From contig OY997596.1 of the NCBI GenBank assembly GCA_963921825.1, positions 38,679,932-38,743,931 on the forward strand: a stretch of 64,000 nt of DNA. The letters are read 5' to 3'. The stretch comes from Erodium maritimum. Lineage: Eukaryota; Streptophyta; Magnoliopsida; Geraniales; Geraniaceae. Numbering within the stretch: the first letter of the stretch is position 1; each line of letters starts with the position of its first letter. The translations under genes were made by a program, and so were the position numbers. The notes below the pieces were generated by a model, which was not told where the DNA came from, ran no database searches, and was given only the letters and a program-made list of their open reading frames with translations. Shown one piece after another: positions 1-64,000 of this stretch.

Positions 1-299
1 ATCATTCAAGCTCCACCAAGATAAAGTCCAATTTAGAATATGGAATGCAACGTCCTTCAAGTAAGGATGTTTACAAACATCCATTAAACCCCTACCCTCG
101 AGCATTGTTATATAATACAGTTGAGGTGTATGCCTTGAGGTGAGACGAATTTTTTTAGCCCTGGATGGCGCCTCACGGGTAGATATCATGTATACGCCTC
201 ACATGAGGCTAAGGTGGGTGAGGCCTACGTCTTATCGCCTCAAATGTAGCTAAGTGTTTTTGAGAATCGTTATTGCATCAGATTGTGCTGCGGCATTAT

Positions 300-1200
300 G
301 GTTAACGTAGAAATCGATGATTCAAGTGTACAAAAGGTTGCTTGAAAGCTATTAATGAAAAAGAGGAAAAGTTTCTATTGGGCTCCATATGTTGCACATC
401 GCATTGCCTTAATGCTTGAGAAGATAGCCATCAATGGGTGTTAAGTAACTTGCCACTGCTTATTTGAGTTTGGAAAGCATGTATAAGTTTAAGCTTTGAG
501 TTTGGAAAACATGTATAAGTTGAAACAACCTTTACAGATCATGTTTGTGTCAAAAGTGGGCATTTTGTGGGGAAAAGAAAGAAGAAGGGAAAGCTATGAA
601 GAAAATCATCATTCGATTGTGTACACTTCACAAGGCTCTCCGTAGCATGTTTTTTTCTTCACTGGATAGTATTTTGTTCGTGCCCAACTCATATGCGCAC
701 ATTTCAACAATCACCATTTGATTACTTTTTCTCACCATTGGTTTTTGTTGTATCTATATATAATACAAACATGATTGGAGTACATGCAATCAAGTGTACA
801 AAAAGAAGAAATTGCCTAAGCACAAGCAAGACGAATAGTTTGGTGTACATTACATACAACAAGTTGAAGCACAAACACAAGATGAAAAAAAAACAAGGAC
901 AGAAGATGTGGATCCTTTAATTTGTTGAAGACGTGCCTTTTAATAATGAAATGTTTGAGAGCCCAAATGATGAAGATTTCTGACCAATTGCGATTGAAGA
1001 TAATGGTGGAAGTTCAAGAAAAAGGAAAAAAAAGAGCAAGTGGATGTTGCATGGAAAGGAAAACAAAGTCAAGTGGATGAGAAAGACAAGTACTAAACGT
1101 GATTTTGAAAGTGATGCTGGATTCGATGATGAAGATTTGAAACTTGACAACTCTTCAAATGATACGTTGATAAAGATTTGGAACTTATATCTAATTCTAT
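300..1200 (+). pseudogene. hAT transposase relic
   Basis: Degraded remains of an hAT-superfamily transposase. Around 376-440 one frame reads YWAPYVAHRIALMLEKIA, which fits the conserved stretch of plant hAT transposases that usually reads YWAPC-AHC-DLML-DI. Around 800-890 another frame reads TKRRNCLSTSKTNSLVYITY followed by a Lys/His-rich run; this fits the C-terminal dimerisation domain (usually HTKKRNRL...LNDLVYVQYN). Order and spacing are right for one transposase C-terminal half. Stops and frame changes lie between the two blocks and the N-terminal BED finger is not seen, so it is dead. Terminal inverted repeats were not resolved; GAGGC/CTTGAGG-rich sequence at 130-250 and 1390-1490 may be the remains of the ends. 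Confidence 0.65.
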
Positions 1201-2217
1201 GGAAATTTAAGAATTTTGTTTATGTTTACAACTTCAAAAATCACGGCGTCATTATTTTTATACTTTTATGTTGATGAATGTTACAATCTAAATACTAATT
1301 TGGTGATTTTTGTGGCTTTGCTATGGAATTATGTGTTGTTTGAATTAGATTATATGACATGTTATGAACATATTATTAGGAAATATTGATGCTTACACCT
1401 AAGATAGCCTCGAGGCTTACACATCGTAAGACAAAGAGAAAACGCTTCAAATCTCATTTTCACCTATTAAAACCTTGCCCTTGAGGTACAAAAGTTTGAA
1501 AGAGAACCTATTATGATCATCCTAGATAGACAAGGGAATCCAGTCCTACTCAACTTATGTATCAAGAAAATAAGATAGACATGAATTCTTCTTGCAATAA
1601 GAACCTTGCGAGAAACCACACTACAAAATATGCACTTTGAAAGCGAAGAAGCAAAGGGCGTACTATATATCATCCAATAATATAAACAGATCAGCAATGA
1701 ATATCAAAATGATTCCACAGTGAACATTCATTACAACAACTGATACTGACTACAATTGCAATAACATCTTTTCATCAAAAAGGGAGGGCCCAACTTAAAA
1801 AGAAGCCTAGGGGTATACTCTCTTTTAAAACCAACTAATTCATATATTGGAAGACAGGAGCAACACAACCCAGCGCTTGTAATTCATTACTTACAAGTCA
1901 AATGTACTCCCAACAATAATAAATATGAGTAAGAAAACAAGGGAAATCAGACATGGTTCTAATTTCAATCTCTTGGTTTCTTGAGGTCATTTGGTGATCT
2001 CATAATTAAGAACAATGTCTCAGAAGAGAGCCGAGTTCAAACCAAGTGCATTAGGATTTGAGTGAATTATCACTTATTGTCTTATTATGTGTTCTTAATT
2101 GCAATCTATATATCAAATCACAATAATCTTAGCTCTTTCTACTTTGACCAAAAGAAGTATATATTCCACAATGAAATAAAAGAAAAATTAGGTTAATGAT
2201 TCGAACCTGAAGTGATG
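1201..2217. other. unassigned spacer, 3' flank of the FRG1-like gene
   Basis: AT-rich sequence without a convincing coding region. The part nearest 2217 should hold the 3' UTR of the minus-strand gene at 2218-2577. No repeat ends, RNA gene or clear terminator were recognised. Confidence 0.4.
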
Positions 2218-2577
2218 TCATTTACAGTAGCGATCGGCCTTCTTCTTCACCCGGTCGTCGAGCGCGTCTTCGACGGACTTGAAGTTGGGCTTGTTGTTGT
2301 CGGGATCGTAGCCGAATTTTCGGGTCTCCACAGGGAACAGCTCTTCGTACTTCATCTTCTTGGCTGCGTCAATGGTGTAAATATCCGATGCCGGTTCGCC
2401 GGCTTCGAGCGCCGCATCTCCTTCGAGCACCACGACATCGGAGGGCTGAAATTCAGCATCCTTGTTAAGTTTGGCCTTCTTCTTCTTCTTCTTGTCGATT
2501 TTCTTACTGCGAGTGGCCACAACTCCTCCCTTAAAGGTCAACCTTCCTCCTTTCGCTGTCTGGTACGGATCTGACAT
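2218..2577 (-). CDS. Lys-rich protein with FRG1-like N- and C-termini
   Basis: Intact intronless frame of 119 residues with ATG at 2577-2575 and TGA at 2220-2218. It starts MSDPYQTAKGGRLTFKGG, followed by a strongly basic stretch with seven lysines in a row near residues 25-37, an acidic middle (about residues 40-70), the segment DIYTIDAAKKMKYEELFPVE, and the C-terminus ALDDRVKKKADRYCK. The last residues closely match the C-terminus of animal FRG1 (LLDRRAKLKADRYCK, as recalled), and the start resembles FRG1's Lys-rich, KLxxKG-type N-terminus. The fascin-like beta-trefoil that fills the middle of FRG1 is absent; about 120 residues compares with about 258 for human FRG1. A nuclear or nucleolar, RNA-linked role is only an inference from that likeness and the basic tract. 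GC content is well above its flanks, and no transposon hallmarks surround it, so it is probably a real host gene. The antisense frame of similar length is a shadow. Confidence 0.75.
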   Translation of the reverse strand: MSDPYQTAKGGRLTFKGGVVATRSKKIDKKKKKKAKLNKDAEFQPSDVVVLEGDAALEAGEPASDIYTIDAAKKMKYEELFPVETRKFGYDPDNNKPNFKSVEDALDDRVKKKADRYCK

Positions 2578-3066
2578 GTCGCCGTCCTCGTTCGGCTTCG
2601 CAAATTACAGTCTGCGTACGAGTTTGCTCCTCCCTCAAACGCTTCTCACACATGTATGTTTTGTATTCAAAAATGCAAACAATTATCACACAATTAGGGC
2701 TTGTTTGGGGTGTTTATTTTCTTTTTACTAAAATGTACGAATTTTATTAAAATTGAATCTTAATAAAGATGTGCGTCAAAGAACATGTTTTTTGGCCACT
2801 CAAAAACAACACAAAGAGAATCATCTCAAAGTTATTTTTATCACTACAACTATCATAGATGGTTTTGAAAGAAACTGATATCGATATGCTCCGACGACCG
2901 CCATAAAGGCAAAAAGGAAAGGTGGGTGGTGAGAAGACGGTACTGGGAGTCTCGGCCCAATTCAAGAGCCAGGACTGCATCAATAGAAGGAAATATGACC
3001 TATACTAGGGACCCCTCCAAAACCGGTCTATGAGGTCCTTGGTGTCTAACATTCCTCCTAGCGAGG
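2578..3066. other. 5' flank of the FRG1-like gene
   Basis: Probable 5' UTR and promoter of the minus-strand gene ending at 2577. The first 120 bases are CT/GC-rich on the plus strand and then become AT-rich. No convincing TATA box was picked out. From about 2990 the composition changes to the GC-rich sequence of the next ORF. Confidence 0.3.
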
Positions 3067-3843
3067 CTATTTACCAGCCCTCGCCTGATCATCCCGAGGC
3101 ACGTCCGCAGCAGGTCGCTTGATCCTAGCAATAGGAGGGACGTCAATATCTTTCAAGCCATCAACACCAGGCTCCCTTCCCCTCAGATTTGGCGGTGGAG
3201 GCGTCGGACCCTGATCACCTAAAAGTTGGCCTAGAGCAAACTTCTTCCAGTCTGGGTCGACACCCTCGACCCCCCGAGGGTCCTCCGAGGCCAGGTTCGG
3301 TCGCCCCCACATCATCCCCTCCGAGATCATCAAACAGGCCGGGATGAGAGGGATCTTATCCCAATTAGGCAAACGCCTCCCAGATCCCAACACGAGGCGT
3401 TCTAGGCTGGGAAGATCCGATGACAGCTTCGCTTGAGGCTCGACCCCGGAGCCCATCATCGGGGCCTTGCCTTTAGCATGGTCATGGTAGAATGGAGGGA
3501 TCGACTCAAAGGGTGGAAGTATTGAAGCAATGAGGTAAGAGGTTGTATCCGGGGAAATGACTAAAACCCTAGACAGCACCTCAGAACCTAGGGTTGGTAC
3601 CGTCGCCTTAGGTTTTGGCAGCGCCGCTCGAGCCTTAAGCGGACGGCCCCGATGCAGATTTGTCGGGGGCATCTGTACCAGACCAACAACGAACGGGACC
3701 ACCGCCAAGGAAAGTGGAGGCGGCGAGGTTGCGGAGGCCGGCTTGGTTAGGGTTTCGCGTGTAGGCAACGAGGTTGCAGAGGTTGGCTTGGATGTGGTGT
3801 CACTCGATTCCGTGGTGGTGAGAAGGCCGGGGAGACCAGGCAT
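3067..3843 (-). CDS. unidentified Pro/Ala/Arg-rich ORF
   Basis: Open frame of about 259 codons from the first ATG at 3843; the frame stays open upstream to about 4044 without another ATG and is preceded by a TAG. The product is rich in Pro, Ala, Ser and Thr, has short basic patches (a run of five arginines upstream of the ATG, RGRPLKARAALPKPK further in) and ends with DVPPIARIKRPAADVPRDDQ. No domain was recognised. The surrounding GC-rich block differs sharply from its AT-rich neighbours, and such Pro-rich ORFs often lie in ORF1 or gag-like parts of plant elements, so it may be a transposon-derived piece. An expressed host gene is possible but unsupported. Confidence 0.25.
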   Translation of the reverse strand: MPGLPGLLTTTESSDTTSKPTSATSLPTRETLTKPASATSPPPLSLAVVPFVVGLVQMPPTNLHRGRPLKARAALPKPKATVPTLGSEVLSRVLVISPDTTSYLIASILPPFESIPPFYHDHAKGKAPMMGSGVEPQAKLSSDLPSLERLVLGSGRRLPNWDKIPLIPACLMISEGMMWGRPNLASEDPRGVEGVDPDWKKFALGQLLGDQGPTPPPPNLRGREPGVDGLKDIDVPPIARIKRPAADVPRDDQARAGK

Positions 3844-4044
3844 GATCGAGGCATGTTTAGGTCTTCTTCGTCGGCGGGTCTTAGGTGCCACAGAGGATCC
3901 TACGACTGCTCCTTTCGGGGACGTCTTGTGCAAGAGTGCCAAGGGGATCAGGCTGGCTGGGGCAGCAGCATCGAGAGACAAGGCAGAGGCATGGGTCGGA
4001 GCTGTGAGAGTAGAGGGTGGAGACGCTATTGACGCAAAGCGCAA

Positions 4045-7000
4045 ACGTAGCTAGGGTTTCTCAAAGTCTCGAGAGGAAACTTGAGGAGCTATATTGTTAG
4101 TTTTTTATTTTCTTTTGTGGGGTCTTGGTGTTTATAATTACAAGAAAATAAGTACTTTGAGGTATTTATTTTTTTATAATTTATCTAGGATTTTTTTGGA
4201 CTTTGCTCTCCATCGATCGGTTGGGTTTAACGTTGTAAGAATATGACGTAAGCATAATGGAGTTTGGTTATCGACACATGTTGTTTTTACGGTTAAATAT
4301 ATTATGATATATTTATGTTCAGTTTACGAATCTTTTGGTACCCTTATGTTTGTCTAATACATTTGTATACCCTTATGTTCGGTCCACGAACGAAATTAAC
4401 ATATTCCGTTAGAAAACTAACGGAATACTCCTCTAATATTAGTGATGTGAACACATATGCAGTTAAGTGGAGTGTGAAATAATGATTTTTCCATTAATCA
4501 TTTGAACCTTATGTATTTTAAACGGGAAATTACTATTATACTCTCATTTAATAATAAAAGAATAAATAAAAATAAAATTTGTACAATAAAAGTGATTAAC
4601 TAATTTATATATGAAAAAAAAAACTTTATCTACATATCATCTCTTTCAAAGCTTATCATCTCTCTCTTTTATTTTTGAGGAACAAACCCTTTCTCTCTCG
4701 AAGCTTGAAGAACAAACTCTCTCGAGTTCATCTTCGATGTGAAGTTCGTGAAGCACGAACTGACCTCTCCTCCTTTCATATTCTCCAATCATTAACATCG
4801 CCCTTTTCATCTAAAGCTCTTCGTAGGTCGTTGGAGACGACGAAATTGGACCGGAACCGGGAGGCGACGACGAGTTTAGGGCACGACAGGCGGCGACGAG
4901 CTTAGGGCAAGGTCGGAGGCGGTAGTTCAGGGCACAACCGACGGGGAAGAGTTCAGGGAACACCATGAAGCTTGGGGTTGTGGAGCTCGAGACGAGGGGG
5001 AACAGTCCAGAGAACGAGGCGAGGAGCCCTAGCTCACGAGGGCGGAACCAGAGCTCATCAGAGCGGCGAAGTTCTTCCCATTCTGATGCTCACAAGGCAA
5101 GAAATTGGTCTTCAAGCCCTAGGTCGCCTTTCTCGTAGATCTAGCCCTAGGTATTCGTCTTCCTCGCGTCGCGTCGACAAGCACGAAATTTTGGAATTGA
5201 TACGAGCTTGAAGAGAAAGAAGATTAAGTGGGTTTTGTTTGATTTTTTTTTTCTTCATTTTTTTGAGTTAACTGATTTGGAGAAGAACATGGTAGCATAT
5301 CGTGTTCCTCATGTTTTTATTTTTATTTTTATTCATTTGGGTTCTATTGGGTTCAGTTTCTGTATTCAATTTTTTTTATTCATTTACAGATTCAGTTTCT
5401 CATAATCGATTTCTAAGAAATATGTTTTTGATTTTGATGGGTATTCAATTTCTTAGATACACAGACATGGCTATGCTTCAACTTCATCATTCAATTTTTG
5501 TTTCTAGGTATTGAATCGATTTTCTGAGAAATACCAAATAATGAGTATTTAAAGAAAATTAAATAGATAATATCTGACTAATAATTAAATTATAAAATAA
5601 AATATATGAAAATTTTATTTTGAATATATAATTTAATTATTTTTATTTTTTAATTATATAATTTGATTATTTTAAAAAAAAATTGACAATAATTAGAAAA
5701 TATAAATTAAAAAATAATAATATAAATTTAAGAAATTAAGGAAAATAAAAAACTAATGAAAATAAAAATAAATAAGAATTGGTAAAGAAATTAATGACAT
5801 TATTAATAATTAATTAAAATGTTAATGAAATTAAATACAATTGAGGGACGAGAGGATGTGGTTGTGAGTCTGTATGCGGAAGAAGAGGGGTAAGTCGTGG
5901 AGATGGATGATGGGGTATGGTTTTATAAGGTACCGAATATGCTAGGGTTTCGTTAGAAAAAAAGAAAAATGGGTTGGGCTTTCCTTGAAGATTGAGCTAA
6001 AGGCATGGATAGTCCATCATCAGATTAACTATTTATCCAAAACAGATATTACGCGGTATCCAACTTGTCTGGTGTGTTGGATACTTATCTAGATCTAGAT
6101 TTCGGAATAGATTTTGTCCAACTTCGTCGAGATTGGTTAATTTCTGGATCATATCGGTCTAGATTCACTATTTTTTTGGATTTCAGATTTTTTAGCACAC
6201 CCCTACCATGATGGTATCACATGGTGTATTGGTTTTGTTCTTTTTGATGCCTGATGTTGGTAAAATGAGCTACTATGTCAAATTATTACTTAGGCATAAA
6301 AATCAATTAGCTTTAGTAAATTGAAGAAACTCGATAGTTTGGGAAAAAAGAAAGGAAGTTACCACATCTATTTTAAAATGACATTCTTGTGCTGAAATTC
6401 AGTTAGGCTGCTCCATATACTTATATCTCTTTATTTGTGTTCTGAATTATGTATACACGAATCGATCTTATTGTATATAATAAGAGCTATGATTATGAAT
6501 TTGCACTTATATTACTCTATCTTATTATTTAGTTGCTTGTGTTAGGAAATTCAATTGAATAAATCTTGTTTCTCTTTCATTCAATTTATGCTTTTTAACT
6601 TTCTTTACATATTTACTAGTTGTAGTAAATCGTTCAAAACGTTGTCATGCTTCATTTCATTATAGTTAATCTACCTTACACAAGACAATAAAGGGATCCT
6701 AACTTGATTTGATATGGAAGTGAGTAGATTGTTCATTATTTGATTTCTTTAATTTCAATTCAAGGTTTAATTTCAATCTACATGATATTGATTCAATTAG
6801 AGGTTAGTTTTAGATTCATTCAATTTAGTGTAAATGGAAATGACAATCAAGTGTCTATTTTCCTTCATCCTTATTCAATTAAGTTACTGATTAGTTTAAT
6901 GTCTCCAAAAGAAGACTATTTTGCATTCCTTAATGAAGCCTTCGAGACTATTTGGATTAATACAGTTGAACAAGATTCTCTAGCATCTAACAGCCGTCCC

Positions 7001-7673
7001 ACCTCTATTCAGTTGGCTGATATTGTTGGGGCCTATCGGCGGTAATTCTGAAGATTGAGATTTAGAGCGGGCCTCCATCATCATCATACCATGAGAGCGC
7101 AACCGAATTTGTATTCTCTCTCTTCCACACCTATCTGCAAAGCCGGAAGCCATCGACTTTGAGAGCCAAAAATAAGAAGATATGATGAGAATCATGACAA
7201 CAACGTCCAACCGCACTGAAACAAGTACATCCGCACCATAATGCAACTCACAATAAGAAAAGCCCTCCTTGTTCCACATGAATGTCGGCAACGACTGTGG
7301 GTTTTGAAGGAGATCATAGACACATGAGATAATGAAAATGGTGTAATTTAAGGTTAGGTAAAAAGATATGGTAACATGACCTTATGCAAGGGTAAAATGT
7401 CATAAATAAATTGAAATTTTGTATAAATTACGCATAATCTATTAATGATGCTAAAAAAATTTGGGTCTTTCATTCACACTCTTAATGACTGAGATTTATT
7501 TACATTTTTCAATATCTATTTCGCTCACTTTAATATAATGATCCATTCCTTGCTCAGGTTTGAAAAAACTCAAATACTTATATAAACAACAAGAGAGTAA
7601 GAAATAGATGAAGAATAAATGGGTTAAACTGATTTTTATCTATATACTACAAGTGAGCTTTATTCTTCATATA
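4045..7673. other. gene-poor, repeat-like stretch
   Basis: Mostly AT-rich. At 4320-4440 there are imperfect repeats of a phrase like 'acccttatgtt' and the short inverted pair CCGTTAG/CTAACGG, which resemble the ends of the MITE family in the introns near 54 kb. From 4640 to 5210 a GA/CG-rich patch with repeats of 'gcgacgacgagyttagggca' type text is open in one frame but looks like low-complexity sequence. 5520-5830 is extremely AT-rich. Between 6200 and 7660 nothing was recognised; a minus-strand frame near 6980-7170 (starting MASGFADRCGRERIQIRLR) has no known relative. Confidence 0.35.
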
Positions 7674-9414
7674 TATGCTGTGAAGACCGCTCCGGTTTAA
7701 AACGGTTTAAGTTTTAAGTTTTGTTCGATCGGAACGTCGAGGGTGAAATTTAGGTTTAATATTTTATTCGTTTTTAAAAAAAGAAGTTTAAATCAGATGT
7801 AATTTAAATAGTAAATAATATAAAAAAAGGTGTAAAGGGCTGACCTGACCAGACCCGCAGGCCGGCCAAGCCAACCCGCCCAACCCTATTGGGCCGCGAG
7901 GCCCACACGTTGTCAAAAGCCCATTTTTTTCGCTCGGGCCCGCCCTTATAAGGTGGAATTTAGGGTTGAAACCCTAAATTGTTTTCTCAGCAGCTCAGTC
8001 CCTCTCACCTTCTCTCCATCGCCGAACCACCTCCCTCTCTCCTTCTTCTCTCCCATCCTCAACCCGCCGCCCCTTCCTCCCTCCATCTCCGATCTCTCCC
8101 AAGCCCGTCACCGGTCCCGCCTCCTCCGTTTCTCTCCCAAGCCCGTCACCGGTCCCGCCTCCTCCGTTTCTCTCCGACCTCCCTCGTTCCGTCTCCTTGC
8201 GGGTTGATTCCGGTGAGACCCTCGCCGTCCTGCGCTGTGCCGGAAGCAAGCGCGCCGGCGACGCCCCGTCGCCGGAAAGTTCAACAGAGCCCGGGACGTC
8301 GTGATTCCGGCGAAACCCTGGCCGTACGGGCCAGATCTGAGGCGAGTTCCAGCCGTCTTCCGTCGCCTCCACTTTTTCCCCACGGTGAGAACCCGAAACC
8401 GTGTTGTTTTGGGTCGTCGGCTGTAGCTTCGCCGGTGGCCGGCCGGACACAATCCGAGCCCTTTTCTTTCCTTCTTTTGCTGTCCCTTTCCGAGAATTTT
8501 CTGGATCTGGTTCAGACAAACTTGGATGTTCTAGATTTAGTTGAAGTGGAAACAAAAAAAATCAATTTGTTTAACAAAACAGTGTGGTTTTGAATTTGGT
8601 TCAGAGAAAAGAACTTGTTTTTTTTCTTAAAACGAAAAATCGGTTGTAATGAAAAGGGTTTTAATCAGTTTTAATAAAAGGGGACTGTTGACGGTTTTGG
8701 AAACTAGAACGAACCTGGATCGGCTTTGGAAACCCTAACGAGTGAGCTGAAACGTTTTTGGAAACTGGAAACGTTTATTTTGGACTGTTAATCGGACCGG
8801 GACAAAAAGTGGAACGTTGAATCGGACGCCTCGAGGTCCGAGCCACGAAACCCGTGCATCGGGAAACGTGCACTGGGTTCTGTGTTAGGGCTCGGGTACT
8901 CAAACCCGATTCGCCGTGACCCCGCTTTTATCCCGCTCGAGTTTAAAGGACAACTGTCGGTTTTAAACTGGACTAATCGTGACCTTTAAATTAACCTGGG
9001 AACCGCCTCTAATTTATGGCTTTCGTGTTATCTTTAGCGTCCAGCTTCGATCGAAGTGAAGCCCGGAGGTAGCGAGCCAGAACGTCAGCAGCTAGGAAGC
9101 GTAGCGGGTGTTCTTCGGTTGAGGTAGGGAAAAGTAGCCGGATCTCGGCCCTGACTGGGGAAAGTTAACAGTAGAATTGCATGTGACACCGGGGTGTCGT
9201 GGGTTGAATAGGTTTATTTAAATATTAGAAAAGCATGATACGGGAACGTAGCGATTACGAGAAAAGCATGTGACACTTAGGAGTGTCGTAGGAGCAGAGA
9301 ACTTAGCGTTATTAGAATTACTAGAGGCATATGACCATGGCCGGAGGTTGTTTGTGAAACTAGTGAGATTAGGACTGTTGGAGGCTTTGGTTAAGCCGGA
9401 GGTTGATTTGGTTA

Positions 9415-9960
9415 TTTGGTGTCTTGGGTGGCCATGAGAGCCCGTGTTTGACTGTTGAGTCTTGGGTGGCCATGAGAGCCCGTGTTTGACTGTTGAGTCT
9501 TGGGTGGCCATGAGAGCCCGTGTTTGACGGTCGGTATCTTGGGAGGCCGTGAGTGCCTGTGGGGCTGTTGAGTCCGTGTCTTTATCGTTGGTGTGTCTTG
9601 GGTGGCCATGAGTGCCCGTGGGGTTGTTGAACCCGTGTCTTTACCTTTGGTGGTTTAGCTGGCTTACGAGTTAGAGTCTCGGTAAGTTGCGAGCGTGTAC
9701 TGTTGTTGAGTTTTGGGTGGCCATGAGTGCCCGTGGGGTTGTTGGACCCGTGTCTTTACCTTTGGCATTTGGGTGGCCATGAGTGCCCGTGGGGTTGTTG
9801 AACCCGTGTCTTTACTATTGGTGTGTCTTGGGAGGCCGTGAGTGCCTGTGGGGCTGTTGAGTCCGTGTTTTACTGTTGGTAGGTCTTGGGAGGCCGTGAG
9901 TGCCTGTGGGGCTATTGAGTCCGTGTTTTACTGATGGTGTCTTGGTGGCCATGAGTGCCT
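9415..9960 (+). repeat. tandem array, 'ttgggtggccatgagtgcc' units
   Basis: About ten imperfect units of roughly 40-60 bases built around the phrase 'ttgggtggccatgagtgcc' followed by a 'gttgagtccgtg' type stretch. Unit length varies, and one stretch (about 9655-9710) interrupts the series. The same units occur in the related LTRs at 32185-32450 and, reversed, at 13930-14247. Confidence 0.85.
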
Positions 9961-10042
9961 GTGAGTGTTGAACCTCTGTTGTTGCTGTTTGTTGAACTTG
10001 CTTGTGATTGTGATTGTGGTTACTTGAGTGAGAGAGGTTACT

Positions 10043-10286
10043 GAGACAGGTCGACTGCTTGGACCGACTGGGGTCGGAAAGAGCGAGGGACAGAGAAGTT
10101 GTAAGACAGGTCGACTGCCTGGACCGACTTTGTGTTGGAAAGTGCGAGGGACAGAGAAGTTGTAAGACAGGTCGACTGCCTGGACCGACTTTGTGTTGGA
10201 AAGAGCGAAGGATAGAGAGGTTACTGAGACAGGTCGACCGCCTGGCCCGACTGAGATCGGAAAGGGCGAGAAACAGAGAAACATAA
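10043..10286 (+). repeat. 61-bp tandem array, four units
   Basis: Four units start near 10043, 10103, 10164 and 10225, each opening with GACAGGTCGAC and closing with a 'gcgagggacagaga' type stretch. The same array occurs with three to four units at about 32615-32790 in the second solo LTR. Confidence 0.88.
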
Positions 10287-10945
10287 TTGGTTACTGAGCA
10301 ACTGGTTTGCGATCCTTTGAGATCTGGTTTGGTGTGCGATCCTTTGTGATCTTGTTTGGTGTTGCGTAGTTTCTTTTGAGTCCTTGGAAGAGGTCGTGAT
10401 CGTTGTGTCGGTCTACTTACATGTTTGAGTGTTGAGTCGTTCGAGGAAGGTCACCGTGGGTGTTTGTCAGTCAGATTACTTGAGTTGGGGACAGTGATCC
10501 CCGGAGTTGAGTTTGTTATTGGTGTTACCGACATTGTCTGCTAATTATGCCGTAGTCAGTCTGTTATCCGTGGTGGTGAGCGAACGCTCACCCCTAGCTG
10601 CTTTTCCTACAGGTACTGATCACAGGACGGACTAGGTGAGCTCTCAAAGCTTGTGGAGCTAGGAGCGGAGTCCGGGTTTAGTCTTTTGAGTCTAGTGACG
10701 GATACCTTGTACTTTTGTCCACGTGTTGGGACGTATTTTGAGTTATAAATATTATTTTCATTGATTAAATGGAGATTTTAAAGTGTTTATCCAAAACAAG
10801 TTTCATTGTTTTATTGTGTTAAAACGTTCACGTTCCAGGTTCGGTTTTACTGAATTTGGGGCGTGACATATGCAATGGAATTGCCTTAGAGCATTCATAG
10901 TGGTAAACCACTAGCTAGTGATCTGCATCATTTTTCGTAGTATAT

Positions 10946-11262
10946 CACCCCTCTTTACCACTAGCTCTTGTAGCCACTAGCTAAGGGTAGCTCAAGAGCA
11001 AATTTAAAACATTTTATGTCTTCAAGACTCACTAACTATACTCTCTCCCCCATCGTCTATTATTTTATTATTATTTTCTTTCCTCAAAGTCCCTACCACC
11101 CCTCTTTACCACTAGCTCTTGCAACCACTAGCTAGTGTTCGCTCAAGAGCAAATTTAAAGCATTTTATCTCTTCAAGTCTCACTAGCTACATTTTCTCTC
11201 CTCATTATCTATTATTTTTTCTTTCCTAAAAGTCCTTACCACCCCTCTCTACCACTAACAAA
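10946..11262 (+). repeat. tandem duplication, units of about 147 bp
   Basis: Units start at 10946, 11097 and (partial) 11240 with 'cacccctctytaccacta'. Each contains short inverted pairs such as CTAGCTAGTG and AGCTCTTG/CTCAAGAGC. It begins just downstream of the solo LTR's target duplication. The opening 'gagcattcatagtggt' (10892) resembles ends of small plant DNA transposons, so this may be a MITE with an internal duplication; no terminal repeat was proven. Confidence 0.7.
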
Positions 11263-12936
11263 CAACCTAGGGATGGCAAAAAGCCCCGCACCAAACGGGG
11301 ACCGCATCCTCGCCCCGCCCCGTACTACCATTTTTATAATAAAATATTATAATAATGTATACACAATACTACTACTTTAATGAACCTTTATATGAACTCT
11401 AGAAACAATTTAATGTGTTCATATATGGGTCCAACACCCGCTCTTATTACACAATTCATAGGATGATTCTATCAAAGTAACGCAATTTCAGAACTTCAAA
11501 GCTTTTTACAAGATATGATAACATAAGTCATCTCTCTTTCTCTTTTGTTTTTGTTAATTCTAGGGTTTACTCCATGTCCTAACCTCGTACTACACTTAAT
11601 TGTCAAATTCGTACCCAAGCTTTGGAAAATTGTCAAATAGTAACGAATTTCAAAACTAAATTATTAAAAATAAAAAAGTACTGTTTAAATTGACTTTTTC
11701 CGTGAACAGTGAATCACGTGCTGCATGAGGTTATTCATTTGTAGTTTAAAATGATCCATGGATCGGGAGTAGTCACTATGATCCATGGATGTCGTTGAAA
11801 ATACATAGTAGTTTAATTTATGCATGAGGTTATTCATTTGTGATGTTAGATGATGATTTTTGCGATGTTGAGTTCGATAACCATTTGTGTTCGTTACTCG
11901 ATTTGATTGATTATGGTTGGTTTATGTATGTAGAACGAATTCTAGGTTAATTAAATCGGAGAAAATAATTTATATGTATTAATTGCATGCTAAATTAGAT
12001 ATTTTGGGTACAAACTTGATTAGGAGAACTTTCGATCTCTTTAGCAAATATCAAGTCCTAAATTCATATTTCCGTAGCATTCGTTACTTAATATGTTTAG
12101 TGCTTCTTTTGGATGCTTGATTTTTTCGTTGCATTCTATATGAGATTGATTATTTTCCGATGATTGCTATTTATGTCATGTGTGTTTTAAGCTAAATTGA
12201 TGATTGCGAGTGTGGATTTCCCTTGAGTGATTGTTTTGGGTGTGGATTGCCCCTTGAATTGTTAGTTGTAGCTATCTAGGATCGGTGTATGACTTATTTT
12301 TGCACTTTGAGACTGTTTGAGACATGAAAAAGCATCATTATTTCACTTGATGAGTTATCTAGTTTGAGTGATACCAAGCCCCTTATTAGTGGACTTATGT
12401 AGATCGACCTCTAAGCAAGACGTTCAGAATGGTTGAGTTAGAGAAGTTGATCTAGGTGTAGCTAGATAATTCACTTTTCCCAGAGATTGTGATCTACGCT
12501 TGAGTATTACTAGAACGAGGTTTTATTTAGTTCAACTTGATTATTGATACCATCTTCATTGTTGGTGTTCGATATTCGAGAAGTGAACTAAGAGTAGCTA
12601 GACACACTTCTTTATTTGTGCTTGTCTATTTTAGCATTTGTGTGTTACCAGAGTAAGCACCGCTTATCCTATGTAAGTTGACTCGCATTGATTATTTATC
12701 AATATGATATACTCTCAAGTTGAGAAGCAACTTAAGAGAATTCAAAATAGATGTATGAAAGTTTGATGATTTGTTTTACTCTAACCATATAAATTCATAC
12801 TTGCACATTAGCTTACTTTTAGAAGAGTGTATTTAGTGACGTTTATACTTGCACAAGCAAGTTTGACCACTTCAACACCATTTTGTGGTCCCTCCTCGTT
12901 AGGAACTCAACGATTAATAGATTGTCTTAGATGTGG
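11263..12936. other. unassigned repeat-like sequence
   Basis: No coding region. Around 11275-11335 a short G/C-run segment (ccccgc-type repeats) resembles a common plant microtransposon motif. 11560-12930 reads like transposon leader or LTR sequence rather than a gene, but no ends were found. Confidence 0.3.
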
Positions 12937-14248
12937 TGTCACGCCCCAATTTCAGTAAACCGAACTCGGGACGCGAACGTTTTAAAATAATAAACACTTT
13001 TGAAACCATTTTTATAGATCACTTTAAAAGTACCATTTGTTCAACAAAATAATAATTACAGTTCAAAACACGTCCCAACAAGTGGACAAAAGTACACGGT
13101 ATCCGTCACTAGACTCAAAAGACAAAACCTGGACTCCACTCCTAGCTCCACAAGCTTCGAGAGCTCACCTAATCCGTCCCACGAACGGTACCTGTAGGAA
13201 AAGCAGCTAGGGGTGAGCGTTCGCTCACCACCACGGATAACAGACTGACTACGGCATAATTAGCAGACAAAGCAAGTAACACCACCAACAACTCAACACC
13301 GGGGACCACCATCCCCAACCCAAGTACTCTAACTGAACATACACCCACTGTTGCCTTCCCTGACCAACTCGACACCCTGACACGTAAGTAGACCCGACAC
13401 AACCATTGACGACCTCTTCCAAGGACTCAAAAGAAAGTTACGCAACACCAAACAACATCACAAGGGATCACACCCCAAACAAGATCACAAAGGATCGCAC
13501 ACCAAACAAGATCACAAAGGATCGCAAACCAGCTGCCAAGAACGCCCTCCCGGGACTCTAACCCGGTCAGGCCAACCCAAGAATGCTGCAACTTACCGGG
13601 ACTCTAACCCGTAAGCCAGCCGGAAAGTGCTTGCACTTACCGAGACTCTAACTCGTAAGCCAGCCAAAGAATGCGTGCAACTTACCGGGACTCTAACCCG
13701 TAAGCCAGCCAAAGTATGCTCACAAACCCAAACCACACACGCGCGGCCAGGACCCCTTTATTGGCGGGCGGGCCCCCTACCCCGTCTGAACATGCAGACG
13801 CGTGTGCTCGTGGACCCCCGTTTCAGGAAGCGGGCCCCCAACCTCCGATAACCACAATCACAATCGCAGTCACAAACACAATCACAAGCAAAATCAACAA
13901 CCAATAACAACACAGGTTCAACACTCATAGGCACTCATGGCCACCAAGACACTAACAGTAAAACTCGGACTCAACATCCCCACAGGCACTCACGGCCTCC
14001 CAAGACACACCGACAGTAAGACACGGACTCAACAGCCCCACAGGCACTCATGGCCTCCCAAGACACCAACCATAAAACACGCTTGCAACTTACCGAGACT
14101 CTAACTCGTAAGCCAGCTAAAGAAAGCTTGCAACCCCCCGAGACTCTAACTCGGTCAGGCCAGCCAAAGACACCAACCTTAGTACACGGGCTCTCAAGGC
14201 CACCCAAAACACCAAAGCTAAAGACACGGGTTCAACAACCCCACGGGC
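12937..14248 (-). mobile_element. partial LTR related to the 7.7-kb solo LTR, reverse strand
   Basis: Starts on the plus strand with TGTCACGCCCC, the reverse complement of the GGGGCGTGACA end of the solo LTRs. It then shows the same modules in reverse order: the pyrimidine/CAG tract, the hairpin (13213-13228), the ggatcgca repeats, an array of 'accgggactctaacccgtaa' units (about 13550-13715) and the tandem units of the 9.4-kb array. Likeness stops at about 14248, next to unrelated element sequence, so only part of the LTR is present and no target duplication can be shown. Confidence 0.8.
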
Positions 14249-16986
14249 GGTAGTAAGGTTTTGATAATTGGGATGTATTAGACATGACCCGTTTTTACTT
14301 GTCCAGTTGTGTTTAAAACTTTAGGCACATCCTAGATGCGATGAAGACATCAACTACATTCCAAATTTAATGATTCCTCCAATTAAATCCAATGTAATTC
14401 TTCATTCGAACCCGTCAACTACATTCAATACAATGACGGTTCTAAGGGCTCACATAACAAGGATCAAAATTCCAATTTTATCTTTGCATGTGAGGTGATA
14501 TTCTCGGTAAATAAAGTTAAGCATGTAATTATAATCATGAAAAACTAAACCAAGCATAAAGAGATAAATGTGTACATAATACCGCTTAAACTAACTCCCA
14601 CTTTCTTCTTGAGCTCCACCGACTCCAAGTCGATGCCAAGACCCAAAAAGCCACTAATTGAACTTTTCGCCCTTTTTTCGTCTTGAGCAAAAGATTAAAA
14701 TTGAATGCACGACTCGCAAGTCGGAAAATAATAAGCATTACAAATAAGTGGTACCACGACCACATCTCGAAAAAATAATTACAAGCTAACTTTAACGGCT
14801 CGCATGCCGTGAAAAACGATAAATAATTAAAATGAGCCTGGGGCTATTACGTGCACCATGCCAACATCACATCACACAAGATGTTATCATTCAAGCATGT
14901 TATCACTCAACATGTGATTTCTCCGATTTTAGTTTATCCCCAAGTTTCAAAAAAATAATAATTAATGCTCGATTTATCGAAACCGTTCAAAAATGAAACT
15001 TTTGGACATTTGATTTTTGAGTTCGTCAAGACAGTTCCAAACTCGTAATGAATAACTAAACGGTTTGGCCCAGAATTTTGACCATCTAATGCTCATGCTC
15101 GGCCTAGCTATGTCCAATAGAGCCCCGTTCGGTCCCGGGTTCGGCTCCCCGAGAGTCCCGCTCCCGAGACCGAAAAAATCAAACTTTTTCAGAAATTTCA
15201 TAATTTGATTAAATTTTCAAAATTTCATTTTTCATGCAATAAACCCATAAGAAATAAACTAGAACATGTTATCAAACAATTTTAAAACAACACGCCAAAA
15301 CCGAAACTACAAGCACAAAGCCTAAACTTTTGTGAATCCCAGAGGTAGCACGACTTTGATACCCCTGTTGGGTCTTGATGGAGAGTATGAAAAAATAATC
15401 ACAGTGGAAAATAACTCATGAGACCATGCCATGGAAAAACTACCAAGTTAGAAACACAAGAGAATAAACAAATTCATGGTTTCCTAACCAAATCAAGAAC
15501 ACCATGTAAGGAACGATCAAGATTGAGTTTCCAAGATTCCTACGTATCAATTTGGGAATCAAAGCCACGTAATTCTTCTTATGAGGACTCAAGAACACCA
15601 AAAATAGAGGAAAAGAACACCCTTGGCCGAAATTAGAGGGTGTAGGGGGGGAGTTGTTTCCTATTTGTATCTCGTGTTTGTTATGTTTGATAAGGATGAC
15701 TCAAAACAATTACATCCCTCCAACATAATAAACTAATAGTAACAAGCATGGTGTAGAATGATAGGAGTTGGTGGTGAATCACCAACACCTTAATCAATTC
15801 TTGCTTAATTAGAATTTAATTAATTAATTTCATGGGCTTTTGGTGGCATGGGCCGCCCATTGGCCTCGTGGTTGATGGTCCGTGTCCATTCCCGACGAGG
15901 TCCCGTGATGCGCTCATCACCTCCACACCTTCCATATCGGATATGTCCAATATTATCCGACATGATCAATCTCAAAACTCCACGCCTTGTCTCGATCTGT
16001 AATGTCCTAAATAATTACGAGCACATAACCTAAAACCTAGTTTTAGTCATGTCCGAGACAACTTGCCTTCTTTCCATTCTCCATAAATGTGTTAACGAGT
16101 TTCATCCTCCGGTGTGGCCCTTAGGTTTATGCATGTCGGCATGTCAACGTAAAATCCCAATTTACTTGATCCTACATAAGTGGCAACTAACGAGACTTTA
16201 GTATTTCCTAACACTACATAACAAATCGACCCTATCGATTTTAACTTTTTTGTCGTGTATGTCACTATCCTTTTATCACCGATATCCTGATTGAGATAAG
16301 GCATAGAGCCGTCATCCTTATTATTGCCAATCACTGTTCCTTGATATGTGAGATGAATGAATGTATGATACCCAATATCATTTTCATGGTTATGCTATTC
16401 TTTCATTCTCTCTCTATCAAGAGGCCGAGAACCGATATCTTTCCCATACGTTAGTATTAGGGATAAATCCCTTAGCCATCTTTCGTGTCACTCATGCAGT
16501 CCGTACAAAAGAAAATCCTACCCGTTATGGAAGCCCTGTTACGGAAAACGTTAGGCTCATGTCAAACTCAGTTGTTTACTGCCTAGAAATCACAAAGACT
16601 ATTTGGTCTAAGGATACATGACAAGCTACGACACTGAATATGTTCATGACTTAATCTATGACACATATTCAGGGCGGGTCGTCCAATATCATGTCCCATA
16701 TGATATCTATGATCAGACTCCAGAATCTCATTCCAATGACTAACAGAACGTAAGCCATAAAGAGCATTTTTCATACTAGTCGCTTCTACTGAAGCTTTGT
16801 CGACTAGGGACCCATCGAGTGTGATATATCTCAATCGATGGTTCTATTCGCATGGTGGATAGATCATAACACACATCGATATATTACTCCAACACATAAG
16901 TAATATAAAGCCACTTTAATTTTATTACTAACGATGGTATATACATTTAGACACTTACGATTGAACTATGGGCACTAAGACTAACA
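14249..16986 (-). mobile_element. LTR-retrotransposon part: one LTR plus leader, no coding region
   Basis: The LTR runs 15366-16986 (about 1.6 kb). On the minus strand it begins TGTTAGTCTTAGTGCCC and ends CAAGACCCAACA. A second copy of the same LTR stands alone, in the opposite direction, at 38038-39715. Directly left of 15366 the minus strand reads GGGGTATCAAAGTCG, a reasonable primer-binding site of the TGGTATCA type. From there to about 14249 is a non-coding leader-like stretch with no gag or pol, as in LARD-type elements. The other LTR is not in place. The insertion abuts, and probably entered, the Ulp1-bearing Mutator relic that starts at 17011. Confidence 0.75.
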
Positions 16987-17010
16987 AATATTCCTATGAA
17001 TCTACCTAGG

Positions 17011-17508
17011 CGATGGGAGGGATGCAAGATGATATATTTTCCGGTGAACTACAATAACCAACACTAGATCTTGCTAGTCGCTGACATATAAGAAAGACAT
17101 GTCAAAGTCAACGACAACATAATTAACTTCATATCGGATGCCCAATTAGATACGTTGATGACGTTGTATGTCAACATGCTACCTAGGAGATCTATTTTTG
17201 AAAAAAATTATGCCCGAAGAAATATTAAGCTTGTACAAGGAGGATTTCAGTTTCGAGAGGGTTCAGGGTCTACCCCAAAACAAAAGGTAAAAATCATAGT
17301 TCCTTACTTTTATCTACACACTGAAATTAATGCTTACAATATTATATTATTTGGTAGGACTGGCGACTGTGGGATCTACACACTAAAATTCATCGAGCTG
17401 GAGTTGGCGAACTTGTCATTCGACAAGTATTTGTCAGACAAGTTTATACACCACTATCATAGGACATATTGTGTGCATGTTTTCTCGGACTACCAACTGC
17501 TTCTTTAG
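17011..17508 (+). pseudogene. Ulp1-like cysteine protease of a Mutator-like element
   Basis: C-terminal catalytic part of a Ulp1/SUMO-protease-like (C48) domain. In one frame it reads YFPVNYNNQH, then a stop where a Trp is expected, then ILLVADI, matching the catalytic His block (family pattern FPVN-x-HW-LLVVDI). Next comes ERHVKVNDN, the position of the catalytic Asp block. At about 17368-17400 it reads TGDCGIYTLKFIELELA, the catalytic Cys block (GDCG). Two in-frame stops lie in the His block region, so it is not functional as it stands. The N-terminal part is missing where the LTR element at 15366-16986 adjoins. Such proteases are known as passengers in some plant MULEs, and the MURA relic lies 1.2 kb downstream on the other strand, which supports that origin. 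Confidence 0.75.
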
Positions 17509-17739
17509 ATTGTGAAAATTTGTGTTTCTGGTTGAAGAACAGATGATTTAAGTGTACTTGTAATGAGTATTTTGTAAACTTATCTTCATTTTGGTTAATT
17601 ATTTTGTTGATAAAAGTAACGTTATTGTGTACAATTATCTGCATCCTGGTCAATTATTTTGTTCGAGTTGATCTACAGAGGGAACTGATGAAGATTGTCT
17701 ACAATGTGTTGAACTGCATAGGTACATGACTTGGTTATT
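17509..17739. other. AT-rich spacer inside the Mutator-like relic
   Basis: No coding potential beyond the end of the protease frame; it leads into the CGATCGACGG repeats. Confidence 0.4.
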
Positions 17740-18110
17740 GAAGTGTAACTTGTCGATCGCAGAAACCCAACCGTCGATCGACGACATTATTTTGTTGGAG
17801 AGATCTTTGACATTCTTGATTGACGGGTGCATACCGTCGATCGGCGGTAGATTGACATTTAACAAAATCATTTTGTCGGATTTCGGTGATCGACGGAATT
17901 TCTATCGATTGGTGAGGGTTTTCCGTACTTTGACGATATATCTATCGATAGACGGGAGTTTGCTTCCCATGGAACCCTACGATTGGTGAGGGTTTCTGTA
18001 CTTCGATGGGAAGAAACCTTCGATCGATGGGAGTTAGCTGGCCATGGAACCGTCGACGAATTTTCTGTCGAGCGACGGGAAGAACCCATCGGTCGACGGA
18101 AGTAAACATA
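17740..18110 (+). repeat. degenerate repeats rich in CGATCGACGG
   Basis: About ten variants of 'gtcgatcgacgg' occur in 370 bases. The clearest repeat period is about 73 bases (a block starting 'gacgggagtt' near 17951 recurs as 'gatgggagtt' near 18023, each followed by 'ccatggaacc'). Many of the short motifs are self-complementary. Confidence 0.7.
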
Positions 18111-18119
18111 ATTATCTTA

Positions 18120-18275
18120 ATAGATAGTTTCGATAATCGACGAGTTACACATAAAACAGATAAACATGAGATGAGTTACGCATAGTTACCCTAATAGATG
18201 AGTTACACATAGTTAGCCAAATAGATGAGTTATAAGTACTTACCTAAAAGATGGGTTACACATAGTTACTCTTTT
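18120..18275 (+). repeat. 'gatgagttacacatagttac' repeats
   Basis: Four to five units of about 32-38 bases, each with a variant of 'agatgagttacacatagtta'. They lie between the protease and transposase relics. Confidence 0.75.
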
Positions 18276-18329
18276 TTCTTAGCGACTTCCTCGTCGGGGC
18301 ACTTTCATTGAATGCCAATGTTGCCTCAT

Positions 18330-18660
18330 CTCTGCTTTAAACTTCATTTCTACCATATTGTTCACTATCCCCTTTGACGTGATAGTCGTCTAGGGGAGGC
18401 TCTTCTTCCAAAGGCTCCTCCTGTCTTTTCCCTTCATCTTCTGGTGTTTCTTTAGTCGGAGATGGGTAGTTCTCTTTTGGGTGTCTTGATAAAGACTTAG
18501 GTGTCGTTGGATTCTGAACACATCCATATCTGTACCAAGTATCGCTCCCTTTAGATGAGGAGTCTTTTGAAGGACAATAATCATTCCACAATATTTATTG
18601 TCTTGGAAATATAGTAGAAGTATATGGAAGATGAAAATTATAGGCAAGATGAGGTATATG
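18330..18660 (-). other. acidic ORF fragment downstream of MURA
   Basis: Minus-strand frame with a Lys/Glu/Pro-rich product (segment EDEGKRQEEPLEEEPPLDD). It follows the MURA knuckle on the same strand and could be the tail of the transposase gene or another passenger; no domain recognised. Confidence 0.3.
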
Positions 18661-18689
18661 TAGTTTCAGTGTTCTTACTTTACGTCAGA

Positions 18690-19520
18690 CTTCACGTCAT
18701 ACTTATTGTGAACTAAATATAACCATTGCAATTACAACATTCATGACTAAACTAGACAGTCTGTCACCTACCAATAGTAGCATAATCACAAATAAATACA
18801 TAGTTTGCCAAATAGTATCCTTAAACATTAGATGAAGAAGCAAGCGAAGGACATGTTCGTTTGTTGTGACCAACAATCGCATAATTTCCACATTTTCGTT
18901 GACGCTTTGTAGCCGGTCTTCGAGCCTCACCAGTTGACGGAGTTCTTCATTTTGTTAGTGTACCGCGTTTCGGTACATAGTATGGAGGGAGAACCGTCAT
19001 AAGACCTTCACGATCATCAATACTCCACTCTGATTCTCGTAACACTGGGTAAACGGTTCCATGATAAGTCGTACACCATGTTTCTATCGTGTAATAGTAC
19101 GAGCACAATTCGTAAAGATTTTCCCCAGCATGCTCATACCACACTAAGGTATGAGCACAAGGAAGTCTATCGATGTCAAACTTCCGGCAATCACATCGCT
19201 TCATCCCCAAATAAACTAAGACGTCAGTGTCTTCACAAGTAACTCGATACTCGTCGCGCTTGTTCAGTGGTGTTATTCGCATCCCCTTCACTTTAACGTT
19301 CCTTTTTTAAATGATACTCTCTGCCTCTGGAGTTACAGGCGATCCCATTACCGGTAATTTGTCTATCAAATCTATATGATTGATGAACCACTGACTAATC
19401 GTTTTCCGCATGATGTTTAACAGCTCAATTAAAAGCCACACTCTCTCTCTGTTCGTATTGCATTATTGATAGATTCAAAACCGTTCGTTATCGTAATATT
19501 ATGCCGAGTGCCTTACATTT
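18690..19520 (-). pseudogene. MURA (MuDR-type) transposase C-terminal part
   Basis: Transposase of a Mutator-like element, minus strand. At about 19500-19470 it reads TNGFESINNAIR, the usual 'N-AES-N' block after the catalytic core. The frame at 18947-19291 holds the SWIM zinc finger, CDCRKFDIDRLPCAH, with both cysteines and the Cys-x-His pair present. At about 18900-18840 comes a C-terminal knuckle, KCGNYAIVGHNKRTCPS, where Tyr stands in place of the usual second Cys. The blocks are in the right order but in different frames with stops, and the DDE catalytic part is not seen, so the gene is dead. It probably belongs to the same element as the Ulp1 relic, lying convergent to it. Confidence 0.8.
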
Positions 19521-19890
19521 AACCAACTTCCCTTACTGTCCCAACAGCTTTGAATTTAGCAACGTGCCCATAAAAGCAATTCGATACATCAAAATCACCA
19601 CTCAGTTTCACTTTCTAGCATCCATTTAATGAGTTTTTAGAAACAAACATCCACCTCACCACCAAGTAAACACAATGACCTGTCAAAAAAACATACATTA
19701 CGAAATAAATGAAGAAATCGCGATTGCCTTGGCAGAGTAATGAGAAAAAAACATCTGTTTGGAAACATAAAAAATTGAATAGCAACTAAGTGATTTCAGA
19801 AGAGAGATGTACCTAAAATAAACCTCAACTGACAAACAGACACATGTATTCTGTTGAGGTATATGGGCCGATTGTGGCGGGCAGGCGGTG

Positions 19891-19897
19891 TATAAAA
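19891..19897 (+). promoter_or_regulatory. TATA box of the PLAT gene
   Basis: TATAAAA 36 bases upstream of the ATG at 19933, so transcription should start about 30 bases downstream and leave a very short 5' UTR. Spacing and sequence are typical for plant promoters. Confidence 0.75.
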
Positions 19898-19932
19898 AGG
19901 TGAATTGGCTTGTCTTGTCAGTACTCTCATTA

Positions 19933-20511
19933 ATGGCGATCCTCCTCCGCGATCTGACCGTCGTCGTCTTGGCGCTCCTCTCGCTCTCCCTCGTAGCTCA
20001 ATCTGTAAGTAATCGATTCAATTCAAATTAAATTTAATTTAAGATGAGGCGTGAATTGAATCAATGATGATGTTGGTTGTTGCAGGACGACTGCGTGTAC
20101 ACGATGTTCATCAGGACGGGATCGAAGATCAAGGGCGGCACCGACTCCAAGATCAGCATGTCCCTGGGCACCAAGGAGGGGATGAGCTTGGAGATCCCGG
20201 ACCTAGTGGAATGGGGCGGGCTCATGGACAAGGATCACAACTACTTCGAGAGGGGCAATTTGGACATTTTCAGCGTCCGCGGTGATTGCTTGGATATCTG
20301 CGCCATGAACCTTACCTCCGACGGGAAGGGCGAGAACCACGGATGGTACTGCAACTACGTCGAGATCACCTCCTCCGGCGCCCAAATTCCCTGCAAGCAG
20401 CAGACCTTCACGGTGGAGCAGTGGCTCGCTACAGATTCCGAGCCCAACCAGCTCACCGCCACCAGGAACAACTGTACGTCCGCCGGTGGTGGCGACAAAT
20501 CTGAGAGATGA
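19933..20511 (+). CDS. secreted PLAT-domain protein (PLAT1/ATS3-like)
   Basis: Two exons: 19933-20004 and 20086-20511, with a GTAAGT donor and a TTGCAG acceptor; the product is 165 residues. Exon 1 codes exactly for a signal peptide (MAILLRDLTVVVLALLSLSL, ending about residue 24), so the mature chain starts with DDCVYT at exon 2. A PLAT/LH2 beta-sandwich follows (about residues 26-140), with the family blocks VYTMFIRTGS, AGLMDKDHNYFERGNLDIFS-like text (here WGGLMDKDHNYFERGNLDIF), NLTSDGKGENHGWYCNYVEI, and FTVEQWLATD near the end. Cysteines at the start, middle and end match the plant family and suggest disulfides; two N-glycosylation sequons are visible (NLTS and NCTS). Family members (Arabidopsis PLAT1 is the nearest remembered) act in the ER or apoplast in abiotic-stress responses; the same role here is inferred. 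Length is usual for the family (about 165-185). A TATA box and polyadenylation signal are in place; the gene looks intact. Confidence 0.93.
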
Positions 20512-20596
20512 TGCCACCGCCTTTTTGTAATGGTCCTGTATAGGCCTATTGTTTCAAAAACCAACTAGAAATAACACAACTGTCATCTACTTCTGA

Positions 20597-20602
20597 AATA
20601 AA
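20597..20602 (+). terminator. polyadenylation signal of the PLAT gene
   Basis: AATAAA 86 bases after the stop codon, in an AT-rich 3' UTR, just before the TAA microsatellite. Confidence 0.6.
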
Positions 20603-20657
20603 TATAAACACCATTTTTAGATCCAATCGACAGATCGAGAACATATTATTCTACAAC

Positions 20658-20674
20658 TAATAATAATAATAATG

Positions 20675-20720
<46 letters not shown>

Positions 20721-20753
20721 TAATAATAATAATAATAACTATAATAATAATAA
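20658..20753 (+). repeat. (TAA)n microsatellite
   Basis: About 30 TAA units with a few single-base interruptions. It borders the T-run of a minus-strand LINE; a shorter TAA run (22719-22741) lies at the other end of that LINE. Confidence 0.95.
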
Positions 20754-22718
20754 TTTTTTTTAGAGGAAATGATGATATTATTAATTTAAGATGGGCTGGT
20801 GCCCACGAACGTATGAGTCACCATACATAAACCAAACTAACAGAATTGGAAAAACAAGTGCAGACAAATTTTTTTTGCTCTTAGACATAATGGCGATCGG
20901 GGGGGCGGGACTGCGGTAGCATCCGAGGACACCGATACAGTATACTCCAACCACAAGAAACTGATCGAGCAGATCAGAGGATAAGCAAACAGTGGTGGAC
21001 CGATTACTCCCCCGGTATGTCAGCGTGCGTCGTCCTCCCTTGACTGATAATGGTAGGGCTCCTGAACGCGGGATTGCTGACCCTGAAGTGGTAGAGAAGT
21101 AATTTATCAGCTGTTGGTGATACCAATGCCACCTACACACCAGGGAGAAGGTACAACCGACCAAACCCTCCCTGGCCCCTTGAGTACTCATTCTTGGAGG
21201 CGAGGGTGCTTGAAGCCCCCCGCCGCTGCAGATGACGCCTCATTCGACGCCGCCGAGTCTTCCTCCTCCTCGGGGTTCTCCTCTCTCAGTACCCTATTGT
21301 TTCCAGATAGTGACGGTGTCGGATCCCTTGGCAACCAACCCCTCGCCCCCTCATCCTCTTCTACTTCCCTATGTCCCCACCACCTTGTCCCTTCCTTCCT
21401 TGGTGGTGTCCTTGGTACTTCCTTAAAATGGCCCCCTTTTTCCGACCCCCCTAGATAAGTCCAGTTCGTCCCTGGGGTGGCCTTCCCATGTTTCGCTTTC
21501 TCTATTGCTGACCTCGGGTCCCCTGGTGCCTTCAGTGAGGACCCCCGAACTCCCCCAACAACCGGGCAGACCGGGAATAGATGGCCCGCACAACAACATC
21601 CAAAACAGTGCTCAGGTAAATATTCGTACGAATATATAGACGTGTTCGTACCTGAGAGACGGATAGGCGGAACCAGCGTTGACTTTGCAAGGGGACTCTG
21701 ATATCCGCCATGATTCTGACCTTCATAAAATCCCCCCAGCAAAGGCTATCCTTGTCCACATCCACGCCTTGGCATACTCCCAGCGTGTTGCCTACCCTGA
21801 AACCCACATCCCTCGTCCAAGCCCCTATTGGCAAATTTGACACTCGCGTCCAGACCGAGAAATGATGGAATTGCAGGTCCTTAACCTGCATGTGGGCCCG
21901 CAGGTCCGTAAACAGGACCAGAGAATCCCAAAAGGACCAGGGTTCACCCAGCAGAACCCTTTCCCTCTCCTTAGCTGACCTGAAGAAAAAGGCGACCAGA
22001 CCTCCTTCCAATGGTTTAGCCTCGACCTTCATACCCCAGACATCCTCCACTCGTGCCACCACCGACTTCCAGAAGATCCTCCTAGTGGTCAGGACCTTGG
22101 CTTCTAGTGCCCGAATTGTTTTCTCAGCTCTCGTCGTTCTACTCCATTACCCAGGCGTCGAGGTCTCAGACCTCTCGCCCGCGTACGACGGAGAGTAGCC
22201 GGTCCTGATCAGACCCGACAACCCAGCCGAGAAGCACATCGGTGATCCCGTAACCCGCTCCGTCATCAACCCAGTCGAGATCACCGGACTCGCCTCCCGC
22301 TCCGGTTCCTCCTCTGGCCACAAGGATCCCGTATCCTCCGACCCCCCCTCCGGCTTGTCCTCCTCCGGTTCCTCTTCCGGCCACGACTCTTCCGTGGCCG
22401 TCATCTCCTCCGTCGGTACAAACCCCGACTTCTCCACACCAGACGCCCGGAACTCGTCCCCAACGACGAGACCCCCGGCCCCAGCCTCCTGCTCCGATAG
22501 GCAGGGTCCCCAGTGAACCCCGTCTCCGTTGATGTCTCCCCCGCCTTCCATCACGCTCGAGTTCTCCATGGATGGCAGTGATATCGCAAAACTTTCTCTA
22601 AACCCTAGCAGAGACGGTTTAGAGAGGCTGCGCTCATACACAGTTTTCTCATTCAATCTCTATAATCGAAGCTTTGTTTGTTTACATTCTTTTAATTTTG
22701 TGAAATAAAAGTATTTTT
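20754..22718 (-). mobile_element. L1-type LINE, ORF1 part, in a TAA microsatellite
   Basis: A T-run at 20754-20761 is the poly(A) tail of a minus-strand LINE. TAA repeats lie on both sides (20658-20753 and 22719-22741), which suggests insertion into a microsatellite, though a duplication cannot be measured in simple repeats. Only ORF1 and about 430 bases of 3' sequence are seen; the endonuclease and reverse transcriptase are absent, so it is either internally deleted or a non-autonomous form. It lies 240 bases past the stop codon of the PLAT gene. Confidence 0.8.
21188..22569 (-). pseudogene. LINE ORF1 (DUF4283 plus CCHC knuckle)
   Basis: The likely start is ATG at 22569 (MENSSVMEGGGDING). 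A Glu/Pro-rich linker (about 22400-22250) is followed by a stop near 22147. The same frame then continues with the DUF4283 domain (about 22060-21690, with EGGLVAFFFRSAKERERVL, EPWSFWDSLVLF and SVWTRVSNLPIGAW). After a frame change around 21640-21690 comes a zinc knuckle, CFGCCCAGHLFPVC (C-x2-C-x4-H-x4-C, all four ligands present), and a basic tail ending about 21188. Nucleic-acid binding is the known role of this ORF. With one stop and at least one frameshift it is not functional. Confidence 0.85.
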
Positions 22719-22741
22719 ATTAATAATAATAATAATAATAA

Positions 22742-23178
22742 AACAATTCATTTATCAATTCTTTATCTTTTGAAAACTACAGTGTCAGTGTGCCTTCTTG
22801 CAGGTTACAGACATCCCTTATGTTGGAGAGAGCAAGTTGGTCAATTAAATTGTTACTGGTAATGGAAGACAAGTAAATGAAAACAGAATGTTAATGAAGA
22901 TGGAATCTATAGACTTGCAGACAAAATTTACATATTAACTTGCAGGAATTTCTGTCTTCTTCTAATTAGGGAACTCAAAGAGGGAATCCAACATGGAAAA
23001 CAAAAAACATCAGGAGCTAAATCTTGAAGAAATATCACAAAGATGAGATAGTTTTCGGGTTCAAATTAAAGCCCAAATTGCTTTACTTATGGCCCATGAA
23101 TATGGGCCCACACTTAAACCCATTGGTTTATGTTGCATAAGGTGTGCTTTTGTTCATCGTCTTGGTGTTTTTGTTGGG
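22742..23178. other. unassigned spacer
   Basis: AT-rich, no coding region or repeat ends recognised. It leads up to the left target duplication of the copia element. Confidence 0.4.
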
Positions 23179-25554
23179 GAATTGGAAGTAAATCTAATAC
23201 CCGAAATCGAATATAAGATTTATCCCGAAAAATGTATGGATTCGTAGGAAAGAGACGACACGATTCAATTTTTAACGAATACCAATATCCTTATTTTACA
23301 ATCCCCAATCCTAGGACCCAGTCGATAAAATTGCGAATGTCTAATACAGAACAATAATTAAAGTATAGAAAATAAACAGAGAACCCAAGATTTTTATGTG
23401 CTTCGACAATGTGCTTACATCCACGAGACAACGACGAACTCCTTGTATTATCCGAGAAAACAACAGAGAATTACAAAGCCCTATTCTCTATCTCTCAATA
23501 TAAATTGGTATTCCACAAAAGAAAATATCAATCTTTCGTTACCAATAATTAGCTCCAAGAATAACCTTTGATATATGTCCTATACACCACAAAAAATCAC
23601 CGAACAGTTAGAAACTTTTGATTATGCTCCTGCTTTACTTGTTGATGCTCAACCATGCAAGAACTACAAACTTTCCTTGGAGTTTTAGTGTTGTATTCAA
23701 GGAAAATTTCATTTTGATACCCTGGCAAACATTTATTTGCAGTATAACACTCTACCTTTTTTTTTTGGGGGAGGGGGGGGGATTAGGTCATATAGTGGCA
23801 AAGTTTGCTATGACTTGAAACCTGTGCCCACCCGAAACCTTAGCCACAGATCTACTTTCTCCCTCATCGGGGACGGTGCGGCTCCGGCCGAACCGTTGCC
23901 GGTGAGGCTTCGCAGTCCTTCCCCCCGTTTCCAACCTCTTGCCCCCCTTCGCCGGTGTCCGAACTCCATCTCCGCCGCTCCCCGCTCCGCCCGTTCTCCG
24001 GCCCTCGACTCCGGCCTTGGTCATCTCCGCCTGTTCTCCGGCCCTCGACTTCGGCCATGGTCTCCGACTCTTCTTCTGATCTCAAGGTCGGATCTGACCT
24101 TACCTCGGCAGATTTGACCTTACCTCGGCAGACCTGGAACTACTCGAAGTTTGTGGGTTCCGGCCACTCCTCCGGCCACCCTCGGTGGAGGACTACAGAG
24201 CTTTCTGGTGCGGTCATCTCGTGTGAAGCAAGGAGGGTTGCTGCCTTTTTCCCGACCTCCGTCTCCGGTCCTGGCTTGCTCCGGCAAGGCTCCTTCAGAT
24301 CTGGCCATTCCGGCAGCTAGAGACTATCCTTGCCTCCTTCGTCTCGTCTCCTGTCTTGGCTTTCTCCGGCACGACTCCTTCAGATTCTGCCACTCCAGAA
24401 GCTGGAGACTCACCCTCGCCTCGTCTCCGGTCCTGGCTTGCTCCGGCAGGCTCCTTCAGATTCGGTCACTCCGGCATCCGAAGACGCTCCCCTTGCCCTC
24501 CCGGTCCTGCTTTGGCTAGGTATTGCTCCTCTCCTTTCTATCAATTGATCATCAGTAGTTTCTGTGCACTCATTCCTTGTGGATGTAATCGTCGCTCTGG
24601 TGCTGGCCAGAGGCGATAACACGGGTCTTGGACCTAGGAACTGTTTTGTCTCGATGATAGTTAGGTTTTGTCCCTTCCGTGTTGTGGTGCTGACCATCGG
24701 CAAATGCAAGATCCTTATCCAGTTCGGAATTTAGGGTTTTGTGGACAAGGAGTTCATGTAAATCCTCCAACATAACTAGGGGCTTCTGGTTTTAGGTTAC
24801 ACTGCGATTTTTTGAGCTTAATGTCTTGCCCCAAATCCGGTTTTGACTAGACTCGAGACGTGAACTTAAAACAGTAAGTTATAAAACAGTTTAATAATGC
24901 AACAAGGTCTCAAAATAACAATTTGCAGCTCCGAAAATCCACACGAGTCACGGCTCGATAAAAACACGTAGTGAAAGAGTTCAAAACAACAGTACGTCTC
25001 TAGACAAGCTAGCCTAGGACCCGCGGAAGCTCCCAAGCATCGAGCATCCAGCTAGTACGAATCCCGCTCAAGACCTGAAACAAAACAAGATAGGGGGTGA
25101 GCTTTCGATCAGTAGGAAAAGTAGTCAGGTTTTTAAAAAACGGTTCAATACCACGAGTAACCGTCCAATTAGGGCATACTAGTAAAGCATAGCTAACAAC
25201 AACGCCCACAGGACGAGTACCAACCACTAATCACCCTCGTAAGACCATAATCACACGTAAGACAACACACAAAGCCAACCAGCACATACAGAGCACACAT
25301 CATAACAACACATAACTTAGCACAACCGTTCCCAACATCACCGACTATCATAGCCCATCCCATTTATATCGTACCGGAACACGAAGCATCGGACCTGACA
25401 TCTTCCCGTCACGTAGAATCGGGGTAACATCCCAGACCGGAAATCCGTCAGTCAGATATATTCCCGACACACAGACTCGGGGCCTCACGCATACCGGACC
25501 GGCACATACCTTGGTCGTACGCCTTCACGGACCACACAACATGCCCGAGGAACT

Positions 25555-26334
25555 TCACCTCAGCGAGCCAGAACTCGCACTTTCTAGGTTGTCGTACAGC
25601 TGGTGAGTACGCAACAAAGTCAACAATGTCCTCAAATGCTCCTCATGTGCCTCCTCACTAGGCGAATAAATCAGAATGTCATCCACGAACACCACGAAAA
25701 ACTGATCTAGGTAGGGTCGGAAAATACTGTTCATCAAGTCCATGAATGCTGCAGGTGCGTTCGTTAACCCGAACGACATCACCAAGAACTCGTAGTGCCC
25801 ATAGTGAGTCGGAAATGTGGTCTTCTCCACATCCTCATCCTGAACCCTCAGCTGATAGTACCCTGATCGAAGATTAATCTTCGAGAAGCACTTTGCTCCT
25901 CTCAGCTGATCAATCAGGTCATCGATCCTCGTCATCGGATAACGATTCTTCACCGTGACCTGGTTCAACTTCCGGTAATCAATGCACATCCTCAAAGATC
26001 CACCCTTCTTCTTCACGAAGAGGGCGGTTGCTCCCCACGGCGAAGCACTCGGTCGGATGAAACCCCTCTCCCGAAGTTCCTCGAGTTGTCGCTTCAGTTC
26101 GATCAACTCGGCTGGTGCAAACCGATACGGGGCCATAGAGATCGGCGCCGTACCCGGGATCAAGTCGATCCTAAAATCCACCTCGCGTGCCAGCGGTAAT
26201 CTTGACAGCTCATCCGGGAAGACCTCCGGGAACTTGCATACCACTCTCGGTAGCTCTCTACTCTGCACGGTCTCCGTCTCATCTCCCATGGTCAACGCAG
26301 ATAGGAGTACTCCGCTCCTACTGCCAAGAGACAC
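25555..26334 (-). pseudogene. gypsy reverse transcriptase part
   Basis: The frame holds the standard gypsy RT blocks: [55 protein letters not shown], then [14 protein letters not shown] with the catalytic VDD. It is the polymerase part of the gypsy element at 24822-33943, read on the minus strand. It is a fossil fragment of a larger pol and not an independent gene. Confidence 0.9.
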
Positions 26335-26539
26335 GTAACGATCGTATCGCCCGATACCACAGTTACCTGTCGACGATAACAGTCGATCGACGCCCGATAT
26401 CTCGTCATCCAGTCCATTCCCAAGATCACGTCAAACGCTGTCATGTCCAGTACAAGCAAGTCACCATAAAACGGCCAATCAGCCACTCGGATCTCATAAG
26501 CCCGACACACGGTACTCAAAACTACATCTCCCGTAACAG

Positions 26540-28070
26540 GGGTATCAAGACACAAAGGTCAACTCAGAAATTCAACCCTCAACCCCAACATACAAGCAAA
26601 AGAAGAAGAGATGAAAGAATGAGATGCTCTAGTATCAAACAAGAAAGATGCCCATGAATTATAAAGCGAACACGTACCCTGTGTAGCCTCATGGCCGGCG
26701 TGACGTCCCTCAGCCCTGGAGCCGGTGACAACATACACCCGCCCCTGCTGTGCCGGGGGTCCGCCTCTCGGAGGTGGTGGAAGTGCCACCTATTGCACGA
26801 CTCTCTGCTTCGGTGCTGGCGTGCTCGCTGCCTACCTCGGAGCTCTCTGCGTCTGAGTCTGACGCTGTTGGAAATCCGGTGACCGCCCAGTCTGCGACTG
26901 CTGCGGTCGCGGGGCCGACACCTCCACGAACCGATCTGGGCACCTGGAAGCGAAGTGTCCTGGCCGACCGCACCGGTGACATAGCGGTGGCCCGACACTC
27001 GACCTCTCCTCAGGTCTACCCGCTGGACGGTCCACTGGTCCGCTGCTCCGTGGACAGTCTCGAGCCAGGTGACCCGTCTGCCCACAACCGTAGCACGTGC
27101 GCCCTCTCATGGAAGGTCCAACAGAGGCCACTAACCCAACCTGTCGCGGTCCTCTCAACGAGGTCTGAGGCTGAAACGATCCCGAGGTCCTCTGCCTCCT
27201 CGGATCCCAAGACTCAGATGACATCAGGGAGCTACTCGATCTCGGCCTGACCTCTGGAACCCTGGCTGACTCACGGAGGCATTACTCTACAGTCAAGGCC
27301 TGATCCACCAGGTCAGAGAACTCTTGGGTCCTCAAAACAGCGACCCGGTCTGCGATCGTAGGGCGAAGCCCTCCCTCGAAGCGTCGACAACGGAGAGGCT
27401 CCGTCTGTACCATCTCTTGTGCAAAACAAGACAAGGAGGTGAACCTCGCCTCATACTCGGACACTGACAGTCCTTCCTATCGCAGCTCCAGGAACTGTTG
27501 GTGCCTGTCGTCCAGCACCGACTGTGGAAAATACTGCTCTAGAAAACGTTGTCCGAACAACACAAAATCGTCTCCCACTCGCGCCTGCTCGCGCCGCCAC
27601 CAGTGGTAGGCCTCTCCCTCCAGATGGAATGCTGTGAACGATACCCTCAGACTACCACTCAGGACTCCTGATGTGTCTAGGTTGTGGGTGATCCGCTCCA
27701 GCCACCTCTCGGCTGCCTCGGGGTCAGACTCCCCGGAAAACACAGGCGTGCCTAGCCTGCGGAAGTCTCGTAGTGTCTGCGTAGTGTAACTGTCGACCTG
27801 AGTAGGTTCCTCGGTGGACGCTACAGTGGCAGCAGGTACAGCCTCCGGTGTCGGAGCTGCAGCCTCTCTTCTGGCAAAGGCAGCTGCCAGACCCTGAACA
27901 GTGCGAGTTAGCTCCTCTAGAGCTGCCGCCTGGGCTGTCTCATCCCTCTCGTGCCCCTCAGCGGGTGCACCCTGGGCACTAGTCGCCCCTGCTGACTCAG
28001 CAGTCGATGGCTGTCCCCGGCCTCTAGCGGGTCGTCTCCTCATATCTCGTGGAACATACGTCGGTTCCAT
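26540..28070 (-). pseudogene. gypsy gag, zinc knuckles and protease region
   Basis: From right to left: a Pro/Ala-rich start (ATG at about 28070), a retrotransposon gag domain (about 27760-27290, with AERWLERITHNLDTSG and EGEAYHWWRREQARV), two CCHC knuckles (CYGCGQTGHLARDC and CHRCGRPGHFASRC, about 27120-26920), and an aspartic-protease-like block (about 26660-26570, SHSFISSSFA). The order matches plant gypsy gag-pol elements with RVP_2-type protease. Broken in several places. Confidence 0.85.
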
Positions 28071-30540
28071 GTCGTAAATCCGTTACACGGATAACGCACA
28101 TGTTCAGTTACTTACTCTTAAAGAAAGACGCGCTTAAAATAACTACGCCACACACAGTCCAACACACTAGTAATCATAGTAATAATATACTCAGTATAGT
28201 ATAGTCACACAATAGCACACAGCAGAGAAGTCCGCACACTTTTGCGTCACATAGATCATATATCCAAACAGCGAAGTTACACACAGTTTCACGCTCAACA
28301 ACAACTTCACACATAAGTCACCCAGACTACAATTTATACCACAAATCAATTCCACAATGTACAACATAGACTTAGTTTCAAGTTCTTAATACTTGCTCTT
28401 TCTGACATAACATTCATGTTGACACCGCGTCGTTACAACCCGGTTCAGGCGTCCCCGAATTACGTTGTAACCACTTGATATCCCCCCCATTCACGTCCAG
28501 CTATAGTGGCCCCTACAGCTGAATCGTGATGGTACATACACTTCAATTTCTGCAGAAAATCGGGCATGACCCGTTCGTAAATTAAGCTAACCATCCGCTT
28601 ATGCGGGACAACCAATCACCATCTGCACACAGCATTCAAGCACAATTACAGCACACATCAATTTATCTCAACTTTACACCTCGGGTCTCAGTAAATTCAC
28701 TCTTACCGCACGACCAAAACCATACTCGGAAAACAGTTTAACTCAAACAATAACCCCAACCACACAGGTTCAAAACACACGGTACTTAGACCGGACCTTT
28801 CACCAACCCGAGACTCTTCCCGTCTCGTTTCTACGGTTAGGATATCTCCGACATGCGTGGCCGACACACAGTAACTTAACGACTCAACTCTATCCACCTA
28901 ATTGACGTACGGTCCGAGGTTTTGAAAAAAAAAACAATTTCAAAATGTAACCTGGCTCTGATACAAAAATGTCACACCCCAAATTCGGTTTTGACCAGAC
29001 TCGAGACGTGAACTTCAAACAGTAAGTAATAAAACAGTTTAATAATGTAACAGGGTCTCAAAATAACAATTTAAAGCTATGAAAATCCACACGAGTCACA
29101 AATCGATAAAAACACGTAGTAAAAGAGTTCAAAACAATAGTACGTCTCTAGACAAGCTAGCTTAGGACCCTCGGAAGCTCCCAAGCATCGAGCATCCAGC
29201 TAGTACGAATCCCACTCAAGACCTGAAACACAACAAGATAAGGGGTGAGCTTTCGCGCAGTAGGAAAAGTAGTTAAGGTTTTGAAAAACGGTTCAATACC
29301 ACGAGTAACCGTCCAATTAGGTCATACTAGCAAATCATAGCTAACAACAACGCCCACAGGACGAGTACCAACCACTAATCACCCTAGTAAGACCACAATC
29401 ACACGTAAGACAACGCACACAACCAACCAGCACATACAGAGCACACAGCATAACAACACATAACTTAGCACAACCGTTCCCAACATCACCGGCTATCATA
29501 GCCCATCCCATTTATATCGTAACAGAACACGAAGCATCAGTCCCGACATCTTCCCGTCACGTAGAATCAGAGTAACATCCCAGACCGGAAATCCCTCAGT
29601 CGGACGTCTTCCTAGCACACAGACTCGGGGCCTCACGCATACCGGACCAGCACATACCTCGGTCGTACGCCTTTCGGACCACATAGCATCGGGGTAATGG
29701 TTAAATCGTCCTCGTCCTTGATGCTCTACACCGACATACTCTCTTAGTGTAAGTATCAGGCCGGACCCACCTCCTCTTGGAACACACAGCAAGAGAATAA
29801 CACGCATCACAAAGCCATAGTTCGACCACGGCATACCGACCGAGCCAACTCACCATAAAACACAAATAGGTCTATCACTCACCCGATCATATCACAACCA
29901 AGGATTCACATCACATCAAACACGGAAGACTCGCCCACATATAGCCACAACATGCTACACCGAGTATATCTTAACACGTTTCTTAATCTTATTGACACTA
30001 AGTCACACATCATGCATCTCAATCAAAGATCATGGCATCAACCAACACGCAACCCTAAGGCTCGACATGCCCATTCTACCAGCACGACAATTTCCCAAGA
30101 ATTGAAAGCGATTAAACTAGTGAATCACATCCCACATGCACACTAAGACTCGTCGGGTTATTAATGTAATTGAAAGCGGTTATTCTAGTGAATCACATCC
30201 TATATGCGAACTAGGACCTTTCCTGTTATTATTATTAACATACATGCATACTAGTAACTTTCCGTAATTAAATCGGTATTCGCTACGTTCCCTACCTCAA
30301 ACGTAAACCAGTCTCAACTCCTAACTGCTGACGACCTGGCTCGCTTCCCCTCCGTCTTGTCACGAAGTCCAAACGTCTCCTCCTCCTCCGATCTCGGGTC
30401 CAAGGTCTTGGATCACAAAACAAGTACTCGAATTAAAACTAATTCAGTTGCAATAAGGACGATAAATAACTAAATTAAGCCCGAAAGTCCAACATAGGCT
30501 AAGACGAGAAATGGGCCGGAAAGAGGCCCAATCCGAGTCT

Positions 30541-30675
30541 GTCACGGTTTGGCTCACGGATCCGTAGGATGAACCGTCACGGTTCTCCTCACGGAACCGT
30601 GGCAGACGCCGTCACGGTTCTCCTCACGGAGCCGTGACACGTTCCGTCACGGTTCCTGTCACGGATCTGTGACAG
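30541..30675. repeat. hairpin-forming GTCACGG repeats in the gypsy LTR
   Basis: Four imperfect units of about 35-38 bases, each with CCGTCACGGTT and, after a short gap, the near-complement CACGGAnCCGTG. Every unit can fold on itself. Confidence 0.8.
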
Positions 30676-32184
30676 TCTGTTACTGTTCATCGTCTTCTTC
30701 TTCCAGCTTCGGGTTTTCACGATTTTAACCCCCAAAACCTCCATTGATGACCTTCCAAAGCTCCAAAAACAGTTCCTAAACGTCTCTACTTCAAAATCCA
30801 TCATGGGTGTTCATCAAAACTCCACAAAACCAAATTAAATTCATCATCTACACTCCTTTTTCACCAAACAACATCATCCAATGTTCACAAACTCAAACCC
30901 AATCAATTTCCTCATCTTTTCCTCAACACCTGTAAAGACCAGCTAAATTAAAAGGAAGTAAAATATTAATTTTATTCTACTGCAGTGTCGTGGGTAGAAA
31001 TCGAGTGGGAAAATTAGATCGACTTCAAAAATAAAAGAAGAGAAAAAAAAAACCAAGGAGAGAACCGGGTCGGATGGACCAGACCCGACCAGGTGACCCG
31101 GCCAGGCCCGACCGACCCAGCACCTCTTCACTTGGGCCGTGAGGCCCGCTTCATCTTCTGAGGCCCAAAGGGGCATCTAGCCCGCATTACTTAAAGAGGA
31201 AATCAGGGTTCAGAAAACTTAATTTCCCATTCGTGTTGCGCACCTCCCTCTTCATCCTCGTTCCTCTCTCGCCGAAACCGACCCCCCTCACCTTCATCAC
31301 CTCGCCGAACTCCCTCTCTCGTTCTCCCCTCGCCGGCGACGCCCCCATCCCCCGACTTCCCGACCTCGCTCTCTACTCCCTTTCCCTTGCCGCCGTCATC
31401 CCTCTCCGACCCTCACTTCCCTTTCGCCTCTCCGTTCCTCCCGGCCGCCTCGCACCTTCTCCGACCAGCTCTGGTCCGACAGCTACGGACTCCGACCTCC
31501 TCTCACGAATCGTCTCTCCCCCAGCCGTCTCTCCTTGACCTCCACGCCTGAGCCCTGTCGTCGTGCCGTCCAGACGAACTCGCCGGCGAGCGCGACAGAT
31601 CTGGGGACGGGATCGTCGGTCTCGTCCGGATCTGAGGCTGAACCGCCGTGCTCCGCCGCTCCCGCAGCCGCCGCCCACCACTGTCCCCTACGGTGAGCCC
31701 CTACCACGGTGAGGTTTTGGCCGGCCGGGCTCGAAACCCGTGCTTCTCCTTCTTTTTTGATTTCTTCTGTCCCGAGCTTTTCTTGGCTCTGTAAAACAAA
31801 ATCACCCGGATCTGGACTTTTTGGAATGGTTTTGTTGAATCCGTAAAATTAAAGAAAATGATTTATACAAAAATCAGATTGGAATAAGAGAAAGTAAAAG
31901 AAGTTGTGTTTAGAACGACAAATCAGTTTTTAATAGGAAAAGGGGTTTTGAAGTAAAAGAAATTAAAGAAATCGGTATTGTTTTAAGACGTTTTGGACTG
32001 TGACCGGTTTTGGTAACTGGAATGACTGAACGAGACGTTTAAAATCAAACTTAGGACGGAACAAAAGCGGATCGCTGAATCGGACCTCGGGATTCGTGCA
32101 TTAGGACCGTGCCTCGGAAATATGCGCCAGTTTTGGCTGGCTTACGAGTTAGAGTCTCGGTAAGTTGCGAGCGTGTATTATTGT

Positions 32185-32450
32185 TGAGTTTTGGGTGGCC
32201 ATGAGTGCCCGTGGGGTTGTTGAACCCGTGTCTTTACCTTTGATGTTTTGGGTGGCCGTGAGTGCCTGTGGGGTTGTTGGACCCGTGTCTTTACTGTTGG
32301 TGTTTTGGGTGGCCATGAGTGCCTGTGGGGTTGTCGAACCCGTGCCTTTGTTGTTTGTGTGTCTTGGGGGGGGGGGGGGGGCGTGAGTGCCTGTGGGGCT
32401 GTTGAGTCCGAGTTTTACTGTTGGTGTCTTGGTGGCCATGAGTGTCTGTG
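32185..32450 (+). repeat. tandem units of the 'ggtggccatgagtgcc' type
   Basis: Five units of about 48-60 bases in the second solo LTR, matching the array at 9415-9960. The G-run lies in one unit. Confidence 0.85.
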
Positions 32451-32614
32451 AGTACTGAACATGTGTTGTTACTGGTTGTTGAACTTTGTTTGTGATTGTG
32501 TTTGGTTACTTGATCATGGTGGAGGTTGTGTGGTGTAGCTAGCCTCCCGAATGGGATCGGGAGAGGTGGAGAGGTTGTGGGCTAGCTCCCCGACTGGGAT
32601 CGGGGGAAGTTGTA

Positions 32615-32790
32615 AGACAGGTCGACCGCCTGAACCGACTGGGATCGGAAAAGGCGAGGGACAGAGAATTTGTAAGACAGGTCGACCGCCTGGACCGACT
32701 AGGATCGGAAAGGGCGAGGGACAGAGAGGTTACTGAGACAGGTCGACCGCCTGGCCCGACTGGGATCGGAAAGGGCGAGATACAGAGATG
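32615..32790 (+). repeat. 61-bp array with GACAGGTCGAC, second copy
   Basis: Three units with the same consensus as at 10043-10286, starting near 32617, 32676 and 32737. A shorter, different repeat ('cccgamtgggatcggg') precedes it at 32540-32610. Confidence 0.85.
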
Positions 32791-35618
32791 GTTACTGAGC
32801 AGCTGTTGTGTGGGGTCTACTTTACGTGTACGAGTGTTGAGTCGGTTGAGGAAAGTGTCAGTGGGTGTGTGTCAGTCGGAGTACTTGAGTTGGGGATGGT
32901 GATCCCCGGTGTTGAGTTTGTTGTTGGTGTTACCGGCATTGTCTACTAAGTATGCCGTAGTCAGTCTGTTATCCGTGGTGGTGAGCGAACGCTCACCCCT
33001 AGCTGCTTTTCCTACAGGTATCGGTCGCAGGTTGGACTAGGTGAGCTTCTGAAGCTTGAAGAGCTAGGAGCGGGATTCTGGGTTTATTTTGAGTCTAGCG
33101 ACGGATACCATACTTTTGTCCACTTGTTGGGACGTGTTTTAAGTTGTAAATATTATTTTGTTGAACAAATGGTGTTTTCAAAGTGGTTTAATGTAAAAGG
33201 TTTCAAAATGTTTTATTATTTTAAATGTTCGCGTCCCGAGTTCGGTTTACTGAAATTGGGGCGTGACAACACCCACGAATAAAAATTGATAAAAACGAAA
33301 ATAGAAGATGGATTTACCTTGAGGATGAAGATTAGATGAAGAAACAAGGAAAAATGGGGAGATTTGGGTCACAAATAGGTTCAAGACCTCTCTTTTCTCC
33401 TCTTTTCTTCTTCTCCTAGCTTTGAGAGCTTCTTCTTCTTTCCCTTTTGGTGAATTTCGACCAACACTAAATGTTTGGGCTGAAATGCTCCCAATTTGGG
33501 TCATATATCCTAAAGGGAGAAACCCCAAACTACCCCCATGCTCACATGTCTCCCAAGCCCATTCTTTTAGGGTTAAAATGGTCATTATGCCCTCGTTCTT
33601 CTCACCCAAGCCAAAAGGGACACTTGTCCAAATGGGGACCACTTCTCCTCTTAGAAAAACCAGCACAAAGGGTTTTAAATTAAATTAGTCCTTAATTAAG
33701 CGAGGGTTGACCCAGAATTGACCGACATTTGACTTTTCACAACTTACAGTCAATTGAAAGGAAACGGCCTAACTAATCTAACCGTAACGACGACTAAGTT
33801 TTTTGGGCACCGGAAAGGTCCCGAATGACTCCCGGAGTCATCAGTTGACTTTTCCGGCAAGAAGTCAACTTTCGCCAAAAACCTCCGGTTCGATCGGGAT
33901 CAAACGGTAGGCACGTTAGGGTATTCAGACTCCTTATTTTACAAATTTTGCTTCATGTTAGATGAATTCAGTTGATAGAACTTGTTTTTTCGCAGTTAGG
34001 GTTCCTATTGTTGTACTGTTGTTGGCTTGTTTCATCCTGCGTGCCCTCTCTTAGATTCCAGGGTCTGTGCACCCTTACTTGGGCTCTCGGGTCTGTGTAC
34101 CCTTACTTTGCTCCCGGGTCTGTGTACCCTATCTTTGGCCCTTTGCAATCTTTAGGATGATTGCTCTTTTTTTGTGTAATCTTTTCTTCCTCCGAAGAGA
34201 ATAATTTAAAAATGCCTTTGCCGATAAAAAAAACACTCTACCTTGTTTTTTTTGCATTTTAATACCCTGATAAACATTTATTTTCACTTTCATACCCAAC
34301 TATTAACTTTTCATCCAAAATGAACGGAAGACGGTCATGTGTTTTGCACATGATCTTGTTTTTTTCAAAAAAAATACCCAAAACACCCAAAATTATGTAT
34401 AATAATTAATTCTAAAATATTATTATTCATAAATATGTGAAGTATATAAAATATTAATTATAAAAAAATCGGATTTCAGTTCAAATGTATAAGTTTTATT
34501 TTTTGAATTATATAAAAATATGATTTTTTAAATATATAAAAAGTGATTTTTTAAATATTTTTTTGAAATAAATCTGATTTTTTTGAATTATATAAAAATA
34601 TGATTTTTGAAATATATATAAAAACTGGTTTTTAAAATATTTTTTAAAATAAATCAGATTTTTTGAATTATATAAAAATATGATTTTTTTCAATATATTA
34701 AAATTTGTTTTATAAATATATAAAAACTGAATTTTCAAAACTGGTAGGTTTTGAAAATTCGATTCGTCTTAGGGGGTATTTTGGACGGAAAGTTAACGGT
34801 TGGGTATGAAAGTGAAAATAAATATTTTCCAGGGTATTAAAATGAAAAAAAAGCAAAGATATTATACTGCAAATAAATATTTGTCAGGGTATCAAAATGA
34901 AAATTTCCCATGTACTTAAAAGAACAATTAATGTTTTAATCGGGACCATATAACCACCAAAATGGATGTTATGCTACAACCTAGTACCTTTTTCCCACAA
35001 AAGACACAATCGAGACAATGCATTACATAGGCAGCCAAGACTCTTTGCTCGTTGATTATGCACAACCACCCGACAAGACCAATATCATGTTCTTGCTCCA
35101 TATAGCACAACCACACACGCATCAGCCACCTTGCTACTCTTGATCTCTCACCTCCCTTGTAACGTGGGGTACAACCACACAAAGAGGAAATCAAAAAAAC
35201 CACCAACACACCAATTCTTGATTCTTGGAACACAACACACCAAGGAGATATTGCACAAATGATACTCTCTCAAGCCTGTTACAGTGAACTTGAAGATCTC
35301 TGAAGAATAACCCAAGAACTCCAAGGTATGTGTGCATCCTCATCATTCTCTGAAGAACATCAACAGTCCAAACCTGTTTCAATTCTATCTTTTTATTCTC
35401 ACCATCGGCCCACACATTATTCAGCAAGGAAGCAATCTATGTTATTTCTGGTCTCTGGTCATCCTTGCCAACAGAAATAGCTTTTTGAGCCACTTGGTTT
35501 CTGAATTTCTTTCATCTATATCAGCAGAGCTAACATCTTTGTTAGCTTTGGTCTCTGATCTCCATTTGTCAAGGTGCCTCTGATATCAGTTTTACTGCCT
35601 CTCTATTTGTTGGATCTC

Positions 35619-37850
35619 ATGGGAAGATCCATAGCCTTGGGATCAAGACTCTCAGTCCAAGAACTTATAGGAGGATATTCTGAAGACAGACTTATTCAGC
35701 CACAATATAAGATCACCATTCCTGCTAGAAAAAGGAAAGGGATCAAGAAGAGAGGAAGGAATAGGAACTACTCTGCATCATCATCATCATCCTCAGATCA
35801 AACGCAAGCATATTCTCTGGGACGGCATACTAAATTGTTGGATGAACAAAAAATGTTCTATGACAAGTATTTTAAGCCTGTAAATTCGTATACTGATCAA
35901 ACCTCGAATCTTCCAAATCCTCAATGGAGATCTACCACTCAGAATTTTGGGAAGAATCCAAGTTCAGCAGTAGGAGCAACCACAAATCATCAACCCCAGG
36001 AGACATCTTCCTCAATGGGTTTCCCTTCTCCAGGTTTTGAAAATGTCCAACCTTTCTCCAATCAAAAAACTATTCACTGCTTTTGTCCTTAATATACCAC
36101 CTGTTGCACAAGTCTCTTGGCTTAAGAATGTCTTTGAAGGAGCGTCTGGGTTTTGCATGGCTATGGTTGCACAAAAACCCAATAGGAATAGAAAATGGTA
36201 CGGTTTCATATTCCTAGACTCTGAAGCCAATCTGGATGCAGCTATACAACACTACAATGGAGCTTACTTTTGGGGTTTTAAGCTTTTTGTTACAAAAGCT
36301 TGGAATAAATATACAAATGTTATTCATCTACCTTCTTTTCCATCCCAGAGGTTTCATTCTGATCTCAATCTACCCATGGCTTCTGGACAATACAAGAACT
36401 ATGATGATTATCTGCATCAGGGCTCCATTGTTTCTGCACATTCTCATTTTCTCTAGTATTCTTTTCTGGCCATCTCCTATTTGAATCTCTCACTAGAAGC
36501 ATTGCAGAGAGAAATTTCCCTCCAAGGAGTCTCTGAAATTCAAATTAAGTCCTTAAGAAATAAGGACATGCTAGTACATTGTCCTGATGATTCCTTCCAT
36601 ACTGAACTACTAGCAGATGAGGGTAATTGGCTTCAAGAGTGGCTCATTTGTTTACCTACTCTATCCAAGATTTTCTTGAATGGAGGGAGATTTGTCTGGC
36701 TATCTATTCAAGGGGTTCCATACCATGATTAGGGTGAGGAATCCTTTCAACCTTAGTGGCAGATTTGGGGCAGTGAATCTTTACTCATCTTATCACTAAG
36801 GCTGGCTCTAAAGTAGACATGGCCTATGTGCTGATATATACCAACACACTCAAACCTATTTCTGAGGAGGTTAACTTAACTCTTGGAAATGATTCATTTC
36901 AAGTTTACATCTCATCCTTGCATTTATCAGCTCTACCTCCCTTACATGCTTGTCATCCTACCCCAGCTACTTCTACTCCCTCTCACTCTCTAAGCAACAC
37001 TAATTCAGATGAGGATCCTCTCAACTCCCAACCTATGGGCTCTGAAACTTTCAAAGTTGTTACTCACCTACTCAATGAATCCATTAAGGAGCATTTAACT
37101 CCTAGTGAAGAGGAAAAAGAATTTTCACCAACTTCTGATAAGGTAGGTAGCTTTGAACCTGTAGTTGTTTGTCATTCTGAGGAGAACAGGGAGAATGTTT
37201 TGGTTAAGGTTGTTGATGATCATTCTATGTCTGCTGAGGCATTTATGTATTTGGAAGCTATTTTGGAAAGAATCCCAGAAGTTATGGCTTCAACACCGAT
37301 AATTTTAGGAGATGGATGTGATCTTAATACTTTTGATTCTGGGGCTGATGAGCTTAATACTCCATTCACCACTCCTCTCCATCATACTCAGTTGCGGCAT
37401 TTAGATTTGGAGTTGGCTATAGTCCAGGACACTTATGACTCTTCTGATCAGGCCACTTTAATTCCCAACTCAGGAGAAAGTAGCAAGCCAAGCTCAATCT
37501 CTACAGTGCCAGTTCAGGTTTTGGAGGGAACTAATAGCACTCAAATTATTTCAATTTTGGAACTGTAAGCCTCTCAGCCTTTGAAATTTGCTCCTGCTCC
37601 TCTTAGTAGGGTTTCCAAAGCCTCTGTAGAAACTATGTCCACTAATCTCACAGCTAATACCCAGCTAATCACATCATCACTGTTGCAAAGTATAAAAGAG
37701 GAGGGGCATTTAATGCTGGGAAGGGTTCAAGGGGAACATGTCTTGGAAAAGGATTCTTTTGAAGCCGTCAATGACCAAGGCCAAGAGTTTATAGCTACTC
37801 AATCTCTCAAGGGGACCACAAGGACTGGATTTAATCCTAAGTAGAGAGGA
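35619..37850 (+). pseudogene. LINE ORF1 with RRM-like domain
   Basis: It starts MGRSIALGSRLSVQELIGGY, then a basic Lys/Arg-rich patch (about 35720-35770), then a different frame (36037-36456) with an RRM-like fold: FVLNIPPVAQVSWLKNVFEG, then YGFIFLDSEANLDAAIQHYN and FKLFVTKAW. After that a DUF4283-like stretch (36481-36730, IQIKSLRNKDMLVHCPDD, WLSIQGVPYH) runs into a long Ser/Pro/Glu-rich tail (36819-37850). RRM-type ORF1 is known in part of the plant L1 clade. Frame changes and stops make it non-functional. The tail resumes beyond the solo LTR at about 39721-39902. Confidence 0.75.
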
Positions 37851-38037
37851 TTTACACCCTGTTAATTCTCAACATCCTTCATCCCCTTTGTCTCCTCACT
37901 TTTTACAAAAACAAATATCAGAAGTGGCAGATCTTATGGGGCTCAATGCTGAGTCAATAAAGCCATCACTCTCAGTCATCCCAAAAGCAAAAAAATAAAT
38001 CCTCCAAAACCAATCCTAGCCATACCTATGAGACTAG

Positions 38038-39715
38038 TGTTAGTCTTAGTGCCCGTAGTTCAATCCTAAATGTCCAAATGTATATATCATCGTTAGAAAT
38101 AAAATTAAAGCGGTTTTATATTACTTATGTGTTGGACTAATATATCGATGTGTGCTCTGATCTATTCCCACAATGCAAATAGAACCATAGATCGAGATAG
38201 ATCACACTCGATGGGTCCCTAGTCAACAAAGCTTCACTAGAAGCGACTAGTATGAAAGATGGCTCTTTATGGCTTACGTTCTGTTAGTCATTGGAATGAG
38301 ATTCCGGAGTCTGATCATAGATATCATGTGGGACATGATATTGGACGACCCGACATGAATATGTGTCATAGATCAAGTCATGAACATATTCATTGTCGTA
38401 GCTTGTCATGTATCCTTAGACCAAGGAGTATTTGTGATCGTTATGCAGTAAACAACTGAGTTTGACCTGAGCCTAACGTTGTCTGTAACAAGGCTTCCAT
38501 AACAGCCAGGATTGGCTTGGGGCCGGACTGCATAACTGACACGAAAGACGGCTAAGGGATTTATCCCTCATACTACGGTATGGGAAAGATATCGGTTCTT
38601 GGCCGCTTGATCGAGAGTGACTGAAAGAATAGCATGGCCTTGCACATGATATTGGGTATGATATATTCAGTCATCTCACATATCAAGGAATTGAGAATAA
38701 TAAGGATGACGACTCTATGTCTTATCTCAATCAGGATATCGGAGATAAAAGGATAATGGCAGGGATGACGGAAAGGTTAGAATCGACAGGGTTTATTCGT
38801 TATGCTGTATCAGGCAATACTAAAGTCTCGTTAATTTCCACTTAAATAGGATCAAGTAAAATGGGATTTTACGTTGATCAATTGACATGCATAAACCTAA
38901 GGGTCACACCGGAGGGTGAAACTCATTGACACATTTATGGAGAATGGCCAAAAGGGAGTTGTCTCGGGACATGACCAAAACTGGGTTTAGGGTCTTGTGC
39001 TCGTAAGTGAATAGGACTTTACGGATCAAGACAAGGCTTGGAGTCTTGGGATTGATCGTGTCGGATAATGTTGGACATTTCTGGTATGGAAGGCTTGGAG
39101 GCGATGAGCGAATCACGGGACCTCATTGGAAATGGCCACATTCTAGGTTCCAATAGGCCCATGAAAGGCCCATGCAACCAAGGCCCATGGAACTAATTAA
39201 TCAAGTCTTGATTAATTAGTATTAAGTAAGCAAGACAAGGATTAAGGTGTTGGTGATTCACCACCCCATCTTGTCTAGCCATACTTTTTCCTATTTACAC
39301 CTTACTTGTCACCATACTTGTCCCATGCTTTTAGTTTGATAAGTTGATGGAGTTTTTTATGTTTAAGTCATCTTTTTTCAACATAACAAACACAAGACAA
39401 GAATAGGAAACACAACTCTCCCTCCACTCCCTTGCAATTTCGGCCAAGGCAAGCTCCCACCTCCATTTTTGTGTTCTTGAGTCCTCAAAGAGAAGAACTA
39501 CATGGCTTCGATTCCCATGTGGATACGTGTGCGTCTTGGAGACTCAAGCCAATCATTCGTTACCCGGTGTTCTTGTTTTGGTAAGAAATATTGCTGAGTT
39601 TTTCTCTTGTGAATCCATTCTTTGTTAGTTGTTTCATGGTTTTAATCGTCTCTTGGTTTTCATTGATTTTCCGCTGCAAGTTGGTTCATCTCCAACCCTA
39701 CCTCGAGACCCAACA
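38038..39715 (+). mobile_element. solo LTR (1.68 kb) inside the LINE
   Basis: Begins TGTTAGTCTTAGTGCCC, ends CGAGACCCAACA, with the exact 5-bp duplication ACTAG on both sides (38033-38037, 39716-39720). It is the reverse-orientation relative of the LTR at 15366-16986, recognisable along its whole length. It interrupts the tail of the LINE's ORF1 and is therefore younger than the LINE. Confidence 0.9.
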
Positions 39716-40028
39716 ACTAGATCAAAACTAAAAGAAGACAAGAAGGGAGTTGGATTTGTGGAGTCTGGTAAGAAGCTTCTTCCCCAATTTTTGAATGAAG
39801 ATACAGAAGCCAAGAGGGCTTGGGGTTTTGGAAAGGAAATTGGACTCAAAGCAAGATTCTCAGAAGATTTAATACTTCATCACCTTACATCCCTGGAAGA
39901 TTAGCAAAGTTCTAGTGTGGAGTTGGAGGAAGGATCAGAAGATGACTTTGTAGACTTGGAACAAGAGTCAGACAGTGAAGCTCTAGTGAGTAACAAACTC
40001 ACAAACATTCCCTCCTCTGACTGAATTA

Positions 40029-43000
40029 ATGAAAATCCTCTCATGGAATGTGAGAGGGATCTCCTCAAGGAAAAATAGGAGAGGTCTTAATAACTTGTTG
40101 CATAAGCAATGGCCTGGTTTCATCCTACTCCAAGAAACAAAACTAGATCCATTCCCTCCTTACTTTCTAAGAAATTGTGGTCTATCAGTAGGATGGGAAC
40201 ATTCTTTTATAAAATCCTTAGGAAATTCTAGAGGTATGTTATCAGTTTGAAAATCAAATTAATTCTCAGCTATTGATGTTAAGAAGATCAAAGGGGCTAT
40301 TATATGGATAGCGAACATAGAATCTGTTAATTTTCTATGATGCATTGTAAATATATATACTCCGAACTCTAACTCTGGGAGTAAAGCTCTTTGGAAGGAA
40401 ATTTTTAAGAAGCTGAAAGTGTTTCAAGATGATTATCTTTTTATCTAGGGGGGCTTCAATGATGTGCTAATTTCTGATGAGAGGTCCAACCAAAGAAGAG
40501 GGGTTTTTGATATGGCTCATCTTAATGATTTAGTCTCTAACCTCAGTCTTATGGATCTTCCTCTTGAAGGAGGGAAATTTACTTGGTTTGGACCAAACTC
40601 AAGGGCTTCTAGATTAGACAGGTTTCCTTATCTCACCTGATCTACTCACAATCTTTAACTCCCTCTCCCCATCCTGCCTACCTAGGATAATCTCATATCA
40701 CATGCCTCTTATATTAATTGACAATCAAGTTCATTGGGGGCCTAAACCCTTCAAGTTCCTAAACATCTGGGCTGAAGATAGAAGGTTCCTACCCGCAGTA
40801 CAAAAATTCTGGTTATCATACAAAGTTGAGGGACTCCATACTTTATTCTATGGAAGAAACTTAATCTTCTCAAGACTGATCTTAAAGCTTGGAACTCAGA
40901 GGATTTTGGTATTCTGGATTCTCAAATAGCCTCTCTAATTAAAGAAGTGCATCAACTTGATACATTGGCAAAAAGTAGAACCTTAACACCAGGTGAATGC
41001 TCAAATAGAGGCTATCTTCAAGCTACTCTCATCCAGAAACATAAGCAGCAATCAAAATTGTGGAGCCAAAATGCAAGGAAAAAAGGTTCTATGATGGAGA
41101 TAAGGGCTCAAAATACTATCACAGGATTGCAAACTTCAACGGTTCAAGCGGGAAACTAACTCAAATCATGTACAAAGGAAAATTTATATCCGAGCCATAA
41201 GAAATTAAACTTGCAGCAGCTGAACATTTCAAAGAAGGATTCTCTTTTAGTGAAAATGAAGATTTATGTCTGAATGACTTGCCTTACAATTCTATTACTC
41301 AAGATCAAGCTTAGTGGTTGGAAAGGCCTTTTGAGGAAGAGGAAGTTATGCAGGCACTAATGGCTTATAATTGGGACAAAGATCCTGGTCCTGATGGCTT
41401 CAATCTCCATTTCTTTCAGATTTACTGGCCAATTATTAAAGAATATCTCATGAATTTTATCTCATTCTTCCATCAAATAGTCCAGCTTAGGAAGGGGTTA
41501 AATTCTTCATTCATAGCCCTAATTTCTAAAACCTCAGCCCCTCTCACTTTTGCTGATTTCAGACCAATAAGTTTAATGAGGGGGTCCTTACAAAATCATC
41601 TCAAAACTTCTCTTCTTCAAACTCAAATAAGTCATCAGCAACTTGATTGGGGAAGAGCAATCAGCTTTTATCAGTGAAAGGCAAATAACAGATGGAATTG
41701 TGGTGGCCTCTAAACTAGTCCATTATCTAAAAAAATCACATTCAAAGGCCTTCATCTTTAAAGCTGATTTTGAGAAGTCCTTTGATAAGGTAAACTAGAT
41801 GTATGTGATGCAACTCCTATCTAGAATGGTCTTTGGAGTCCAATGGAAGCTTCTGATGATGTCTTGCTTTATAGCTTATGTCTCAATGTTGATCAATGAG
41901 GACTTTCAATTGAGCAGAGGAATCAGGCAAGGTTGTGCTCTTTCCCATCTTATCTTTGTAATTGTTGCTGAAGGGTTAAATCAAATTATGAGAGCATCAA
42001 TCCAAGCTAATTTTCTGAGAGGTATTCAAATGAATCAGTTCAGTCCTGAAATATCACATCTACAATTTGCTTATGACTCCATATTCTTTATCAAAGCTGA
42101 AGGTAGAAGCATCTTATGTCTCAAATATGATCTCTATATTTTTTATCTAGCTTTTGGATTAGCAGTCAATTACTCCAAATCAGCTCTATTTCCCTTTAAT
42201 ATCTCTAAGCCTGCAAAATTGGAGCTACTATCAGATCTTGGTTTCTTAGAAGATGCAATTTCCTTCAATTATTTGGGATTCCCTCTTGGAGATAATCCAA
42301 AAAGATACTCAACTTGGGAGCCTATTCTCAAAAAATTCAAATCAGCTTTGGGACTATGGCAAGCCAAATTACTCTCCTTTGGAGGCAGAATTACAGAGCA
42401 CCTAAAGGGGTTATTAAGTCCATGGAAATATGGAAAAGGAAATTTCTATGACATGGGAAACCAAAAGCACATACATTCAGCAAAGTAAGTTGGAACACAG
42501 TCTGGAAAAGTAAAGAAGAGGGTGGACTAGGAATCAAAAATCTTACCTATATGAATATCTCCCTCCTCTCCTAGTGGTGGTGGAGATTTTCAGAACTGTT
42601 TGGGATCAAAGGTCTCTCGTGAAAAATTGGTAATGGCCAAAGGATATTATTCTGGGATGATTCTTGGTGGGGAGAAATACCCTTTATACTCCTTTATCCC
42701 AGACTCTATGTTTTAACACAATCAAAAAAGTTGCTTGTCTCTGAACCAAAGTCTTATTCCTCTTGGGATCTGAACTTCAGAAATTTTACTCGTAGAAGGG
42801 TCACTATGATGATGGAACTCATGTATTACTTCATTGTGATAGGGTCTGGCAAGTCTGGTCATTGGTGTTAAAGTGGTGGGGGGTCATTTGGGTAATACCT
42901 GGTAACATTCAAGCCCATCTTTCCACATGGCCTTATATGCTTTCAAGACTGAGAATTTCCCCATAGACTAATCTTGCTCAGATCATTTACTGGCAGATTT

Positions 43001-43174
43001 GGCTTTCCAGAAACGAGTTATTTTTAAATGGATCCTATCTCTCTCCTTCAGAAATTTTTGATAAAATTGTGACTCAGGCCTATAGTTGGGAAGTGGCTAA
43101 TTTCCAAAGCAATGGATTGTATTTCTCCTTTCTCTCCTGGAAAGAAACTCCCTTTTCTTTTTGTATATTACCTT
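40029..43174 (+). pseudogene. LINE ORF2: endonuclease, reverse transcriptase, zf-RVT
   Basis: ATG at 40029 opens an apurinic-type endonuclease (MKILSWNVRGISSRKNRRGL, QETKLD; later GGFNDVLISDERSN, where the usual GDFN lacks its Asp). The reverse transcriptase spans about 41318-42470: DKDPGPDGFNLHFFQ, FADFRPISLM, RGIRQGCALSHLIFVIVAEG, and the catalytic box reads FAYDSIFF, where FADD is usual. SFNYLGFPLG follows as expected. A zf-RVT region with HVLLHCDRVWQVWSL lies at about 42820-42890, and the coding likeness ends at a TAG near 43174. Several stops and frameshifts interrupt it, so no active enzyme is possible. Confidence 0.88.
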
Positions 43175-44446
43175 AGATTTGTTGATGGGAGTGGGAGTCT
43201 GTTCTCTTCTGATTGGCTGTTGTGACTTCTTTGCTTCCTCTAGGGCGGGGTTCTAGGGAGGGTTTGGGTGGGGCTGGGTAGTGTGGTGATTTTGGTAAGG
43301 TCCTTCATGGCTGTTGCTTTTGCTTGTGCATGGGTCTTCTTCTTCTCCTCCCCTTCTTGTTTCTCTTTTTTCTCTTATGTGTCTGGGTAGCTCATCTCTA
43401 GGTTTGGGTGTTTTTGTTGCTCTCTCTCCCTTTGTCCGGTTTGTTTTCTGTTGCAGGTTGGCCTTTCACTTGGTTTGCACTTGAGCTCTCTCCTGTAACT
43501 CAAGATGGAGCATCTGCATTTGAATTATTGGCTCATTTCCCAGCCTTAGTCATGTTCTGCATCAACACATTCATATTGTTGGTTACTTGGACAGCAAGCA
43601 ATCTAATATGGAACAATTTCAGCACTGTTTTGTTACATCTCCTCCTCACCAACACTTACTCATCTTCTGCAACTCACTTCATGTTGAAACACTTACTCAG
43701 CAAGCAACTTTTACCTAGCGTATCAAGGTGATTGGCAAACAACACAACAAGCTCAAGTACGGGTCTTGATCGTCTCATCGATTCTTTGGGACAACCTCAA
43801 CATAACTCAGTTCCTTGAGCAGCAAGCATTACACATTTACATCTCCACAGTTACTCAAAGACTTAAAACATAAAGGCTCTATATCCTTGGGAGTCAAGCA
43901 TGCCTATCTACACCCACAAGTTGCATCTAAAACTACTTTGTTGAGTTTCTTTTTGTTTGTTCTCTGTTTAGTTGTTTTCCCCTTCTCCTACCCCTTATAA
44001 TCAACATATGATTGATTGGGGGTTGGAGTTGGGTTGTATTTGTTCCCTCTTTCTCCTCAAAAGAGGCTTATCAATCTAAATTTGTCTTGTCGATAAAAAA
44101 AAACACGCCAAGGATATGACAAAAGAAAAAAAAGTTATTTATTTTTATCTTACCTTGTAGCTGCCCTTAAAGACACAACTACCACCAATATGTTTTTGGT
44201 TTCTCTCTACAGCCACCCCGGAATTGGAACCATTTTAGAATAGAACCCTGTTGTTCCTTTTTCCATAGACGACAATGAGATATAGGCTTAAGTGCGGGCC
44301 TTGATCATGGGCCCAAAATAAGAATTGTTGGCTTCCAATTTGGAGCCGAATTCTACAATCTCCACCGTGACGACAAAATGCATAAAAGCTTCATCTACTC
44401 GTCGTCCTCAAGACCCTACCCCGAAGGGTCTTGCTCCTGTGGGGCA

Positions 44447-44725
44447 TCAACATCGAGAAATCTTGATCAAGTCGAGACAACACTCTAACTTGACCACAAG
44501 AACCTTTTCTTCCTCACCAACAACATTATAATCATTAGGATGTGACATATATATGTCATCCTCCAAACCTTCATGCAAGAATACAGTCTTGATACCAAGT
44601 TGCTCGAGCTCTAAATCAAACTTTGTTACCTGTGCTAATAGGACTCGGATTGAAGTGTGTTTTACCACCGGAGCGAAAAACCTAATTAAAACCCACACCT
44701 TCTTTCTGTGCATACCCTTTAACAA
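44447..44725 (-). pseudogene. copia reverse transcriptase part
   Basis: Minus-strand frame with FFAPVVKHTSIRVLLAQ, then FDLELEQLGIKTVFLHEGLE and DIYMSHPNDY, the start of a copia-type RT. It belongs to the copia element at 23184-48365 and lies near its 3' LTR. Confidence 0.85.
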
Positions 44726-44989
44726 CCAATCTTTCCTTGTACCTTATACTCGTACAACTACCCTTGGAATTTGGAATCCCGTCTTTGATTGTGAAAACCC
44801 TCTTGCACCTCATCGACAATTTTTCCTTAGGAAGTGTAACAAGATCCTAAGTATCATTCTTATGAAGAAATGACATTTCCTCATCCATGACGTCCTCCCA
44901 CTCACTTTTTTGATCATCACACAAAGCATGCTTGTATATGGTAGGAACATCATAATCATTCACTAGAAAATCACAACTTGCGCCTTCCT

Positions 44990-46460
44990 CATAGCCGAGT
45001 CTCTATGGTGCTTATCTGACCCTGGATTTTCTTCCTACTACCAAAGACGGTGTTTCAATCTGATGAATTTTTTGTTGTGTAAGGGTCTCGTTCCCATCAA
45101 TAGGAACATCATCAGCTATAACTGCCTCATCAGGTACTACCTCTGAAGAACTACCTGCTTGAGAACTAGAACTAGGAGCTTCAAGCTCCACTTGATGATA
45201 ATCTTCTTTATCTTCATTATAGCTATCACATCTCCAAATGAGAGATCCATCCTTTCATCTTTCACACTTTGCATGTAGCAAAGCCTGCTCATAGAAAGTA
45301 ACATCTTGGCTAATCACAAACTTCTGAGTTTCTGGGCACCAAAACTTGTACCCCTTTACATTTTTAGGATAACCGAGAAATATAGCCTTCTTGGCCCTTA
45401 CTCCAACCTATCCTCTTTAACTTGGTAATAAGTCGGACAACCAAATGCTCTTAAGTTAGAATAATCAGAAGGAATACCAGATCATACCTCCATAGGAACT
45501 TTGGACTCAATAGTTGATGAAGGAGAGCGCTTAATCAAGTAGCACGCCGTATTTATTGCCTCAGCCAACCATATTCTTCCCAAACCTGCATTGGACAACA
45601 TGCACCGTGCTCTATCTAACAGGGTACGATTCATCCGCTCTACTACCCGTTCTATTGTGGTGTCTTTCTCACCGTGAAGTGTCTCTTGATGTCATGCCTT
45701 GCACAGAACTCCTTAAGGGGAGCCTTAGTGTACTCACCACCATTGTCAGATCTCAAAACCTTGATCACCCTACCCGTCTACTTCTCAATCATATCCTTAC
45801 ACTTCTTGAAAACATCCCTTACTTCATTTTCAAGCTTCATGGTATATATCCATACTCTCCGACTGAAGTCGTCGATAAAAGACACAAAATATTGGGAACC
45901 ATCCTTCGATGTAACTCTAGAGGGCTCCAAACATCATTGTGGATATAGTCCATAATCCTCGTGGTGTTGTGAATAACGTCATTAAAAGTGATCCTACATT
46001 GTTTCCCATATACACAGTTCTCATAGAAATCAAGCTTTTCCATCTTGTCACCGCCAAGCAAGCCACGCCTGCTTAAAGTCTTAAGTCCACCCTCACCTAC
46101 ATGCCCTAGATGCATGTTCCATAACTGTGTGCGGACCAAGCTCTTCTCATCAATAATCGTGGAGACTATAGCTCCACCCTCAACAACATTACTTTGAAGA
46201 AAATAGAGATTGGCATGCATAATTGCAGATAGTAGCAACCTGTCACCATGATAAACGTTGCAATAACCATTCTCACCAACGTACATGTAACCCTGAGCTT
46301 CAAGTACCCCAAGAGAAATCAGTACTCTTGCAAGATCCGAAATATGACGTACCTCGGTACGCTGTCTACATGACCCATCTGCTAGCTGAAATCTAGCTAT
46401 ACCAACATCTAACATCCTGCATGATCGAGAATCACCCATATAAACCGAGCGACATTCCAC
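44990..46460 (-). pseudogene. copia gag-pre-integrase and integrase region
   Basis: The frame at 45837-46460 holds the gag-pre-integrase block (LWNMHLGHVGEGGLKTLSRR) and the start of the integrase core. Further left, other frames give the integrase end (about 45420-45250, KGYKFWCPETQKFVISQDV, the chromodomain-like tail typical of copia). This is a fossil part of the copia element, broken in several places. Confidence 0.82.
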
Positions 46461-46673
46461 CTCGTGATAGGTGGTGAACTAGTAACGAATCAGCCACAAG
46501 TGATATGAATCCCATGTATCCAACAACCACCCATCATACACATGATCACTGGAACCCACTTTCAAAACATGCGTTGATTCATCGTCGATATGAATATCCT
46601 CAACTATCTCTGATGCCTCAACCACATTTTCCATGTCTTTCCATGTATCTTGTTTGGTGCGTTTATCCTTATA

Positions 46674-47300
46674 CTATGGGCAATCCTTCTTGTAATGACC
46701 TGTTTGCTTACGCTTGTAACAATTAACCTTAGACATATCTCTTCCTCTCGATTGAGATCGACTTCTTCTATTGTTGTTGTACCTCTTGTCTGAATTTATT
46801 CTCATTGTAACCGAGAGATCATGTGCTAGAACGTCCTCGCTCACAACACTCTGCCTAGAAGCCTTTGCAAGTATAGACTGATTGATATCACTATACAAAA
46901 GCTTCTCCTTGTTCATCATAATCATCTGATGAACAAATGGCTCCCATTCCAACAACAAAGAAATCAACAAGAATAAAACCTTCTGACTATCTTCAAACTT
47001 ATCTCCCAAGGTAACACAATCCGAGTACAAGCACTCAAACCCGGTAATATGGTCATTCATAAGCCTACCTGATTGTAGCTTGAAAGTGAAGAGCTTCTTT
47101 TGCAGGTACATCACACTCATCTGATCATTTTGAAGGTACATAACCTGAAGCTTATACCAAATACCCTTTGCGGTCGTCTCATCAGCAAAATTGTAAGCCA
47201 TATTCCGAGAAAGACACAAACGGATCGTACTACAAGCTTTTTGCTCCATCTTGTTCCATCTCTCAAGTTGATAACCCACTGATGGTTTATCTCCCAACAC
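46674..47300 (-). pseudogene. copia gag (UBN2) with zinc knuckle
   Basis: Frame of about 208 codons: a UBN2-type gag body (ACSTIRLCLSRNMAYNFADE, GIWYKLQVMYLQ, KKLFTFKLQSGRLMNDHITG) followed by a basic Arg/Ser tract and a CCHC-like knuckle (VNCYKRKQTGHYKKDC). It sits where gag should be, close to the primer-binding site and 5' LTR of the copia element. Confidence 0.87.
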
Positions 47301-47495
47301 ATCAAATTGATCTAAACTAACAAGAATGTTTTAACAATCCATCTTCCAAGCTTTAAAATTGTCCGTCCATTAAATCGAAGAATATTGAACCCATGGACCT
47401 TCACATAACCCTCATCCCGAGATGTGGAAGTTCTATCAGACATATTCGCAAACACAACGATAACATTAATAACTAATCAACTAGCCAAACCAGGA

Positions 47496-48365
47496 TGCAC
47501 TGATACCACTTGTAGTAAATCTAGTACCTGAAACCGAATATAAGATTCACCCCGTAAAATCTATGGATTCGTAGAAATAAACAGACACGATTCAATTTCT
47601 AACGAACACCAATATCCTGATTTTCTAGCCCCCGATCCCAAGACATGGTCTATAAAATTGTGAATGTCTAATAAGAGAAAAATACAAAACAATAACTAAA
47701 GTGCAGAAAATAAACAGAGAAGCCAAGATTTTTACGTGGTTCGGCAATGTGCTTACATCCATGGGGCAACGACGAGTTCCTTGTATTATCCGAAAAATAA
47801 TTAGAGAATCAGAAAGCTCTATTCTCTATCTTTCAATACAAATTGATATTCTACAAAAGAAAAAATCAATCTTTCGTTACCAATAATTAACTCCAAGAAT
47901 CACCTTTTGATATTTGTCCTATTCGCTAGAGAAAATCACCAGACAGCTGGAAGCTTTTGACTTTGCTCTTGCTTTACTTGTTGATGCTCAACCATGCAAG
48001 AACCTCTAGCCTTCCTTGGAATGTTAGTGTTGTATGTATAAGAACAATTAATGCTCTTAACCGGGACCAAATAACCACCAAAATGGATATGATGCTGCCA
48101 CCTAACATCTTTTTCCCACAAAAAAGGATTGATATGCATTTACATAGGCAACCAAGGCTCTTTACTCGTTGATTATGCACAACCATTCCACAAGACCAAT
48201 ATCATGTTCTTGCTCCAGACAGCACAACCACACACGCATCAATAGAACCCTACTGGTCCTTTTGCCATGGATGACAATCTCAATGAGATATGGGCTTAAG
48301 TGTGGGCCTTGATCATGGGCTCAAAATAAGAATTGTTGGGCTCCCATTTGAAGTCAAATTCTACA
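47496..48365 (-). mobile_element. copia 5' LTR and primer-binding site
   Basis: The LTR is 47511-48365 (855 bases), with ends TGTAGAATTTGACTTC and TTTACTACA on the minus strand. The adjoining TGGTATCAGTGC pairs with an initiator Met-tRNA 3' end. The split partner LTR is 23184-23700, 34911-35251 and 44118-44357; it is somewhat longer than this copy. GAATT follows at 48366-48370. Confidence 0.87.
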
Positions 48366-48370
48366 GAATT

Positions 48371-49997
48371 AAGAGCACAACAAAAAAGGTCTTGTGTGGC
48401 TGTTCTCGAAGACCAAGAGGGTGGTGTATTTCCTTTCTTAATCCAAGATTGATAGAAATGAAAAAGAGAGAAATCAAGTTGGTTGTGGTTGTTGTGTTGG
48501 TGTTTTGTATGGTTAAGTTGAACTAGAAGTGGTTGGTTCATTTCTTTGTGGTGGCTGCAAAACACACATACATCATACATACCAAAGAGCAAGAAAAGTG
48601 CCGTACCAATCAACAAGAAAAAAGGGTCCAGAATTGTGTTCTTCATTTTGAATGTGGCTTGCTGTGTGACGATGCTACGGGTCAAATGTCATTTCTTTTC
48701 TTGTGCATTATTGTGATGCAAAGACTAAGAGCTTATGTGTTCTTAAGTGATGTTGACAGTAGTATCAAGGTATTCTGTCGGGTAGAGCGGAATGCAATAA
48801 GGTATTCCGACGACCTCTGAGCTCCTACGGATTCTGGACCGACAAGTACTTCCGTTTGGATTGAGAAGAAGCGCTACCTCCATCACCAGGTCTGAACCCT
48901 CTGTTTGCAGAAGGACTCCTCGGGAATCTATCGTTGATCCAAAACCAATGTTACACCGGGGACCAGACTCTCCAAAATAGAGATCGAAAGAAGTTCAACC
49001 TACAGTATTACCTCAGGTACATCTGAGTGGCTTGTTCCGCCATTGAAATTGGGAGGACGGAAAGATATCGGGAATACCTAACTCAGTTCTGATACTTGTC
49101 CAACATAAAATCTTATCTAACCTGAGGCAGTTGGGGATTTCATCAAATCCAGGTGCAGCCCCAATCCAATTCCATTACCAACAGACACTGATTCGGGGGG
49201 TGGAACAAGAAAGGAGGTCAAACTCCTAAACCCCTCAAAGTCCTCGCCGAGCGAAGATATATGAAGGAACTTGCATCGAACAAAGCTAAAATAGTCGTTA
49301 CGCTCAAAAAATCAAGAAGACAGCTTTCGAACTAATCGACCTACATACAAGAGCCGGCTATCATCCATCATCCTCCATGGTATCAACGAAGGCTGCTAAA
49401 CAGTCTCGTCGAAAACCATGATAAGCGTTACTTTGGGTGAACAAGTCTCATAACTAACCTCTGTCCCCGAGTTTGGGGCCATCCGGCTAAGTCCAGTTCC
49501 ATAGAGCGACAAGTACAGCGAACAAGCCAAGACCACCACAATACTTATCTAAATCCATGGCCGTGTTTTATTGGGCTTATTTATTGTCGTTCCTCTCCCC
49601 TAAACTTTTAACAGTACTCGGGGCCAGAGGTACTTTTTTAGACCAAAATCAAGTCATTTTTTTACAAAACTATCTATTTTTTAATTGAGGTTGCTGTATA
49701 TATCAATTAAAATAACAAAGGATATTCTTTCGTAAACTTCTGTGCTCGAACTTAAAACTCCGTTTTGCAAGTTTCTTTCTACTTCTTCCTTCATATATAG
49801 CGAAGAAATTAACCATATATACATTCAAAAAGGTTAAAACATGTATTGTCTTCTACATATCCTGATGCCTGTAATGATATACCTTAACCAAGCAAACACT
49901 CCTGTCATTATGCTAAACCATATACCATTAATGTTAACGTTTCCGAGGCTCCATGCACTCCAAGTCGTGTTCGGTGAAACAAAAGCCAAGTTCAAAT
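48371..49997. other. spacer between the copia element and the membrane-RING gene
   Basis: 48371-48780 holds open frames on both strands without recognised domains. 48780-49400 is moderately GC-rich and reads like old element sequence, but no ends or domains were found. The last 500 bases are AT-rich and should contain the 3' UTR of the minus-strand gene; no canonical AATAAA was identified. Confidence 0.35.
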
Positions 49998-50717
49998 TTA
50001 AACATCATACACAGGTAAGCGTTCCTCAATAGAGACCCGGCATATTGGGCACTTTTTACACTTCTCACAGCAGGCTCTGCAAAAAAAATGGATTTGACAT
50101 CATCAGCATGAAGAAAAGCTTATACTTGCCAAGACTTTCTTTTCTCATATAAGGCATCAGGTCTAAAACTGTACCTGCAAAGAATTCGATGCCTGCATGG
50201 AAGCAAGACCACACAAATATCCCTCTCAAAGCAAACTCTACATAGCACCTTTTCCTGACATACATCCACACAAGCTGTCAAGCAAAACTCCAACACATGA
50301 TAAACCCAAGTTTAGGTAACCTGGTAGATCTATCACTTAAGGTAAACAAAGTAAACCCGAATCTGCAGCTCCAACTCCAGTAATTAGATCCATCTCCTAA
50401 GTTTAAAAAGATCACAGCCCAAATGACTCTTTTTATAACTTCTGTATCAGAAACCCACCACCTAAGTTTTCATGTGCATATTTCCCCGTATACATGTAAT
50501 GATACTTTCAATCTATCAATCGATAAAGACTATTTATATGTTGTTCTATCTGAACCAAAGCTCTGTTTACCAACCCCAGTCCCATATTTGGATTGATGCT
50601 CCCACCCGCCTACTAATACATTGACTATAACAGGTTCTCAATTCAGCATAATTTTCTTCCCTGGCCAGTGACCAGGGAAACCAATGGGACATCTCAAAAT
50701 AGCTCTTCACCTACTTA

Positions 50718-50756
<39 letters not shown>

Positions 50757-53700
50757 TCAATTTTATTACTGTGAATTTTCCTTTTAAGCAATGAAGAATA
50801 ATGGTTTGAGCTGACATGCAAACCCAAACATAAGACTGGAACATTTCAATCTGAGTATTAATAAATTACATTTTGAAGCCTTTCAAACTCCTGTTGGCTG
50901 TACTTTGTGATTTCTGTTTGTTCACCCAGAGCAGCTTGAAGTCTCCACACCTATACAACAAAGGCTGATTAAATAACAACAAAAAAAAAAAAAACTATGG
51001 CATATGGTCAATAGTGTTAAAAACTTCAGATGCCGGTAAAATTAGATGGAAAAGTGATTTGCAATGACAATGAATGAAACATAATGAACAGAGGACGACA
51101 CATTTACACAATAACTCGTGCCTAAATTTGCAAGCAACAAAAAATAATATAAAAACCAGTCACCTCTTCTGCCAGATCCTTCTTAGGCATTTTCTTAACA
51201 ATCTCAGGTGGATATCCACAGAACGTGTTATACCTGCTTGGTTGGAACAAAAGAACAAAGATAAAAAAAGGTTAATATTTGAATAACTGAATACACACTT
51301 TTCTTTACTAGGCTATAGCCAGCCGGCTAATTCTGCGGCGAATACGCACTTCTTTACACAATACACTAGTCGTGCAAATGATACAAACAGAACATCACTT
51401 TTGAGTACAGCGTTTGTAGGTCAGTGTTTCTTTTCTTCTTTGGTTGTGTTAGTCCAAGGGGTTGGGAATGGAAATCACCATATTTAGTGTTTAACTAAGC
51501 TTCATTTTGGTTCTATTCCCAAAAACCATCTCATAGACATGTGTTGATTCTCATTTTTAAAATGGGAATGAAAATAAGGTGATGTGAGGAAACCTACAGT
51601 AAGTAATTTACAGACTCTATCAACTTAGACTTGTATTTTTTTTCATTTTACACAATGTTCACGATGGGGAAAGCTAGGCTTTATTGGTTTGATAGAGATG
51701 AATACTACTGAAAGGGGTGAGGCATTGACACCGTCAACATAAAATTATTTGTCGTCATTGTTTGAAGTTAGACCTTAAAATGGTAGGAAGAAACGTCATA
51801 TGTTTAGAACTTTTTTGGACAACTTATGTATGATCTACCAATAATGCAACTCCACTAAACCCAATGAGGTTCGACCCACAATCTCCGAGAATGTGAGCCT
51901 TGAACCATTAGGGTGCCCCCTTAGAGACGAGATGTTTAGAACCTAATTAGCAATGCTGATGTTAAATCAATTGTACGGAGACGAAACATGTGTCTTGGTG
52001 TTGCTAAGGAACGACGGTGATGAAGGACATGCAATGTGCTTACAACTTAATTAGCAATGTTGATGTTAAATTAATTGTATGGAGACGAAACATGTGTGTT
52101 GGTGTTGCTAATGAACGACGGTGATGTAGGACATGCAATATGCTCCCACTTTATTTAATTGTAATTTTATGGTTAATTTCATTATTAATTCCATTGTAGT
52201 AACATGATCAGTTGTCATGGCAACGTGACTTTCGAGCATAGTTCACCATAGTCAAGATGAGTTTTGAACTTTGCCATTGTAAGTTGATTTCCATGCACAG
52301 TTCACCCAGGTAACATGAACGTACCCCATACAAAATGTTTACGTACATGCTGGTTTTGATTAAAATATTGGGTTAATTGTCCAAAACTACATTAAAGTTT
52401 TGTCCACAAACGGATGCATGCATAAAGTTTTGTCCACGCTTTGTGGGTGCACTGAAGTTTTGTCCACCGACTTTTTTAGAAAAACGTAACAGGGATGTTC
52501 AGAATGAATTGTCTGGGCAGTTCTTCGCAGACTAAATAGATTTGTGGGAAATACATTACGCATTCTAAAGTTGTATGGGCAATTCATAATGCATTCTATA
52601 GTTGTGTGGGCAATTCATAATGCATTCCATAGTTGTGTGGGCAATACGTTTTTCTAAAAAAGTCGGTGGACAAACCTCAGTGCACCCACAAAGCATGGAC
52701 AAAACTTAAATGTAGGTTTGGATAATTAACCCTAAAATATTTAACAGCATGTATCAAGTACGAAAATGTGCGCAAGGAAGTAAGTGGAGAGTTGCAATGA
52801 ATATAAAATCTTAACAGCAATATTCTGTTAGTGTACCAACACCTGTTGGCCCAAGTTTTTAAGTGCTTGGTTTCCTCATGTAACGTCTCAGATCTAAGCC
52901 TTGTGGGGAGCAGTGTTGCCGATAAGAAAGGATTCCCACTAAGGAAGCAAAGAAGGGGATCCCGGCTTTAAACACTACCACCGTTGACAGGAGGACTCCC
53001 TCATTTGGTAGTCTTAACCTATTAACCTACGATGTTTTTCATGGGGAAAGTGTAGTGGTTTCAAGGTAGGGTCTCCCGCTTTTATGTCATGCAGAGTGAC
53101 ATATTACTCTTAAACTCAACACTTGAAGCCACATATAAGTCATGGAATGTTTTCATGCATGAATATAAAGCTCATAAGCCATATAAAATAATACTTACCC
53201 ACAAGCTCCATCATCATGGAGAAGTCGGGCCTGCTCTTCTCTACTCCCATCATCAATCGACCACCAACCCAGTAGTCTGTTTTCACAGCTTGTCAAATGC
53301 CAAAACATTTACTCCATACTACTTACACCTCATTACTACTACTATAACTAGACATCAGCAATTGCACATCCAATTTTTTTGCAAGGATCTTACCTGGAAC
53401 CATGGTGCAAGAATGCAAAGCAATCATGAGCCCTAGAGGAAACCCTAAAATATCTTCCTGTGCCGGCACTACTTCGTAGCAGAAGTACAACCTTCTCTAC
53501 CAACCTTGATGTGGCAAACAGAACTGCAAACCCTTGAAGAAGAAAAAGGGGAGAGAAAATAACTGGAAGTGGTATGTATCTGGCACTATGAGGTGTTCCC
53601 TGCCATCAGAAACAGCTAAAATCAGTCAATACACAACAGGTCGCTTCAGCCCAAACAAGGTCACTCCAGCCAAAAGTTAAAACCCTTTTTGAAGGAAAAC

Positions 53701-56700
53701 ATACCTCTAAGCGCATACAAAGGAGGACTTGAAAACCAATTACAGGAATTTTCATAATATGGCCACCCATATCTTGCAGACCACACATTTTATCCTGATG
53801 CCGATCCTCCTCTGGGGAGACTACTAAGCCACTGTTCCAGTCAAGATATCTATTAGTTGTAGAAGATGAACTGGCTTCTCTTGTGCGGGCATTTCTATGG
53901 ATCACTGGATTAGACCACTTTGTACACACAAGGAAGGCAAAACACTCTGCAATGCTGTGGGTAAGTTCATCATCAATGTTATTCATACGCTTGATATATA
54001 TATCATTGATGTACTTTTCAGATTCCAAAAAAAACAACCATAAAATTGCACATATAATCAATCAAACATCTAGTTTACCCGAAGTTTATGAACAAGTCCC
54101 ACCAACCAAGAGAACCTACATCACCTGCAACGCTTTTACAAGATTAGTAACCAGCTAAACCAAGCATAATATGATCAATAATCCATAAATGTTTTTGTTA
54201 TTTATGTTATGTCAGAACTCTAGATATATTTCATATAAACCATGCATAATATGATCAATAATGCATGAATGCTTTTGTTATTGGGATAATTGCCCAAAAC
54301 TACCCTAAAGTTTCGTCCACATTCTGTTAGAAAAACGGACAGAATATTCCGTTTTTGTTATGCATGTGACCCATGTGCAAAGGATATAGTGAAATTACCA
54401 TTTTAACCTTAACATTTAAACCCCTAGATTTTTACAATGGAAAATACGATTTTACCCTTTTTAATAATAAATAAAATCAAAGAAATAAACTAAATAATAA
54501 TTTTAATTTATTTAAATAATAAATTAAATTAAATAAATAAAAAGATATAAAATCTAATTTACGTATCACAACTAATAGATCTACACTAACTAATCTACTA
54601 ATCCAAGTCTAATAAAACAAATCTAATCTACTGGGTTGAGCAGTACAACCCTCACGCTTGAGCAAGCCTTGTCCATAACTCATGAAGTCATACCTTTGTT
54701 GTGGATTGGGTCAGAGACGACGGTGCGTCTCCGGTTTGGGAGAAGAAGACGACCAACCTTGAACTCTTTTCGTTCCAAATATTTTAACTTTATTTTTAAT
54801 AAATAAGTAAGAAATATTCGTTTGATTTGGGTGAAGTCATACCCTAAATAACTCTTTTTTTAATTAAGGAATAATAAATTAATTAAAGACTGATTAAGGA
54901 ATAATAAATTAATTAAAAAATAATGAATTAATTCATTAAAGAATAATGAACTAATTAATGAATTAATTATGGAATATGAATTAATAAGAGATTAATTAAG
55001 TAGTAATTAATAAATTAATCATATTATTAATATTTGATTAAAACATTAAGAAATTATTAAGTGTGGGGACGAAACTATAGTGTAGCCACACAGCGTGGAC
55101 GAAACTTTATGCACCAATCGTTTGTGGACGAAACTTTAGGGTAGTTTTGGACAATTATCCTTTTGTTATTTATGTTACGTCAGGACTCTATATATAATTA
55201 TATATTATTTTCATATATTTGTGCAGTTTAGTTTGGCTGTGTTGGTGATAAGTGAGAGGGAGCAGTTTTAAAAGCAAAAAAAAAAGATAGCTAATCTAAA
55301 ACTCTGAATATAATCAGCTGAATGCAGAATCTAAATGGGCAAGTACCATTCTACGGTATAAAATGCAGATCAAATGCATGAATAATAGTTAAATATGGCA
55401 TTGATAAAGAGGATGATAGATGGATAATTACTCAGATGGTCTGTATTCTGTATTGATCTACAACTGCAGTAGAGGAATGAATTCATTGAAATTACATAGG
55501 AAAAGGCCCAAAATAAAATTGGCAGACTGGGGACAGATGATTTCAGGATATAAAAAAGGATACTGCTCCGGAAATATAGCAGACTGCCAATTATAACATG
55601 TATATAACCCAGACGGATTAGATTGAGACAGGGAATTAACTATAGCCTGTATTCATAGCTTAACTGTAACAGAGTTATCTAGAAATTTTCTCAAAATTAG
55701 AAAGAACATCAATATTTCTCTCCTTGGTAATCAGCAATATGGTAAAATATTCATATCCTCAAGCGAATCTAAACATCTAGCCATCAATTCTGCAGTTCTT
55801 CACTAAAACTAGAGAATTAAATTTTAATCACATTTCAAGGATGCAACTATAGAAGATAAAATAAATTTCACAATCAGCTCATTAGAAAATAAGATACAGA
55901 TAATAAACTTCTTCATTCAAGTGTATTTTAGTGCAGCAAGTAGTCTCGTTAATATCATGGTGATTACAGAAATTACCACATAGCTTTAGGAGGGTGAACA
56001 CTGTCGCAGCAACAAAGAAAACCATTGAGATGGCAACCCAGAAATGCTGGAAAAAAGTAAAGAGACTATGATCGTTAATTACCAATCCATTAGCATTCAA
56101 TTTCATAAGAGACTCCAACAGCATAGTGTAGAAATTGATATTTGATGCAGTATGTTATTTGAGGAGTATATGGGTATACTGTATTCGATCCGATACCAGT
56201 TACACCATGAACATGCATATCAGGTTGCTGCACCTAAACATGATCTATGTAGAAGAGTACTGCTAACAAAATAAAAGACAAATATACATTACTTACTAAC
56301 GGTCTCTCTTAAGTCTGAATATAGAACTTTTAGTTTTAGATTTGGTACTATATGATTTTAATTTAGAATGTAATTCTTCAGGGTACTCCTAGAACTGGAC
56401 TGAGCAATAGGATGTGAAAATAGGTCTTCTTTGCCAAAAAAGGAAGGGGAATTCCTTAATAATACACTTGTTGATTGGGCACAAATGGAAGACTGTCCAC
56501 TTCAAAAAATGAATTTTAAGATACATTTTGCATAAAGAACGTTACACAGTTAGTTTTTGAATAAAATGGCTGTAAAAAATAAAAATATTGTCAAAACATA
56601 AATTTAAAAATTAATTATTGGTGATGTCACGTGGCAAAGACTAGAGGTGACCAGACTAACGGTGAATCCTCCGCTTCCTACTCCTTGCGATCACCTCCAT

Positions 56701-59700
56701 CCCAACTCCAAAAAAACCCAACTTTGATTCTGGTGTCGACGCTCTGTACAAAACCAAATCTGGGCACGATTTAAAACTTGGCAAGACTCAGTGGATGCAG
56801 GCGAAGGAGACGAGTCCAAGAGTGTTTATTGGTAAACATATCATCCTCTGCAGATTCACGGACCGACGCCGTCCACGGTCTCCATGCCGTCACCAAGCTA
56901 TGATCTGGTTCGAGCGCCTTCATCAATTTGGTTTGACCAAAACAGAAATTGGTTCTGATCTATGTGAATCTAAATTGAGCACGTCAATGACAGTAGCACA
57001 TGTTACCGAACTCACCAAGGAAGAACGTTGTAGAGGTCGCTGACGCAAGTCCTCTGTTGGCATTTCTTGTGTTTTTTCTTCTATTTTTTATCTTTGATAG
57101 TTTTAATTTCCAGAAATGTTTATTACCTATTTGCATAGACTTCAAATTTATTTTCAGAACTTTTATTTTTTAGTTTATTTATTTTGAAGGGGTAGATATG
57201 TCATTAAGAGTTATACAGGATACTCCATCCATTTTAAAGAAGAATCGGTGTAACATTATGTAAACTCGGCAAACTTGGTAGTTTCCGTTTATCCTGTAAA
57301 GAAGAACTTTGCCATGGGTAAAGAAGAATTTAGAATTTTGCAGAATATTCCATCCATTTTATTTCTGTAAAGAAGAATTTTGCCATGGGTAGTTTCTGTT
57401 CATACCCATTTTTACAATGATAGTTCTAAAGGAATATAGTGAAAGGTAAAATGGGGCACATATCCTTTGAGAAAAGCAATATTCTAAAAGACGGCAAAAC
57501 TCAAGGAGGACTTAACCATCGAGTTGGATACATGGAAATCGGTCCAAAACTCGCTCAAACTCGGTAAAAGTCAGCTATAACTCGGTCAAAACTCAGCTAA
57601 AACCCGGACAGAACTTGTTCAACTTTGTTTTTAAATAAAAAAAACTTGTTATTTATTATCATTCTTGCTTGAAGTCTTTCCTATGTTATTTTTGTTTGGA
57701 ATATGATTTGTGCTTCTTTTCTAACTCAATAAGTTATTCAGGACTATCTTATTTTACTAAAACTATTGTTATTGTTGACCTTAATATATGTATTAATATA
57801 GGGATAATTTTCCAAAACTACCCTAAAGTTTCGTCCACAAATGAGTTGATGCACAAAGTTTTGTCCACGCTGTGTGACTACCCTTAAATTTAGTCCACAC
57901 TTTTGTGGGTTCATTGAAGTTTCGCCCACGCTTTTGTGGGTGCATTGAAATTTTGTCCACGCTTCTATTCAATCCGGGAAGCACTGCCCAGAGGCCCCAG
58001 ACCATCATTATGAACATCCCTATTATGTCAAAACTAAAAAAGTCGTGAAGAAAACTTCAGGGTAGCCACGCAGCGTGGACGAAACTTTGTGCATCAACTC
58101 GTTTGTGGACGAAACATTAGGGTAGTTTTGAACAACTATCCCTTATTATTACACATATAGAATAGGTTTCAAGTAAAAACAACTCCTTGTGGTACAAGCT
58201 AGGAACCCATCTAAACCGTTGGATCGTCAAGATGGAATGCTCATATTTAAAAAAATTAATGACATGATTTTTAAATATACAGAACTTGAATTTATTTTAT
58301 AATTTACCCCCTTCAATATCATGGGCCGTTGAATTCACTAATTCAATGACCCATATAAGTTCTTAGTTTGTACCATGAGGATGGTTTTTACCGAGTGTGC
58401 CCATATATACACAAAAAGATGATTTTTGTCAATAACTCCTTATTTGTCGGCTCATCGAGTTTTGGCCAATCCCGAATTATAAACATGAAATTGTCAATAC
58501 CTCAAAAAAAAACATGAAATTATCGACATAGCAACGTGTGTTTTCCCCTAATAAGGAACTAAGGAATAATATTAGATAGCCAACTTACTGGAAGAGTCTC
58601 CCATATTGCTTCATCACTCATGCTTTCTTCATCTCCCGGCATTAAAGCCCTACACATTCTGTAAAAGAAACAAACATCTGTACTGAAACATTGTAACTCA
58701 TGCAAGCACACTTAAACTATGAAGGCATGGGTGATCTAGTTAAGCAATGCAAGAGACAGTACCTGAAATTGTCAATTAAAATTGTTACTTCAAATGCCAG
58801 CAACGGAAGAAAGACAATCTTCAAATTTACAGCTGCAATACCATTAACTGTACAGAACAAATTGCATTAAGAGTCTGAAGACAGGAATTATTTATTACCA
58901 TGAAGAACAGACAACTTTATTTTTTAATGGAAGAACAAACAACTATTCATGTTAAACGTAATAATAAATCAACTAAATCATATTGACTATATTAACTTCT
59001 TACCCATATAATTCTTACTGATTAAAAGAATTCCCATGTACACATACAACACAGAAACTATATTTCCCCTCCATATAGTCAACATAATAGTGCAGAATGT
59101 CAGAAAACAAAGAATGTCAATAACATAATGACAACAGGAGCATAGACGCAGAAGTGAGCCACCTAACTCTTAATATCCATTCCTTTGTCACTTCTAACCT
59201 TCCATTTGAGCCAGTAGATTTACAAAAAACTACATTCTTGTTCTTTCCAATATTTTTACTAAAGAGAATAGTAATTACTCTTTGAATCCAGACTTATGAA
59301 AATCAAAAGATTGCAAACCCTTTAACCAATATAGTGGAGTCAAACGGAAAGCATAATATTCTAGACATGTTAAATGCAAGTGTTAGCCATAATTTTGAAG
59401 TTCTTTATTTGATCTTAACACGTAGTTCCAGACTTATCTAGAGGTCCAAATAGGAATTAGAGGAGCAAAACATCTTCCATCCATCTAGGTTATGATCCTA
59501 CTAGTCCCTCGAACTTTATTTGTGTCGAATATGCACAAGTAATAAAAGTTTTTTATCCTTTCAAGGAAAAATTGAAAACCTCTACTTTATTTTTGTAATA
59601 ACTTTCTCATAGAGCTAACCCCGAGTGAGTAGATTGCTAGCATGAAAACCACACATGGATACTGTAAGCCTATCTCAAAGAGCAAGGAAGCAAATTATAA

Positions 59701-62318
59701 GCAGCCTATACATAACCCGATGACAATAAAGTGAAGCATGAATTATGTGCCAATCCCAAGACTATTGCAGTTATAACAGGATGTAGATTATATACCATAT
59801 ATGCTCTCGAGATATATACAGAGAAGCAGTTCAAACGCAATAAGCAGTGGCGTTGCAACAATGGCATGGCACGGCGCCCACTGTGCAATAAATATGAGTT
59901 TAGTAATTTGTAATTGTGATGAATTATTGCTATGAAACTTTTATGTCAACAAAAAATAAAACCACCATAATTTTATATAATAATCTGCAAAAGCTTTGAA
60001 AATCATTGAACATACATGACGATTGTGAGGAACTGCTGGAGCAGGCAATGAGAATCTTCCTCGGGCAACAACTGCATGAAATAACCAAAGTGGGAAAAAC
60101 ACTATCCTGCATATGGGAACGGACATAAAGAAGAATAAGGCTCAAAACAAGAGCAAAGTAAGAATAAATGATAAAAACAATAGTAAAAGACTCAGACTGC
60201 AACTGTCAATGATCAAGCAGCAAAATCAGATTTAAGAAGTCCATAACATACCAGTTAAAAAACAGAACAATTACAACAAACTATATGCCTCTGTTACACT
60301 TCCTATGGATTTATTGTCAAATACATCCGAAATATGCATGTGCTTCACTACAGGCACTCAACTATTTTGTACTATGGTTGCGGAATATTTTGTCATCTGA
60401 CTTTGATTAGACTTCACTTTTATTGTGCACTGGACAATGAACGTGTATTGCTTAACATATCAAAATTTTAGAGAAATAGTATTCCATGATCACTAGTGTA
60501 GATAATTTTTCATAAGCCTACAATAAGACAACTAGGAGAAGGGGCCTCGTGAAGATAAACGGCTACCACTCTAACAGTCAACTTTTATATCTAAAAGTGT
60601 TTGCTTAGTACTCTACTTCTTTAAACAATTGATATGGGCAACTTCTTCTTTCTCCCTCCTCTCAGATCGAGGTCTCTTTCCCCGCCTTTTCTCCTCCTTT
60701 TTGTCAAGTCTTGTGAGTGCTTGTTCAGGAGTCACTTTTAGGGTCATTCCTCTACCCTCGGGTAGTGGTGACACGCCATCTGCTCAACCTCTTTGAGGCC
60801 AGAGGGTTCACCTTCTGTGGTCTCTTGTGACACTGTTCACTAGTTCAACATCTGGAGTTTTGGGTGGGTTGTTTCACCCGGTGCGGCTGTTTTTTGTTTT
60901 GTTTGATCCTTCGTTATTCGGTCTTTTGGGGCATACTGGTTCTATGTCGGACTTTGTTGATTTGGTGGTTTCCTTCCTAGAACCCACACCGCTCTTTTGC
61001 TGCATTATATATTTTTCTGATAAAAAAAAAGTCCATGTCTTTGATCAACCGATCAGAACTGAGTTCATATCTTCCATTGCCTGTCCTCAATCACAAAACT
61101 AGGTCAATTAATAATTTGTATCAAATACAAAATTTTACCTAATGCTCGCATCTTGACTCAATACATAACAACAGGCCTATTTTAATTCATAGTTATTACA
61201 AGTCAACATACCAGTCACAACTAACCAGTCTTCTATGTTAATGTTAGCTAATAGCTATTACAAAATCGAGTGACCAACTTACTGAACACCAACAATATAT
61301 TGTCAGAGTGACAGGAGGATTATTATTAGTACAATAGTACCTTCCACACCCATGAACACATCAGACATCAAACACTCCTCACACACAACATGCCATTGAT
61401 AGAAACATCATCCACAATGACCAGTGACCAGCCAACCTTCTATCTAGGAAATCAAGTAAACTAAACTCACTCATAGTAGTAGAGCTAAGAGTCCATTTGG
61501 AGGGTTGATGCTCTAAAGGAGCGGATGTATAGAGCATCCCATCTTTCCCCGTCAACAAAACTGACATATTCCAATTTGGAAGAAGGCAAGAGAAATACAA
61601 TTAGATGAGCTATGTTACTTCACAAACACCCCTAATTCAAATAAAAATATATTTATGCATCCTATGTAATAAATTGAAACGGAGCCTTTCTGTCAATAGT
61701 AAATGCAGAAAACGAACACACACACACACACACACTTGACGATCAATGCACAACTACTCATTAGCATTCATGATAAACCACACAAAGATGTCCAAATAGA
61801 AATTAACACAATCAAGATACTCATCCAACTGGCTACCAACAGAAAAGCACCCATATTGTGATTTCCTTGGGAACTGGAGATAGCATGCCTTGGCTTATAA
61901 CTACAACAACAGCAAATCTGCCTTAATTGATTTAATAGCCATGCAGGTCCAAGTATAATTTGATGCATGATGTACTTGAGAACATTTCTTTCAGGTCAAC
62001 ATCAAACAGATTGTTTCCAGGAGTTTTGAGAAAGTGGATTGGGTTGGGTAGCGGAGCCAGACCATTACCAACTTATTAAGATCATGCTCAAGCAAAAGGA
62101 TATTTCCATAAGAAGATAGACCTTTGACCCCAATTAATTGTTCAAACAAACGAAATTACCCAACGCATAATATAATTGGAAAATGTCATATCATCCACAC
62201 TTCACTCACCCAATTAATCCATCTCTATCTCTGTAGACGATCTTCAATATCCAATAACCAATTTTTACAGAACCCAAATATAAATGCATATATTATGTAC
62301 AAACCAGCTGTGGTCTAT

Positions 62319-62363
<45 letters not shown>

Positions 62364-62488
62364 ACTGACCACCAAGAGTAGGAGACGATACGATCGAGCT
62401 TGAGGACGAGCAAGAGGGTGAAAGAGGAGAGGAGGATATGGGCTACCAGGGCCTGAACGGACTTCAATAATCTTCGCCAACTCATCAT
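49998..62488 (-). CDS. multi-pass membrane protein with RING finger (TMEM185 / Fragile-X-F-associated family)
   Basis: Fourteen exons: 62488-62370, 60106-60016, 59880-59796, 58847-58763, 58658-58589, 56046-55977, 54124-54079, 53954-53705, 53599-53394, 53276-53199, 51233-51164, 50950-50870, 50254-50175, 50076-49998. All introns are GT-AG and the exons total 1410 bases, exactly 469 codons plus TAA. The first ATG gives MMSWRRLLKSVQALVAH; the second ATG fits the family's usual MSWRR start. Hydrophobic segments include LLSSFTLLLVLKLDRIVSYS, VFFPLWLFHAVVARG, LLIAFELLLCIYLE, NLKIVFLPLLAFEVTILI, HFWVAISMVFFVAATVFTLL and VIFSPLFLLQGFAVLFATS. A short likely coiled coil (about residues 380-417) precedes a C3HC4 RING (Cys422, Cys425, Cys437, His439, Cys443, Cys446, Cys453, Cys456). 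Residues end ERLPVYDV. The domain order suggests a membrane-bound E3 ubiquitin ligase; this is inferred, and substrates are unknown. The gene looks intact. Confidence 0.93.
50722..50754. repeat. (TA)n microsatellite in an intron
   Basis: About 16 TA units in the intron between exons 13 and 12 of the membrane-RING gene, about 115 bases from the donor of exon 12. Confidence 0.95.
51937..52142 (+). repeat. tandem duplication, 103-bp unit
   Basis: Two adjoining copies (about 51937-52039 and 52040-52142) of a segment with 'ggagacgaaacatgtgt' and 'gaacgacggtgatg', differing at a handful of positions, in the intron between exons 11 and 10. Confidence 0.85.
52370..52732. mobile_element. MITE, Mutator type, in the intron between exons 11 and 10
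   Basis: 363 bases with inverted ends (gggttaattgtccaaaacta at the left, its near-complement at the right) and subterminal 'aaagttttgtccac' repeats. Exact 9-bp target duplication TAAAATATT (52361-52369, 52733-52741). The inverted arms run inward over more than 120 bases (e.g. aaaaagtcggtggaca-type text on both sides). Non-coding. Confidence 0.9.
54165..55205 (+). repeat. 80-bp tandem duplication, second unit split by a MITE
   Basis: Unit 1 is at about 54165-54244 and unit 2 starts at about 54245. Unit 2 breaks off at 'tttgttatt' (54282) and resumes at 55162 with 'tttgttatttatgtta', matching unit 1 across the gap. Confidence 0.82.
54283..55161. mobile_element. MITE, Mutator type, in the intron between exons 7 and 6
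   Basis: 879 bases, the longest of the family here. It starts gggataattgcccaaaacta, ends with the near-complement, and has the exact 9-bp duplication TTTGTTATT on both sides (54274-54282, 55162-55170). Subterminal 'gtggacgaaacttta' repeats recur at the right end. The interior is AT-rich apart from a GC-richer patch (about 54630-54770). No coding region. Confidence 0.9.
56640..57060. other. GC-richer island within a long intron
   Basis: In the intron between exons 6 and 5 a stretch of about 400 bases departs from the AT-rich surroundings. It opens near 'gatgtcacgtggc', which contains a CACGTG palindrome, and has a plus-strand open frame (56795-57043, 82 codons) with no recognised relative. 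It could be a captured gene fragment or old element sequence. Confidence 0.3.
57200..57430 (+). repeat. internal duplications 'catccattttaaagaagaa'
   Basis: Phrases such as 'tccatccatttta' and 'aagaagaattttgccatggg' occur two to three times within 220 bases of the same intron. No ends recognised. Confidence 0.6.
57801..58142. mobile_element. MITE, Mutator type, in the intron between exons 6 and 5
   Basis: 342 bases, starting gggataattttccaaaacta and ending in the near-complement, with the same subterminal 'gtttcgtccac' repeats as the copies at 52370 and 54283. The 9 bases on each side do not match well, so its target duplication has decayed or was never exact. Confidence 0.85.
60650..61031 (+). 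mobile_element. LINE/SINE-like 3' end in intron 1
   Basis: A T/C-rich stretch ending in TTTTTCTGATAAAAAAAAA at 61031, the same kind of tail (YGATA followed by an A-run) as the two LINE-like elements at 34231 and 44103. About 380 bases, no coding domain. No target duplication was found. Confidence 0.6.
61716..61735. repeat. (CA)n microsatellite
   Basis: Ten CA units in intron 1 of the membrane-RING gene. Confidence 0.9.
62322..62361. repeat. (GA)n microsatellite next to the first splice donor
   Basis: About 19 AG units on the plus strand, hence (CT)n in the transcript. It starts nine bases into intron 1, directly after the donor GTCAGTTCC of exon 1. Confidence 0.95.
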
Positions 62489-62686
62489 CTCCCCTGATTC
62501 TACAACAACACCGTAACAACTCTGAAAATCCCCGACCACCGAATTGCTTCGCTTTCTTTTCAATACTTTCTCTGAAACCCTACAATTTTGTGTTTGGATG
62601 CCGAGAAAAGGTCCCAGTGGGCGTCATTGGAAGATACCTTGTGTTCTGTCTCTGACTCTGACTCTCCCCATCTCTCTTCTTCTTCT

Positions 62687-62700
62687 TCGATATATTTATT
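62687..62700 (-). promoter_or_regulatory. possible TATA element of the membrane-RING gene
   Basis: The minus strand reads AAATAAATATATCG about 200 bases upstream of the first ATG, followed by a GAA-rich then GA-rich stretch suitable for a 5' UTR. Tentative. Confidence 0.35.
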
Positions 62701-62815
62701 TGTTATTTAATTTATTTACATAAAACAAAACGTAATTACTTCCTGTCTCCCTCACTTCACTTTCACGCTAAAGTAACGCTTCCACTGTGTCTCTCCCGGT
62801 ACATTTTCTTTTTGG

Positions 62816-63235
62816 GATGAAAAAAAAAATTATTTTCATCTCGCTACTTTATTATGTGTTTTTTGGTGCATTATGTATTTTTTATCATCTCACTATTATA
62901 TTTATTTTTGGTGGCACCTCATTACCCTAACATATATATTTTTTCACTTTCATACTTATCGTCAATTTATCATCCATTTTTCGATAAAAACACTTTAAAA
63001 AATCCATAATAGCCCTCACTAACAATCAAATTTTCAAAAGCATTCTGGGTAGTGAGGTGCCACAAAAAATGTGTTCTAGGGTAGTGAGGTGCCACAAAAA
63101 ATATTTAGGGTATGAAAGTGAAAAAAAACATTCTAAGGTAATGAGCTGCCACAAAAATATAGTTAGGATAGTGAGATAAAAAAACCACGGGTAGTGAGAT
63201 GAAACCATCCGATGAAAAAATGTATCCTCAAATAT
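62816..63235. mobile_element. MITE-like inverted-repeat element
   Basis: Left text such as 'tcatctcgctact' and 'ggtggcacctcatta' recurs inverted on the right (gtagtgagatga, gtagtgaggtgccaccaca-like). Direct repeats of 'gtagtgaggtgccacaaaaa' are also present at 63049 and 63079. It lies just upstream of the membrane-RING gene. Ends are only approximate and no duplication was proven. The style (text like 'actttcatac') recalls the MITE at 23701-34910. Confidence 0.6.
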
Positions 63236-64000
63236 TTTTTATTTTGTAACAGTATAATTTTTCTTTGATTATTATAAAAAAAAGTTATGAACTTATCTTA
63301 CTCATATATGCATGATTTTTTTTAAATAGTGATTTTATTTTTAAAATATTTCCGAATTTCCACGTCTCTTATTTTTGTATATTTTTTTAGCATACTGGGG
63401 AGATTCTATTAATATAAGGCAAGAAGGGTCAAAATGACCATATGAATGTGGAAATCAACCACAAGGATGAGACATAGTTTCGGTGACGACTGAAACACTG
63501 ATTCTATAAGAGTCGTTCTTTATTCCAACTGTGTTGGGCACTACAGATCCATGAACATTTCCCCTTCTCGACTTGACCGATTCTATTGTGTCATAACAGT
63601 CGTCCGAGGAGTATGTTAGGGAAAGGAGGAGGGTGGGAATAGGCCGGGTGTGGCTCCTCGGTGACACCCCGAGATACCTTGGGCGGGAGGCACCATAACA
63701 AGCCTCATAAATTCCCCTTCGGGGTTATCATTTTCAGTAATGGTCGTATAATCCCGACTGCCTAGGTAGGGGTGTTAGAACCGTCCGATTTTGGGGAGGA
63801 GAAGCACTATTGGGGGTCCATGACCTGTTGGGTAAAGGTATCAAAATCAGCCCGCCTGGGAGGGGATGGGTACCAACGGGGTTCTTCCCTGTCAAGGCTG
63901 GACGGGTCTTGGGAAACCGGGGGAGTTCGTCGATCCACATGTCGCTTGAAAGCATGGCGGTGTCGAGTATTTTCTGGTATGTCCACATATGGGCGGGTGT
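63236..64000. other. unassigned sequence at the window's right edge
   Basis: AT-rich to about 63420, then GC-richer. A minus-strand frame (63734-63988) is Pro-rich, runs to the edge area and has no recognised domain; the composition suggests an element that continues outside the window. Confidence 0.3.

Follow-up and report, generated by a model that had tools for sequence, protein, structure and literature searches.

How many insertions built the block of interleaved repeats at positions 23179-48370, and in what order did they arrive? To answer this, we compared the 64,000-nucleotide stretch analysed here (the window; C9:38679932-38743931) with the 763-Mb, 40-contig genome to which it belongs. 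The elements and genes seem plant-like. Every comparison lies within this one genome, genome copy counts are lower bounds, and the searches scored best candidates only. We found seven insertions in ~25 kb, with a deepest chain of five levels. The main chain runs from the left LTR of a copia element through a MITE, a short retroposon and a gypsy element to a solo LTR (solo LTR 1), while a side branch leads from the same copia LTR through a long LINE to a second solo LTR (solo LTR 2). Younger elements interrupt older ones, and continuous, unfilled counterparts were present in the same genome for 6 of the 7 insertions, the long LINE being the exception. The sequence-only reading of this locus had proposed the five levels and the side branch, and both were upheld by the element boundaries and these unfilled counterparts. 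Our comparison adds three features to that reading: a degraded target duplication of the long LINE, the lost duplication of the gypsy element, and the unfilled paralogous site of the copia element. The order of insertion is secure because it follows from topology, an insert being younger than the element that it interrupts. We consider it highly probable that the locus is an ordinary cluster, produced by seven successive insertions in the order set out below and by later deletions.

The outermost element is a copia retrotransposon on the minus strand (23184-48365), with GAATT touching both outer LTR ends (23179-23183 and 48366-48370). That these five bases bracket a single copia of ~25 kb, as had been claimed, was borne out by a paralogue of the right flank on contig C3 (locus L074), where the left flank (23034-23183) and the right flank (48366-49603) are continuous and overlap by exactly GAATT. 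Since this unfilled site carries GAATT once, the motif is the copia target duplication. For comparison, when positions of the window were paired at random, five of five bases agreed with a frequency of 0.0013, and seven or more of nine with a frequency of 0.0020. The right (5') LTR, TGTAGTAAAT...TACA, spans 47511-48365, and the left (3') LTR, also on the minus strand, is broken into three pieces at 23184-23691, 34911-35258 and 44105-44357. In self-comparison by BLAST and in pairwise alignment, 23187-23696, 34911-35124 and 44239-44357 aligned to the right LTR (47514-48365), and the left LTR opens with GG in place of the TG of the right LTR. The strand follows from the right LTR adjoining a primer-site-like GCACTGATACCA at 47497-47508, next to the LTR start, which we take to be an initiator-Met-like primer site. 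In addition to two direct LTRs and a 5-bp target duplication, the element has an internal region (44358-47510, minus strand) with matches to gag, gag-pre-integrase and Pol beta-barrel in broken frames (Retrotran_gag_2, 1.4e-20; gag_pre-integrs, 2.3e-10), as in copia-type elements; the pol domains rve and RVT_2 are carried by a relative, L059. An alternative LTR start at TGTTGGGG (23172), with GAATT internal to the element, was rejected on two grounds: the right LTR begins with TGTAGTAAAT at 47511 by the primer site, and the C3 paralogue has the GGGAATT stretch as unfilled flank. A copia of an internally deleted lineage would have entered next to a gene with a PLAT domain, in minus-strand orientation, creating GAATT, and its left LTR would then have been hit twice, by a Mutator-type MITE and by a full-length L1-type LINE.

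The long LINE occupies 35259-44104 on the plus strand, and relatives set both of its edges: its start is also the start of L064 and L066 (L065 begins at 35391), and 38 of the 41 other matches end within 44102-44108. It resembles L1-type LINEs in having a reverse transcriptase (41799-42485; RVT_1, 4.9e-5, but at 23.6 bits under the Pfam cut-off of 29.6), an A-rich 3' tail and a long target duplication, the latter degraded (about 35234-35262 and 44102-44126). This imperfect duplication of ~25 bp, AACACACCAAGGAGATATTGCACAAATGA / AACACGCCAAGGATATGACAAAAGA, was equalled in 2 of 2000 shuffles. The first BLAST comparison suggested a blunt insertion at 35124/44239 without target duplication, an idea that was rejected when the relatives' start at 35259 and end near 44104 exposed the degraded duplication. 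An unfilled LINE site was not found in the copia LTRs compared, the right LTR having no such stretch and neither the LTRs of L059 and L061 (best E 0.029) nor L084 giving a significant match. Within the LINE lies solo LTR 2 (38038-39715, plus strand), with ACTAG on both sides (38033-38037 and 39716-39720, counted on the printed sequence). LINE copies at L079 and L080 are continuous across this site, and L080 has ACTAG once, in agreement with the proposal that the LINE received a solo LTR. Among 40 other matches to solo LTR 2, 10 are near full length at 93-94% identity, and a relative 81% alike lies on the opposite strand at 15429-16986. A different LTR element may have entered the LINE and, as proposed below for solo LTR 1, shrunk to a single LTR.

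The right copia LTR contains nothing that corresponds to the two parts of the left LTR bordering the LINE (35125-35258 and 44105-44238, ~245 bp), and it probably lost them. It is possible, if unlikely, that the left LTR instead took up these ~245 bp as a separate insert in which the LINE later landed, the right LTR having lost nothing; the side branch would then lie three levels below the copia element rather than two. Such an insert would agree with the absence of the stretch from the right LTR, with searches of this genome finding no other copy of it, and with its having no significant similarity to the LTRs of L059, L061 and L084. However, neither terminal repeats nor a target duplication of its own was seen at its edges, which share at most one A, and relatives differ so much from one another in the sequence and length of the LTR middle that matches to this stretch are not to be expected. 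We therefore favour a deletion in the right LTR.

The MITE in the left copia LTR comprises the outer part of its left terminal inverted repeat (23701-23758) and, beyond the inserts that it contains, the remainder with the right terminal inverted repeat (34245-34910). The inverted repeats (23701-23763 and 34845-34908) are 87.5% identical in self-comparison, and the flanking TGTATTCAA (23692-23700) and TGTACTTAA (34911-34919) agree at 7 of 9 bases, the match reported earlier. On its own this duplication is weak, as 56 of 2000 shuffles reached 7 of 9 when the end positions were allowed to shift; the right copia LTR, which is continuous where the left LTR breaks, provides the unfilled site and confirmed the placement. 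Of the nine other MITE copies with both ends, six carry duplications that match at 8 or more of 9 bases (L024, L030 and L033 fall short; a tenth locus, L025, has no right end and was dropped). This pattern, together with the long terminal inverted repeats, fits a Mutator-type MITE, and we tentatively place the element in that class on these grounds.

The left terminal repeat of the MITE is itself interrupted by a retroposon of ~1.4 kb on the plus strand, which is bounded by an exact 13-bp duplication, AACACTCTACCTT (23746-23758 and 34232-34244), and consists of a 5' part (23759-24821) and a 3' part with an A-rich tail (33903-34231). The unfilled site of the retroposon is supplied by the other inverted repeat of this MITE, the right one, which is continuous at the corresponding position; the retroposon relatives L067 and L068, also ~1.4 kb, are continuous. 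This element had been described as LINE-like. Its insertion into the MITE and the 13-base duplication stood, but the three ORFs scanned gave no Pfam match at E 1, and thus no LINE coding domain, nor was there a match at E 1 between this element and the long LINE. The duplication and tail would fit L1-type movement, and the element that entered the MITE terminal repeat appears to be a short non-coding retroposon. Its relatives start at ~23804-23808, the 45-50 bp that directly follow the duplication not being common to them. This interval (23759-23807) holds a T-run and a G-run, and L068 also has unshared bases there.

The break within the retroposon is filled by the gypsy element, all parts of which lie on the minus strand: a left LTR (24822-25542), an internal remnant (25543-28969), and a right LTR in two pieces (28970-30930, ending in ACACC, and 33274-33902). 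Three retroposon copies (L067, L068 and L015) run through the site unfilled, consistent with the earlier claim that a gypsy element entered the LINE-like one. The remnant contains an RVT_1-type reverse transcriptase, CCHC zinc knuckles and Retrotrans_gag. Because the left LTR stops at ~25542 and gives way to pol, with RVT_1 in 25555-26331, a deletion has taken the remainder of this LTR together with the 3' portion of pol. The right LTR ends in ...GATCAA, whereas all three other copies extend ~18 more bases to TTACA, and the adjoining target duplication is lost as well: the two ends carry CTTAA and TCAAA, the intact 5-bp duplication having gone with the right terminus. Deletions subsequent to the gypsy insertion into the short retroposon would thus have cost the gypsy element its right terminus and a large part of its 3' half.

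Solo LTR 1 (30931-33268, plus strand) interrupts the right gypsy LTR between two copies of ACACC (30926-30930 and 33269-33273), and gypsy LTR copies at L077 and L078 are continuous across the site, as expected from the proposal that a solo LTR had entered there. Like solo LTR 2, it is flanked by an intact 5-bp duplication. An LTR element may have entered the gypsy LTR, after which its two LTRs would have recombined with each other and left a single one. Identity to relatives is uneven along solo LTR 1 (94-95% over its positions 271-1190, 87-91% over 1202-1875, and 96-98% over 1875-2338, the last 464 bp). Capture of host sequence, an idea raised by this unevenness, was rejected; LTR subfamily variation is enough, since L072 matches 31095-32120 together with an LTR-like stretch of the window, and the first bases of solo LTR 1 are common to many copies. 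Two of its relatives lie in opposite orientation ~2 kb apart elsewhere in the window (8353-10868 and 12937-14248), with a minisatellite-like inner part.

Because the region is repetitive and its junctions are known from the assembled sequence alone, part of the nest could in principle be a misjoin of separate repeat copies. We regard this as very improbable, since the duplications abut the element ends, the junctions of 6 of the 7 insertions match unfilled counterparts elsewhere, and the window is internal to a 62.6-Mb contig.

The two LTR comparisons gave divergences in the order of nesting, as had been proposed. The copia LTRs differ at 113 of 838 sites (13.5%; K2P 0.151 +/- 0.015, 95% bootstrap 0.123-0.183) and the gypsy LTRs at 59 of 720 (8.2%; K2P 0.087 +/- 0.012, 95% bootstrap 0.065-0.111), with copia exceeding gypsy in 9999 of 10000 bootstraps and the order reversed in 1. 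Alignment thus bore out the by-eye value of ~8% for gypsy, while that of 1 in 5-6 for copia (17-20%) was too high. CpG-context transitions account for 11 of the 113 copia differences versus 15 of the 59 gypsy differences, and so are not the source of the gap. In the portion of their survey of 15 plant species available to us, Jedlicka et al. (2020; PMC7251063), who likewise compared outer with inner LTR divergence, report 1042 of 4126 nested LTR pairs (25%) in the opposite order. The nest described here sits with the majority in the expected order, and a reversal, which the sequence-only reading had named as a refutation, would not overturn a nest; by the same figures, the agreement in LTR ages is supportive only, and weakly so.

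Nests of this type are already known. As far as the consulted excerpt of the report on wheat chromosome 3B goes, nested retrotransposon clusters there reach 8 layers and 301 kb, and automated pipelines recover nested insertions in the tens of thousands (PMC4290129). Those clusters resemble the present one in having elements within elements, rebuilt by joining split copies, and differ in size (5 layers and 25 kb here) and in that ours was compared with unfilled sites elsewhere in its own genome. The REANNOTATE analysis of maize and wheat regions similarly took nesting order as insertion order and found it consistent with LTR divergence, according to the parts of that paper at hand (PMC2672092); the unfilled paralogous site of the outermost element is an additional yardstick here. 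The biology is ordinary, many plant genomes being filled by nested clusters. In our judgement, the internal evidence is better than for most nests owing to the unfilled sites, and the value of the locus is that of a worked example, a verified case on which nest-reading software and LTR dating can be tried. It can serve as such because an unfilled paralogous site anchors the outermost insertion, unfilled relatives do the same for most inner ones, and the two LTR pairs yield independent divergences.

The paralogue on C3 extends further than the copia flanks, as window positions 19820-20557 also match L074; this segment adjoins and partly overlaps a PLAT/ATS3-type ORF (20077-20508). Flank and paralogue differ at 72 of 527 sites (K2P 0.155). 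The duplication that left the C3 copy would have preceded the copia insertion. The reverse order, in which copia predates the duplication and was lost from C3, is extremely improbable: although the flank K2P of 0.155 is close to the copia LTR value of 0.151, so that little time may separate the two events, the C3 site shows a single GAATT and no LTR remnant, and LTR retrotransposons are not expected to be lost in a way that restores the target precisely. We claim no date for either event, since substitution rates may differ between the flanks of genes and silenced elements.

The copia element that inserted after this duplication carries no complete reverse transcriptase. Between 44497 and 44502 it is missing ~675 bp present in L059, where they fall within C-terminal RVT_2 sequence and the remainder of the ORF. 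Three of five relatives (L060, L061 and L063) have the same gap; the other two do not, L059 having 675 extra bases at the site and L062 about 4 kb. Because the gap is common to the window copy and L060, L061 and L063, the window copia stems from a lineage that carried this deletion and spread. We suggest, quite tentatively and as a rather doubtful scenario, that this lineage lacking part of its reverse transcriptase multiplied, presumably with enzymes borrowed from L059-type relatives, and inserted here soon after the C3 duplication. If so, the locus would offer a rare local clock, with the divergences of the paralogue, the outer LTRs and the inner LTRs all read from a single set of sites.

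Between the PLAT-proximal segment and the copia flank, ~2.5 kb of the window (20557-23034) are missing from the C3 paralogue. This interval has minus-strand ORFs, one with a weak zinc-knuckle match, and a repeat, perhaps a further LINE fragment, whose end lies at ~22634 and whose copies are as much as 95% alike.
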